Shown here: positions 1-64,000 of the stretch, one piece after another
How the letters are laid out: the number at the start of each line of letters is the position of its first letter
Position numbering within the stretch: the first letter of the stretch is position 1
The notes under the pieces: model-generated
Seen by the model: the letters and a program-made list of their open reading frames with translations, nothing else
What the model was told of the DNA's origin: nothing
Database searches by the model: none
Assembly: GCA_017591395.1 (NCBI GenBank)
Contig: WEDG01004211.1
Coordinates: forward strand, 62,001-126,000
Direction: 5' to 3'
Origin: Schistocephalus solidus
Lineage: Eukaryota > Platyhelminthes > Cestoda > Diphyllobothriidea > Diphyllobothriidae
Length of the DNA: 64,000 nt
Translations under genes and position numbers: made by a program

Positions 1-1574
1 CTTTCAGAAGACCATAATTACAAGTGCGCTACGATAATATGACAATTTACGAAGAGAGTAGACATTTCCCAAACGACGCAGGGAAAATACCGATAAAGAA
101 GAGGTGCATGGAAATATATCTAGACAGTAAAAAACTCCACCGTCACTGTTCCATGTCAGAATTCCGAAAAGCTGGACCAGCTGCATCATCAGTCTAAATC
201 ACAATGGCACGGAGCACAGAGCCCTCGCTGATCATCTGCTCCGCGTTAAAAGTACAGAAATGCAGCCTATGAAAGGATAACTGTGCGTCAGACGGTGGCC
301 CATTGCATCCATAAATGGGGAACGGTGAAACATTCTTGGATGAGAACCAAATGCTAAATTTGTGGGATACCGTGATTCATGAATAAGCGGCTGCGCAGTT
401 TGCAGTGGAAAAACCCTCAATTGTGACCTGGACACGGTTAGAACTTCGGTTGCACCTAAAAATGGTGCCATCACGCACTCGAGAATGATGTACGCCAGTT
501 AACAAGTTTTGCCCCTAGTCAAAGTGCAGGCGTCAGAGTACTGCCGAGGATGGGCAGATCGCCTACATCACAACCGTTCACGATAATTTACGCATATTTC
601 GAGCCATGCTGCGGCGCTCGTGACGGTAACAATGACGGCTTCTGCTATCAGAATCAGGAAGGTCTGTACGTTATTACCTCTAGTGCCACGAGACCTGTTG
701 CAGGACAGTTAAACATACTCATCGAAAAAATTCCTGCTACAGTTCACTGTCATATAAAACGTATGGACTGGAAGGGTGAATTGTTCGTTCAATCTGCACC
801 TCAAAATTGCTCTGGACAGGATGTCAACCGTCTACAAACTAAGCACTGCTACATTGACCACCCAAAATTAACTAGGTCCGGGGACTTCAACCAAGGACGA
901 TTACATAAAAACTTATGAAATAAGTTCCGTAACGTCTAGGTGTTGAGATGGATGATGTTAAGATGTATGGGAGGATGTATTTCTCACAAGACGTTTCGCG
1001 CGTGTATCTGGGCGTAGTATTGGAGGTGTACAAAAGTTGAAAATATGTGGTTTAAATTAGTCCATCTGGTCACCCCTTACAGGCTCATCACTCTCTCTCT
1101 TTTCACTGATCTTCCTTTCTTGCATAAGCGGTGTCTGATAGCTAAGTACGCACGATCCTGTTGACTCTCTGCTCTTTTTCAACTATGTTCCACTATGTTG
1201 GCCTCGCCAACATATCGAGATACTATTTTTTTGATACCACAACTCGCATGTACAAATAGGGAATTCAAAGGTGACTCACCTACATCTCCCTCAAATATAC
1301 TGATACTGAATACTGATACTGACCTCAGATTGACAGGCTTCGATTATTTTTCTCACCATCTTGTTTCCAGCGCGACCGAGTACTTGAGCGCTATCAATGG
1401 CGAGTTGAGCACTCTTATTGTTATGCGTTATGCAATTGCGCATCTTTTCGCTTTACGGCCACAATATGCTCTCGCATACGCATTCACAGGCGTTTGTCAG
1501 TCACGCCGCAGTAGATGGCTAGACAGTCAAGACAGCTGATACAGTAGATGACTGACGAATATTGCCGGCAAAGA
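1..1574. other. No recognisable gene or repeat
   Basis: Short reading frames occur on both strands, but none shows a domain, a repeat match within the window or good splice borders. I see nothing to annotate. Confidence 0.5.
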
Positions 1575-1825
1575 AAATGGAGACTGGAATGGACATTACC
1601 GGCTTATTGGCCGTTGTCAGCCTGTCATACCCAACCCCAGGTAGTGCACCACCCGAGGATCAAACCCATGACCCGTTGATCAGAAGTCCAACGCTCTAAC
1701 CATTGAGCCACGGGCTCGTTGTCTCGCCGGTTTAGATCGGGAATATTGACTTGCATTCGTTGATGAACGATAGATCACTCCTGACGTGTCCTCAGGTTGA
1801 AGTCGACCCTCAGGCTGTGTTAAAA
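1575..1825 (-). repeat. tRNA-derived SINE with decayed hammerhead tail (copy 1)
   Basis: On the minus strand a tRNA-like block lies at about 1718-1655. It has an A-box-like TGGCTCAATGGTTAGAG and a B-box-like GGGTTTGATCC. It is followed by a 3' module (about 1620-1585) shared with the copies at 16.4, 27.5 and 34.6 kb. Upstream, the head sequence around TATTCCCGATCTAAACC is shared with the copies at 16.2 and 39.6 kb. The hammerhead-like core is damaged here: CUGAUGA reads CTGACAA (1620-1614) and GAAA reads GTAA (1599-1596). Stem II, CGGC/GCCG, still pairs. The pol III boxes imply that the source element was transcribed by RNA polymerase III. This copy is probably dead. Confidence 0.75.
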
Positions 1826-3544
1826 AAATTGCTGACCTTGACCTTGGCCCGCTGTCTCAGGCCAACGTTGGGTGGCCTTAGCATGCGTTCTGTGTCCTAG
1901 AGACTTTTGCACTCGCAGCTGCTCGGCCTCTTTGCTGCAGTGTGCTTATTATGAGAAAGAGTTATCAGAATCGACTGCGGTTATGCGACAGGAGGTGCTT
2001 CTTGTGGCAACTAGAGGGTAGAAACTCATTGCAGCACGTCAGCCGCCAAAAAAGACGTGATAAAGCTCCTTCGACGACTATCCACGAACGTTCATTGAAC
2101 GGAATCGAATACCACAGAAAACACGGAACGAAGATAGCTGCCAATTGAAGCCATGGCGGAGCATTTCGTACACGAAAGCGGTCTCTGAAACCGTTGTTCG
2201 ATGCCCGCACACCTCTCGGAATAGGAGTTGCCCACAAACCTACCGTAACAAAACGACAGCAATTGGTGTGCCGAAATTGTGGGCCGAGGTGACGATCACA
2301 CATCAAGGCAGATAAAAGAAGCCTGGATGTCTACTGACTTCTCAGTCAACCGCCACATTAATTTACCTGTACCCTTTCTGGTTTTACAACCCTTCCTGTC
2401 AGGAGACCGTCATGACATGGAACAAATAGGGCCGCTATCTATCTCCGCGGCCAAGAAGGACGGGGATAGAACATGTCACAGTGAGACGCCGGCCGATGCG
2501 GCACCACATGGAACCAGCAGGGGTGACAGCGGCTGGGGTGAAAGAAGCCGTAGTAGGACGCGGCTGCTGACACCAGTAGGGCGCAGCGCACATTACGTAT
2601 TAAAAGGTCAGGAGCAATGCAAATAGTGGAATATACTGGGAGCTGCGAGCATGACTCTTCAGTCTCTGAAGATGGGTAGACGAAACAACTACTCCAAACG
2701 TCAGGTAAATAGTATACCCCTCCCGATGAATGCTTCTTATTCTTCTTCTGATTTAACGCCTGGGAATCACATTTTCTCTTCTGTTATTTATCGTGAATAC
2801 TTTGAAAGTTTCAGGGATGTACGTTGAGAATACAGTTGTACATTCTGAGCCATCCGGTACGTTGGTGACCGACATTCAACGCTGCCATGTTTGGTGTCCT
2901 TGTTCAAGGTCTGCTCCCTCAAGGTAATTCGCCTTCACGGATCATCTTCCAGAATCGCTGACCTGCAGTCACTTGACGGAAATCAGCTCGGACCCGCATG
3001 TGCGTCTAGTTGGTTGTGGCTGCCCAAGCGCCACTTGAACACACTACCCCTCAGCCGATGCAGCATGGGTCACTAGGCGCGACACCCCTTCGGGTAAGGC
3101 AACACACGAATTGGACAACACTTTAACTTGCTCCATAAGCCTATCATTGCAGCTACCACCACTCTCAGGCCTGACTGGACGCAGTCGACACCAACCCTGG
3201 CCACGCCAGTAGCCACTGATGCCACTCAGGGTTCTGTGCAAAATAAATCCCTCATTCTGGTATCTTCTCTCCTTTTCCACAACCCGGGATTTGGCCTAAT
3301 GTTTGTACTGATTGGAGTACGAACACTGCTTAGGCTCTACAGGTTGAGTATATGGCTGTACATTATGAGCTTTCCGTCGGCTTCTTCAAATGCATGGCAC
3401 GCCATTTAGCCAGTCTGTAAGTAGGCGTATCACAGCAACTTAGGTCCTTCGGCAGACTCTAGCCTCTACGACCTTCTGTCACGGTTCTGTCTAAGTAAAA
3501 ATGTCAGTGGGATGTCGGTTTCGAGGACAGTATATTCTGTGCAG
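1826..3544. other. Unannotated stretch with two short repeat matches
   Basis: No gene seen. About 3160-3200 (CTCTCAGGCCTGACTGGACG) and 3310-3345 resemble 32750-32790 and 32855-32900, just beyond the repeat that flanks the RTE element. A dispersed repeat probably ends here. Confidence 0.4.
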
Positions 3545-3795
3545 AACTATGGGGAAAAAGGGTTGGAAGAAGATGGCGGTCGTACGAGGGCACGTCCGGA
3601 GCCACGAGGCCAGCGTCTCCCAGTGTGAGTCAGCATTGAAGCTGATTGGCCGGTTTGGGCAGCCGGTATTGGCTGACAAGCCAACAGCAGTTGGTGCGTA
3701 CGTGCATGTAGTTGCGAGAGGTTCAGCGTTGCAACATGCGCACGGAGTCGGGCCACTACAACCCCACCAGACTTCAAGACGGAGAGGACCTAACA
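3545..3795 (+). repeat. Dispersed repeat, GATTGGCCGG family (copy 1)
   Basis: The block around GATTGGCCGGTTTGG and GGTGCGTACGTGCATGTAG...GCGAGAGGTTCAGCGTT recurs at 39840-40140 on the same strand and at 35455-35830 and 37185-37515 on the opposite strand. Copies share about 200-330 bases with many substitutions. No coding function is supported, although frames stay open by chance. It looks like a SINE or other short non-autonomous element. The ends are approximate. Confidence 0.7.
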
Positions 3796-5254
3796 GGTGA
3801 TGGTTTTTGTGACTCAAAGGTGCATCATGCGTGTTGAATGTGTCAATCGGGAAAACGGTATGCCGATAACTTTTAGCTTACGGGCATAAGGGACAAGGAT
3901 GGCTCCTACACCATACGTTCCGCTTGGTTTTAGGCTACACCAATAAATCAGTAAGGAGTTGCACTGTCACCCACACTCCAGAATGTTAAGGGTTTACAGA
4001 GCATGAGATTCCTGCTGTTGCATAGTTGGAGATACGAAGGGATGCTTGTGATCAGTAGAAAGGTCCGAGCTGATAGTGTCAGTATCGGTTGGAAGAGGGT
4101 TTCTTGAAGAAGGCGGGATGAGTCCTCGTGACCGAGTTTGGCGTGCATGGTCCGGCAGTTTTAGAACTGTGATCAGATGATTCCTAGCACGTCGTGGACG
4201 CCAGAAGCGGAATGTGTTTAAGCGATTGCGACGCCACGGGACCATCCAGTTGTTTTTAATTATGACATGAAACGTACACGGCTGGATCTTCCTCTTTTCA
4301 TGTTCTCAATATTTCCCCTGTTTCCTTTTAGCACTGTCTACTCCCCTATCCGTTTGTCATGCTGTCATAGCACACAGGCTTCGGAATGCCTGTTTACTCT
4401 GCCAGCCGGTGATAACTAACATTGGACTTTGGATTTCTTCTTTGACTCAGTAGAAAAATGAACCCCCCTGGTGTTCGTTCTTTTCTAGGCCCCATGGTTT
4501 TGTGCTGACGTATGACATTTATATACATCCAGTTGAACCTTTTAGACTGCGTCATGAAACGAACTCCAAGTGATCGAAACAGTATACGCTGTTGGTATCG
4601 TTTACCCAAGTCACAGACGCTGGGTCACTGTCATGATCTGCATCTTAATATCCTGCCCGCCTAGTTCTGTGCTCTGGCGTGTTGGACATTGATTTACGCA
4701 GACCACTTGAACGAGATTCCAACTGACAGACACTTGCTGTCTGTGCAAAATATAATTTGTCTTCTCAGTATTGTCATCGTAGACTTAAATAGGACAATCA
4801 TCAATTCAGTTAAGCGAAATAGCCACTCGTATAAGCCAATTAATTTAATGACAATGCACACGATTGGTTTCTATTTAGTAACTTTTATCTCGAATAATCG
4901 GCTGTTAGTTCGATTAATTGGAAACTAATGTTTATATTATCCCCGGAAGTCAAATATATTATAAATCCATTGCAGCAAAATTGTAACGGTTCCGTACCTT
5001 AGGGTAGTTAAATCGTTATATTTAATCGTCGACGAGTTTTCAGTGAAATTCAAGCCTGCACTGGTCGAGCGGTCAATGTTCTGAATGAAAATCTGCAATT
5101 TATTGCTACTTTAAAGAGTTTAAGTAGCTGTTATATTTTAGTATTAGCTCGCTTTGGCTGTGTAGTGATCGGCTGATCGGGTAGTGAAGTGATCGGGTGC
5201 CGGTGGAATATACGTTTGTTTTGGCTGTTCAGAATTTCAGTGGGTGTAAGTTAC
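3796..5254. other. No recognisable feature
   Basis: Neither strand gives a domain or repeat match. The stretch from 4680 to 5160 is AT-rich. Confidence 0.45.
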
Positions 5255-5445
5255 CTTCTCCCATCTCTGGTATTCCCTATCTCTGCATGAAAACTGGGGC
5301 CAGATGTGGGAGTGCAGCAGAGAGTAAAGTAGATGCAATGAAAGTCTACTCTCACTATAATCCAGTGCAAGTCGCAATCCTTGCACCAACCTGCTGTAGT
5401 GCGCAGGTTGACATCGTCTGAAAACAACGGTTGAACTGGCGGGAG
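5255..5445 (+). repeat. Dispersed repeat related to the RTE 5' module (copy 1)
   Basis: From CTCTGCATGAAAACTGG through GACATCGTCTGAAAACAACG the sequence aligns by eye with 28650-28845, 24010-24160, 43860-43985 and the reverse complement of 57215-56990. Shared anchors are a G-rich GGGGGAG-like stretch, a CTAC...CACT block, CGCAAGTC and a terminal TGGACATCGT-like motif. The copies are strongly diverged. It is either a SINE or the 5' region of the RTE element found at 28.8 kb. Confidence 0.6.
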
Positions 5446-6165
5446 TAATTATTATGTATCCTCTGTTGACACATGTCAATGAATGTAGCATGGAGGAAGT
5501 CTAGTATCCCCTTCTGAAGGACGTTTCCGGTTTTAACTGGAACTGCGTTATCTTTCCAAATCTGTTCAACTTGTGAACTAACCAAATTCTCCGATAAACC
5601 CTGGCACATAACTCCGATGCTAAAACATATCGTGGTCCGCGAATTTCAGATCTGAAATACTTTAACGAAAGCGAGCCCCTCGTGAAAATGCTTTGTCCTA
5701 TACACAATATATGCGCGGACGCGACGTAAGTGATCTTAAAAATTCTTTATTTTAAAATAGGGATATTCTCAGGTCAACTTTTTCGAAAGTTCTGGAATCT
5801 TCGTGGTATAAGTTTGAGAACCTATCTGTAGGTAAACGAGGAGACTTGAGGCGAAAGTTCTCGTTCCAGGTTTATATTTAATCGGGGACGAAGAAGGCCG
5901 TTCGATCGCCGGAAATATTTCTTTATTCAGGGGGCATTCGAACACCTAATGAAGTCCATCGTCAGAGACAAAAGCGGTAACAAAACAAACATCATTTTTA
6001 GGGGATTGGAGCCAATCAAACACCAGTAAGGCCAGTCCGGATGTTACAGTGCAGGATTTCATATGCCGGCGCCAGATCGATATATCAATTGACGGAGTTC
6101 GCATCGAGGGCCAAGGCTTCAAGTAATTCGCCACTTGTCTTCCTTCTGGCGTGGGCGATTAACTT
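5446..6165. other. No recognisable feature
   Basis: Short frames only. It ends where the putative LTR of the Gypsy-like element begins. Confidence 0.4.
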
Positions 6166-6988
6166 TGTAGGTATTTGTACAATTTACATCTTTGTATCTT
6201 TCTTGTTCACCTGAATCTTTATGATCCCTTGTTTTAATGTGCTAAAATAAAACACAACAGCCAGCTTCAACCGGCATGTTTGACGTCTTCTGTTTTCGCT
6301 GCTGCATGTCACCGCTGCAATCTTGATTGTACTGATCTCTCTCAATTACTTGCAGTCAATTGCAACGATTGATCTTCATTTCTCGATTGCATTCTAATGA
6401 TCGCCGTCTCAATTGAACTTCTGACTCTGCTCCTCATCCTTGATGCATAGCTTTCTGGATATAGCTCAGAGTTCATTTCAATCCTCAACAACACCCGCTA
6501 TCTAGAAGCTGCGTTTTTCTCAATTGCAACGATTGATCTTCATTTCTCGACTGCATTCTACTGATCGCCGTCTCAATTAAACTTCTGACTCTGCTCCTCA
6601 TCCTTGATGCATAGCTTTCTGGATATAGCTCAGAGTTCATTTCAATCCTCAACAACCCTCGCTATCTAGAAGCTGCGTTTTTCTCAATTGCAACGATTGA
6701 TCTTCATTTCTCGATTGCATTCTACTGATCACCGTCTCAATTAAACTTCTGACTCTGCTCCTCATCCTTGATGCATAGCTTTCTGGAGTTCAGAGTTCAG
6801 AGTTCATTACAATCCTCAACAACACTCGCTATCTAGAAGCTGCGTTTTTCGTGAGTCTGTATTCTAACAATCCTCTGACATTTTTGCCGTCCTTTTGTCG
6901 TTTGTAGTTTAGACACAATTCTCCACTTAGCGTTAATTTATTTTGTACACCTCGGTTCTTAGCAGTTTCGACCCTCGTCTTCACTACA
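6166..6988 (+). repeat. Candidate 5' LTR of a Gypsy-like element
   Basis: The right boundary is inferred from the primer site. A terminal TACA at about 6985-6988 is followed after a few bases by TGGTGACCCCG. The left boundary (TGTAGG at 6166) is a guess based on the usual TG start. The block contains an AATAAA-like signal near 6247 and the 164-bp tandem repeat. No 3' LTR is seen in the window, so the LTR cannot be confirmed by comparison. Part of this block could instead be unrelated flank. Confidence 0.4.
6357..6848 (+). repeat. Tandem repeat, about 164-bp unit, three copies
   Basis: CAATTGCAACGATTGATC begins at 6357, 6521 and 6685, a spacing of 164 bases each time. Each unit runs through GATCGCCGTCTCAATT, CTCCTCATCCTTGATGCATA and CGCTATCTAGAAGCTGCG. 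The three units are nearly identical except for small changes, such as GGATATAGCTCAGAG versus GGAGTTCAGAGTTCAGAG in the third. The array lies just 5' of the gag gene inside the putative LTR or leader, so it may be a promoter or enhancer array of the element. Confidence 0.9.
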
Positions 6989-6992
6989 AAAT

Positions 6993-7003
6993 TGGTGACC
7001 CCG
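6993..7003 (+). other. Primer binding site, tRNA-Trp type
   Basis: TGGTGACCCCG matches the first 11 bases of the tRNA-Trp primer site known from avian retroviruses and used by various Gypsy-type elements. It lies between the putative LTR end and the gag start at 7036, the expected position. The match stops after 11 bases. Confidence 0.6.
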
Positions 7004-7035
7004 CTTTTCTATCATTACGCACCATATCACTTACT

Positions 7036-7980
7036 ATGACGGACAATGAGACTAACGCAGACTCTCTTGACGTCCATAGCCTCTCTTTCAAATTGCCCCC
7101 ATTTACGCCGAGCAACCCTCGCGTATGGTTTAGGCAGATCGAGGCAGTTTTCTCGACGCGCCGTATCACCAGTGAACGCACGCGTTATTCATACGTAGTG
7201 CAATCACTTCCTTTCGATGTTACCGTTGACGTCGAGGACCTCCTTGATCCTATCCCTGCTGAGGAGCCATACACCCAGTTGAAGGATGCTGTAATTAATC
7301 GTGTGGCCAAGTCGGCCAACCGAATGCTGCGTGAGCTTTTCACGCAAGTCGAACTTGGCGATCAAACACCTTCCCAACTTATGCGACACATACGTTCTTT
7401 GCTTGCCGGTCGTCATATGGATGATGCAATTTTCCGACAGATCTGGCTGGATAAGCTTCCCCTGCCCATGCAGCAGGTATTGGCTATGCTCGACACGAGC
7501 ACCTCATTGGATAAACTAGCCAGTCATGCAGACAGAATCATGGAATGCTACCCAAGTGGTACTGCATGTTCTATTCTTCAACAGACATCGGTGTCCACTT
7601 CCAGATCTGATAATATTGACACTTCTGCTCATCAAGGCACTCCAAAGTCAGAACGTGACCCTCCCTATGTGACGTTATCATCGTGCTGTAGTGCCTATCA
7701 ACGGGCCGCACCATCATCTGACCTTTCGCAAGCATCAAATATCGTGCGTAGCAGTGATTATGAAGATTTAAAGGATACCGTACGCCTTTTATGCACGCAA
7801 GTCAGCAACATGTGTTCTATCATCAACAATCTCCAGTCGTCAAACATATCAACGTCGACGGTCCAAATCACGGGAACGGCAGACACAGACCGTGTGCTGG
7901 TACCATCGTACCTATGGCGTGAAAGCACGCAAGTGTATTCCGCCGTGCAAATTCCCACAGAAGCCGCAACAGTTAAATGA
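7036..7980 (+). pseudogene. Gag of a Gypsy-like LTR retrotransposon
   Basis: This frame encodes a retrotransposon Gag protein, which would package the element's RNA in the cytoplasm. I start at ATG 7036 (MTDNETNADS). The frame upstream is open to 6943 but translates the primer site and LTR. The protein opens with a capsid-like block (LPPFTPSNPRVWFRQIEAVF, then ELGDQTPSQLMRHIRSL and IWLDKLPLPMQQVLA) typical of flatworm Gypsy gags. It breaks off at a TGA at 7978-7980, but the same frame continues into protease, so the ancestor was one gag-pol frame. The zinc-knuckle-like stretch CWYHRTYGVKARKCIPPC is readable only in the +1 frame (7895-7948), so two compensating indels have destroyed it. Confidence 0.85.
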
Positions 7981-7983
7981 CAA

Positions 7984-8694
7984 CGCCAGCCAGTAATGGC
8001 GACGACTGCTGCTGGCCAACCGCGACCCAGTCGCCTCTTCTACATCACCGATAAGTCGAGTGGTCTCCGTTTTCTTGTAGATACCGGTGCTGAGGTTAGT
8101 GTTATCCCGCCTCCTAGGCGTCACCACCTCAAGCCTTCGTAGTTCTCATTGCAGGCTGCTAACAACACCGTCATCCACACATTCGGACAACAGTCCCTAA
8201 CTCTTGACCTTGGTCTAAGGCGATGTTTCCAATGGGTCTTTATCCTAGCCGACGTCCAGTCACCGATTATTGGAGCCGATTTCCTCGCACATTTCGGCCT
8301 TTCAGTTGATTTGAAGCATCGTCGACTCATTGATACTACAACCAGACTTTTCACCGTCGGTACGGTCACCTCTGAACCTTCGGTTGGCATACACTTGACT
8401 ATTCCAAGTTCGCCATTTGCTGACATTTTTAAGGACTATCCGTCCCTCACTAAACCTTGTCAGTTTACCGAAAAAGTTCAGCACACAGTTAAGCATCACA
8501 TAGTTACCACAGGACAACCCGTTCATGCCCACCCACGTAGGCTTCATCCAGAAAAGTTGCGGGTGGCTAGAAGTGAGTTCGAACACATGCTAAATTTGGG
8601 GATTTTTCGCCCTTCTTCCAACCCATGGGCCTCTCCTCTGCACATGGTCCCCAAGAAATCAGCCGATGATTGGAGGCCATGTGGGGATTATCGT
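7984..8694 (+). pseudogene. Protease and RT start of the Gypsy-like element
   Basis: This is the gag frame continued beyond a TGA. A retropepsin follows: FLVDTGAEVSVIPP, with the catalytic DTGAE at 8080-8094. A TAG at 8140-8142 interrupts it. Later residues include SPIIGADFLAHFGL, a conserved protease C-terminal block. RT begins near 8578 (FEHMLNLGIFRPSSNPWASP, then HMVPKK and DWRPCGDYR) and homology stops at GDYR, 8694. The frame then runs 17 unrelated codons to a stop. Most of RT, RNase H, integrase and the 3' LTR are absent. It would have been the polyprotein for maturation and reverse transcription, but it cannot act now. The family resembles flatworm Mag-type Gypsy elements. Confidence 0.85.
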
Positions 8695-8883
8695 GGCTGT
8701 GAATTTAAACTCGCGAACCGTTTAGTGGATGTGGGCAGCTACTAGTGATGATCCATCATCCTCTCTCACAGCCATCTTATATTTGCGGATGCGCGATCCG
8801 AGCATGCGTCCAGTCCGACCTGTTTAGTTACAAGAACTGTCTAGGCACGGGATGCGATACGCCACACCTGATTGCTCACGGGA

Positions 8884-9245
8884 CTAGTCCTTGATTATCA
8901 TAACCCTGCTACCCATGGTAGCTTGTGGATGGCGTGTAACTTCGACACCTTGTCCCGTAGCAATGCGCTTGGTCGCCTCTAAGACGTCCTTGATGTATGG
9001 CAGCCCATGCCATAACATTGGTGCTGTTTCTTGTTGGTTCCCCTGGGGATGAACATGTAGACAACGGCTTATGAACACATTTGAATAGCCACTCCGCATA
9101 AATTAATTACGGAGTTATCGGGCCTCGTGTGCTCTTTCTCCGGGTTGTTGTAGAGAGTCTGGATTCGTTTGAAGAGTGTTCTCATGCAGCTGAACCAATT
9201 ATTTTGGCCTGCGTATACCCCCATGAAACTATTTACTCTACTTCT
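8884..9245 (-). pseudogene. Penelope-like element fragment (RT C-terminal region)
   Basis: The minus strand reads RTLFKRIQTLYNN at about 9180, then, after a frame change, GLPYIKDVLEATKRI and HPQATMGSRVMIIKD. Together these resemble the segment between the RT core and the GIY-YIG domain of Penelope-like elements (RALFKR..., LPYIKGVSEA..., MKPKDPL). Penelope-like elements are retroelements coding for RT plus a GIY-YIG endonuclease. No RT catalytic motif or endonuclease remains here. The assignment rests on remembered family motifs. Confidence 0.6.
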
Positions 9246-10059
9246 ATTCCCATCGCGTGTTTGGGACATAGTTCAAGTAAGTGAGCGGCAAAAGGTCGAG
9301 CCTTTATGAAATTTAGTACAGTAATGTCGCGTATTATTTGAAAATGTCGTGTATTATTTTTACTTAGTTCCTTGAAAACTTAAAGTCGTTAGAGATGATG
9401 TGAGCGATCGGTTTCGAGATTCTGTTAGAGCTCAATGTCTCACGGTAGACAATTTTTTAAAATCTGCGATGAGAAGCAATCAAATTTTCATTAATCAGGT
9501 GCTGAAGGCCACAACAACTTCTCATACCGGATCACCAGACAAAAGTTCATTCATACGTTGTTTTTCTGCACCTCGTGCGCCAGTCTCAATGAGCCTTAAG
9601 ATCCAAACTAATCCCAGGGTCTTAAAATATGCTTTAAATATGATTTAGGTGGTTCGTTTTTAAATGCAAGTTGAATTGCCTATAACATAGAGCAGCCAAC
9701 ATATGTTTTCATCAGTGCACGCAAAATTAAACTGCCACCAAAGGATCCTCGTTAGTTCTCAGTGGACTTTTATTTCGTTTGCTTCCAAAGTCTCACCTTC
9801 ATCACAGATTTCCAGAGATCTCGGTCGTTGAAGATGGTAAATTTGTTGAAGACGATGTTGAGCAAAGTGTTTTTCCATAAGGAAGAAGACCATCAGCTTG
9901 CCCCTCAGTAACTTTTATCCAAAAAAGACCAACTGGCTGAACAGTATTTTTTCTGGTAAAGCATACTGCACTGCGGTAATCATAATTGCAACGGAGGAAA
10001 TAATGGTGCTTTGTGATGTTTCGCTGCTCCCACCCATACCGCTAGATTTAGCAAAACTA
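9246..10059. other. No recognisable feature
   Basis: Short AT-rich frames only. No domain or repeat match was seen. Confidence 0.4.
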
Positions 10060-10255
10060 CACACGAAGAAGGAGACACGATCATAGGAACGAGAGCTTTA
10101 TTAGCCTGACGTTTCGGATTCTCACTCGAATCCATCATCAGAAACAGAGTCAGACCTTTATCTGACTCGATCTCTGAGGATGTATTTGAGTGTGAATCCG
10201 AAACGTCTTTGCGACTTCTTCCTAGAACTCGCCTCTTCGCTCCTGGCCCCCACCT
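10060..10255 (-). repeat. Foldback element with hammerhead-like motif (copy at 10 kb)
   Basis: GAAGGAGACACGATCATAGG through CTCGAATCCATCATCAG closely matches 51082-51154. The right part (GAATCCGAAACGTC near 10195-10212, then CTTCTTCCTAGAACTCGCC) is the partial inverted arm plus the outer end also seen at 51331-51365 and, inverted, at 61720-61785. The right arm is shorter than in the 51-kb copy: about 30 bases after AAACGTC are missing. It is a non-autonomous element with inverted ends. A link to Penelope-like elements is inferred from the motif inside it. Confidence 0.7.
10108..10141 (-). ncRNA. Hammerhead-ribozyme-like motif
   Basis: Read on the minus strand it is CTGATGA, T, GGATTC, loop GAGTGA, GAATCC, GAAA, C, GTC. 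Stem II pairs perfectly over six base pairs. CUGAUGA and GAAA are the invariant hammerhead core strands, and GUC is the classic cleavage triplet. Stem III would be only the palindrome ACGT, so folding would need two molecules. A single extra T between CUGAUGA and stem II departs from the textbook core. Activity is therefore uncertain. Confidence 0.55.
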
Positions 10256-11264
10256 GTTACTTCGACTTCCCTACCTTGCGATATCCATCTGTCAATAGAA
10301 ATGCATATTTTTTCGGATTTCATCTCTATTCTTCGTGAATGGCCAAGGAAAAGCATCAGTAAAAAATTAAATCAAAATGCATTTGATACCAGAAAAAACC
10401 CGTAAAAATATATTCCAAGACGGGTTAAGTAGGCCATAGGAACAATTATTTTGTACAACTAGTTCGGTTTGGAACTAAAGCTTTCTTAGCGGCAAGAATT
10501 AAATTACAGGCATTAGTAAATGAACTATTTGTCAGCCGACGTACCTCGGTCAACTGCTGGGCATTCGTCAGGACAATTGTTCTGAATTCTGATGTTGGAA
10601 TCGGATCGATGGTCCTCGATTCGCTCGCAGGCTATAAATACGTAGCATAGGTCTTACTGAATATGGCAGATTCTTGCAATGCGAGTGAGATGCACTCACT
10701 TTTAATAATTGAATCAAAAACCATACAAATGAAGTGGGAGGAATTGTTATTCCATGTAAGCTGCCTGCGCATATCTGATGCAAAACGGTGTTTCATAAAA
10801 GATGAAGGTCATATTAAAACACAAGCAGATTGTGGACTGCCTGGAAGCTCTGTCAAAAGAGTGCACAAACTATAGTGTAGAGAGGAAATAAAAATCGAGC
10901 TTCAGCAAACTACGCCTGCGGATTCACTCGCGGGCTTCTTATTGAGCTCATCGTCAATTTACAGCAAACAACCACTAAAGCACAAAGTAAGTTGCGTGAG
11001 GGTTGTGCACCGAATCAAACAAATTACCGCGAGAATGAAAGAGGCCTACTGTCCGAATAATAAGGTCAGAGGAAATATTTACCCCACTGCCTTCATCACT
11101 AGAAATCTGGGTCTGCAGTGACAAAGGTGACGCCGAATAGGGTATTTGCTGCCTTGCATCAGAATGGTCTCCCGTTCTATGGGTCACACCGTTCACGATT
11201 GAACGAACGCAACTGCACATCGATCGGCGAAGAAAAAGTGCGCCAATGACTGGCTAAGCCCCTA
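10256..11264. other. No gene recognised
   Basis: Short frames only. The blocks near 10500-10640 and 10890-11215 look repeat-like (CGATTCGCTCGCAG, GGATTCACTCGCGGGC), but I find no clear second copy in the window. Confidence 0.35.
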
Positions 11265-11480
11265 CACGCAGTCGACTGTTATCTACCGCCTTCAGTGCAC
11301 TGACTGCTCCTGTAATTATGCAGGTCAGCAGGAGCGGAAACTGTAAACCAAGGTAGCACAAGCGTAAACTAGTCATTAGCTTTTGATGGCTGCTCACAGT
11401 CGGGAGTGAAATCACACCTTCAGTGAGCAGGGAATAAGACCACGCAAAGTGTCTTCCGGGTATGAGAACCAGGTTAGGAA
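11265..11480 (+). pseudogene. Penelope-like GIY-YIG endonuclease fragment
   Basis: From 11275 the plus strand reads TVIYRLQCTDCSCNYAGQ, which matches the start of the GIY-YIG nuclease of Penelope-like elements (VIYRIQC..C..NYVGETGR). VIY stands for GIY and NYAG for YIG. After three in-frame stops, MAAHSRE and NHTFSE resemble the downstream AHS..TGHTF block. It is thus a degraded C-terminal fragment of a Penelope-like protein, which would nick target DNA during retrotransposition. A CR1-like fragment starts about 200 bases downstream. Confidence 0.6.
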
Positions 11481-11692
11481 GGAGCAATAGATGTCTATGA
11501 CGACTTCAACAACCAGACTGAAGAACGTATATGAGTCTCACGATTGTTAACTGCCACCAGGCATGGTGTAATCATTCACAGTAACTGAAGTGAAACTGAG
11601 CAATTCGTTTATACTTATAACGCCATTGCGCTGTTGTTTTCTTCGTATGCATGCCTATGGGGCCACGAAAAATTTGTACATCTCATATCAGT

Positions 11693-12775
11693 GCGTTGCC
11701 TTTGTGGTAAATTCGGCTCTACGAGATTTAGATAAGGGCTGCCGTGCGTACGCATGCGCATTTCTTGACTAATCTGTCTTCAACACCATCCCGTGCCATC
11801 TCCTCCTTAATAAACATCCGCGTCTGGCTCTTCCGGCTGGGTTGTCTCTTGGCTCGAAGACTCTTTTACTTCTCGCACTCAATTCGTACAATCCGGCAAG
11901 CGGCAATCTACTGTCCTTCCAAACAACTGCGGTGTTCTTCAAGGTGCCATCTTATCCCCTCACCTCTTCTCCCTTCATACTGATGATTTGAGCTCACCAA
12001 ACAACTGTCTATAAATCGAATATGCCGACCACATGGTTGTTGGTCATCCTCTTAAAAATCAGACACATCTCCATTGTCTGAAGGATGGCCTCGACATGTT
12101 TCAGCTTGGTCGTCAGATAATTGTCTTCAACTCAACCATGAGAAATCTGTCCAATGTGTTTTTCACCTGCGACCATCCGCTAGTTCTCAATACTCTGCCG
12201 TCCTTCCCAACGAGGTATCCTCTTTTCGGTACCTTGGCGTTTCTCTGACGCTCCATCTTTAACTCTTCCAACATATCGATACTCTTTTTACAAAAATTCG
12301 TAAACTTCTATATTATATCCGCTGTGTTCTTTCCTTTCACACACCGCAAGCCCTTATCTGGCGATTTATAGAGGCACGTGTTCTTCCCCTCATCCTTTAT
12401 TGTTCGCCCGTGATTTTTCCAGCTTTGCTTAAAAAGAATTTTTTGATTTTTAAACGTATTCTCCGAATGCTCTCTTCTGCTGCTGGTGTTTTTCTAATAC
12501 TGTTTTAATGGATTTGATAACAAAACGGTACTTAACGCAGTCCAACAATTTGCTGGGTAAATGCTTGATGATTTAACCCATCCCCTCCACTCTGAGCTGA
12601 TTGCTGTGAAGTCTTCTCGTCCGATGCGCCGAGGCTTTCGCCATATAGCCTGCCGTACAACGGCATACCAGCGTTCCGTTTTTCTGGTCGCTGATTATGG
12701 GTTCTGATGTGAGTCAGAAGCGTCAGACGAGTAAAATTATTGTCCCAACGATCATGCCTCATTTGTTACAACCCT
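11693..12775 (+). pseudogene. CR1-like non-LTR reverse transcriptase, 5'-truncated (copy A)
   Basis: It is clearly the same element as copy B at 21190-22440. Pieces include FVVNSALRDLDKGCRAYACAF, SLGSKTLLLLALNSY-like remnants, QTTAVFFKVPS in a shifted frame, and HMVVGHPLKNQTHLHCLKDG. The catalytic YADD reads YADH here (12021-12032, GAC changed to CAC), and a TAA falls two codons before it. The C-terminal HPLHSEL...SSR...RTT.YQRSVF block is present near 12585-12690. The copy begins abruptly near 11693, as expected of 5' truncation during target-primed reverse transcription. The clade call (CR1/L2 group of the jockey superfamily) rests on the AFNTIPRHLL and GVLQGAILSPHIF motifs visible in copy B. 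Confidence 0.8.
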
Positions 12776-12814
12776 CTAATGGATTTTATAGAATTAACTT
12801 ACTACATAGAGTAT

Positions 12815-12960
12815 AAGAAGATGCAACGTCAGAACAAGAATTTATTCGCCTGAAGTTTTGGGTCTGCCCCCGTGCTTATCCTCAGAGGTAAGGTTGGAAA
12901 ACGCAGAGGGGGGGGGTAGTATTTATAGGATGCAGATGCCGCACCACCACGTCGGTTTGG
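12815..12960 (-). repeat. Diverged relative of the hammerhead foldback elements
   Basis: On the minus strand CTGAGGA, a G-rich spacer, CAAAACTTC and AGGCGAATAAATTCTTGTTC parallel CTGATGA ... GAAACGTCAGGCTAATAAAGCTCTCGTTC of the 10- and 51-kb elements. GTATTTATAGGATGC matches GCATTTATAGGATGC at 51-kb. Stem II does not form and GAAA is lost, so I see only a decayed family member. A run of nine G lies at 12908-12916. Confidence 0.45.
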
Positions 12961-13145
12961 GGCACACGTGGTATTGGTTAATTACTTAGTTATCCTCTAT
13001 ACCGTGTTATACCTAAGTCTCCGTCTCTATAGATTGAGCAGGTTGATTTCACTTGTCTAGATCATTTGATGTACGGAATTTAATTCACTGACGGATGTCC
13101 TTTGTTTCTTATTGATGTTCTTTATTTTACTTTTTCATTTGGAGA

Positions 13146-13720
13146 TAAACTAGATTTCATCATTACGCTATGACGGAAGGCGCTGGTGGTAGTGCGTTTT
13201 TGATTGCCAATAGAGTGTTTATCGTTAGCCATGCAGTAGTGCACCAGAGTTGTGCGAAAGTCTGCCAAAATTTTCAATGTTTTAATCGAGCACCACCAGC
13301 AATGACAGCAGTTCAATCCTGGAACCAGAAGTTTTACAAAAATGGAAACTTGTCCATTATGCCGTGATCAGGAAAACCGTGTGAAGAAATCATGTATGAA
13401 AAAGGGGTAAACTTTGTAGAAGAAACTGATGGTACAAATCAACGAAAGACAGTACGAGAGTGTACGACCACACTATGTTATGTTCATAGATATCTCAAGA
13501 AAGAAAAAGAAAATCTTCCAAGTATTCGTTGAACCAAATGTTGACAGAAGATGATTCTGACTGGAGGATTGAATTCTTCTCTTGGATAGCTGACGAAAGC
13601 AATATCTATTTCCATAAAAAACTATTTTCTCAAATGATAGCTTGCTCGTCCGCAAGCCACTCCTTATTTGCCGGAATTTCTTCACTAGTGTTGATAAAAG
13701 AAAACATGCAATTAGTTTAA
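13146..13720 (+). pseudogene. Mariner/Tc1-like transposase N-terminal fragment
   Basis: The frame from 13170 reads NRVFIVSHAVVHQSCAKVCQ and FNRAPPAMTAVQSWNQKFY, then after a stop SGKP. This matches the N-terminal helix-turn-helix region of a mariner-type DNA transposase (QRVFIV.H.., RPPP..TIQ.....F...G.V, SGRP). Further on, RYLKKEKENLPSIR and LTEDDSDWRIEFFSWI resemble the segment just before the DDE domain (L..DD..R..F..W). Several stops and frame changes occur and no catalytic Asp motif is readable. I see no terminal inverted repeats. A dead DNA transposon fragment is the best reading. Confidence 0.6.
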
Positions 13721-14660
13721 GTCCTAAAGGAACTCAAGTCTGCAAAAAATTATACATAACGGAACCAGCGAGCGCGTTTTTATTGCAAGAAAGCAGCATT
13801 TAGTTTAAAACGGCTACTGGGTTGTTTCGACGAAGGCAAAACTTGCTCCGGAAACGGAACCAGCCACATTTCTGATTGTACAGTTTTCTGTTTGAGCAGA
13901 GACTTTACTTCAGTCCTGGATGTTCGTGAAGTATCTGAGACCTCTCGAAGTAGTTAGGTGAAACCCTTACCCATCGGTTCTCGCCGAGACCAAACGATAT
14001 TAGGCCACTTACTGAACGTCCAGGTTGTTGGGTAGGTTAACTTTGTGAAATTTGAATATCTTTGTTTTTGCACCAAAGTGGCTTACCAAGACTTCATCCG
14101 TCATCATATGTTCGTTCTAAGAATTTCACAATAATGACAGTCGTTTTGGTATAGTATACTTCCAGGGATTCATACTCAGCTGAATTTAGTCGCCTCCTTA
14201 TAGAGCAGGTGATACTGTAGGTACTGCTCAGACTGCCATTGTCGTATTTACCTTGAAACATGTGAGTTTTTGCTCATGAGAAGCTACTTCTTGCCAGTTC
14301 TTTCTTCGCATGCTACCTCCTCTAACGCTCACGCTCTTTTTACGGCCTGGCGGTTCTTCGCCTCCTCTGAGAAGGCCGAAGACAAACAAGGCGCACTGTT
14401 TTTGAGCTTCGTCAAAATAAAAACTGCTTTCCAGCCCCGAGGACTTGGTCCCTGTACTGATAGACCTTTTAAAACGATGGAGTGTGGAATTATTTACTAA
14501 GCTGCCCTCTGCTCAGGCACTACAAATCGCTTTTCAGCATGAAACCCTATGAGGAAGTCCTAAATAGCATCTAAGAAACGGCTTTGCTTGTTTTTTTTAT
14601 TCCAAAAAATCGCTACTGTGATAAATTAGAGGAACGGGGAGAAGGATTATTGACTAACAC
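13721..14660. other. No recognisable feature
   Basis: Nothing matching a domain or a repeat elsewhere in the window. Confidence 0.4.
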
Positions 14661-15035
14661 TAGGTAGATTGAGATGGCCATTTCTGGCTAAAAAGCCAGC
14701 TCTAGGTTTTGCAGAACCGCGGATGCGAACCCAGATATTTTTGTTATTAGACGCTTTATGAGTTCAACGCTCGACCGTTGGGTCACGGGCCCATTTTCCT
14801 GTCAACTGCGATGGAGAACTTCACTATGGTAGTGCGGATGTTCACCGATCAGAGTAAGGGTGTCTGGCTGGATACCGGCGGTGAATATTCCAGAAATTTC
14901 CATCCCAGTCTCCCTGGTTTTGATCAGTACCCCCTTCTTCTCATCTACTACTGGTTTCCGTGTGAGTACACGGACGGGCGCGATAGGATGAACACGTCCG
15001 TAACCTAATCGGTGAGCGCCCACGTTACGATAGCA
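14661..15035 (-). repeat. tRNA-derived SINE with damaged hammerhead tail (copy 2)
   Basis: On the minus strand a palindromic head (15030-14823, with arms around CGCTCACCGATTAGG and its counterpart) is followed by a tRNA-like block at 14795-14725 (CCCGTGACCCAACGGTCGAG, B box TGGGTTCGCATCC). The ribozyme-like tail lies at 14700-14670. Stem II TGGCT/AGCCA, GAAA and the palindrome ATGGCCAT are intact, but the CUGAUGA strand is lost. Order and orientation match the copies at 16.2 and 27.3 kb. Confidence 0.7.
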
Positions 15036-16180
15036 CAAACACTGTTACAGAGGCTGCACCCATTTAACCATTGAATCTTGCGTCCCTCTCAAGTGGAATA
15101 ACTTTAAATTGTAAAACTAACATGGTACGTGAGACCGGGAAGGGGTGAGTTTCGGAAACTCTACCGTTGTACCTCAACAGGGTTCGAAAGGCCATTCAAA
15201 AGCTGGGGGAAAACAAAGTGGCTTTCCTACTAGAGGCGTTATAAAATCGGAACGGCTACATTTTAATCCTCACGACGCTTGCTCAAAAGCCATGCAAGAA
15301 GTTTATGAAACATTGGTAATGTACTGGATAGAAAAGCGAATTTGGAATTCTTTAGCTTTGACTCAGCCACTTGTTGCTTAATTCAAGGATCAGCAGGTTA
15401 ATTATGGAAGCCTGATGTGACATTTTGCAGTCAAGGTGAACCGGTGCAAGCGAAACATCACATGAATTCCATGACACTTAATAATTTACAGATCACAATC
15501 TAGGAGAGAATCGGGGACGTAAAACCTGTTATCTCATAGTGCTGCATCTCTCTTTACATTCTGAGTGTAAGAAAAATATTTGTGACTGTGATTTTAAGCA
15601 ATCAAGTGTTAAGCATTGTGTCAATTGTATGGTCTTTGAATATATACATAGTGTAATTCATATCTAGTAAAAAATTTGCATTATCAAACAAATAGCATAA
15701 TAACTATATCACTCCTCGGACTATTCTTTGCAGAGTTACTTAAGCGCGAACTCAAAATATTGTTGCCCAAATCATATTTTAACTGCAACTATTTTGTGGA
15801 ATACGTCTTATCTCGGTCGATCTCAGTTCAGGACAAAGCAAAACCCCGAAAATTTGACAAGGAAATATGTTCAACTTCTGGACGTTTTGCTGAGTCAAGT
15901 ACCATGCGGTGGTGTGCGAAAAGGCATTTATGCGAACGAAAAGCCCCCTAAACCATGGCCAAACTTTTCAATCAGAAGTAACGTCCAGTGTTTTGCATAG
16001 CCAACAGAGCCTGAGTACCTTGATCTTCGAAATCACAAGAGGATTAACCACACCGTAAGAGGAAGTTCGTTCAACGGAGTGGGTACCCCTACAAATTCTC
16101 TCTAGGAAACACGTTGACGATCAAAACCAAAAAAAGAAAAGAAAGGGTTCTTCCCTGCTTACATTGCAGGAAGTCTAACC
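15036..16180. other. No gene recognised
   Basis: Two overlapping open frames at about 15676-16000 show no domain. Nothing else is supported. Confidence 0.4.
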
Positions 16181-16475
16181 ATGGTAGATAGGCACTCACC
16201 GATGGGTTACGTGAATCACTCGCCCCGTTGTGCCTTGGGACTCTTGCCATTGAGTCCCGTAACTAATCGGTGAGTGCCTATCCACCAATGTGCATATTCC
16301 CTATCTAAACTGCAAGACCATGAGTCCGTGGTGCAGTTAGTGTTGGACTTCTACCCAACAGGTAGCGGGTTCGAACAACGGGTGGCGCAATACCCGGGGT
16401 AAGGTATGGCTAGCTGATGGTGGCTAATGAGCTAGAAATGGACATTCCAGTCTCCCTGGTCTTTCTCCGTACTTT
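16181..16475 (+). repeat. tRNA-derived SINE with hammerhead-like tail (copy 3)
   Basis: The head is a near-palindrome: GGTAGATAGGCACTCACCGA (16183) is inverted as TCGGTGAGTGCCTATCCACC (ends 16286). Next comes ATATTCCCTATCTAAACTGC, then a tRNA-like block with A-box-like GTCCGTGGTGCAGTTAGTG (about 16325) and B-box-like GGGTTCGAAC (16367). The tail from 16414 is the hammerhead-like module. This is the most complete layout in the window: head, pol III promoter, ribozyme-like 3' module, then CAGTCTCCCTGGT. Confidence 0.8.
16414..16446 (+). ncRNA. Hammerhead-like motif of SINE copy 3
   Basis: It reads CTGATGG (A9 changed to G), TGGCT, AATG, AGCTA, GAAA, then TGGACATT and CCAGTC. Stem II pairs with one G-T wobble. 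The 5' flank GGCTAG can pair partly with CCAGTC as stem I. The A9 change would be expected to impair catalysis. Confidence 0.5.
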
Positions 16476-21077
<4,602 letters not shown>

Positions 21078-21189
21078 TACGCTTTATTTTGAAGTATCAT
21101 TCAAAATTTTCAGCAAAAACATAAATGGCTCCATTCACTAAGATAATAGGATAAGTAAACATAATATGCAAGAATCAAAGAGTCAAAAA

Positions 21190-22440
21190 TGGACATCTAG
21201 CGGGGAGATAGTTCTAGTCTGAGCTTTTTTATTTCAGTCTCTTCACAAGTAAGGTAGCGTGCTAGAAATGGCAAAACGGAGCGCTGGTATGTCATTGTAC
21301 GGCAGGCTATATGGCGAAAGCCTCGGCGAATCGGACGGGAAGACTTCACAGCAATCAGCTCAGAGTGGAGGGGATGGGTTTCATCATCAAGGATTCGCCC
21401 AGCGAATTGTTTGACTGTCGTAAAGTGCCGTTTGGCTATCAAATCCACTCAAAACAGTATAAGAAACACCAGCAGCAGAAGAGAGCATTCGGAGAATACG
21501 TTTTAAAATCAAAAATTCTTTTAAGCAAGGCTGGAAAAAAATCACGGGAGAGCAATAAAGGATGAGGGAAAGAACACATGCCTCTATAAATCTCCAGATA
21601 AGAGCCTGAGGTGTGTGATAGGAACGTAAACGGCGAATATAATATAGTTTACGAATTTTTTAAAAAGAGCATCGATATGTTGGGAGAATGAAAGATTCGA
21701 TGTCAGAGAAACGCCAAGGTACCGAAAAGAGGATACCTCGTTGGGAAGGACGGCTGAGAATTGAGAACTAGGGGATGGTCGCAGGTTAAAAACACATTGG
21801 ACAGACTTCTCATGGTTCAGTTAAAGGCCACTATCTGATAACCAGTCTGCAACATGGTCAAGGCCATCCTTCAGACACTGGAGATGTGTCTGATTTTTAA
21901 GAGGATGACCAACAACCATGTCGTCGGCATATTTGATGTACAGACAGTCATTTGGTGACCTCCAATCATCAGTGCGAAGGGAGAAGATGTGAGGGGATAA
22001 GATGGCACCTTGAAGAACACCGCAGTTGTTTGGAAGGACAGTAGACTTCCGCTTGCCGGATTGTACGAATGGAGTGCGGGAAGTAAAATAATCATCAAGC
22101 CAAGAGACAACCCAGCCGGGAGAGCCAGACACGGATGTTTTATTAAGAAGGAGATGGCGCGGGATGGTGTTGAAGGCAGAGGAGTAGTCAAGAAATGCGC
22201 ATGCATATGCACGACAGCCCTTATCTAAATCTCGAAGAGCCGAATGTACCACAAAGGCAACGGCATCTAAGGTACTGCGTCCGGCCTTATAGGCAAATTG
22301 TAATGGGTCGGAGAAATTGGAGGAAAAAGGCTTAATTGTATCGAGAGCGACTCGTTCAGCAATCTTCAGTAAAGCGAAAGAGCAGGCTATTGGACATGTT
22401 CTATTGACGTAACCGAGTTGTAGGACGAGGATATACCCCA
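21190..22440 (-). pseudogene. CR1-like non-LTR reverse transcriptase (copy B)
   Basis: The best-preserved frame (about 22390-21824) encodes RT blocks in order: KIAERVALDTIKPF, DPLQFAYKAGRSTLDAVAF, CAFLDYSSAFNTIPRHLL, GVLQGAILSPHIFSL and the catalytic YADD (21931-21920) followed by MVVGHPLKNQTHL. The C-terminal part (about 21448-21197: HPLHSELIAVKSSRPIRRGF, RTMTYQRSVLPFLARYL) is in another frame. The protein would reverse-transcribe its own mRNA at the target site. The endonuclease and the N-terminal part of RT are missing, and frameshifts near 21800 and 21500 make it non-functional. Copy A at 11.7 kb is the same element in opposite orientation. Confidence 0.88.
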
Positions 22441-24009
22441 GTCTTGTAGACCTGGTCTAGAACTCACGAGTTTTCGATCGCCTGTGGAATGTTATCATAG
22501 CAAGTACATAGGATATGCCGAACCGACTGTCGACAAATGCTAAGCACCCGACTAGTTCTTCAGCTCAACCACACCTTGGTGGTGCTTTCACAATTACTTC
22601 ATCGAAGGTCACCAGCAGGGTAGTCTTACAAAGTACCCGAGGAGTTGGGTTTTGCCGTAAACAGAAATGAATTTACGTATAAAAGACGACCACACCCAGA
22701 GTCTTGCGGTGTGTGTATGACGACTGTCGATTGATAACTTTCCGCAGACATTCAATCTGCATCTCCTGTGCACTTATTCACCTCGTCCAAGGCTCACATC
22801 GGAAATAATTTCCTCTGCATATCTGATAAATATCAATCCAAATAAAGTACTGTCACCTCAGTTACTATTTAATATGCGGTCGTTGTCCAGAAATGAGAAC
22901 GCACAAAGGTTCCCTTTCCCGCACCAATTAAACAGCGTGGGATGGCGAGGTGAATGGGCTGTAAGTGACGTGCCTGCCATTCATAGGGCTACTGATAATA
23001 TCGAAATACAACAATTTTACGAAGTGCTCTGAAAACGCGATCATATAACTCGATCAAACAGGCAAAATGCCCAGTTATTCTCACGCTTTCATGCTCGACC
23101 GAATTCATGTTCATATTCGCAGTTTAAAACTATTATGATACGAAAATTTGGCAGAAGAGCCCGCACGAGAGGGGCCGGTCGGAAGATTGTTCCGATCTCT
23201 GAAACAACTCTTTCTGATAGCGTAAAGTTTCCTATCGCCTCCAAGCTCTCTTAAAAGATTATCCTGATTGTAGTCACTGTAAATTTTCAGATGCACAATA
23301 GGATAAAGGGCCCAATTTATCATAATATTCTCAGTAGCAAAGCACATCACCCGCGAACTTCGGATTAAGCAGCTCTTGAACATGGCAGGGGGACTAACAA
23401 AACACCAAAGTACTAAATTGCATGCAGAAGACTCCACAGCTATGTCAACAAACGATCATAAGCTTCCCACGCGGGGTTGCTGCCTCACCTGTCTACAGCG
23501 TCCGATGGCTGAGGAAGTCCGTGGCTGGGAGCTTCAACACCACCATCGACGCATCGTTCGAGAGCCGTATCTTCACGAGTGCTGTGGGCATTCAAAAGTA
23601 GGCGCTTAACAAGCAAATGCAACTGGAAAGAACATACGCGATTCTACCTAATGCAAGGGCGCTCATACCACTTTTTTCTTAACACGAAATTGTAAATATA
23701 GACAGCTGCTGAAAAGCTCTCTCCCAAACGTAGTACACGTAACCTTACGTTACATTCCAGGAAGGGTATACATTCCCGTATCCTAATCGTAACCGAAAAT
23801 CTTTCCCCTACTTCCTAATCCTTAATCCTAATCTCCTTGAAATTTAGCGCAAATCCACATGTTTTGCTAAGGGTTCTCGCACAGGATAGAAGGACTACTA
23901 TAACCTTTAATACCTAACATTTGTAGATAGAAAACCCCATAGTTTTGTCACCCAACCATCCACAGATCCCCACGCAGGGTTGCTGTCTCATTACTTTCTT
24001 AAGCGTCCA
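22441..24009. other. Mostly unannotated, one repeat-like block
   Basis: At 23455-23610 CACGCGGGGTTGCTGCCTCA...GCGTCCGATGGCTG...CATCGACGCATCGTTCGA resembles 23960-24230 in order and orientation. This suggests two diverged copies of one repeat within 0.8 kb. At 23750-23870 there is another TTAGCGC/CCTAATCC block. No gene seen. Confidence 0.4.
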
Positions 24010-24260
24010 GTAAACTTGGTGCTGTCTTGACATCGGGTCCAGGTCAAGGCGTGGAAGAGAGAGTGAGGTAGATGCAGCACAAGCTACTGCTCCTCCAGCG
24101 CAATGCTGTGGTGCACACGGTGGACATTGTAGAAAGTACTACGGTCAAACTGTAGCGTCCTATGGCTGGGTTAGTGGTTGAACAGTGCCATCGACGCATC
24201 GTTCGATAATAGTTTGTTTAAGATTCCCGTAGGCACCAGCCACTGACGCGCGAAAAAAGT
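24010..24260 (+). repeat. Dispersed repeat related to the RTE 5' module (copy 2)
   Basis: CTTGACATCGGGTCCAGGTC, then GGAAGAGAGAGTGAGGTAG and CACACGGTGGACATTGTAG parallel 28680-28840. The 3' part (24160-24240) repeats the CATCGACGCATCGTTCGA segment of 23540 kb-block. Diverged, non-coding. Confidence 0.5.
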
Positions 24261-27249
24261 CTGCGAATAACACGCAACTTCAACTGGAGACCGAGAGAGC
24301 ACATGCAAGGCAGGACATACTTTTGTCTAAAAAGGAGAGTGCAAATAGAAACTCCTCGTTAAAAGCGTGCTAAAACAGCCTAATTACCCAGGATGCCACT
24401 GAAAAAAACTAAACCAGTACAAAAGTACAACAGAGCCCGAGACACCCAGTTGTTTTGATGGTCTAATAGGACAACACTGGCTACCAGGCGAGAGTTTTAG
24501 ACAAAGGATAGTCTGTTGAAAAATGCTGGCGAAGTGGAAAATACAATAGAGTACCGACGCAGGGCTGGAACATGTTATTTATTATCACAATTTAGGAAAG
24601 CGAACACAGTAATCATATTTTCTGGTGGAAAAACTTCACCAAATATAACAAGACCGTTTACGAGTTAAGAGTTTAATTAGGTAAATGATTCACGGTCGCG
24701 TAAGTGGTTTAAGATTTGACCGAAGCGACAGTCGATTGGTTGGCGGACCTGAATATCAGCCCTCGTTGTGGCAGGGAAGAAGTGAAAACTCTGAAACGGT
24801 GATCTCATCATCGAAGAAGCTAAATACGGTGCGAAAGAAATAAAGGCAGACGTAAAAAGACCGATGCGAGTGGCTGGCAATCGGTCCCCATACGGGCTAA
24901 CGCTAGGAATTCAAGTGGTCTAGTCCACGACTGTCCCGGATGAACCGTTGCGTGGCAAATTGCGCCGTCTCAAGGTCACGGGCCCCAACTGCGTGCCTGA
25001 TGCGCAGCGCGGCGATGAGGCGATGTCAGCAAGTGCACACGCCTGCTCCTTGGTGCAGTTGTGGTTTATTTTCAGATCTTCGGTCTGATGCGGATTATTT
25101 TGAGAACGAAACAGCTTGCATAATAAAGCGCTGGTCGTGAATATTGTTCGCCAAAAGTCTGTAGCCTGATATTTCATCTAAATCTCTGAGAGTTAGTGGG
25201 CCCTACAAATTAGATCAACCAGGAGCACTAAAATACCTGCGTGGATAGAATTCGGACAGAAAAAGTATACTACCTGGCCTAGCTCATTAAATGTGAACCG
25301 AAATTCTGTAGGTGTTTTAGGCTAGAAAGTGTTACTTAGATGGGATTGCAGTAGTGGTTATCATGAAACATAATCTCAAGATATCGCGGTCATAATGGGA
25401 TTATGGCTTTGAAATGGGCCTCCTTGCAACCAAATAAACTCGGTAAGAAATTAATGCTTATGTTGTACGCGTTTTTGCATTGGCGTTCGCTGCCCTTATA
25501 AAGAAAAATATGTTATATTGTACTTAGTTGATGAAATTATGTCTTCTTCCAATTGTATACTTGAAGAAAGGAGAGCTTTCGGTTCAGAAAAAGTTTCAGC
25601 TTATGGGTTTCTTAAGACCGTGGAATGCTCATTGATATAGCATCGCATCTGTTCATTTATATATTCTGTTCAGGAAGTACACAACACGATCCAAATAAAT
25701 GGTATAAATGTCGAGCCCTATATTTGACACCTCGTAGTAGCCTAGAAAGATTGACGAGTTTCCTTATATAGAAAGTATCGGACATGCAGTTTGAAAACCG
25801 TAAGTGCAGTTACGAATGCAGGTCAGGCTCAAACTTGTGAAGGAATTAAAAAGGTTTTTAAAAATTGAAAGATTTTAATTTTTCAACCAAATAAACACAA
25901 AAATATGCTTTATGCATTTTTTAATAAAATATATTTAAACTTCTGTGGGCAACGAAAATCACTGTAAAAAGCCTACTAAATAAGCATTTATGCTCTGGCG
26001 AGTAAAGCTTTTCTGGAGGGCTGAAAATATGTCCATTCAAGAGCCGTTATCCCGTCGTTACTGAAATGTCTAAAGGTCATGATGCATGGGAATTAATATT
26101 CTAAACCCATTCAAGTACTAATTTCTAATCCAAAACAAATATCAGAATTTCGATTCACATTTCAGGAGATAGGCCATCTAATGTATATGCATTTGCCGAA
26201 CTGCGATACCTGGAGAAAAATATGAACTTTTTATAAAGGGACTGTATTTTATGAGGCTGAAGGTTGCTTTACCATGGCAACCACTCGGTTTGGCTCGTAA
26301 CTTGAATGACATCCATAGATGCGTACTCAAGGTGGTCCCTCCTGAGCCATTAAAGGTAAGACAGCATGTCTGCAGATTCAAACACCAAATATATCCAGTT
26401 TGTACGAGTCACTAGCTCTTAGTGTAGCGTCACCGACGGTGCTAACAATAGAGAGGTGGTTACTCAAAGAAGCAATGCGTCGTCTCAAGGGACAACAGGT
26501 GCAACCAATTTTTCTCCTTTTTCTATATTTAAGCATAAGCTGGACAATTGCATTGAGGGTCGGGGAAGGATGAAAAAAGGAAACTCCTTCCGCCACAGCT
26601 ATTATTGCAGCCTAGAACTTGCATTTAATTTACGTATTGCTAAAGGACCCTTAAAAGCATTACAAGGTGTATTCGCAAATTTCGAATCAATAAATGTATT
26701 TGAGCCAATTTCTAGCTTTTTACAAAAAATGAATTGGGAATTTACATCGTTGGTGAGGAGTAAAGAGAGTACTTGATAATTCTCTTTTACTGCAAAAATT
26801 CTGGGGAAAATCTATCAAGGATAAGGAAAAGGTGAAGGATATAATTATCGATCGTAGGGATATCTATGATGTCCATGAGTGAGTAGCTATTGATTCCTAC
26901 TTGGTCATATAAAGAGGCTACGCTGCAGGTGCACTGGACCAAAACGGTAGTTAACCTGGCTCCCGTAAGGGGTTACGAGGGTTCTGCTAAGTTTGCGCGA
27001 GGCCATAACTACTGCTGCGCATGTATGTGGTGGCAGGCCATAGACCAAGGCTTTCACGCCACGTCAGTCACTGTGCCCGACCCCAACATCGGACACTCGA
27101 CCAATGCATTGGAGGGAGAGATCGACACTGGGGAATCTATCAACACAACACGTCGGCCCATTTCCCAATATAATAAATATAACGTGCCTGAATATTTACC
27201 GACATGCTAAGAGTCTTGGCTTGGAGGACTGTTAAATGCCGGGCTAACT
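24261..27249. other. No recognisable feature
   Basis: Scattered short frames only. The segment 25480-26020 is AT-rich. I see no domain, tRNA or repeat match. Confidence 0.4.
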
Positions 27250-27560
27250 CGGTCCTCCTCGGGACTGGTTCCTTCTGAGTGCGGCTGTTATGGCACTCAC
27301 CGATGTGAGGTCTGAGCCACCATCACCAAAACCTGGCAAATGTTAAGGGGTTTGAGTCGTATACAGCACGCGTATACAGGCTGGTTCAGTTGTTTAACCG
27401 GTAGGAAAACGAGCCTTTGGTTGGACTTCTGATCAAAAGGTCACCAGTTCATGCCTCGGGTGGGGCACCACCTGGAGTTGTGTATGCTTTGCTGATGACG
27501 GCTAATGAGCCGGAAATGATCATTCCAGTCTCTCTTGTATTTGTCGGCATTGGTAATCTG
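27250..27560 (+). repeat. tRNA-derived SINE with hammerhead-like tail (copy 4)
   Basis: Head remnants (TTATGGCACTCACCGATGTG at 27288) precede a degenerate tRNA-like block (27398-27465; TTGGACTTCTGATC, then CCAGTTCATGCCTCGGG for the B box). The linker CACCTGGAGTTGTGTATG matches the 1.6-kb copy. The ribozyme-like tail begins at 27492. The pol III boxes are decayed while the 3' module is the best kept of all plus-strand copies. Confidence 0.75.
27492..27530 (+). ncRNA. Hammerhead ribozyme candidate of SINE copy 4
   Basis: It reads CTGATGA (27492-27498), CGGCT, AATG, AGCCG, GAAA (27513-27516), TGATCATT, CCAGTC. Both core strands are exact, and stem II has five perfect pairs without an extra base. 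ATGATCAT (27516-27523) is self-complementary, so stem III could form between two transcripts. The likely cleavage site follows the ATT. Stem I, expected to pair CCAGTC with the flank 5' of CUGAUGA, is weakened here (TATGCTTTG). The 10.1/11.1 pair is C-G rather than the common G-C. Activity is unproven. Confidence 0.6.
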
Positions 27561-27759
27561 CCTCTGATACTACTAGCCGCTGCGCGGCTATAGGCAGGGT
27601 TGGAGAGTGAACCCCATGACTGAATAGGACAAGTGAGTTCCGTTAGCGATCAGTAAGTTTTCAACAAAGAAAGTTTAAGCTTCGTCAACCACTGGGCTCC
27701 TGACCAACTCCGACCGAATCGACTTGGCCTTGCCATCAGAGCAAAGTGTGTGTGTGTGC

Positions 27760-27832
27760 CCCCCATGTGCCCCCCTAAACGGGCCACGTGGTAGATGCAT
27801 TGGACCAACACGGGGGCCACATTAGGGCACGG
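27760..27832 (+). repeat. Short dispersed repeat next to the TPR exon
   Basis: GTGCCCCCCTAAACGGGCCA through GTAGATGCATTGGACCAACA and GGGCACGGCAG recurs on the minus strand at about 57417-57345. It ends about 30 bases before the exon at 27861, so the repeat appears to lie in the upstream intron. Confidence 0.6.
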
Positions 27833-27860
27833 CAGCTGTCACTTGTCTCCCTTGGTACAG

Positions 27861-27973
27861 TTCTGAAGCATGAAGCCAGACATTGCAGCTCACTCTTTAA
27901 CCTGGCCCTCATGTACAACAACGAGCTACGCCAACCCCTGTCAGCTATTCGCCTCCTCAAGCAGCTTATCGAG
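27861..27973 (+). CDS. Internal exon encoding a TPR motif
   Basis: A pyrimidine-rich tract ending in CTTGGTACAG precedes the exon, and GAG|GTCAGT follows it, so both splice borders fit. The exon starts with two bases completing a codon and ends in phase 0. It encodes LKHEARHCSSLFNLALMYNN, then ELRQPLSAIRLLKQLIE. This has the small-residue spacing of a tetratricopeptide repeat (two helices, LFNLALMY and PLSAIRLLKQLIE). TPR motifs mediate protein-protein contacts, and I cannot identify the parent protein. I found no neighbouring TPR exon on this strand. The gene would have very long introns, and the RTE element at 28.8 kb would lie in the next one. A retained pseudo-exon remains possible. Confidence 0.5.
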
Positions 27974-28062
27974 GTCAGTACCATGCGTGTGTGTTTGTTT
28001 CCTAAAAAAAAGAGTGAAGAGAAGTGAGTGAGAAGAGAGTGCGGTAACGTTAAGCGCCGCGG

Positions 28063-28845
28063 TTGGAAGGTTGTCAACTGACAATTACACTCAGACCTCG
28101 CAATTAATCCAATGTGTGTTGTGTGGAGTGACTGAATGGCGGTCTGTGAGTCAGGCTGCGAAGGCTCCTTCTTAACGTGAACTCTGGGTATCTCACACAA
28201 GTGAGATGTAAGCCTTTCAACCCCCTGTTTTGTGAAATCCTGGTGCTCGTGTTTGGGGTCAGGTCGTGTACGTAGTACACGTAGACGAGGTCACAAGCAG
28301 CTGCGCCCACTTCCGCATCAGACAACTGACCGGCTCGAACAGTGCTTTGACTATGGGGGTGGGGGAGAGAGTGAGGTCGACAGCTCGGCGCATGTTCCTC
28401 ACTATAAAAAATCTGACGCGCTTGAAACTATCACGGTGCGCTTAAAGCCGTGCCTTGGAAGGTTGCCAACTGACGGGATAACTCGGACCGCGTGGTCAGC
28501 CCAATATGTGTTTTGTGTGGAGTGGCTGACTGGCGGACCGAGAATCAGGCTGCAATGGCTCCTTCTTAATGTGACCTTTATGGCACTCCCACTCCGTGGG
28601 ATCCGAGCCAGGTGTGGTGGTACGCCCAGGGGCGGCTACGGCTGGGCCAGCCACCTGCGTACTCTCCCGCCTCCGGTCTTCTTGACTCTGTCATGAAACC
28701 GGGTTCAGGTGGGGGAGGAGGAGAGCGTGCGGTAACTACAGCGCAAGGCTTCTATCACTTTAAACTAAATCACGCGCAAGTCAACGTCCCTGCACCTCCC
28801 TTCCATAGTGCATACGGTGGACATCGTCGGACTACGACGCTTGAA
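28063..28845 (+). repeat. Left flanking repeat array of the RTE element
   Basis: A unit beginning GGTTGGAAGGTTGTCAACTG at 28062 starts again at 28455 (CCTTGGAAGGTTGCCAACTG), about 393 bases on. The first unit contains CACTTCCGCATCAGACAAC, a G-rich stretch with GGGGGAGAGAGTGAGGTC and a TATA-like ACTATAAAAAATCTGACGCG. The second unit passes into a module (CTCCGTGGGATCCGAGCC, GCCTCCGGTCTTCTTGACTC, ending TGGACATCGTCGG) and then directly into endonuclease coding sequence at about 28846. The first unit is closely repeated at 32347-32714, beyond the element, giving an LTR-like layout. Confidence 0.8.
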
Positions 28846-29184
28846 CTATCTTATCCCTTGGTGACTTCAACGCCCGCGTCGGGACGGACCACGATGTCTG
28901 GCAGGGAGTGCTGGGTCTCCCACGGTCTCGGTAGCTGTAACGATAATGGCCTCCTTTTTCTGAGATCGAGTGTGGAACACCGTCTCCTGCTGACCAACAC
29001 CTTCTTCCGCCATCCGATGTGGGAGAAGGCCACGTGGATGCACCATCAGTCGCGGCGCTGGCAGCTGCTCGACTACGATCTCATCCGGACACGACATCGA
29101 CAGCGCGTGCTGGTAACCAAGGCGATTGGCGATGCCGATGGTTGGACGGATCACCACCTCGTGAAATCCCAGATGAGGCTCTGA
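28846..29184 (+). pseudogene. APE endonuclease C-terminal part of the RTE-like element
   Basis: It starts [20 protein letters not shown] (GDFN from 28860), the conserved block with the catalytic Asp and Asn of APE-type endonucleases. At about 28918 the frame shifts by one. It continues [40 protein letters not shown] and [16 protein letters not shown], and ends with [18 protein letters not shown], whose SDH-like DHH carries the catalytic His. A TGA at 29182-29184 interrupts the link to RT. This enzyme would nick target DNA to prime reverse transcription. Roughly the first half of the domain is missing. Confidence 0.85.
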
Positions 29185-30690
29185 CGAAGGCCCCAAGCTA
29201 AGCGGCCGCCAGATAAGTTAAATACTCTTTTGTTAAATTTGCCTGCTCACTGTTTTGATTTCAGCAACCAACTAACCCAGAAACTGGATAAATTGCATGC
29301 TCCAGATAATAACGCCACCGTGGAAACACGATGGTGCCAACTGCAAAATGTCAGCCAGTCCACCGCCCTCGAAGTCCTCGGACGCGCACGCCGTAAAAAC
29401 CAGGACAGGTTTGATGACAATGACGCCGACATCAGCAACTTACTCGCGGAGAAGAACGGACTACACAAAGCCTACAGAGACCTTCGGACCGACGCCACCA
29501 AAGCAGCCTTTCTTCGGATGCCGCCGTCTTGTACGGCAACGGTTGCGGAAGATGCAGGACGCCTGGATGATCCGAAAGGCTGAGGACATCCAGGGGTATG
29601 CCATTAAGGCCATCTACGGCCCCTGCATCAATGGGAACGCATCGCTGCTCAGCACTGACGGTACAACACTGCTGACAGAGAAATCTCAAATTCTGAAGCG
29701 CTGGGCCGAGCACTTCAGAAATGTCCTTAATTGCTAATCAGCCATCTCCGATGCTGCCATTGACCGACTCCCTCAAGTGGACACGAACAATGACCTGGAT
29801 CTGCCGCCTTCCCTACCAGAAACCATCCGGGCCGTGCAGCAGATATCCCGCGGTAAAGCACCGGGATCCGACGCAATCCCACCGGAAGTCTACAAGCGCG
29901 AAGGGCCCCGACTGATGGCAGAACTCCCAACACTCTTCCAGGAGAATTGGCGCCAGGGACAAGTTCCTCAGGATTTCAAAAACGCGACCATTGTCCATCT
30001 CTACAAGCGGAAGGGGATCCGGCAGCTCTGTGAGAAGCACAGAGGCATCTCGTTGCTCAATATCGGCGGGAATATTTTCACTCATTTCCTTCTCAATCGT
30101 CTGAACGGTCATCTAGGGCAGGGAATGCTCCCGAAAAGCCAATGTGGCTTCCGCCGACACCACGGAACAACCGAAATGATCTTTGCCGCCCGCCAGCTAC
30201 AAGAGAAGTGCCAGGAGATGCGAACTCACCTATATGCTACCTTCGTGGATCTGACCAAAGCCTTTGACACGGTGAATCGCGACGGACTGTGGAAATTCGT
30301 GCGGAAATTCGGCTGTCCTGAGCGGTACTTGCACATGGTGCCTCATTTTCATGATGATGGCGCGCTTCAATCACAACGGGACGGTTTCCAAGGCAGTCGC
30401 ATTGACCGACGGAGTGAAACAGTCTCATGTTCTGTCTCATGTTCTCTGCTATGCTGATGAACGCCTATCGTCATGGGTAGCCTGAGATCCGCATTGCCTA
30501 TAGAACTGATGGACAACTTCTCAACAGTCGGCGTATTCAGGCTTCAACTCATGTGTGTACGACTACAGTCCATGCCTTGCTCTTCGCGGACGACTGCGCC
30601 ACGGTGACGACACGGTGACGAAGGAGGACATGCAAAGGAGTATGGACCTCTTCGCCGCAGGCTGCACCTATTTTGGATTAACAATCAGTA
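29185..30690 (+). pseudogene. Reverse transcriptase of the RTE-like element
   Basis: The linker after the endonuclease (RRPQAKRPPDKLNTLLLNLP, then ALEVLGRARRKNQDRFDDND) leads after a frame change near 29518 into RRLVRQRLRKMQDAWMIRKA. The RT blocks follow: SRGKAPGSDAIPPEVYK, QDFKNATIVHLYKRKG, HRGISLLNIGGNIFTHFLLN, CGFRRHHGTTEMIFAARQLQ and ATFVDLTKAFDTVNRDGLWK, which carries the first catalytic Asp. Near 30350-30440 the frame breaks again, and the segment after GVKQ is replaced by a short repeated TCTCATGTTCTG. The catalytic FADD is at 30593-30604. A TAA at 29735-29737 also interrupts it. RTE-type enzymes reverse-transcribe at the nicked target. This copy is dead. Confidence 0.9.
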
Positions 30691-32238
30691 CAGCCAAAAC
30701 GGTTGTCATGTCCCAGCCACCCCCCAGCGCTTAATACAATGCTCCCCGAATCAATGTCAACGGTGCTCAACTCAAAAACGTGGAAAACCTTCGCTTATCT
30801 AGGAAGCACGCTGTCATGCAACACGATAAACGATGACGAGGTTGGCCAACGGATATCCAAAGCTAGTCAGGCCTTCGGCCGGCTGCAGGCCTCCATGTGG
30901 AATCGCCACGGTATTCACCTGAACACCAAACTGAAGATGTGCAAGACCGTCGTATTGACGACACTCCTTTACGGAGCGGAGAACTGGACGGTCTACTCGA
31001 ACCAAGCCAGGAAGCTGAATCACTTCCATCTCAGCTGCTTCTGCAGAATACTGAAGTTGAGATGTCAAGACAGGATCCCGGACACGGAAGTCCTGGAGCG
31101 GACTGGAATCCTCAGCATCCACGCCATGCTGAGGCAAGTGCAACTGCGATGGAGTGGCCACCTGGTAAGAATGGACGACGAGCGACTACCCAAACGACTT
31201 TTCTACGGAGATGTCGCTACGGGTTCTGGCCGGCAGGGAGGTCAAAAACGACGCTACAAGGACACTTTGAAGAAATCGCTGTAGCAACTGCAAATCAACC
31301 CAGCGACCTGGGTGGACCTTGCATAGGATAGACCGGCTTGGAGAAGATCCGTCAAAACTGGTTCAGCAATCTATGAGGCCAACCGGTTCGCCGCCGCCAA
31401 GGCAAAAAGAGCGGCATGAAAGTCACCAGCGCCCCGGACCAACACCGCCACAACCCAGGCCCTGCCAACATGCCCGCGCTGTCAACGCATCTTCCGCGCT
31501 CGAATCGGCCTGGTTGGACATCTTCGAACGCAATGCACCAACAATCCGACAATTCCAACTTCAGACTCCCACACCATCACTCCTGGCATCAGCTCCATTA
31601 CGCCCACCATCATAAAGACCACATCCCAAAACGCCTCGCCTCTTACCCCCACCACCGCAACCACCACCGTCCCCGTCACCACCACTGTCACCAGCGATGG
31701 GGACTCTCTCCTAAACTGTCCTCAATGCGACCGAACATTCTCCTAACACATCGGCCTGGTCGGTCACTTGCGAATACATCGTACAGAGACCGGTGAGCCA
31801 GTGTCTGGAGCACCATCACACAGCAGAGATCGCCACCTCCACTGCCCTCACTGTCCTCGCGCATTCACTCATCGCATGGGCCTATTCGCTCACATGTGCA
31901 ACCATGACAGCGGAATTAACAATGATGCCGATAACACCGATACACCATGCACGCCCTCCACTCCTACCATTCTATCTGCCGCTGCCACCCCCACTGCCAT
32001 GAATGACATGCCCCCAGCCTCTACCGGTTTCTCCTACCCACACTGTGCCCGCAACTTCAACTCATGCATCGGCCTGGTCGGTCACCTGCGAATCCATCGC
32101 ACGGAGGCTGGTGAACCAGTGCCTGGGGCTCCGACATACAGTCGCCGCGCCCGCCTCCACTGCTCTCACTGCTGACGCACATTTACACACCGCGTGGGCC
32201 TATTAGGACACATACACCTCCACGACAACCTGCTGTAA
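30691..32238 (+). pseudogene. RT C-terminal domain and C2H2 zinc-finger tail of the RTE-like element
   Basis: After VVMSQPPPSA the frame shifts near 30790 and stays the same to 32238, broken only by stops (for example 31282, 31744 and 32173). The thumb region reads MCKTVVLTTLLYGAENWTVY, FCRILKLRCQDRIPDTEVLE and LRWSGHLVRMDDERLPKRLF. Five finger units follow. The first is C2HC-like (TCPRCQRIFRARIGLVGHLR, cysteines from 31471, ending QC at 31536). The second (NCPQCDRTFS, stop, HIGLVGHLRIH) is at 31717. The third is LHCPHCPRAFTHRMGLFAH. The fourth is FSYPHCARNFNSCIGLVGH, where the first Cys has become Tyr. The fifth (LHCSHC, stop, RTFTHRVGLLGH) is near the end. Fingers may bind the element's RNA or target DNA. 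Confidence 0.88.
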
Positions 32239-32346
32239 ACCACCGGAGGCTAAGCCACATCAGCGCACAACCATCTACACTAATACATAGACAACACCCT
32301 CACAATTATCATAATTTACCTGATAAAATCACGGTTTCCTAGAAAC

Positions 32347-32741
32347 CGTAGCTTGGAAGGCTGCCAATCTGACGCTTACACCAGACCACGCCGTCGGCCC
32401 AGTGTATGTGCTGTGTGTGTCGAGTGGCTGACAAGTAGACTGGGATTCAGACGGCGATGGCTCCTCTATACCCCCTGAGTAAGCGAATCTTGGTGTGTGC
32501 GTTATGGGGGCCAGGTCGTGATGTGGCGCGCGAAGACGGGTACGCCGACCCGTCAGCCAATGCACCCACTCCCACATCAGACAACTCACTGGCTCGGACG
32601 GTGGTCTGATTGTGGGGGGTGGGGGAGAGAGTGAGGTCAACTACTTAGCGCATTTTGATCACTATAAACAATCTGACGCGCTTGAAACTATGCCGGTGCG
32701 CTAAAAGCCGTGGCTTGGAAGATTGCCAACTGACGGGAACA
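32347..32741 (+). repeat. Right flanking repeat of the RTE element
   Basis: GTAGCTTGGAAGGCTGCCAA begins a unit that aligns with 28062-28455. Shared landmarks in the same order are CCACATCAGACAACTCACTGG, a G run with GGGGGAGAGAGTGAGGTC, CACTATAAACAATCTGACGC and GAAACTATGCCGGTGCGC. A second unit start (CGTGGCTTGGAAGATTGCCA) at about 32710 breaks off near 32741. Left and right copies differ by many substitutions and small indels, so they are old. Confidence 0.8.
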
Positions 32742-34579
32742 CACACTCTCTCTCAGGCATGACTGCACGCAGTCAACACTAGTTCTTTACACCTCAGCGG
32801 CCATGACTTTCTGGGACAGCAACATAGATTTAGATAACAAAGACCTGATGATTGTAGTGTTTTGATTACTCTGAGTACACACACTGCTTAGACGATACAT
32901 ATGCGTCATTGCCCTGTTTCCCTATAGTCTACTTCACGTGAAAGTGGTACATCCACTCCGTGGGGCGATCTGTGGACATTTTAACTGTCAGTAGCAGTGC
33001 TGATGCTGCTGATGATGCAATTATACGGACGAATCTCAAGTTCCTTCATCTCTTCATCTTGGACGAGGGGTCAAAGCATTTGGAGGGTCATTATCAGGAC
33101 ACCGTCATGGAGCATGAATTCCCTCATATTAGCTAAGTAATCAGGCATGCCTAATATTGAGGGGTTCGTAGATAGCGACGCCCCAGCTGGAATCTGCGCA
33201 ATATTATTCACGCTGCTTGCATGGCTTTGAACGGCTTCGGTTGGCACTCCTTGCCTCGGCTACATCTTCTTACTCCAGAGACTCATCTCGTCGTGGCCAG
33301 CGGCGCTTGATCAGCCAATACGAAACCTTCCCCATGTAAATAGGCAGTTAGCACTATCCTCTGGTTTGATTGGACTGTTCAACTTGCCATCCATCTAAGC
33401 CAGACTGCGTCAAAAGCCAGTTCTCCGAAATACCCTTGGACATGTGAGGAGTCCTTCTGATGTTCTAATTGATGCTTAGGAAACCCGCATCATTTGTGGT
33501 TTCAGCACTGCACATATTGATTGTATTAGTAATCAGACCTTCGCTTAATTCCCTCTCCTGGCCGGTAGATTTTAACTGGCATTGAAGTTGTTTGGCGAAC
33601 AAAAGCTTTGCCCGTAGGAAGTGGCTGGATGCATACAAAACAGAATGCAGCCGATTTTACGGCAACCACCGAGCATAATTGCACATAAGCCTTTTTTCAC
33701 GAGAGCAGTGTCCTTTTGGCCTGCGAGTTGTTTGTTACCACAGTCAAAAATAGAACTCAAAGCCAACAAAGCATTCTGGCTGCTCAGTCGTCAAATGGTA
33801 GGTAAGCACTCATCAAGACCACAGCGTCAGTTTTTAAGATGTCAAAATGAGGGACGACCGTTAGTCCTTTGTGTTCTTAGTTACGTCCCGTTAGAATTAA
33901 AGCAGGCCAAGACAGGCTGGGTGATTCTCTCAGACTGCAGCTCAAGGGAGTGAGCTAAAAGCCTAGGCGTTGCTGATTTTTGAAGTCAATCCAGACTGAC
34001 CGGGCCGGGTATGTTCGGTCCGGCAGTAAATTTTAGTGGGCGTGGAGGCGGGTGGGAAGACAACTGGAGGCTTGCGTTCATGCGGATGGAGACGGTGGTG
34101 AGGGCTCATGCGCCAGCCTCCTGCAGCATCCGCGAGCAAGAAGAAAGGTGAGGTACCATGTATCATTTCGTGTGCACGCATGCGTGTACGGCGAGCGCAC
34201 TATAAAGGGGCTAATTTTGGCTGAAACGCACCATCCGCGCAACTTACCGAGCTCTCCGGGGATCTTCGAGACTGCGATCTGCGCACTCGCATCAAGACCT
34301 GATGATTTCTTGGCGATCGTGGGTATCTGTGGTCATAACTTCAGGACAGATGCCCAAAGCACCTGCCAGTGAAAGTCTTCGGGCTATTCCCGGTCCCTTG
34401 AAGACACTGATAGGGATTTCTGCATGTGAGAGGTCCCCCCCCCTCCCCCACCGCCCCCAATCATGTCAGGTCGAGTTACTGATGCGTTACCACTCCACTC
34501 CTAGGGTGCCGGCCCCGAACGTCCTTTCAAGAACTGAGTGCTTGTCATTATCCAGGCAGATGAATATTACCGTCGAAGA
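32742..34579. other. No gene recognised
   Basis: CTCTCAGGCATGACTGCACG near 32750 and ACACACTGCTTAGACG near 32876 recall 3160-3345. Nothing else supported. Confidence 0.4.
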
Positions 34580-34642
34580 CAAGGGAGACTGAATGGCCAT
34601 TTCTGACTTATTAGTCATCATCAGGCAACCGGTGGGCGAAAA
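34580..34642 (-). repeat. Fragment of the tRNA-derived SINE: hammerhead tail only (copy 5)
   Basis: On the minus strand ACCGGTTGCCTGATGATGAC through GAAATGGCCATTCAGTCTCC corresponds to the 3' end of the SINE. The tRNA-like part is not visible upstream, so this is a 5'-truncated copy, as reverse transcription would leave. Confidence 0.7.
34594..34624 (-). ncRNA. Hammerhead ribozyme candidate of SINE copy 5
   Basis: Minus strand: CTGATGA (34624-34618), TGACT, AATA, AGTCA, GAAA (34603-34600), TGGCCATT. Both core strands are exact. Compared with 27.5 kb (CGGCT/AGCCG), stem II differs at two positions, and both partners have changed so pairing is kept. ATGGCCAT is an eight-base palindrome, which would let two transcripts form stem III together. 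Confidence 0.6.
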
Positions 34643-34881
34643 ATCAATCTAACCTAGTCCGAAGCCTCCTTGTCGTCGATAACCGCCTTGACTCTGACGG
34701 TCGGCAGTCTGTCATACCGCATAAATCAAAGTTTCAATATGAACGGTCTAGCACTAGGAAAGTTTTCGGTAAGGGTAGGTTATTTAAGCCCCCTGGGTTT
34801 AATATACATGGCACGGGCATACAACGAGGCAGGCATCGAGGCGGAACAATCAAGGCCCACGGGAAAATTAATTCCAGTACT

Positions 34882-34915
34882 CAGATGAAGGAAACGCGAG
34901 AGTTTCCGAAACGTC
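34882..34915 (+). ncRNA. Hammerhead-like motif, solitary
   Basis: It reads CAGATGA, A, GGAAAC, loop GCGAGA, GTTTCC, GAAA, C, GTC. Stem II pairs perfectly over six pairs with a sequence unlike that of the 10- and 51-kb copies, while the GAAAC-GTC-AG end is shared. U4 of the core is A here, and there is the same extra base before stem II. The block therefore belongs to the same motif class as the foldback elements, but it has lost a conserved base. Confidence 0.45.
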
Positions 34916-35454
34916 AGTTTGAATATATTTTGGTCCATGAACGCGCCTTTTATCCTTCGTCTTTTTCGAGGGATTACGAACATAGCTTACTACTATATGT
35001 GTTTTAGAAGGCCTGGTTTGGTTTATTATTTCATACCTATAGGCCTAGGATAATAAATGTGACGGAAATTTATTTATTTTGTTATGTTTTCTCGCACACA
35101 TTCCGCTACCTGTCCGTGGTGAATTCCCACCCGCAATCGCCTTCAGCGATTGTGCTAGGTCAAGGTTTTCGCCGATGGTTACCTGTTCAGTTTGCCCTTC
35201 ATTCTCATTCTAAAGGAACGCGAAATTCGGCTACTGAATTGCGAGTAGATGCCGAATAATTTGGGTAATCAGCCAGGTATGGGGAAGTTGAAATGTGCGA
35301 GCTCGCAACGAACCGGTTAGTATGTGAAGAACAGTATTGTTTTAGCATACCTCTGTCAACGCCAACTCAGCCATTACACTGGCCTAGTTGGACACTAGCG
35401 TCCACCGCAGTGCCACCATCAACATCACTTACATCCTCGTTAAACCGAGGACTA
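34916..35454. other. No recognisable feature
   Basis: Short frames only. Confidence 0.35.
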
Positions 35455-35830
35455 TCTCAAATCTTGACCAAACTTCCCACATCTGTCCCGGCTGTCGGTG
35501 CGCCTCTCGCGAGTACTTGCGCGTGCGCACCAATGACAGTCTGGTTCTCGGCCCTTCACGGCCGTCCAAACCGGCCAATCATCTTCAAGGCCAACAATGC
35601 AGGCGCTGTAACTACTCCCCCAGTCTCTCGCATGGTGCGACGTTATCGCGGCTCCGAATGTGCTGTCGCCCGGCTGCCAACTTCTTACATCATTTCCTTA
35701 AATATTTCTGTACATAATAAAACACCCTCCTAACTGACCTCCCATTTCTCTTTTTATTCGGTACACGGTCTTAAGGTTGAAGCGGCTAGGGTCCTCCCTA
35801 TGCCGACAAGTACATATTTCGAGCTCGACC
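35455..35830 (-). repeat. Dispersed repeat, GATTGGCCGG family (copy 2)
   Basis: The minus strand contains GATGATTGGCCGGTTTGGAC, TGTCATTGGTGCGCACGCGC and CGAGAGGCGCACC in the order seen at 3.6 and 39.9 kb. Beyond it, the segment with AAGCGGCTAGGGTCCTCC also resembles 37440-37510. Long open frames on both strands here are repeat-derived. Confidence 0.7.
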
Positions 35831-37184
35831 GTTCTGGTAGGACGTCTATGTGTCCACCACCAAAGAGCCAGCCCATTTTCTAGCATAAATCCTGCCAGTT
35901 CTACAACAAGCACTCTAACCTTCGAGTCTGCATAGTCTGAGCCCCTTGAACTTGACGGATCGATGAGAAGGCTAGGTCGGTTAGCATATCCCTCTGGCGT
36001 CCGTGACTCGAAGGAGAGGGGTAGGAATGCGGATCTCTGTTCCACCGGCAGTTCTCTCACCCAACTCTTGTACCTCTTTGAAATCTATCAGGACTCCTTG
36101 AATTTTATCGTTTACACAAAGCTCAACTACACTCTACTTCCTCGAAGTAATCGATCCTTATCCAACGACAACACAGTCAAAACTCTAATTTACTTCACAA
36201 TATACTAACCACGACTAAAAAACGATAAGACTGAAATATGATCACTTCCCCCATTAAATCACTCCCCCCAGACCACACTATATCCCATGAACGCGGCGAC
36301 TCCCAAACACTACACCAACGCCATTGTTGAGTGCTGTTCATAATGCCGGCTAGAATGGTAGCAGCAAAACCACCTCCAATAAGGTCATCCGGTATTATCG
36401 CGCACATTTGTAAACTGTGGATTTCCTACTAAACTCCGGGTCGTTTTAGTATTCAACTTTGCCTAGATAATCATGTGGTGTTACGATTAAATGTTCTGGT
36501 ATATGAATAGAATAGGGGAACACCTCCCGGCATGACTGACGAAAGGCAAAATTAAGAACATAAACAGCGCTTTTCTCGCACAAATGGTTGATTCTGGGCA
36601 TCGTGTGGGCCCCAACGAAGCCTTCCATGTGATTTATAAGGTCGCACCAAACTACCCTGGCCCAGCTCCTGCTAGCAACAGCAGATGCGACTGCCATCAG
36701 GTTGAGGAAGTCGGTCTCGTGGGCACAAAAGAACCTCCTGTAAGCTCCGCGCTTAGCATGGTAAACGGTCACTTAACTGCATGCATTCCTCCACGCGCCT
36801 TCTCGCCCTTCCACCCTGGAACGGCTCCACCCCACCCTCACGGCCGCTCAACCCACTGTTCCATATTACCTCCGTCATTTCTATTCACACACGCCCCTAG
36901 CATTGAAAGACGAACATTATTGATTACATATTTAAACTTGTACCCCGTTCTCATATAAATATACTGACCCGACGATAATTTATCGAAAGCACGCATATGT
37001 TCATCTTCTGAATATTTATAGAAGTAAATCTCCCTTTTTGCCGTGTAAAATTACCACAGTTTCTTTACCCGTGGCTTTATCGCTTACGCTGCCACCGAGA
37101 AAATAAGTGAGATGAGCAAACTTAACTTCATAATTTTGGTGGTAGACGGCCAACTTTCCACTGAACCCCTGTAGTTCAAAAAAC
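35831..37184. other. No recognisable feature
   Basis: Short unrelated frames, and a C-rich pyrimidine stretch at 36780-36900. Confidence 0.35.
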
Positions 37185-37515
37185 AAATGTTGTGAACATG
37201 TAGAAGCCCTACTCCGGACGTCTGCTGCGATGCTGAGTATCTCGCGCGTGCCAGTGGCAGTCTGGTCCTCGACAAATCGCAGCTATAAAAACCGATCAGT
37301 GCACCTCAAGGCCGGCACAGACATGTTCTCGCTCAAGGCGCTATGACGCATGCTCACTGTCACATGAGAAACCTGCTCTTTCGGCGCCCGACTGCCAACT
37401 TCCTACAACCCATCATCCATAAGTAAGTACAGAATACAATACTAGCGTCCGACTTCTCCTCCTACTCTTCGAAACGAGGCCTGAAGTTCGTAGAGGCCAG
37501 GGTCTGCCCCAGTTG
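37185..37515 (-). repeat. Dispersed repeat, GATTGGCCGG family (copy 3)
   Basis: Matches copy 2 along its length in the same orientation, including TCGGCGCCCGACTGCCAACT at the 3' side on the plus strand. The central GATTGGCC block is altered. About 1.7 kb separates copies 2 and 3. Confidence 0.6.
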
Positions 37516-37959
37516 CAGCGGTATTTAAATGCAAGTTTCTTCCCAACAAAAGTAAGAAGCAACCATGCAAGCTTGGATTCCAGGCGGGGAGGAGCGGTTA
37601 TATTTCAGTCTTGCAGCCAATCCCTCAAGTGTCAAGCAAACCATATACTCGATCTGATGAAAACGATCAATTACGGTGGCGAACTTTCCTGATTGCAACA
37701 TAGTCTTAATGGCGCCTAGTATGCATAAATTTGCGGCCTTCTAAAATGGGGGCCACACTTCCGCGTACGACCTGAAAGGTTGTGAACATCGTGTGTGATG
37801 CGCAGGAGAAGAAGGCTTTATGCCACGCTGTTTAAGAATTAAAAAATAAGAGACAGAGTGTGGGCAAGCTGGTGCGTCCTTTCCGCGTTAAGAGCTATCA
37901 TGGCGAATTAAAATTCGTGGCCCAAATGCTTCCTAGTTGACGGTTCCCATTCCACCCGA
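37516..37959. other. No recognisable feature
   Basis: Nothing supported. Confidence 0.3.
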
Positions 37960-38195
37960 AGGCAGATTTGCAACAATGAATTTAATGCATTGACCCAGTT
38001 GTGAAAAACTCGGTGGTATGATTTGAACCCACGACAACAAGGGGAGGGCTTTGTTACAGCCAACGCTCTAGACTGATTGCGCAATAAATCCTGCTTTGGG
38101 CAGTCAGCATACTGCATCCGAATTGGTGGATTCCATACGGTGCAGCAGGCTGGGTGGGTAACTTGACCCAAGTGGGATTAAACTCACGACTCCCG
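37960..38195 (-). repeat. Second tRNA-derived SINE family, minus-strand pieces
   Basis: On the minus strand AGAGCGTTGGCTGTAACAAA, CCTCCCCTTGTTGTCGTGGG and TTCAAATC (B box, 38030-38021) are followed by TTTTTCACAACTGGGTCAAT. A further partial piece at 38195-38150 repeats the B-box end (GAGTTTAATCCC, TTGGGTCAA). This family differs from the SINE that carries a hammerhead and has no such tail. Confidence 0.7.
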
Positions 38196-38202
38196 ATAGT
38201 GT

Positions 38203-38345
38203 CTCATAGCTCAGGTGGCCAGAGCATTGGCTGCAGTAAAGCCTCCCCTTGCTATCGCGAGTTCGAATCCCGCCATGTCCGTTGAATTTTTCACAGCTGG
38301 GCCAACTGAGTTATTCAAATCTGTCAAAACCTCCAGTAATTAATT
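38203..38345 (+). repeat. Second tRNA-derived SINE family, plus-strand copy
   Basis: TAGCTCAGGTGGCCAGAGCA (A box) and GAGTTCGAATCCCGCC (B box, 38260) bracket GCCTCCCCTTGCTATCGC. The 3' part TTTTTCACAGCTGGGCCAAC matches the minus-strand copy about 100 bases away. The tRNA-like block is too irregular to be a working tRNA gene. Confidence 0.75.
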
Positions 38346-39518
38346 AAATCTTATGGCATCACTCCGAGAAGGCTGTGAGAGTGGTTTCGTGCCGATTAAG
38401 GAGGCATTAGCATCTGTGTAGCGGGTATCAGCAGCGGCTAATGTATAGCAAGCCAATGTTCAAACAATTGTCTTCAGTCGTATGCGATTCCCTTGCCACC
38501 GGAACACGAGGAGGATGTCAAGAGAGAGAAAAAAAGAATTGGTTGTCCTCAATTTCGACGGTCGAGGTATCAAGGCGCATTAATATAAGATATTGGCTGC
38601 ATAGCAGGTTCATGCCTTCTTGCTGCTCCGATTTTCAAAAATAAAACAAACCATAGTACTATTAGCAGTAAGTAATATTCGAGTCGCATCAAATTGTATT
38701 ATGGGGAATTTAAGCCAGCAAACGCTTCAATAACCTTATTATTTACCCTCAAATAAACTGAACTACAGAAAAAAACTGATTATCTCCCTAATTCTGAGGC
38801 GCTGATTGCGATGATTTACATATAGGAACGTTGAAGAGGGGAAGAAGTGAATTTCGCTGAGGTCTTTTTACTGACGAAATATATATATCACGTCATCATG
38901 CGTAAATAAAACTTGTGGATGCAAATGTGCCACATTAAACGGAATTAGTAGGTTTTCAGTTTTTTACTAACTTGCTGTTATGCACGCTTTGAAAACATTA
39001 TCACGGTTGCCAAATCTTTTCGGACCTAAAATTGTGACCAACCTCAGTAAGTATTCGGTCAGCGGTCAGCTGATGGAGGGAATAAAATTCTGGCAGGTTC
39101 ACTGAGACCTCACAAAACATCGTAGACTTGCTCACGGATTATAACACAGTTTGACCTTTGGCAGTTTCTTAGAATTTGCTACGAAAACAAATCGGCAGGG
39201 TGTGCGCTCGTTTCAATAAGGCAGATGAGAAGATGCCAAGCTCGTTCGAAACCACCTAAAATAAACTTGGCGGACGCATCCTTTACAGCGATCCCGCATA
39301 TCTGAAGATTGAATGCCTTCATTTAGATTCGTGCATGAAGCCTCATAAAACTTGTGTGATTGTTCTCACATGCCTATTTTTCTGTAGACTCACTATTTTG
39401 TGTTGTAAAAAGGGTGCTCAAAGGCTTCCAAAAAATTTCCCTAAATAACATTAATGGAAGTAAATGCAAACTCAAAATGTATCTAAGTTGAAAAAACGAG
39501 TGCACATGCATGTGCAGG
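38346..39518. other. No recognisable feature
   Basis: Frames are short. No domain or repeat match. Confidence 0.35.
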
Positions 39519-39790
39519 AGAGGTGTGGAAGGGTGCTCACCTATAATTCCTTTCTGTCTAGAACACACTAGCCACCGACTGGCTCCTGGTGGGTCTGGAG
39601 TGTGAGCCCCAAGGCACAACGGGACGAGTATGCGTCCCGTAAACGATTGGTGAGCACCTATCCACACAGGTTGCTATTCCCGATCGAAACCGACAGGACA
39701 ACGATCTCGTGGCGCAGTGGTATCGCAGCAGGCTACGTTGATAGGGGAGGTCCTGGCCGCTCCCAACTTCTGACCTGGTTCCGTAGAAGG
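39519..39790 (+). repeat. tRNA-derived SINE, head and tRNA-like part (copy 6)
   Basis: The arms AGGGTGCTCACCTAT and TTGGTGAGCACCTATCCAC reproduce the head palindrome of the 16.2-kb copy. GCTATTCCCGATCGAAACCG, then ATCTCGTGGCGCAGTGGTAT (A box) follow in the same order. No B box or hammerhead tail is found, so the copy is 3'-damaged or replaced. Confidence 0.65.
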
Positions 39791-39839
39791 AGATAAGAAT
39801 TAGGACGCCAATTGGGAGGATAGTTTATTTTGTACAGAA

Positions 39840-40140
39840 CGATTGCAGACTTGGTTGGAGGAAGTTGGCTGCCGAACGAAGGCACGTCCAACCGCTGCGT
39901 CTGCGACGTTCCCAAGCGTGTGAGACCGCGCGGTCGTCACAGGGCATCCAGCGTGATCAGATGTAAGTCAGCCTTGAAAATGATTGGCCGGTGTGGACAG
40001 TCAGGATTGTCAAGGGCCAGACAGCCATTGGTGCGCACGTGCATGTAGACGCGAGAGGTTCAGCGTTCAACATGCGCACAGTCACTACATCGGGTAGAGC
40101 GTTGAAATTAAAAGGTCGTGGTTTCGAGCCACAGGTATAC
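39840..40140 (+). repeat. Dispersed repeat, GATTGGCCGG family (copy 4)
   Basis: ATGATTGGCCGGTGTGGACA, CCATTGGTGCGCACGTGCAT and GCGAGAGGTTCAGCGTTC closely follow copy 1 (3.6 kb). It is followed by a tRNA-like GGGTAGAGCGTTG...GTGGTTTCGAGCCACAG at 40093-40135, suggesting a tRNA-related end. Confidence 0.7.
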
Positions 40141-40204
40141 TCATCCCTTCAATTTTTCCCAAAATTTCGCACACGACATCTAAATCAACGTGTCAATTGA
40201 TACA

Positions 40205-40620
40205 TGACGCATCGGAATGCATGACTTTAAGAAACTCTCGGTCTCTTTGGAGGGGATGACTGCGACAATGCACGTTTTGTTCAGGCAAATGCGCCCACGA
40301 TGTCAAGGGTGTGCATGGCCATTTGATAAGGTGATGTCACCTCTTAACTACTAAATGATGTTCATGTATACGTGTAGAGGCAGATTTTTCCGTTTGATCA
40401 CAATATACAGCATTACAGGTATCGCATGGCATCTTGCAGACAACTTCTTTCTTACCAAGATAGCCAAGCCTATCCTTAGGTTGGACAAGCTCAGGGCGTA
40501 ACGCAGTCATTGGTGTTTGTGCCACATTTATTTGGTATTTCCTCAAGTCTCTTTTAACTAATTCAGATATCTTCCTAATAGAAGGGAGGATTCGCCAATT
40601 ATTTGCTTCCGGCGTACGAT
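40205..40620 (-). pseudogene. Penelope-like GIY-YIG endonuclease remnant
   Basis: On the minus strand ILPSIRKISELVKRDLRKYQ, PELVQPKDRLGYLGKKEVVC and KMPCDTCNAVYCDQTEKSAS lead to TRIHEHHLVVKR and a stop. This is the Penelope-like junction of the RT C-terminus and GIY-YIG nuclease (family form: VVYKI.C..C...YVGQT...TRI.EH). Both nuclease signature motifs are altered: VVC in place of VVY, and YCD in place of YVG or YIG. A shifted frame (LNKTCIVAVIPSKETES) continues the homology weakly to 40205. The sequence is distinct from the fragment at 11.3 kb, so at least two Penelope lineages have been here. Confidence 0.7.
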
Positions 40621-41598
40621 TAGAACTACTTAGTTCCTTTTCTTTTGACCCTCTTGTTTCCTACATCAACGTACAAAATGTCTAGGGTAACCATTTTGGG
40701 AAAATAATCAAAGCAGGCAATTTACCTAGGCTTGGTAGATTTCTGCGTTAGACAAACACGTTTTTTGCTTGACGTAGCAGACTGTTGAAGGCACTCTGCT
40801 TGTGAAAGGGAAGGTTATTACTCTCAAAGTGTAGAGTTACTTCATCATAGGTTTATTTGCGGTTAGAGGATGTGTATAACAGTCTTTCACCGTACGAGGT
40901 GAAATAGTAATCTTAACTTAACGTGGCGGGTACCTCTGTTTGTGCGTCGAAGGCATCAACCCCAGTTGCCTGTTTTGGTCGCCTAGGGTGTGCTGAAAGT
41001 ATATACCTGTCCGTATTGTTGGGCAAAGGTATACAATGTCTTAACTTTGAGTAACTGGGCCTATAAAAGGGCTTAAACAAGCTGCAAGATTGATGTTTCC
41101 GGAGCACAACCACTCCTTCGGAGGTATAGTTTAATCCCTTAGAGGAAAAAACCCGTGACAGACAGTCGAGGATGAAGAGCCGGTAAATCAAGACACTGGG
41201 TAGCCGAACATCTGGGTGAATCGGAGGGGTACTAAACGATAGGTGGTTACCAGCCGAGTTCTAATAACGGACAGGAGGGCTACTTAACTTCGTGCGCTTT
41301 AATCAGTTCACAGTCCTATCCATCCGTAATGCGAGTGTTGTTCTGGACAAGAAGCCTTTAAAGGCAAGAAGATGGATTAAAACACCGTGGTTGACTGAGA
41401 ACTACTTAACCCGGTCTGTGTGATGATGAAAGTGGCGTGCTTCTCAATGAAGCAAAGGTCGATGGGCACCGATGTGAACTGAGCACCAATTCGAAGATTC
41501 AGTAACTGACCCTTATGTGTATCTGGGCTGTGCAGGATGATAGAGGTCCGTCCACTTGACTTTCAGTTATTTTTTTGGCAAGACTTGCAGGTGGCCTT
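40621..41598. other. No recognisable feature
   Basis: A minus frame at 40913-41191 shows no domain. Some of this may be upstream Penelope sequence decayed past recognition. Confidence 0.35.
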
Positions 41599-41695
41599 GC
41601 GCTAAATTCTACATAGCGTTAAGAGTACCCCATATTCTAACTCTGAACTTAACTCTAATCCTAACCGAAAGCTTAATCTCTCTGGAATTTAGCGC
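41599..41695. repeat. Short inverted-repeat element with telomere-like interior
   Basis: GCGCTAAATTC (41599-41609) is inverted exactly as GAATTTAGCGC (41685-41695). The interior holds CCTAACC-like units (TTCTAACTCTGAACTTAACTC, TCTAATCCTAACCG). Related blocks are at 16995, 23750, 50460 and 59730. Confidence 0.7.
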
Positions 41696-43399
41696 GAGCC
41701 CACGCCCCCCTCCCCTCCATGAGAATGGTTTGCATTCCTGTGTGCCAAATATTTCTGGCAGGCTTCAATTATGGTTTGTTTTTGGTCAGAGACGGTGTAT
41801 TTTCTGGATTTTCTACCCCCCTTTACCTTACTTCCCTAAGCAGTTTTTTTCTTCTACCCTCTATTGGAAAATGGAGACCTATTGGACGCTGCCTCCATTT
41901 TCAAGGTAAGAGTTTTTTCACTGCCTATTTTCTAGTTCATAATTTATTTCGAAAAATCGCTAAATATTGCCCTAACAGGACAAGTTCTGCCTACATTATT
42001 AAATAGTCGTACATTTTCTCTGCACACAGCGTCATTATTTTATTTCGGTACAAAGTTTTTTTCGACAGCGCCTTCCCCGCGCTAACCAAATATAAATTCT
42101 AAAACTGCAGCTCAGAGATGGCTGTATAAAGCCATGATGATTTTTAAACAAAAAGTTACATTCCACTAGCGTCTTAAACAGAACCACGAGACGATCAGGT
42201 ACCATTCCGCTGGGAAGTCATTTACGTCGTAGGAACAGCCGCTGGCTTAAAGAGTGCTTTCAGTGACCAAGGTGCGTATGCTTGCGTTTGACCTAGGTGG
42301 CCTGTGTCCGAAAGCGCAAAGTAAACCTTGGGTTTAAGTGACCAGCCATATTCGTTGGAAATACGAACAGTTAACCTTTTAACGCTAAGCCCATATAAGA
42401 ATGAGCTACTTTGAAAGAGCTCCAACGGATTTGTCCCCTTTAGTACACCTTTTCGCTGGAGTGATCGTGCCTTCCGCAGAAACTCAAAAATTACGTATAC
42501 TAAAACTTATCTTACTTTTTATTTTGTCTTATCTCATTGATGTTGCTCCTTCTGGACGTGAGAGAGCCGAAATCGAACTCAAGCTATGAATTAATATTCT
42601 CCAACTATTGATGCTACTGAAATGAGAATATGAGCAAGTGAGTCACAAGACGGCGTGTGCGCATTTTACCTAGAGTGGCGTCATTGTTAACAGGCGTTCC
42701 ATAGCATGGTATGACAAAAACGCTTCGCGTTACCAAACTACTATCCAGTTTACCTACGGCTCAGGGACAGGAGGACGCAGTCAGTGGGCATTTCAGTGCC
42801 TACTCACAGGGTTGGAAATTTGCTGGAGTCTTTACCATGCAAGAATACTCTGCCTACAACAGTAACCAGGGCAGCCTGGCAGAAAGGAAGGAGGAGAGCA
42901 GTGCTGTGCTACTGATGCAGTCTTTTATTACATCATTTCTCGATCTGCTTACAAACTATTCCAAACTTATTCAGCGCATGCCACCCCCCACGAGGGTTCA
43001 CTGTGTCACCTGTTGGCTCAGCGAAGTTCGTTCCAGAGAGTAGGTCTACTCAGAGGATGCAAAAAGGGCGGGCGGGCGGGCAGATAGGGGAGTATTTCTT
43101 GCCTGACGGCTAGTGAAATCGAGCGTATCGAGTCCGCCCAATGCGGACATTCGGCATGTGGTACCATGAGGCAGCCGGTACATCCAGGAACGGTATTAAC
43201 TGTCGAACTAAGTCAGATGAGGGTGACTGAGGTTGTCCTCCCTAGCCGATGAATTCGCGTGAGTGGCATGCGCTAAACGGAGGCCTTTGTGCTACTCCAG
43301 CCCCGGTGCTAGATTTGGCGTTGAGCTGTCTTCGTCCACGTTTGCCACTGGCACACGCTGTAGGGGCATGGGAATGCAAGGTTGACAGTGCTTAGTATC
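41696..43399. other. No gene recognised
   Basis: A plus frame at 42711-43043 is open but has no domain. A (GGGC)-rich run lies at 43065-43082. Confidence 0.35.
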
Positions 43400-43985
43400 T
43401 AGCTTTATTAAATCTGACGCAATAGAAGTCGGAGCTTGGAAGATTGCCATCTGATAAGTGAACCAGGTTCACTTTGCAGACTGAGAGCAAAACTGGAATG
43501 GATGCCACTTCCTAATGCTGTTGCTTTTATGGAAATCCGCTTTGACGAAAAGCCAGTGATTCCTTCTGTTTGACGGCTTTCTTGCGAGTGCAGCACACAT
43601 GCTTGTCCGCCCCTTCCCCATGAGGCTTTTCTGCTGCAGGTGTGATCCGAGCCCGAGACTATCACAGGACGCGGTAAACAAGATAACTCGGACTTCATAG
43701 TCGGCCCCGTATGTCTTTGTGCGGGGTGGCCGACTTATGGAGTGACATCCAAACTACAACGGCTTCTTCTTAATGTGGCTTTTATGGCACTGCCACCTCG
43801 TGGGATCCGAGCCAGGTGTGGGGGAGTGCCTAGGGGTGGCTACACCTGCGCCCTTTACCGCTTCCGGCCTTCTTGACTTGGTCATGACGCTGGCCCAAGG
43901 TGGGGGGAGGGAGAGTGTAGCGGATGCAGCTCAAAGTCTACTACCACTGAAACCTAATTCACGCGGGCTGATCAACGCACACTTT
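43400..43985 (+). repeat. Dispersed repeat related to the RTE-flanking array (copy 4)
   Basis: AAATCTGACGCAATAGAAGT and GAGCTTGGAAGATTGCCATC match the unit junction at 28412-28470. After an unrelated insert, GATAACTCGGACTTC at 43681 resumes the match: CGTGGGATCCGAGCCAGGTG, CGCTTCCGGCCTTCTTGACT, GGGGGGAGGGAGAGTGTAGC and ACCTAATTCACGCGGGCTGA. It shows that the array and module of the RTE left flank also occur without the RTE coding part. Confidence 0.7.
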
Positions 43986-45154
43986 TAGTCTGCCATGACC
44001 CGAGCCGATGGCAGCCTCCGGGTCTTCGGTACTGTGAGTATTCTTGTTGGTCTGCCTGTCATCGGTACTGCAGTAGCAGTGATCAAAGCAGTCTAAATTG
44101 TCTAACCCAGGAGTAGCATGGTCGTAAAATTTTTGGTCAGCCGCCCCTGGGCCATGCAGGCTGTGAGTTATTATGACCGTACTACCCCCGTCATTTGGCA
44201 TCCTAGACATAAGGATTGAGACCGCCTTTACTACTGCGTATGGGGCGCAGTTGATAGGCAGACCAAAAAGCATGCCCACAGAACTACGGACTCGCTGAGG
44301 GTTGCCATCAGCGAGTCCATAGTTAACGTAAATAAAAATCACCTGATCAACGCATTTAGTCATTTCTGAAAACTAATCGAGGTCGAAGAGGTTTTTTTCA
44401 ATAACCTCCTGTGCCGTCACGTACGAACGTGTACTGAAGTCTATGAATAGATACACACTCCTCTATTAAATATTTGGTCTCCTCAATGTTCACACATATG
44501 CCCTCGTCAGTGCTTCAAGATTCACTTCTGCGTGGGCGATCTGTTTGAATGCTAAAAATGAATCAAGAAGGGTAATCTGTTTCCGAACCTCCATTTCTTG
44601 CCGCTTTACCGGAACGCAAGATAAAGATGGTGGCATTCAGGTAGGGTGCAAGGTTCGTCAATTCTAAAGGGTAAACGACAATACTCCCACCCCCCAAACG
44701 ACTACAACACCGACGTAAATATTGGACCAGTGGTTGCGGCGGTTCGCAGACAAACACAGAACCTCCAATGAGGCGAAGCCAATTCTAGGAAATAACAGCG
44801 GTATTACTAAAAGCTACCACCAAGTGCAAAATAATGCTGACTGATCACAGTACGTTAAAGTTTTCATGCGTGGGAAGGACAGTGATTTGGACGGGGTTGG
44901 GAGTGCAGGCGACCTGGATGATAGCCAAGTCTTGATGTGAGAAAGTGCTGAAGTCCACTGCTCCACGCAGATAGAAAGAGAGATTGCGACACCAAATGGA
45001 GAGGAAAACGGAGAGAACAGCAGCGCGCTACCAGTCTCGACCGAATGGCATTTATGCCGCGCACAACGCCTGTGCGCCTATGTACAAAAAGTTACACAAG
45101 AGCAAATGAGCGGGCTGTACAAAATGAAAATGAGAAGGCGGGCGAAAAAGCTGG
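43986..45154. other. No gene recognised
   Basis: Contains a perfect hairpin at 44288-44318. Minus frames at 43959-44363 and 44563-44757 show no domain. Confidence 0.35.
44288..44318. other. Perfect hairpin
   Basis: GGACTCGCTG (44288-44297) and CAGCGAGTCC (44309-44318) form a 10-bp stem with an 11-base loop. There is no T run after it and no known role. Confidence 0.6.
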
Positions 45155-45295
45155 TTAAAGTCGAACGTCTGAAGGTGTACGTGGGTCCACGTTGAGACGT
45201 AAAGTACCCGAAAACGGATGTCCGCACGAAGGAGGATGGGGATAGGGAGCCATGAGCCTAAGATGCCAATTATACGTCGTGGTCGGGGGTCCAGA
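45155..45295 (-). CDS. Possible 3'-terminal exon of the Ser/Thr/Pro-rich gene
   Basis: A pyrimidine-rich tract and GGCTGTTGCAG precede an open frame beginning SGPPTTTYNWHLRLMAPYPH and ending TPSDVRL at a TAA (45155-45157). It is Pro-rich like the upstream exons and starts in phase 0. It would join the 48-kb exon only through a phase-adjusting exon, for example a shortened 47692-47653 exon ending CATCAGCAG|GTGTAT. This is a guess from splice signals alone. Confidence 0.22.
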   Translation of the reverse strand, partial: SGPPTTTYNWHLRLMAPYPHPPSCGHPFSGTLRLNVDPRTPSDVRL

Positions 45296-47502
45296 CTGCA
45301 ACAGCCTTTCTAGACAGAAGAACTGAAGAAAATTAAAAAGACATATTAAACTGAGCACAGTGACGCTGAAATTGAGTAAGTAGGTGATAATGGGCCTAAA
45401 GCAAGTGGAGGAGAGGGAAGTTATGATAGGACAGATTCTACTGAAAGAAAAGTTCACACATAGTAAGGATGACGAACACGCAATTCGAGAGAGAGAGAGC
45501 GAGGGAGTTTATTGGTTGCTAGACCGAGTAATCCCAATAGGCTACCCAGGCTCTTCCATTCATTTCGAATTAATGGCAGCGAATGGAAGGCTGTTGCAGT
45601 ATACACATAAAGTACATGAAGGATCATACTAACAGCATAAGTACTAGCTAAACGTCCTGACACGTGTTTCACCAATATTCTGCAGTTACACGAAGAACAA
45701 AACATGCAATTATGCAAGGGTTGTATACACTATATTACCCACTGTAATATCCCACCCGTAAAACCCCTATTACCATCGGTCCTGTATTACACGAGCCTGG
45801 GGTTTCTGGCTTTCTCGGTGCCGTACATAACCTACTGTTACCGTTACACGACATAGCTGCGAGGTTTTCGGTTCATCGGAGGATCGCCCAGCATTTCCCA
45901 TTTGAAGTATATACCACAGCTTTTAATCTCTTCAGAAAGTAATGCGTTAACGTGGAGTAAATCCTTCGGGACAGACCTTTTAAAGGCGCGGTCCAAATAG
46001 TTGACAGTTTTGCCCCAGATTTGTTTTCGCAAAGTTAGCCCAACGACTTTTGGGGAGAGAAAGAAGCTGAAAATGGAAAATTGGAGTATTCACGCCAGTA
46101 AAACTGACTGGGAACGCTGGGGACACAAACTAATGAACCGAACGTCGTCCCGCGGTTGTGTCAAACGGTGACAGAAAGGCCACAAAATCTGCGTGCCTGG
46201 GCTGCCTGTATGGCGAATCGTGCAACACGTGTATATTACTGCTGAATACCTGTTGGTATCTTATGACTACTATGCAGTAGAACTTATGCATTTCGTCTTT
46301 CAACCAGGTCGGAACATTAGACCCAAGTGAAAAGGTATCAAGAGGCATTGATAGCAAAAATTGCCCCTCGATAACTTGCTTTAAACGGCAAAAACTTCAT
46401 TTCAGACAACTTGGTGAGAGCAGATGATTCCAACCTCCACGGTATTAAATCAAACAGTTCGGGCAGAATAAACACCAGTCTATAACCTAACACACGCATT
46501 AAGGTCCTAGGGCATTAGACCAGACTAGTTTGATTTTTAAAATATAGCCATTCTACCCAGTGACCAAGATAGGAACGGCAACCTATAGCAAAGGTGGGAG
46601 GAAAATATAAGGGAAGGAGGTAACCGAAGAACTGCATTTTCTGACAGAACGAAACAATTGATAACAATCCAAGGTTTTTGAAGTAGAAAATGTGTGGGTT
46701 GAGTGTGTGATTGGACATCTCGGTTTTAATAGACACAAATGTTTTGTATCAATGCTTAGCCCGCTGTTAAAGTCCATGGTACATTCACCATGTGACAATG
46801 CGAAACAGCGACGACGACTAGAGATTAACGTGGGGCACAGTGGCTTACCGCAAGTTTAAGTTTGCTGTATCCTACACAAACACATGACCTAGTTTTCGCA
46901 AAGACGACAGGCGGAAATCTCCTGCTCTTGAAAGGCTGGTAGTTAGATGTTCGTCGTTCAAAGTCAGATGGGTAGCCATTAGGACCCCACACGCCCAAGT
47001 TTCCGTTACTCGTCTAGACTACGCCGTGAACAGAAAAGCAATATAGCGAAAATCATTGAAATAGTGAAAAAACCGGAAAAATATTTTAAAGCTCGGTGTT
47101 GTTATGCAGAGCATCTAGAAAGGGCTCAATCGCAACTTATATACTGAAGATTGTTTCGAGGTAGAAACAAGTCCTTGTCATCTGTGACATAAGAATTATC
47201 GGCCTTCTTCGCCGTAGAACACAAACGCACAAAGTTTCCCTTTGGTAAATTTTTGTTTCTCGACAGGGGCTTGCAGCAGGTGGAGTACTATGAATTAGTC
47301 GTAAAGAAGTGACGTGCCCTAGTTAGTCATATTTAAGTACGTAGCCACACCAAATTGATGCTTTCGATCCTCACAATCGCAGCGACGACCCACCACACAC
47401 CCTTCCTGACCTAGTTACCAAATCTTGGATGTTTAGACCGAAAATAAACGCCGAAAGAGGTCGCGAAGGGAAAACATGTCCTGTACGTGGCAAAAAAAGG
47501 CT
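45296..47502. other. No gene recognised
   Basis: Minus frames at 45844-46032 (SVPKDLLHVNALLSEEIKSC) and 46130-46357 look protein-like but have no clear borders or domain. Confidence 0.3.
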
Positions 47503-47692
47503 CTAGGCGATGAGCTGTTGTGTCTGCCACGGTTGTGCTTTGTCGCTGACTAGGCAGTGGCCAAATGAATCGTTACGTACGGTTTGTACGCTGCACCATG
47601 TAATGTCACTACCGTGGTAGCTCAGACTATGAAGTTCAGCGCCCATGGGATACACCTGCTGATGAGGCAGCCAGCGTGAGGTGGCCATACTG
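47503..47692 (-). CDS. Possible 3'-terminal exon, Ser/Thr/Pro-rich gene (alternative)
   Basis: After TACGACTTCAG an open frame starts with one base (C) and then SMATSRWLPHQQVYPMGAEL, ending QTQQLIA at a TAG. The single leading base completes the GG left by the 48035-48458 exon to give Gly, so the phases agree. The pyrimidine tract is poor and no poly(A) signal is evident, so the link is tentative. Confidence 0.35.
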
Positions 47693-48034
47693 CTGAAGTC
47701 GTACACGTCATTATCTTTCCCGAATTGCTACATTCACAGTGGTAACCAGTTGTTAAAATAGGCAGAGAATAGTGCGCGCAAGTTTTAGATTTTCAACCAC
47801 GGGGTACCAGCTGGACGATAAGTGGTTCACAGTCCAGTGGGTAGTAGTTGCCGCGATAGTTAATAAAATTACAAACATTACCGAAAAACACTTGTACGTA
47901 AGAGAAATAGAAATTACGGTGAAAGATACTTCGCTTTTGGTGTGAAAAAGGCCGATAACGAGAATGGTAAGTGCAGAAACGGCGGAGGTAAAGAAACAAG
48001 TTCGTCCCAAGGGTCGCAGGCTACAATAACCTAC

Positions 48035-48458
48035 CCTGCCAATGTATCGGGTTGGTTAGATTCTGACTTGACATCTGTGACCGGCGTTGATCTCAACAAC
48101 AGGTAAGTAGGCAGTTTTGGCGAAAGTTGCGTTCGATCCCTGGGCGATGATGTCGTTGGTGGAGGCGTAGAAGCCGCCGATACGGAGCTGCCATTAACAG
48201 CCTGAGTGGTGGTGGCAACGACGGGCGACGGAGGGGGTAGATCCGAGACCCTCAGCTGCTGGGAGTAGGTCGATACGACACTAGTCACTGGCAGGGAGGG
48301 GGATAATATGGAGACCTTGATCGATGTGGGCAGTGATGTTGATTCGCCTGCCTGGGAGGTTGGCCAGGACCCACTGTTGTCCGCCCTGCTGGAAGATGCT
48401 TCCTTCAAGCTGACCGGTGGCAGTTGTTGTGGTCTGGGCAATATCTTTTGAAGATGTG
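48035..48458 (-). CDS. Exon of Ser/Thr/Pro-rich protein gene (3'-most confident exon)
   Basis: CGTTTTCTCTTCTGCAG precedes the exon and AGG|GTAGGT follows it. The frame starts with CA, which completes the A left by the 52338-53960 exon (Thr). It encodes HLQKILPRPQQLPPVSLKEA, then Ser/Thr-rich sequence with many Pro (TSVVSTYSQQLRVSDLPPPS, VSAASTPPPTTSSPRDRTQL) up to DTLAG. There is no recognised domain and low complexity suggests disorder. The +1 frame is also open for about 60 codons at the 5' end, but its phase does not fit. Function unknown. Confidence 0.6.
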
Positions 48459-50407
48459 CTGCAGAAGAGAAAACGAGGGCCATGAAAAATGGAGTTCATA
48501 TATGTAGAAGAGAAGGAAATGGCGGCGGTGTAAGTAGCATGAGTACTAGACTCAAAAATCTCCTTTCAAGTGAGGAAGCATCAGGAGGCGAAAAATGTAC
48601 CCCACTCTCAGTCAAGAGCGACGTCCGCTGGCGACGGAAACTTCAAGAAAAACTTGCACTCGTCTACTGACGTACTTGAGGCAACAATGCTTGCAACCAG
48701 AACGTACGTTAAGATTGAAGAGACTTTGAACCTAACTCTACATCCGTTTGAAGAAGCAAACATTCCAACGACGCTGTAAATAATGAGTGAACTGCACAAC
48801 GGCTACATTATATCAGATACGACCTTATCAATGGTAAAAAAGCGCCCAGGTACGCAAAAGTGAGCAACGCGATTGGCGGTGCAGAAAACCGGAGAGATAG
48901 CTGACACAGTTATCCACCGTCGGACTTTTCGGGCACTTAAGTCTACTGTTCACTCTCGAACTGGCCATCTTACGCACCTTTTAATTTTCTTTTGGTTGTC
49001 CCAGATTGTAGCCAGTAGGCCGCATCTGTCGGGAAACAATAGAAACTGATGAAACCAGAGTGTCTTTTCATTTCCATTCAACACTGATAAGCGGTGGAAA
49101 AAGCGAAAGAATCCACCAAAATTTAAGACAAAGTCAACAACCACTCGAGGGCCACGCACGCCATCCAACTTCCATAGACCTGCCTCACTGACCAAGCCGA
49201 CGAGTGAACCAAGTGCATGGCTATTGGGCCATCACTATATGGCATAACTTTAGCGGTCATTGTCCGGCTACTACAAAAATTCGGCTCTGTCAATAGTCAG
49301 AAATTTTGGTGAACTACGCCAATGAAAATGTAAAGAATGTGAAATGGGGGCATGTTAAGTACTGAAAAATATTTTTCAAGGCGAAAAGATGTTCCACCCA
49401 CTGGGAAATGAAGACTACCGAAAAAACGTCTGTCTAGATTTCCTACCGCGCGCACATACGCGTGGAGAATCCCAAACAGAAAGGTCACTAACGTACGGTA
49501 GATGTCAATCTCTCAAAGCAACTACATGCGGTAGTATACATATAGTTGTGCTAGAACAGTTTTTCAATTGACAGAGGAATACTACGGTCAAGTAGCCAGT
49601 AGAAAAATAAAATTAGCGACTTCTTGCAAGCTAACGGATACCCCGAACTTATCTGTCATGCGAAGTCGCCGAGAGGATGTTCGTAAGCGGGACATTCCAA
49701 GGTCCGGAGAGCGATTTCGTATATCAAAGGGGCTTCGCAGACGGTCGCCAAAATTCTTTAAACTCCAGAGGTAAGCATGGATTAGAGACCGAAAGGTGCG
49801 CTGTACCATCGTATAATGTGACATGGACCCAGGACCGTTAGGGAAGAATTCGGGCGAGGTTTAAAGAATCTACGAGAGAGATTGAGGTTACTGTGGGGAG
49901 ATAAACGGTAAAGTCGGCCGTACAAAGTGACAGTAGAGACCGTATATCAAATTCACGGGTTGTCACACACACACACTGGAGAGAAGACTTCTCTGTAAAG
50001 GCCGCATACGGTGGAGGTCAGATAAAGTGAGATGCAATGTTACAATGACTCAGACGCTCCCGTAAACAAAAACGAAGTCCACATACGAGCCACATGGCAA
50101 GGTCAACAAGTCACCTCCCCGTCATCGGTACAGTGACCAAACGCCGACGTAATTATCGGTTGACGTGGGAAGATAATTATCGCTGGGACTGCAATGATTA
50201 CGTGACAAAATTACAGACAGTTGAAACGGCCACTAGGGGAATCGCGCGTCAAGTAACATATGACTCATCCTAGTAAACAATGCAAAAAAAATTTTTGTGA
50301 ATGCTAACAATGTGCACAAAACCCAACTATCAGAAAGGGTGGGCAACTATCTCTTTACGATCCCCAAAGCAAATGGATAGCATGACTTCACTTAAATAAA
50401 CTTTGCT
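48459..50407. other. Probable intron of the minus-strand gene
   Basis: This is part of the 3.9-kb interval between the exons at 52338 and 48458. A minus frame at 49588-49750 (FGDRLRSPFDIRNRSPDLGM) might be an extra exon but has a weak acceptor. No other feature. Confidence 0.35.
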
Positions 50408-50779
50408 GGTAAGGATGCCTTGTATGGCCGCCTAAACAGGACACAGGAAAAGGAATTGTCCACAATACACGTGGCTTTGCGCTACGTTTCAAGGAAATGA
50501 TGTTTAGGATTAAGGTGAGGGATAAGGTTAAGTTTGAGATTAAGGCCAGGGTTAGAGTCATGATTAGGCTAAGGTAACTGTAGGGTTTAGGTTTAAAGTA
50601 GAGCTAGGGTTAAGATTAAAGTTAGAGCTTAGTTTTATGTTAGGGTAAGTGTTAGCGTTAAGATACCGAAACATTTGCCCTTTCAAAAATAATGTATCGC
50701 AAGACCACCTAGTTTAGGAGGGCGGGGCGATTCCTATGTTCCTGTCCTGTTTAGATGGCCATACAAGGCATTCCCACCA
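50408..50779. repeat. Foldback (MITE-like) element with telomere-like interior
   Basis: The left end AAGGATGCCTTGTATGGCCG CCTAAACAGGACACAGGAA (50411-50449) is inverted at the right as TTCCTGTCCTGTTTAGATGG CCATACAAGGCATTCCC (50738-50775), about 38 bases with few mismatches. The interior 50505-50670 is a run of degenerate TTAGGG/TTAGGATTAAGG units. No transposase is encoded. It sits in an intron of the Ser/Thr/Pro-rich gene. I cannot settle the target-site duplication. Confidence 0.8.
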
Positions 50780-51075
50780 CTTCGCTATTTGTTAGCGGAG
50801 ATACTGCTCATGACTAAATCTGACACTCGATCCTCGTAAAGACGAGCGGACCTAACGACTTGCTAGGCCAGCAACGAATCGCTGAAGAGTAACTGAAGCA
50901 TTTAGTGATAAGTGTCACGCTAAACGAATTTGCTCAGATCGAAGGAGTTTAAGGAATCTCCGACAGGTCCTTCTAATATTTAAATACATCCTAATTACAT
51001 TAAAAATACCCAGACGGATTAAGTTCCACTAGAACCGCCAACGCCGGCCAAGAAGACATTTAAATAAGAAAGGGG

Positions 51076-51365
51076 ATCGCGAAGGAGACACGATCACAGG
51101 AACGAGAGCTTTATTAGCCTGACGTTTCGGATTCTCACTCGAATCCATCATCAGAGACAGAGTTAGATAAAGGTATTGGATGGTCCAGATTTTGCAGCAT
51201 TTATAGGATGCCGTTGCCAGGCCACTAAATGTCTATCACAATTGGCAACTCCCGAATGCATCGAGTGAGAATACGAAACGTCAAGCTAATAAAACTCTTG
51301 TTCCAGTGATCGTGTCGCCTTCGCGATTACTTCCTGGAACTCGACTCTTCGCTGCTATTAGCAAG
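51076..51365 (-). repeat. Foldback element with hammerhead-like motif (copy at 51 kb)
   Basis: The arms are inverted repeats of about 70 bases: 51076-51146 (ATCGCGAAGGAGACACGATC ... TTCGGATTCTCACTCGAATC) and 51257-51327 (GAGTGAGAATACGAAACGTC ... CGTGTCGCCTTCGCGAT). The centre has TTTATAGGATGC, shared with 12.8 kb. An outer segment CTTCCTGGAACTCGACTCTT follows to 51365 and recurs at 10227-10255 and inverted at 61720. No protein is encoded. Length and arms fit a small non-autonomous element. Confidence 0.8.
51121..51154 (-). ncRNA. Hammerhead-ribozyme-like motif
   Basis: Minus strand: CTGATGA, T, GGATTC, GAGTGA, GAATCC, GAAA, C, GTC, identical over 34 bases to the copy at 10108-10141. Flanks allow a four-pair stem I (GTCT before the core with AGGC after GTC, one G-U). 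Stem III is only the palindrome ACGT. The inverted arm at 51257-51281 keeps GAAAC-GTC but has lost CUGAUGA. Identity of core and stem II between two copies 41 kb apart, against diverged outer parts, hints at conservation or recent origin. Confidence 0.55.
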
Positions 51366-52337
51366 TAAGAGGATGCCGTGCACGGTGCCGAATGCAAGTA
51401 GACGCTGGAAGAGATATCATGGACAGATGGGAAAATTCGGCCAAAACGGCGCGAGGAGTAGCGAGTCTCTGCCAATTAAAAGGGCTCTGAAGCTTGGATG
51501 TAAAAGCTAGTTGGCCAGCCTCGTGATCATGGGCAGAGAGGCGCGGTCGGCGCTGAGTCACGTCGCACCGAAGTTGCCAAACCTGGTTGGCGTGCCCACG
51601 CCGTTGTGTGGCGTACAACAACACGTGAACTGTCATGGCAGCGAATGAACGAACAGCATAGTCTGCCCTTCAAACTCCGTTGGTTAAACGAATAGCCAAT
51701 TATAGGTGAACAATGACCGTGTCAATCGAGGTAACAGCTCGGCGGTATGTGGGTTGTTGCACGCGGGTGCAAATGGGGGGGGGGGCTATGTGAGGCCTAT
51801 ATTCGCGATGAGGCTTGGTTTTGTGTCAAATCTGACAGCGGCTGTGCACGTATGTAAAAATCCCCTCAACAGAGAAAAAAAGACGCAACCCGACTCAAGT
51901 GGGATCTTTCCGTGACCGTGATCAGCTTTAGTTTGAAGAAAGAGCTTGCGGAAAAAATAATCAAGCCACGTCCTGAATACCGATTGAACATATTTTTGTC
52001 AAGTAATTCACCTCCGCTCGCAAATGCAAAGTATAAAGAAGATTTAGAATATTAAAAACCTTACACCGACATGTCCCGTCTACGATTACTTATACTATCA
52101 GGTTCAGGGCTTAAATAGACAACAAATACTTCGGATTCCAGCGACAATCAATTCGCTTGGCGTCAATTGCGTTTTTAAAGGATGTGAAAAAATCGATATC
52201 CCTCAAAATTGGGAACAACGGCCCCGTATTGCTGTTTTCTAGAAAAATTGCGCTTTTTGAACTCGAACCCTAGTTCTGGGCGGTCGAAAAAGGCGAAATT
52301 GGAGTGGATAAGGGGGAGATTAGAAAACTGATCTTAC
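51366..52337. other. Probable intron of the minus-strand gene
   Basis: No feature beyond a run of about ten G at 51775-51785. Confidence 0.35.
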
Positions 52338-53960
52338 TTGAGCGTGTAGGTGTGCTCCGGTAGGTAGGTGGCCGTGGTTGTACCGTTACATAAGCATTCG
52401 AGGTCAGAAGCTTGGCCCTCGCAGGTGGATGAAGGGGAACATTAGCTAGAATGGCCGTCATCAGCGGGACCGCCTTATCGTCGACCTTGACGGTTGACTG
52501 GAGGGCTGGTCGAATTGGCACTGAGGTCACTGTGACCGTACTCTCCGGAACCCCGGAAAGACGGTTGGGCGTCATGAAGGGCAGACCGTTGTGACTCAGC
52601 GAAATGGGCAGGATGGTGGGGGCAGCGGTGGGTTTGTTAGGAGTCAGTGAGTCAGTAGAGGATGTGTGCTCTAGACCGGTCGTAGTGGACGGCTCCGAGG
52701 GTGCATTGCAAGTGCGAATACTATCAAGGGCTGTCGGCGGAAGGGTTGACTGCAGAGGTTCAAACAAAATTGGGGTGGCTGCGTAAGCCGAAATACTAGG
52801 TACAGGGGCGGTCTGAGTAACTACCAACGATGAGGTGACCGCAGCATGATCACCCGACTCGCACATAATCGAAATAAGAGGGTTTACGACACTGACCCTC
52901 CTATCAGGCTCGGACGAGGCCGTGGATTGAGTGACTGTCGATGCAGCAGGAGCGTGTGAGCTCGCAGGAAATGAGACCTTGGACAGTTCAGGCGTATCCG
53001 AGTCCCTAGCAGTGGCCATCCGAGACGATGTGGACAAAATCCGAGGGGATTGAAGACCACCTGGACTGATGGACAGCGGGGATATCTCTACTACCTTTAC
53101 AGACGAACTAGAGGCCGCCTCTGAGGTCGCCGCCGGACGAATCGTGATTAGGGTAGGCCGCTGAAGAACGTTAGTGGTTGCTTCTCTGGGGGGCTTCACA
53201 GCCAATGGTGGGAGACAGCGTTTTCGGCCGAAAGTTTCGGAAGGTAGGGATGGGCTGCAACTTGAGTCAGCGTTATGATTGACTGAGGTCAGTTTAGTAA
53301 GTATACTGACAGGTGCTGACTTCAGAGGGCCTCGTGTCAAGCAGACAATGGAATTAGAGGCCGGCGATGTCGTGACAACAGCCTCAGGGACTGAAACGGA
53401 CGATTGACTAGACGACGGCTCAATAACTGCACATTTGTTGAACTTCCTTGGTAAAAGGCGTCTATTGCGGCCTCTCACAACGGGCAGGACAGAGGGTCCC
53501 TGTTGTTTGGGAGTCTGATCAACCGGAGCATTGGGGGAAATTGAGAGAGGTATCCTCTCGACGCCAACGATGTTGGAGCCCTCAAATAGACGGGCACTCG
53601 TGCTATCTGTCCAGTCCGAGGTGAAAGTGCTGGTTGTGGAGACGACCGACTCTTGTGCAGAGCTCTTCTTCTGGGCAGACTTTTCGGCGAATTCAGCTGC
53701 CTGTCTAACCGATAACGTGGCTAGCGTATATAGTCCGTAGGTAGCCGACGTGGGGCTTAGCTGACAGTCAGACTCCCAGTCGACCATAGACGCTGCCGAA
53801 CAGGTGAGGGCATTTTCCAGGGAGGATCCGTTTACTGACTGTCTCGCGGTCGAGTGTTGTGCGTTGGCAGTCGACGGAACAGCAGGCTGATAGATGCCGT
53901 TTACGTCCGTAGAGGAAGGAGTAGCCTCCAATTTCGCCATCTTTGGACCAGTCGGGGTTC
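52338..53960 (-). CDS. Large exon of Ser/Thr/Pro-rich protein gene
   Basis: This 1623-base exon is the largest open coding block in the window. TTTGCTTGCATACAG precedes it and TCAA|GTAAGA follows. GA at its start completes the G of the previous exon (Gly), and it ends with one base. It encodes about 540 residues: TPTGPKMAKLEATPSSTDVN, a less repetitive stretch with a likely helix (YGLYTLATLSVRQAAEFAEK), a basic patch (VVRGRNRRLLPRKFNK), then long Ser/Thr/Pro/Val-rich sequence (TLITIRPAATSEAASSSSVK, SVVNPLISIM). There is no signal peptide, membrane segment or known domain. Composition suggests a disordered nuclear or scaffolding protein, which is inference. Unbroken length supports selection. 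Confidence 0.72.
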
Positions 53961-55215
53961 CTGTATGCAAGCAAACGCTACCATAATTAAAGGCCCTCAA
54001 CGAGACGTAAGTGTATGGTCAACATAAGACAAACAACAATAGCCCTGCTCCCTACGGCACACTGCCCACACACCCTTGACGGCAATAAGCTTTTCGCGTT
54101 AACTATACATTTAAACCATAAACGAGTTGGCCTTCTTTTGTTTCGTTAGGTCATGGTGTTTGGAAAATTGGACCTATTTAAAAATAAAAAGTCTCCGCTA
54201 ACATATTTCTGTCCCTAGAATTAATTGTACCCAGGCAAGGGGCTAAAGGTGCCAACTATCTAAATATGCCTGCGTTCGTATGTGGGTAGAGGTAGAGGCA
54301 GTAGATGGCGTCATTAATTAGCACGAATAAACAAAGAAAAGGCAGTTTTGGTCGGTCAAGTAACAAGTTTCCTGCATTAAAGCCGAAAGCTGTCCATGAG
54401 TCAAGTTGATAGGAAAGAGGAAAAATCCGAACATAGGGATCCGCGATGAGATGAACGAGATGCGATCTCTGAAGCAAGAATTTTACACAACTAACGTTTT
54501 GGGTTTTCCCCTGAGGCAACAGCACAGACCTGCCAGGGCGAAAAACTTATTGTTCCTACCATCGCATATTTCCGCAAACGCTTCTTGGAGCTCGCGTTAG
54601 CGCAAACACAGAACGCTCCTAGAAGAAAATCACGATGCGAGCCAGGATAAGCGCAGAATAAAGAGGAAAAACGGCAATATTTGCATAAGTAAAAGCCATC
54701 AAAAATGCTTACGACAGGAAGCTTTTAGCGGCATTCGCCCGTGATCACTGAGCGAAATCCTCGGTGCAGAATTCGAAAACGCGCACTTTCGCAACCAGAT
54801 AACTATGCTAACCTATTTATTTAACAAGTACACGGGTCGAAACAAAAGCTAAGGAGGCAAAAGCACCTAGAAGGTAATTTGAAAGAAATAGAAGCAATAC
54901 TATCGCGTTTCATTCGTTCTGTAAGGACAAGTCTGTTAAGTTAATCAGACAGACGGGAGGTAGCAGTGAGAATGAACCTTGAAGGTTAAGGCTTCAGATA
55001 AACGGCCAAAAGAAAGAATCCCACATCGCGCCTTCTTTTAGGTCACGATGAACGAGGCCAACCATATATGGGAGACAGAACCTGATCCCAACCTCACCCA
55101 TTTCTAGGTGTAGAGTTACGCTGGTGTGCTGACTAAGGGATGAGCAACTCAGAAATGCTTTGAAGTCCAGTCAACACAGAGGGATAACTCACCAATACTG
55201 TCAAAAAATGCCTAC
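53961..55215. other. Intron of the minus-strand gene
   Basis: Lies between the exons ending at 55216 and beginning at 53960. GT (55215-55214) and AG borders fit. No other feature. Confidence 0.55.
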
Positions 55216-55602
55216 CTGAAGTTGGCTGTTCCACCAAAGAACAGGGACTATCCGCCGTCAGGCCTACTGGCTGTAAAAACGACAAACCAGTCAAAACAGG
55301 TGTCGATACAGCGGTAGCTTCCGAAACTCTGGATACAGTGACAGTCGACAACTGTCTAGGAGGCTGGTCCCGCTCCGGATGTGTTCGCTTGCTGACCGAC
55401 ATCTGACTGTGACCGGCTGGTGAGGGGGATGTTGCCATGGTGTAAGGGGATCTGGTTTGCGCGCGGCTGCCTCCTCCTCCTCCTCCCACACTGCTAGCCG
55501 TATTTGCAGGGGGATAGGTGGATTGGATGAGTTGGTGGAAAGTGGCTATCGCAGCGTCCACACTTGTCGAAGGATGAGGATCAGGCTTTTGTGGAGTAAG
55601 AA
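55216..55602 (-). CDS. Exon of Ser/Thr/Pro-rich protein gene
   Basis: TCTCCCCCTCCTCTATCCATTCGTCTAG (pyrimidine tract and acceptor) precedes the exon, and TTCAG|GTAGGC follows. TT at the start completes the G of the 58200 exon (Val), and it ends with one base G. It encodes LTPQKPDPHPSTSVDAAIAT, then FHQLIQSTYPPANTASSVGG with a run of six Gly, Ser/Arg-rich sequence and QPVGLTADSPCSLVEQPTS. VDAAIATFHQLIQ may be a short helix. No known domain. Confidence 0.65.
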
Positions 55603-56989
55603 CTAGACGAATGGATAGAGGAGGGGGAGATAAAGCGCAAAGCACGGGATAGGGAGGTGCAGGCGACTTGAAGCGACATTGGGGAGGCAGAGGACTAGAA
55701 GTGTTTTAACGCTTGGAAACGCTGGATTCGGTAAGAATCCGGAAGAAGTAGGACCATGATGCAAAGGCTAGATGACAAGAGCGACGGGAGACTTAGTGAG
55801 CCGCCGTGCTGTACACACAGACGCATGTCGTCATATTAGCTGCCTCTACATTACTCTAAGCGATGGTGCACATAGACCCAATTTACCACCTCAAATGAAA
55901 CTGTAAAAGTACGCTGGACAGATGACGAACGAAAAATTCCACCCGAGGTCCTGCGAGCCAATCCTGGTAGAGGAGATTTTTGGCGTCTAACTGACGATAA
56001 CGGATAGGCCAGGTACGGAGTTTCCAGTCTTGCTCAACTTTATTGCCTGTGGAGTAGCGGTTGCGCGTTGCTATGTGACCGCCAACGTGTGCGCTAGATC
56101 AGAGCTTCAATGCCAAACAACGCCCGCATGTCGTCCTGAAACCATGATAGAACGCTTAACGTCGATACCACGCGATTCCCTCACATCTACACAACTGACA
56201 TTCTACAGAACAGAAGAATCCGGGGTCGATCGACTAGGTCCTGCGGCTCCTTCGGCCGATCAATCAGAGACTGGATAGCAAAGACTGCTTACAGTTTTGG
56301 GGTTGTAACCTCGAAGCTAGTCGCTCTTCCTATCAGAAAAATAAACGACCACTGTGCTACTACAGCGTGATCCACACCTATATTTTTTGTTCTTACTTCA
56401 GCATACCCCTCAAAATATTGTTACGAGGGTTTTATACTGAAGTGGTGCACTGTGAAGAAGAGGTGTCACGATATCTCCCCCGACATGGTCACTTATTAGA
56501 GGAAAAAAATTGCCGCAAGTGTAATGGGTCGGCGATGTTCACGAACAGAATGGGGCGGTATGGAAGTGCACAAGAAAGGGTTTGCAAGTCTGTTCGATCA
56601 GTACGAAAAGCAGAAAGAATTATTTCATCATGGTTACTTAAATGGAAGATTCCAATGTAATTGAAAGCAGTGGGAAGTGTTCGAGCTAGTTTATCTCTCG
56701 AGCTACAGAATGGCACTAGATGAAGTACCAAAACTTACTGGTAGATCCCATAAATACTGTAGTTGACTGGTTTAAATACTGTCGGGAAGTTTGCTCCGAA
56801 ATGGTATCTGTCGCTAGGAGAGGAAAATTGAATGGAACACCATAAATCGACGAGGCCAGATGTACAGGGCAACGTAAGCATGATCATGACCGTCTTTTAG
56901 ATGGAAATGCACCTGCCGAAGCAAAAAATGGCGATCCAGTACAGAATTATCGGAAATATGGCTCATGCATTGATGGTTAATGGGTCTTT
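55603..56989. other. Intron, no other feature recognised
   Basis: Part of the 2.6-kb interval between exons. Plus-strand frames at 56030 and 56367 show no domain. Confidence 0.4.
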
Positions 56990-57425
56990 GGATGGTCAGG
57001 GTGCGATAGTAGGTCAGTTTGACCGTCATAACCCGACGATGTTCACCGTATGCTCCACAGATGGGCGGTGCAGGGATGGTGACTTGTGCGCAAATTAGTT
57101 TTAAGCGATAGTAGACTTGCACTGCGTCTACCGCACCTTCTCTTCCATTACCCGCCTATGCCCGGTTTCAGGACATAGTCAAGAAGACCGGAGGCGGGGT
57201 CCAGTATAGGTGAATCATATCCCATCATAGTCATAAATGGCAACAGTGGGCGGTGCGGCATGAGTCGGCACCTACGTTGGTTGGCACGCGCACCCCTCCC
57301 CCCATGTTCAGCATTTTTTATGGAAGCTCACCCCAAATAAGAATAACGCCTGCCGTACCCTGATTCGGCCCCCATGTTGGTCCAGCGCATCTATCACGCG
57401 GTCTGTTTAGGGGCACGCTGATGTT
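56990..57425 (-). repeat. Dispersed repeats in intron (RTE 5'-module relative plus short repeat)
   Basis: The minus strand 57215-56990 reads CCGCCTCCGGTCTTCTTGAC, GAAGGTGCGGTAGACGCAGT and CATACGGTGAACATCGTCGG, closely following 28665-28840. At 57417-57345 it reads GTGCCCCTAAACAGACCGCG and GCGCTGGACCAACATGGGGG, the repeat also found at 27760. Both lie in one intron of the Ser/Thr/Pro-rich gene. Confidence 0.7.
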
Positions 57426-58199
57426 AGGTAGTTCTACACAAGCCAGATGCAACGACCCTGATTCCTATAATCGAACGCAAAAAACAGGTTCAACAATACA
57501 TTCTGACGAATGGCCAGCTTATCGGCGACTTAATAAGGCTGGGTACGATCAAAAACAACAATACGCAGGAAAATTACGTTGATCGGAATATGGGTTGGCA
57601 CACGCAACAAATCACCAGGACTTCGTTAGACAGCAAGATTTAGATTTTTAAGAAAAATCGCAGTTTGACAACATTCACTTCAGTGACACTTGGATGAATA
57701 CTGTTGGCATTTTTTGAAAGATGAAGACCACTCCGTAGCAATCTTGTTCGATATTTAAGAAGTATTTTTTTACTTAACTGTTATCTAAGTCAGATTGAAT
57801 TTTCGCAATATAAACGACATATTTTAAACCTGATTCTGATTGTCGACCAGTACCTATTAGGGTAGGAATCAAGCAATAGTAGTGGGAAAAAGGGTAATCT
57901 GTAAAGTCCCATATCCGTGAAAGTGGCCCACTGAGCCACTTTTAGCCTCATGCATTCATGCTCGAGGCACATATCCGCTAACGCAGTTCTAACTACATGA
58001 CCCCTTGAACTGAAGCAAATATGAGCACTACTCTCTTCGTATATTTTGAAGCCAATGACGTTTACGCTACAAAACATTTTCCGAACCAAGTAAGAGGGAG
58101 GCTTCAAACACCAAATGGACAACGTCGAACCAGCGATAGTCAGAGAGGGCATAATGCAAACGTGAGTGAATGAGTATTAAGTCAGCCAGGAGAACAAAC
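57426..58199. other. Intron, nothing recognised
   Basis: A minus frame at 57790-58152 continues no domain. The donor CCAG|GTTTGT is at 58199. Confidence 0.4.
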
Positions 58200-58787
58200 C
58201 TGGAACTTGATTGCGCAGAAGGGCCCTTTTGGAGTCGCCAACAAATGAGTTCGCAGTAGTAATGGTGGTGGAGAAGGAGGAAGCCGAAGGTGGGACGGAC
58301 GAAATAGGTGTAGGGGGAGAAAGAAGGGTGTGAGCCTTTGCGGGAGATGCAGGCACGTAGAGCGGACAGCTGGATGAGATCTGCGCCGAAGAGGCCAGAG
58401 CAAGGACAGGAATGTTGGCGTTAAACACTGTGTTTGTCTCTGTTGGAGGCATTGTGAGAAGAGGGCGAACTGGACTCCGTGCGAAAGCAATATTCGGGGC
58501 CTTTGCAGTGACAGTCGCTGGTGACGTCGCCAAGGGCTTCAGGACGGAGACGCTGACGGCGGCAGAGGTCCGGCCGGCTGGTGACTCCCTCAGACTGGGG
58601 GAGTAGGCAACAGGGGAAACCGGAGTTGTGATAAGGCTCATGTTGTGGGTCACCACGGGTGTGCGGCCTGCCTGATTGGCAATAGTACTCGCACAAGCAT
58701 CAGTTGGGGCTTTGAGGTTCCTGAATAAGATGTTGGTCCTAGGACTCAATCGCGAGGACGACTCTGGCTGGGAGGTGGACTCCTCAT
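58200..58787 (-). CDS. Exon of Ser/Thr/Pro-rich protein gene (5'-most exon seen)
   Basis: TATTCTCTGCAG precedes AT GAG GAG TCC, and CCAG|GTTTGT ends it. The exon starts with two bases and ends with one. It encodes an acidic-Ser start (EESTSQPESSSRLSPRTNIL), FRNLKAPTDACASTIANQAG, and Ala/Ser/Thr/Pro-rich sequence (AVSVSVLKPLATSPATVTAK, TLLSPPTPISSVPPSASSFS). The open frame begins before any ATG, so it is internal, and the gene's 5' end lies beyond 58787 or outside the window. No domain recognised. Confidence 0.65.
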
Positions 58788-61719
58788 CTGCAGAGAATAG
58801 TTATCAAAAATTTTGACACGGATAGGGCTATGTCCTAAAGCAAAGGCATGATAAATGGATGGTCCGCGGACGAGGCAACTACCAGAGATGCATTAAGGGT
58901 TGAAAACTCGGAGATATACAGCACATAGTTATGAAATTTTGGAGCAACTAGTCAAAGAAAAGGAGGTTTCATAGGGAGCGAGATGGTTGTGAAACAAGAT
59001 GACGAAAGGCTAACAAGTATCACTTGGGGAGTTCTAAAATTCAGAGGCTGAAAGGTGAGACGGAATGCAATTAAAAAAGACGGAGAAAAGCCAACACAAT
59101 CGACGGTAAAAACAGCGAGACGGGATATATGCAAGAGAAGAACGAAAAATGGTAGAGAAAGAACCAGACGGACTAGGAAAGTCGGCTTTACCACCACCAG
59201 TTCCGGTGTGGTTTTGTTCATGCACCTTTGTACTACAGACGATTATATATTGAAATATATTAATAACATACTCTTTTCGGGTCCGAAATTTCAGAAAAGT
59301 ATAACAAAACGACTGGGGATTGGAATTATCAAGAATTGTTCATTCGCTATCGTAGGCCAGTCACTACTTGACCTAGGATAGGAAACACCTGTGGCTTGTA
59401 CTAGGAATAACTACATTGTCATGTGAATGATATACGAAATGGAAAGCGGCAGGTGACTGTGGATCGATTGAGCCAAATGCCTGATCATAAACTGACATGG
59501 GCTCAACCATAAGACCCTCCGGAGGCTATGATCAGGGCATGGCTGGCTTATAACAGCAAATAACCCAGATAGTTATTTTAGCTACCCTTCTTTATTAGTA
59601 TTTATCGGGAGCAAGTGGCCACTGAGTCAGACGTTTCATCATGCGAACTACGGGCCAAGCCTTGTCGGTTGGGTTCCAACGACTAGACACAAGAATAGAA
59701 CCCCTTGGGTAACAGGGGCGCGGTGCTGCGTAAAATTAAAGGAAGGGTAAATATTCCCACGACATAGTCCTAACCTTAAGACTAACTCTATTATCCCCGG
59801 AAATTAGCTCAAAAACCCCGAAACAGGGGAAGGGGTTCCCCATTCTGTGTCTTGCCATTTCAAGTTCTTAGAATCCGGTTTCATTTCCGACAACCCCCTC
59901 CTCCCCCCCGAAACAGGGGGGGAGGGGTCCAGAGTGTAGTGACTGACAAAGGTAAATAGCCCGTGTACGCGTGCCATACACGACCTAGTCGCTACAGCTC
60001 GAATCTTGCATGAGTGGGGGTGCCATAGAGGCAATAGTAATAAGGAATAATCACATGACTCTCAGTCCTGAGAGGGAACGTTGGTTGACACTCTTTCAAA
60101 CCACGACTCTTAGCACGTTGGTAAGGGTTTAAGCACCTCAGATTTATAATAGTGCGGAAGGCTTAACAGAGCCTTCGTGATTTGCATCCTCTGTGGTCGA
60201 ACGAGTATACACATTAACAAAAAGTCCAAGCGGAAACGTTCGCACAGGCCGAAAAACATTTTTCCATGTATTTTTCGTGGCATCTAAAATCACGCCCAAA
60301 AGCCATCTCCGAAAAGGCTAAGAGCCTAACCCATTTCAGGGAACCAGAAAGCCCTAAAATCATCCACAAATAAGGGTGGATGCGGACGCACGGAAGTCAG
60401 CTGTAGTGAGTGCAACATAACTGTATGCAACTGAGAAATTGAACAGAAATTTGAATAGCCAAACACCCAACCTATTAACCATTTACATTCGGCACGATCT
60501 CAAAGAACACATTTCGTGACACGGTGTCCAAGTAAGTAAGCTCAGATGGATGGATAAGTTCTGCATATTTAGGCATACAGACGGAAGGCTTATTTTTTTC
60601 AGTTAAGGCATATTTAGAAAGTTCCCTCAAGGAAAGAAAGGACAGGCACACGCAACAGAAGAAAACACTGACAATATCAAACCCTTGTGATTGGAAGTTT
60701 AACTTGCAATTAATGCTACGCGAGAAATCACAAAGGACAAAAATTGGCTTTGGAATTTTCAACGGGCGGCCCTAACCTACATTATTAGGGTGGACACGGA
60801 ACCACTGGCTCACCAAAACAACTATCCCGAACAAGTAATTTTAACTGAAACAGCAGCTACTAGAAAAGAGACTTCAAAAATTCACCCCTGAATGCTTTGT
60901 TACTTATAGGTCCGTCATGCAGCTACAGGTTGGTAGCAAACGTCAAATGAGTGAACATGGAGTATAAATATTTGCAGTCACTCTAATAAGGTTGGCATGT
61001 CGAGATTGTACAAACCTAAATAGTACCGTACACCGTTTTGAGGTCTTCAATGAGACACTCGAGCACAATAAGTGCGAACAACCATATTATGGTAGCTGAT
61101 AGCTTACGATAAGTCGGTTTGCTCTTAGTTCTCATTATTACGGGTTCACTCTCAAGTGAACCTTTAAGATAATGGGTCAGTACTGCAGAGGTGAAATTGT
61201 GCTTAAATTATTCTCGAGACGGATGAGAAAACGACTGCCATCCGGCGCAAAGACATATGAGGACACAATAAGTCACCACCTCTGACGCCTGGAATATTGG
61301 TGAGATGGAGAGGCTTAGTAACGAACGGCACCGGGCGAACGAAAGAACAGCGAAATACATAAGTGGTCGATAGACGCAGTCGAGATCTAATCACTATTGG
61401 CTGAGAATGCCTATTGGAGGATTCAGGCACATCCGCTAACCAATAAGAACAACGCGCTTTAATATAGGCTTCGTTAACAGTGTGTTTCCTCCAATGCACG
61501 GGCGACGAATGAGTAATGCTTGAATTGTGCGCTCTTTCTGGTTAACGGACGCGACCCTCCAGGCTAATGTACCGATGTCAGCAAGGCCATTAAAGTAGAG
61601 TTTGTATCCAAAATAGAGTAAATAGATAGGGCTACAATAAACGCAATTTTTCAGAAAATACGTGGAGGCTCAGAAGAGAATGAATCAAATCCAAGGGGTT
61701 ATTGTGGTCAGAGCCAGGT
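58788..61719. other. No gene recognised
   Basis: A minus frame at 60475-60700 (ELSKYALTEKNKPSVCMPKY) follows a good pyrimidine tract (CCTTTCTTTCCTTGAG) but has a weak donor. It could be an upstream exon. At 59730-59810 a CCTAACC/GGAAATTAGCTC block resembles 41.6 kb. At 59815-59935 CCCCGAAACAGGGG occurs twice in a GC-rich patch. Confidence 0.35.
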
Positions 61720-61785
61720 TTGCTAATAGAAGCGAAGAGGCGAGTTCCAGGACGTAGTGGCGAGGAGGGAGACACAATCCCTGGA
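61720..61785 (+). repeat. Terminal fragment of the hammerhead foldback family
   Basis: GCTAATAGAAGCGAAGAGGC, GAGTTCCAGGACGTAGTGGC and GAGACACAATCCCTGGAA match the reverse complement of 51365-51305. Only the outer end is present, and the hammerhead-like part is missing. Confidence 0.6.
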
Positions 61786-64000
61786 AAGCGGTGAGAAGTG
61801 GTCAGAGATAATTAACGAGTAGGGGTAAGAACCAACAAGAGGGAATTCGTTAAAATAGCCGGAGGAAATTGCTGTGAGGTGTTACGAAAACGAGCCTCTA
61901 CTGGTAGCCCCAAATTGTCATGCCTCAACCAAGTTTAACAAAGGCGACCGCCCAAAGTTTAAATCTGTACACTTTGGCGAGTAACTAGAATAGTCCTAAA
62001 CCGAAACTTTAAAGGGAGATCATAGTTACTGTTATCTCATAGCCGTGTACATAGAAAACAGATCCAGCTCCGCAATTGGTGCCTGGTTGTTCCAGAATTT
62101 GTTGGGAAGTAACAAATAAGCGGACACACGGTATTTAGGCCTAAATAAGGCGCCGATACCCTTGCAAATGCTATTTAACAGAAAAACTATTCACAAAATA
62201 TGTGTTTGCATCCTTACGAAGTACTTGTCTTGGAAACGATTGAAGACAGTTTCTGAGAGAACCGACGGGTAGAATGGGCGAAGGCTATGGAGGTTCTCAT
62301 CGTCAAACTACTGGGGTTTACCATAAGTCAATGAACAATACTGCGGTAATGTATCGAACAGAGCTTTCTACCTTCAGCCTCAACCCTAAGCAAACATTCG
62401 CGATAGACAATCAACATTTACCCATGTGGATGAATAGTCTGGTCTCTACACTGCTTAACTGCGTAGATAAGAGGTCAAGTCCACTGGTCTGAGGCTCAGG
62501 CTCGTAAAAGAGTCTATTGATGTTGGCAATTAGCGAATGAGGAGACATTTTTGTGACTGTACAGGCAATTAAAGGTCTGTGTTGGAAAATCCGGATGCTT
62601 TTGGGTACACTGTATGTCGATTGATGGAATTTTTAGACAAGGCCCCACAAATATCGCACCTTTGAGTACTATTGTCTTATGTTTGATTATGGACAAGTGT
62701 ATCGAAAAGCCCTGACGAAGCTGAAGCCCAGGACTGAGAGAGAGTACAAAGAAAAAGGTTCAAGTCAGATAATTGAGGTATTGCAATCTTTGCGCCTGAA
62801 ACATCATCAGTTAAAAGGGTGTAGGTTTGACAGAAAAATACGATTTCGAATCGGTGCTTCACAGATTTTAAAAGCCCTGGAATATCACGCTACATAATTT
62901 GAGGAGGTAAAATGACGCGTGGAATAGCTCGCCTAGGCACTAAAAACAGAAATATCAAGCATTTGCAAGGAACTATGTTCGAAAGTTGAAAGCTTTCCCT
63001 AAAGGGATTGCAAATAGTATCCAAATAGGAAAGGAGAAATAGATATAACAAACTGCATAACCTCTTCAAAAAATAATATCCATAGCCACGTAAGGTAACG
63101 GGCACTAAGAGCTAGGCCGAAGCCCATAGCAATGCTTCCATAGAAGATTGCCCTACTGAAAACACTTTAAAAAATAAAAAAGGTTGCTGACCCGACTTCT
63201 TGGAATTAAAGTGGGAAAAATTGAGTTTACTAACATGATCAATGACCTTTAACACAAGGCTTTGGCATTCAATTTGTATCTTCTTTACAACTATATAGAA
63301 AAACGACATTATAACCACTAGGAACCGAGCAACCGTAAGCACGTAGCTAAGGGTTTACTGACATTATTTACAATATCTATTCAATCGAATGGTCTTCGCC
63401 GAATTTCTCAATGCACGCGGATAAGGTAGCCACATTCGTTACACATTGAAGGGAACAAAAATGCAATCGATAGCCAGATTATGAGGATTCAGACACGGAA
63501 TCAGAGGCTAGGCGGGGTAGAAACTATAAATTCGAAGTAGAAGACAAAAGTAGTACTGCCTCAAGTTCACCTACAGAAATCAAACAAACAGGTAACTTTT
63601 GAAAGACGACAGAGAAAAAGGAAGACAAAAGGATGAAAACCTAAAATAAAACTGAGGCTCCATTTCAATCACCATTTCACGCAGAGATAGCCTTTCAAGC
63701 ATTCTATGAGACTGGAATAAATGGGTGGACAAGGCAAGTCAAATCACCACCGGCCAACTGGCGATTATACTGTCAGAAGATTAGTGCAGCAGGCGACAGT
63801 AAAATTTCACGGCTGATAATAACAATGTCAGCTTGCAAGTTTTCAAGCAAACATTTTATAACCCTTGCGAAAGGGAACAGGTAAGTCGAAAGAAGTTAAT
63901 TATGGGCGTGCGTTGCACGTGATTTTTCGAATTTTACTTGCCAAAGAAGACTAATTTAGAATACATTAGGCTCTTTGTGTGCGTCTGAAAATGGCACAAT
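61786..64000. other. No gene recognised
   Basis: A minus acceptor-like tract (TTTCTTTGTACTCTCTCTCAG near 62735) precedes a short open frame at 62733-62677, but no domain or donor supports an exon. Nothing else. Confidence 0.35.

What the first reader, a model, noticed from the sequence alone, without database searches (positions are those of the whole stretch)
27250..27560. A tRNA-derived SINE whose 3' end is a hammerhead ribozyme fold
Copies at 1.6, 14.7, 16.3, 27.4 and 34.6 kb share the same tail: CUGAUGA, a 5-bp stem II, GAAA, a palindrome, then CCAGTC. The first four also share a head and tRNA-like pol III boxes. CUGAUGA and GAAA are exact in two of five copies. The flank 5' of CUGAUGA in three copies gives a rough consensus (xCTxG) able to pair with CCAGTC as stem I. 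Schistosome Sm-alpha repeats are known to combine pol III signals with a hammerhead. This would be a tapeworm counterpart with unrelated stem sequences. Self-cleavage could trim tandem transcripts into unit-length RNA.
Basis: partly seen in the sequence, partly recalled or inferred. Interest (0 to 1): 0.88.

Follow-up and report, generated by a model that had tools for sequence, protein, structure and literature searches.

The report
Flatworm hammerhead repeat with tRNA-like head
Thousands of short repeats in this probable flatworm genome combine a tRNA-like start with a self-cutting RNA fold, and their ends suggest they are copied by a Penelope-type retrotransposon rather than as ordinary SINEs.

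Summary
The copies are real: the core pattern has 8577 exact matches in the 604-Mb source genome against 6 for the reversed pattern. The repeat is a 308-nt unit, often tandem, with a tRNA-like head starting 97 nt before a type I hammerhead. The hammerhead is not the 3' end; copies mostly run on 18-48 or 124-153 nt past the cleavage site. Pairing within the family is no better than chance, but a second family in the same genome (233-bp unit) has different stems that still pair (94% of cells, 7 of 13 pairs changed on both sides). Both families lack a standard pair at the base of helix II, and Rfam hammerhead models do not match, so cleavage may be slow or dimeric. Neighbouring copies are head-to-head far more often than tail-to-tail (29:2; 16:2 under the strictest count). 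Penelope-like elements here share this bias (8:0, by eye) and end mostly 33-83 nt past their own hammerhead-like motif. Best reading: a tRNA-headed non-LTR retrozyme, kin in kind to schistosome Sm-alpha, copied by Penelope-like reverse transcriptase. Cleavage, circles and promoter activity are untested.

The parts
27395..27637 (+). Copy at issue: part of the tRNA-like head, hammerhead, and 3' part of the unit; similarity runs on to about 27655 (long-type 3' end)
   Evidence: nhmmer with the unit model, model 53-308, E 6.4e-57; 3' end at +130
27486..27530 (+). Hammerhead segment: stem I strand GCTTTG (degenerate), CTGATGA at 27492-27498, stem II CGGCT/AGCCG, GAA, stem III ATGATCAT, T, then CCAGTC
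   Evidence: sequence, alignment A1
27524..27525 (+). Predicted cleavage between U17 (27524) and C1.1 (27525)
   Evidence: inferred from the hammerhead fold; no cleavage tested
1533..1769 (-). Copy with head and degenerate hammerhead (CTGACAA, GTAA)
   Evidence: model 21-253, E 8.7e-62
14629..14853 (-). Copy with head; one arm of a head-to-head pair; CTGATGA lost
   Evidence: model 8-244, E 8.4e-27; sequence
14862..14970 (+). Other arm of that head-to-head pair
   Evidence: model 156-263, E 4.6e-11; junction list
16149..16213 (-). Fragment, other arm of a possible head-to-head pair (41-bp gap)
   Evidence: model 2-64, E 1.2e-5
16255..16478 (+). Copy with head and near-intact hammerhead (CTGATGG)
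   Evidence: model 1-230, E 8.7e-56
34548..34630 (-). Hammerhead-only copy; CTGATGA and GAAA exact, one C of CCAGTC lost
   Evidence: model 160-243, E 3.2e-18
39543..39721 (+). Fragment across a unit boundary, no hammerhead (model 221-305 then 1-87)
   Evidence: E 5.1e-14 and 2.5e-18
40088..40136 (+). Small piece of the tRNA-like head
   Evidence: model 81-135, E 7.4e-6
59292..59402 (-). Decayed hammerhead-region copy
   Evidence: model 120-234, E 8.8e-7
59532..59603 (+). Decayed hammerhead-region copy
   Evidence: model 151-226, E 7.2e-7

Best explanation
This is a family of non-LTR retrozymes: a 308-nt unit with a tRNA-like head that starts 97 nt upstream of a type I hammerhead core. I infer that pol III or read-through transcription of tandem units gives multimers, since the unit consensus has no run of four T. 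The hammerhead, probably working as a pair through its 8-nt palindromic helix III, cuts them to unit-length and perhaps circular RNA. New copies are probably made by the reverse transcriptase of an abundant Penelope-like element (PLE). It would start inside the RNA, 18-48 or about 124-153 nt downstream of the cleavage site, can run on for several units, and often uses both target strands, giving head-to-head pairs. Shown here: anatomy, copy number, tandem and head-to-head layout, two 3' end classes, compensatory stem changes against a second family, and a similar PLE layout. Inferred: transcription, cleavage, circularisation, and the PLE as donor.
For: 8577 exact core matches against 6 for the reversed control. 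308-bp tandem units, including an array filling a 5-kb stretch (17 hits in L030). Consensus with 13 of 13 helix pairs; 0 of 200000 letter shuffles reach 13 (the motif was chosen because it looked like a hammerhead, so this overstates). Second family with a 233-bp unit (210 matches, 40 of 1713 candidates scored). Across 15 chosen rows, 14 distinct, 94% of 182 cells pair (0 of 500 shuffles reach it), covariation 0.527 against at most 0.095 for slid pairings. Neighbours within 60 bp: 29 head-to-head, 2 tail-to-tail, 54 same strand; 16, 2 and 54 if hits overlapping by more than 10 bp are left out, and 16, 2 and 32 without L029 and L030 as well. Outer ends of 54 non-edge clusters: 79 are 3', 29 are 5'. 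3' ends: 35 of 81 at +18 to +48, 25 of 81 at +124 to +153, none at +49 to +80. 33 of 80 ribozyme-spanning hits start at least 20 nt upstream of the head. PLE in the same genome: 150 scored of 17909 candidates; pairs within 6 kb among the printed rows, counted by eye: 8 head-to-head, 0 tail-to-tail, 7 same strand. PLE tandem unit 2663 bp with a hammerhead-like motif; 10 of 16 PLE outer ends at +33 to +83 from its site, 4 at +45 and 4 at +77. Precedent, from passages: head-to-head as the most frequent inverted layout and an optional 31-bp tail (PMC3846280); internal initiation, cutting and extension of both strands (PMC11167929).
Against: No RNA or cleavage data. Rfam gives no hammerhead match in 201 bases holding a good copy even at E 10. 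Position 10.1/11.1 is C.A in 51 of 74 copies and a standard pair in 15 of 74. Pairing within the family is no better than independence (804 of 967 cells, 799 expected). In one search the count of pairs changed on both sides (7) is reached by 247 of 500 shuffles and the count of pair types (12) by 496 of 500; the signal is one change between two families, not many events. CTGATGA is exact in only 2 of 5 family 2 rows. In isolation a long hairpin that excludes the hammerhead is more stable (-22.7 against -14.4 kcal/mol under a hammerhead constraint, whose output lacked stem III); by eye the whole-unit fold keeps stem II but not the full hammerhead. Target duplications are weak: 8 of 53 clusters share 8 bp or more against a shuffled mean of 1.5 (largest 5), but by eye 4 of the 8 are element sequence or simple repeat. 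The two 3' classes of the repeat lie about 100 nt apart, those of the PLE 32. 6 of 16 PLE ends do not lie at +33 to +83. I made no systematic search for sequence shared by repeat and PLE.
Confidence: 0.7

Rival explanations
1. A conventional tRNA-derived SINE moved by a LINE, which happens to carry a hammerhead, as the SINE-like Sm-alpha is described.
For: tRNA-like head with an exact A box on the consensus; dispersed copies; the schistosome Sm-alpha precedent (PMC2770079 passages).
Against: Head-to-head excess with outer ends mostly 3'; two 3' end classes and, by eye, no consistent poly-A or simple-repeat tail; only 5 of 114 hits begin within 6 nt of the head start. No LINE tail was compared.
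Confidence: 0.13
2. Satellite DNA with a dying hammerhead, spread mainly by DNA recombination and conversion; the ribozyme has no present role.
For: Long arrays (L030; family 2 on C1337, 28 printed rows); core intact in only 36 of 74 spanning copies although many stretches were fetched for an intact core; base of helix II mismatched.
Against: Thousands of intact cores over many contigs, preferred 3' ends and head-to-head insertions, and paired stems of different sequence in two families.
Confidence: 0.1
3. The functional fold is the long hairpin across the ribozyme region, and the hammerhead is inactive or only a competing state.
For: Lower free energy in isolation; 1017 of 1203 cells paired for the hairpin against 804 of 967 for the hammerhead.
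Against: Neither fold exceeds independence inside the family. The hammerhead pairs across two families; the hairpin was not tested that way. The consensus keeps the hammerhead core positions (definition recalled).
Confidence: 0.12

Closest known systems
Schistosoma Sm-alpha / Sj-alpha SINE-like elements with type I hammerhead
   Same: Flatworm element with a tRNA-like part and a hammerhead, in thousands of copies (passages of PMC2770079, and PMC8490949).
   Different: The Sm-alpha-like elements are reported as tRNA-Gln-TTG-derived (PMC2770079); here the head looks tRNA-Arg(UCU)-like by a recalled anticodon loop, not established. Helix II base is mismatched here. No Sm-alpha sequence was available to align.
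Metazoan non-LTR retrozymes
   Same: Tandem units of 150-450 bp with a type I hammerhead (PMC7229834 passages); the axolotl HHR_Amex2 also has a mismatch (U.U) at the base of stem II.
   Different: A tRNA-like head, G+C 57% (retrozymes are described as under 45-50%), and head-to-head copies; neither 'head-to-head' nor 'inverted' occurs in the main text of PMC7229834.
Penelope-like elements with minimal hammerheads
   Same: Tandem and head-to-head copies, optional 3' tail, ends shortly downstream of a hammerhead (passages; this genome).
   Different: The repeat is 308 nt, has no reverse transcriptase, and has its own stems.

Membership tests
Type I hammerhead ribozyme | Core CUGANGA ... GAAA with A15.1-U16.1 and H17 not G (definition recalled) | tested here: met
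   Consensus, and 36 of 74 copies have CTGATGA, GAAA and T at 16.1; one of those 36 has G at 17
Type I hammerhead ribozyme | Three helices meeting at the core | tested here: met
   13 of 13 consensus pairs; 94% of cells across two families, rows chosen partly for pairing
Type I hammerhead ribozyme | Standard pair at 10.1-11.1, usually G-C (recalled) | tested here: not met
   Standard pair in 15 of 74 copies; consensus C.A; U.U in 3 of 5 family 2 rows and U.C in 2 of 5
Type I hammerhead ribozyme | Match to Rfam hammerhead models | tested here: not met
   None in the window at E 1, in 9 loci at E 10, or in 201 bases at E 10
Type I hammerhead ribozyme | Self-cleavage | not testable with these tools
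   needs in vitro transcription
Metazoan non-LTR retrozyme | Tandem units of 150-450 bp, one hammerhead each | tested here: met
   308-nt units; family 2, 233 bp
Metazoan non-LTR retrozyme | Low G+C (under 50%) | tested here: not met
   Unit consensus 57%
Metazoan non-LTR retrozyme | Small linear and circular RNAs | not testable with these tools
   no RNA data
tRNA-derived SINE | Pol III A and B boxes | tested here: inconclusive
   A box exact on the consensus; B box 3 mismatches in one consensus and 2 in another by eye; ARAGORN finds no tRNA in the unit and the three Rfam tRNA matches in units score 20.9-22.1, under the cut-off of 29
tRNA-derived SINE | 5' end at the tRNA start | tested here: not met
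   5 of 114 hits within 6 nt (L029 and L030 dropped)
tRNA-derived SINE | 3' tail shared with a LINE | not tested
   no LINE tails compared
Sm-alpha family proper | Sequence homology to Sm-alpha | not tested
   no Schistosoma genome was searched
PLE-type integration | Head-to-head inverted and tandem copies | tested here: met
   29 head-to-head, 2 tail-to-tail, 54 same strand; 16, 2, 54 under the strictest overlap limit
PLE-type integration | Short target duplications (8-10 bp in the PMC3846280 passages; absent in some copies there) | tested here: inconclusive
   8 of 53 raw, 4 of 53 convincing by eye

The most novel reading that the evidence does not exclude
A pol III-driven, hammerhead-processed circular RNA is copied by a Penelope-like reverse transcriptase that starts a few tens of bases downstream of the ribozyme and rolls round the circle. 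That would explain tandem arrays, preferred 3' ends and head-to-head pairs at once, and a mismatch at the base of helix II plus a palindromic helix III would restrict cutting to dimers.
Probability: 0.35. Interest if true: 0.8.

Novelty: new variant of a known kind. Interest (0 to 1): 0.62.

Why it matters
Which machinery moves animal retrozymes is open; a review proposes Penelope-like elements because the two co-occur (PMC7761336 passages). Here the insertion layout itself is alike: a head-to-head bias in both, and ends a similar distance past each element's own hammerhead, in one genome. That makes the hypothesis testable with one RNA and one PLE protein. It would also link a tRNA-like promoter, a ribozyme and a third class of retroelement in one 308-nt unit.

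Tried and rejected
Rfam hammerhead models: no match. ARAGORN: no tRNA in the unit (it found one gene elsewhere, in L011). Covariation inside the family: none, so the fold rests on the consensus and on the second family. Target duplications: weak; by eye I set aside 4 of the 8. A simple SINE with a fixed 5' start: not supported. A LINE origin was not tested. The tRNA isoacceptor was judged by recall only. A Pfam scan of two PLE reverse-transcriptase pieces gave no supporting family, so I named them PLE from recalled motifs; the GIY-YIG hits are. Host: COX1 reads open with code 9; 4 of 8 AAA codons fall on asparagines of the best-matching chain, 8ugh_4A, read by eye from the alignment; 'tapeworm' rests on recalled COX1 motifs. 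Papers: (hammerhead ribozyme + cestode) listed 3 papers, none on a cestode retrozyme by title and abstract; (two of hammerhead, retrozyme, tapeworm) showed 25 of 43, none on a tapeworm retrozyme by title and abstract; others (hammerhead + Spirometra; Penelope, SINE, tRNA-derived, tapeworm) found no paper. Searches were further listings. Only an open-licence library was searched; PMC5785218, PMC4209133 and PMC108972 are not held.

Full report
What is there. The window lies in an unnamed 603,688,359-base assembly of 8019 contigs. The pattern CTGATGA-N10-20-GAAA-N5-15-CCAGTC has 4229 forward and 4348 reverse matches; the pattern read backwards has 6. A unit model built from array copies finds 143 hits at E 0.001 in 257,962 bases (25 stretches, the window included). 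Apart from the window, the stretches were fetched because they hold an exact match, so densities are not a random sample.

Anatomy. Successive hammerheads in arrays are commonly 301-311 bp apart. On the unit model the tRNA-like head starts at 69, CTGATGA at 166, and the predicted cleavage follows 198. The A box TGGCGCAGTGG is exact on the consensus; the B box is imperfect. The doubled unit has no run of four T, so pol III could read through units (inference, and such absence is not rare by chance). The consensus hammerhead is GGCTGG-CTGATGA-C-GGCT-AATA-AGCC-A-GAA-ATGGCCAT-T-CCAGTC.

Is the fold real? Inside the family the pairs do not exceed independence: copies decay after insertion. In 74 spanning copies (L029 and L030 rows dropped as near-duplicates; 96 with them) the core is intact in 36, and many stretches were fetched for an intact core. 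Position 10.1-11.1 is C.A in 51, T-A in 10, C-G in 3. A mechanical hammerhead scan of the loci then held and the window (L001 and L003-L008 left out) printed 20 rows: 19 of this family and one different hammerhead in L011. The latter belongs to a second family, a 233-bp tandem unit (28 printed rows on contig C1337). Its five rows at hand have stem I GRCGTA/TACGTC (TTTGTC once), stem II mostly CGGT/ACCG with variants, helix III ACAGYTGT in 3 of 5, a GTC triplet at the site in 4 of 5, and CTGATGA exact in 2 of 5. Across 10 rows of family 1 (the window's and 9 of the 19 scan rows) and these 5, 94.0% of 182 cells pair (15 rows, 14 distinct), and sliding the partners drops pairing to 21-42%. Seven of 13 pairs change on both sides, but 247 of 500 shuffles reach seven; the shuffles never reach the percentage paired, the cells changed on both sides or the covariation score. 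The signal is in effect one divergence between two families. The family 1 scan rows and L041 came from a scan that asks for pairing; the other four family 2 rows came by DNA similarity. Helix lengths, an AAYA-type loop and a G/A alternation at one stem I position are alike in both, by eye. Both lack a standard pair at 10.1-11.1. An axolotl retrozyme with U.U there still cleaves, better as a dimer (PMC7229834 passages). So I take the motif as a hammerhead of the weak, dimer-type sort, not as proved active. Energy folding argues the other way: a competing hairpin wins in isolation.

How copies end. Of 58 clusters, 4 touch a stretch edge; the other 54 have 108 outer ends, 79 of them 3' and 29 5'. 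Neighbouring hits within 60 bp are 54 same strand, 29 head-to-head and 2 tail-to-tail. Three of the 29 are one duplicated locus (L029), and some involve overlapping hits: without overlaps above 10 bp the counts are 54, 16 and 2; without L029 and L030 as well, 32, 16 and 2. Re-aligned 3' ends number 81, a few from edge clusters: 35 at +18 to +48 from the cleavage site, 25 at +124 to +153, 1 at +171, 7 at +81 to +105, and 13 negative, of which 5 (-168 to -155) would read +140 to +153 if wrapped by one unit. Among 25 head-to-head clusters with both ends placed, 10 are one short and one long, 5 short-short, 2 long-long and 8 other; by rough reckoning that mix is not beyond chance. Outer 5' ends are scattered, and 33 of 80 ribozyme-spanning hits start at least 20 nt upstream of the head. 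So many templates crossed the unit boundary: multimers or circles, not transcripts starting at the tRNA-like head.

The Penelope-like element. GIY-YIG hits led to PLE fragments. A PLE endonuclease query has 17,909 candidates, 150 scored. Among the printed rows I counted by eye pairs on one contig within 6 kb: 8 head-to-head, 0 tail-to-tail, 7 same strand; of the 7, four are 2663-2665 bp apart, two 5328 and one 2788. The tandem unit is 2663 bp, with a hammerhead-like motif CTGACGA...GAAAATTC at 728-762 of L040, where a long open frame begins (757); its stem II is poor by simple end pairing. At the 16 outer ends of those 8 pairs, PLE similarity stops at +45 (4), +77 (4), +83, +33, -74, -76, -110 (2), -179, and once runs on to the end of the fetched stretch. 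PLE literature describes head-to-head as the most frequent inverted layout and an optional 31-bp tail (PMC3846280 passages), and internal initiation with cutting and extension of both strands and no need for ribozyme cleavage in vitro (PMC11167929 passages). The repeat's layout matches, except that its two end classes lie about 100 nt apart. In family 2, by eye, 10 head-to-head and 2 tail-to-tail neighbours within 70 bp occur in the printed rows (pieces under 60 nt left out, and more matches exist than are printed). Repeat hits also lie in 6 of 16 PLE flanks of about 1 kb, and downstream of PLE sequence in L035 and L026; I did not measure a background for this.

Host. Mitochondrial COX1 reads open with code 9, and 4 of 8 AAA codons fall on asparagines of the best-matching solved chain, as expected for code 9. 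A cestode is likely by recall only.

Known or new. The kind is known: Sm-alpha in schistosomes and non-LTR retrozymes, with platyhelminths named in passing (PMC7229834). PLEs as movers have been proposed from co-occurrence (PMC7761336). What is added is a tRNA-headed member in another flatworm-type genome, a second family with different paired stems, a shared mismatch, and insertion-layout evidence for PLE copying. Papers were seen as search listings, abstracts or passages, none in full.

Noticed in passing
L011:1500-1861 (-); C1337:23032-29486: Second hammerhead repeat family, 233-bp unit in arrays, no tRNA-like head noticed; in the four loci read, copies end beside (TA)n.
   Followed up: partly
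L040 (C6387:2200-7700): Very abundant Penelope-like element, 2663-bp tandem unit with RT and GIY-YIG and a hammerhead-like motif; dozens of printed endonuclease matches are 95-97% identical to the query.
   Followed up: partly
L014:4569-4857 (-): Short tandem unit of about 143-145 bp of the same family that lacks the tRNA-like head.
   Followed up: no
L030 (C87:49000-54000): Array filling the 5-kb stretch with 307-309 bp spacing; by eye similar variants recur every few units and stem II is broken in many units.
   Followed up: no
L029 (C65:75400-78800): A head-to-head pair of the repeat amplified as a 908-910 bp tandem.
   Followed up: no
L011:2651-2734 (-): A good tRNA gene match (56.6 bits) with an insert in the anticodon region, perhaps tRNA-Tyr with an intron (recalled).
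   Followed up: no
window 6937-8745, 21821-22456, 29738-31284: Open frames that look like retrotransposon polyproteins or reverse transcriptases, judged by eye.
   Followed up: no
G000 contigs C5997, C7083, C6182, C5619: COX1-like matches with several stop codons, perhaps nuclear copies of mitochondrial DNA or assembly errors.
   Followed up: no
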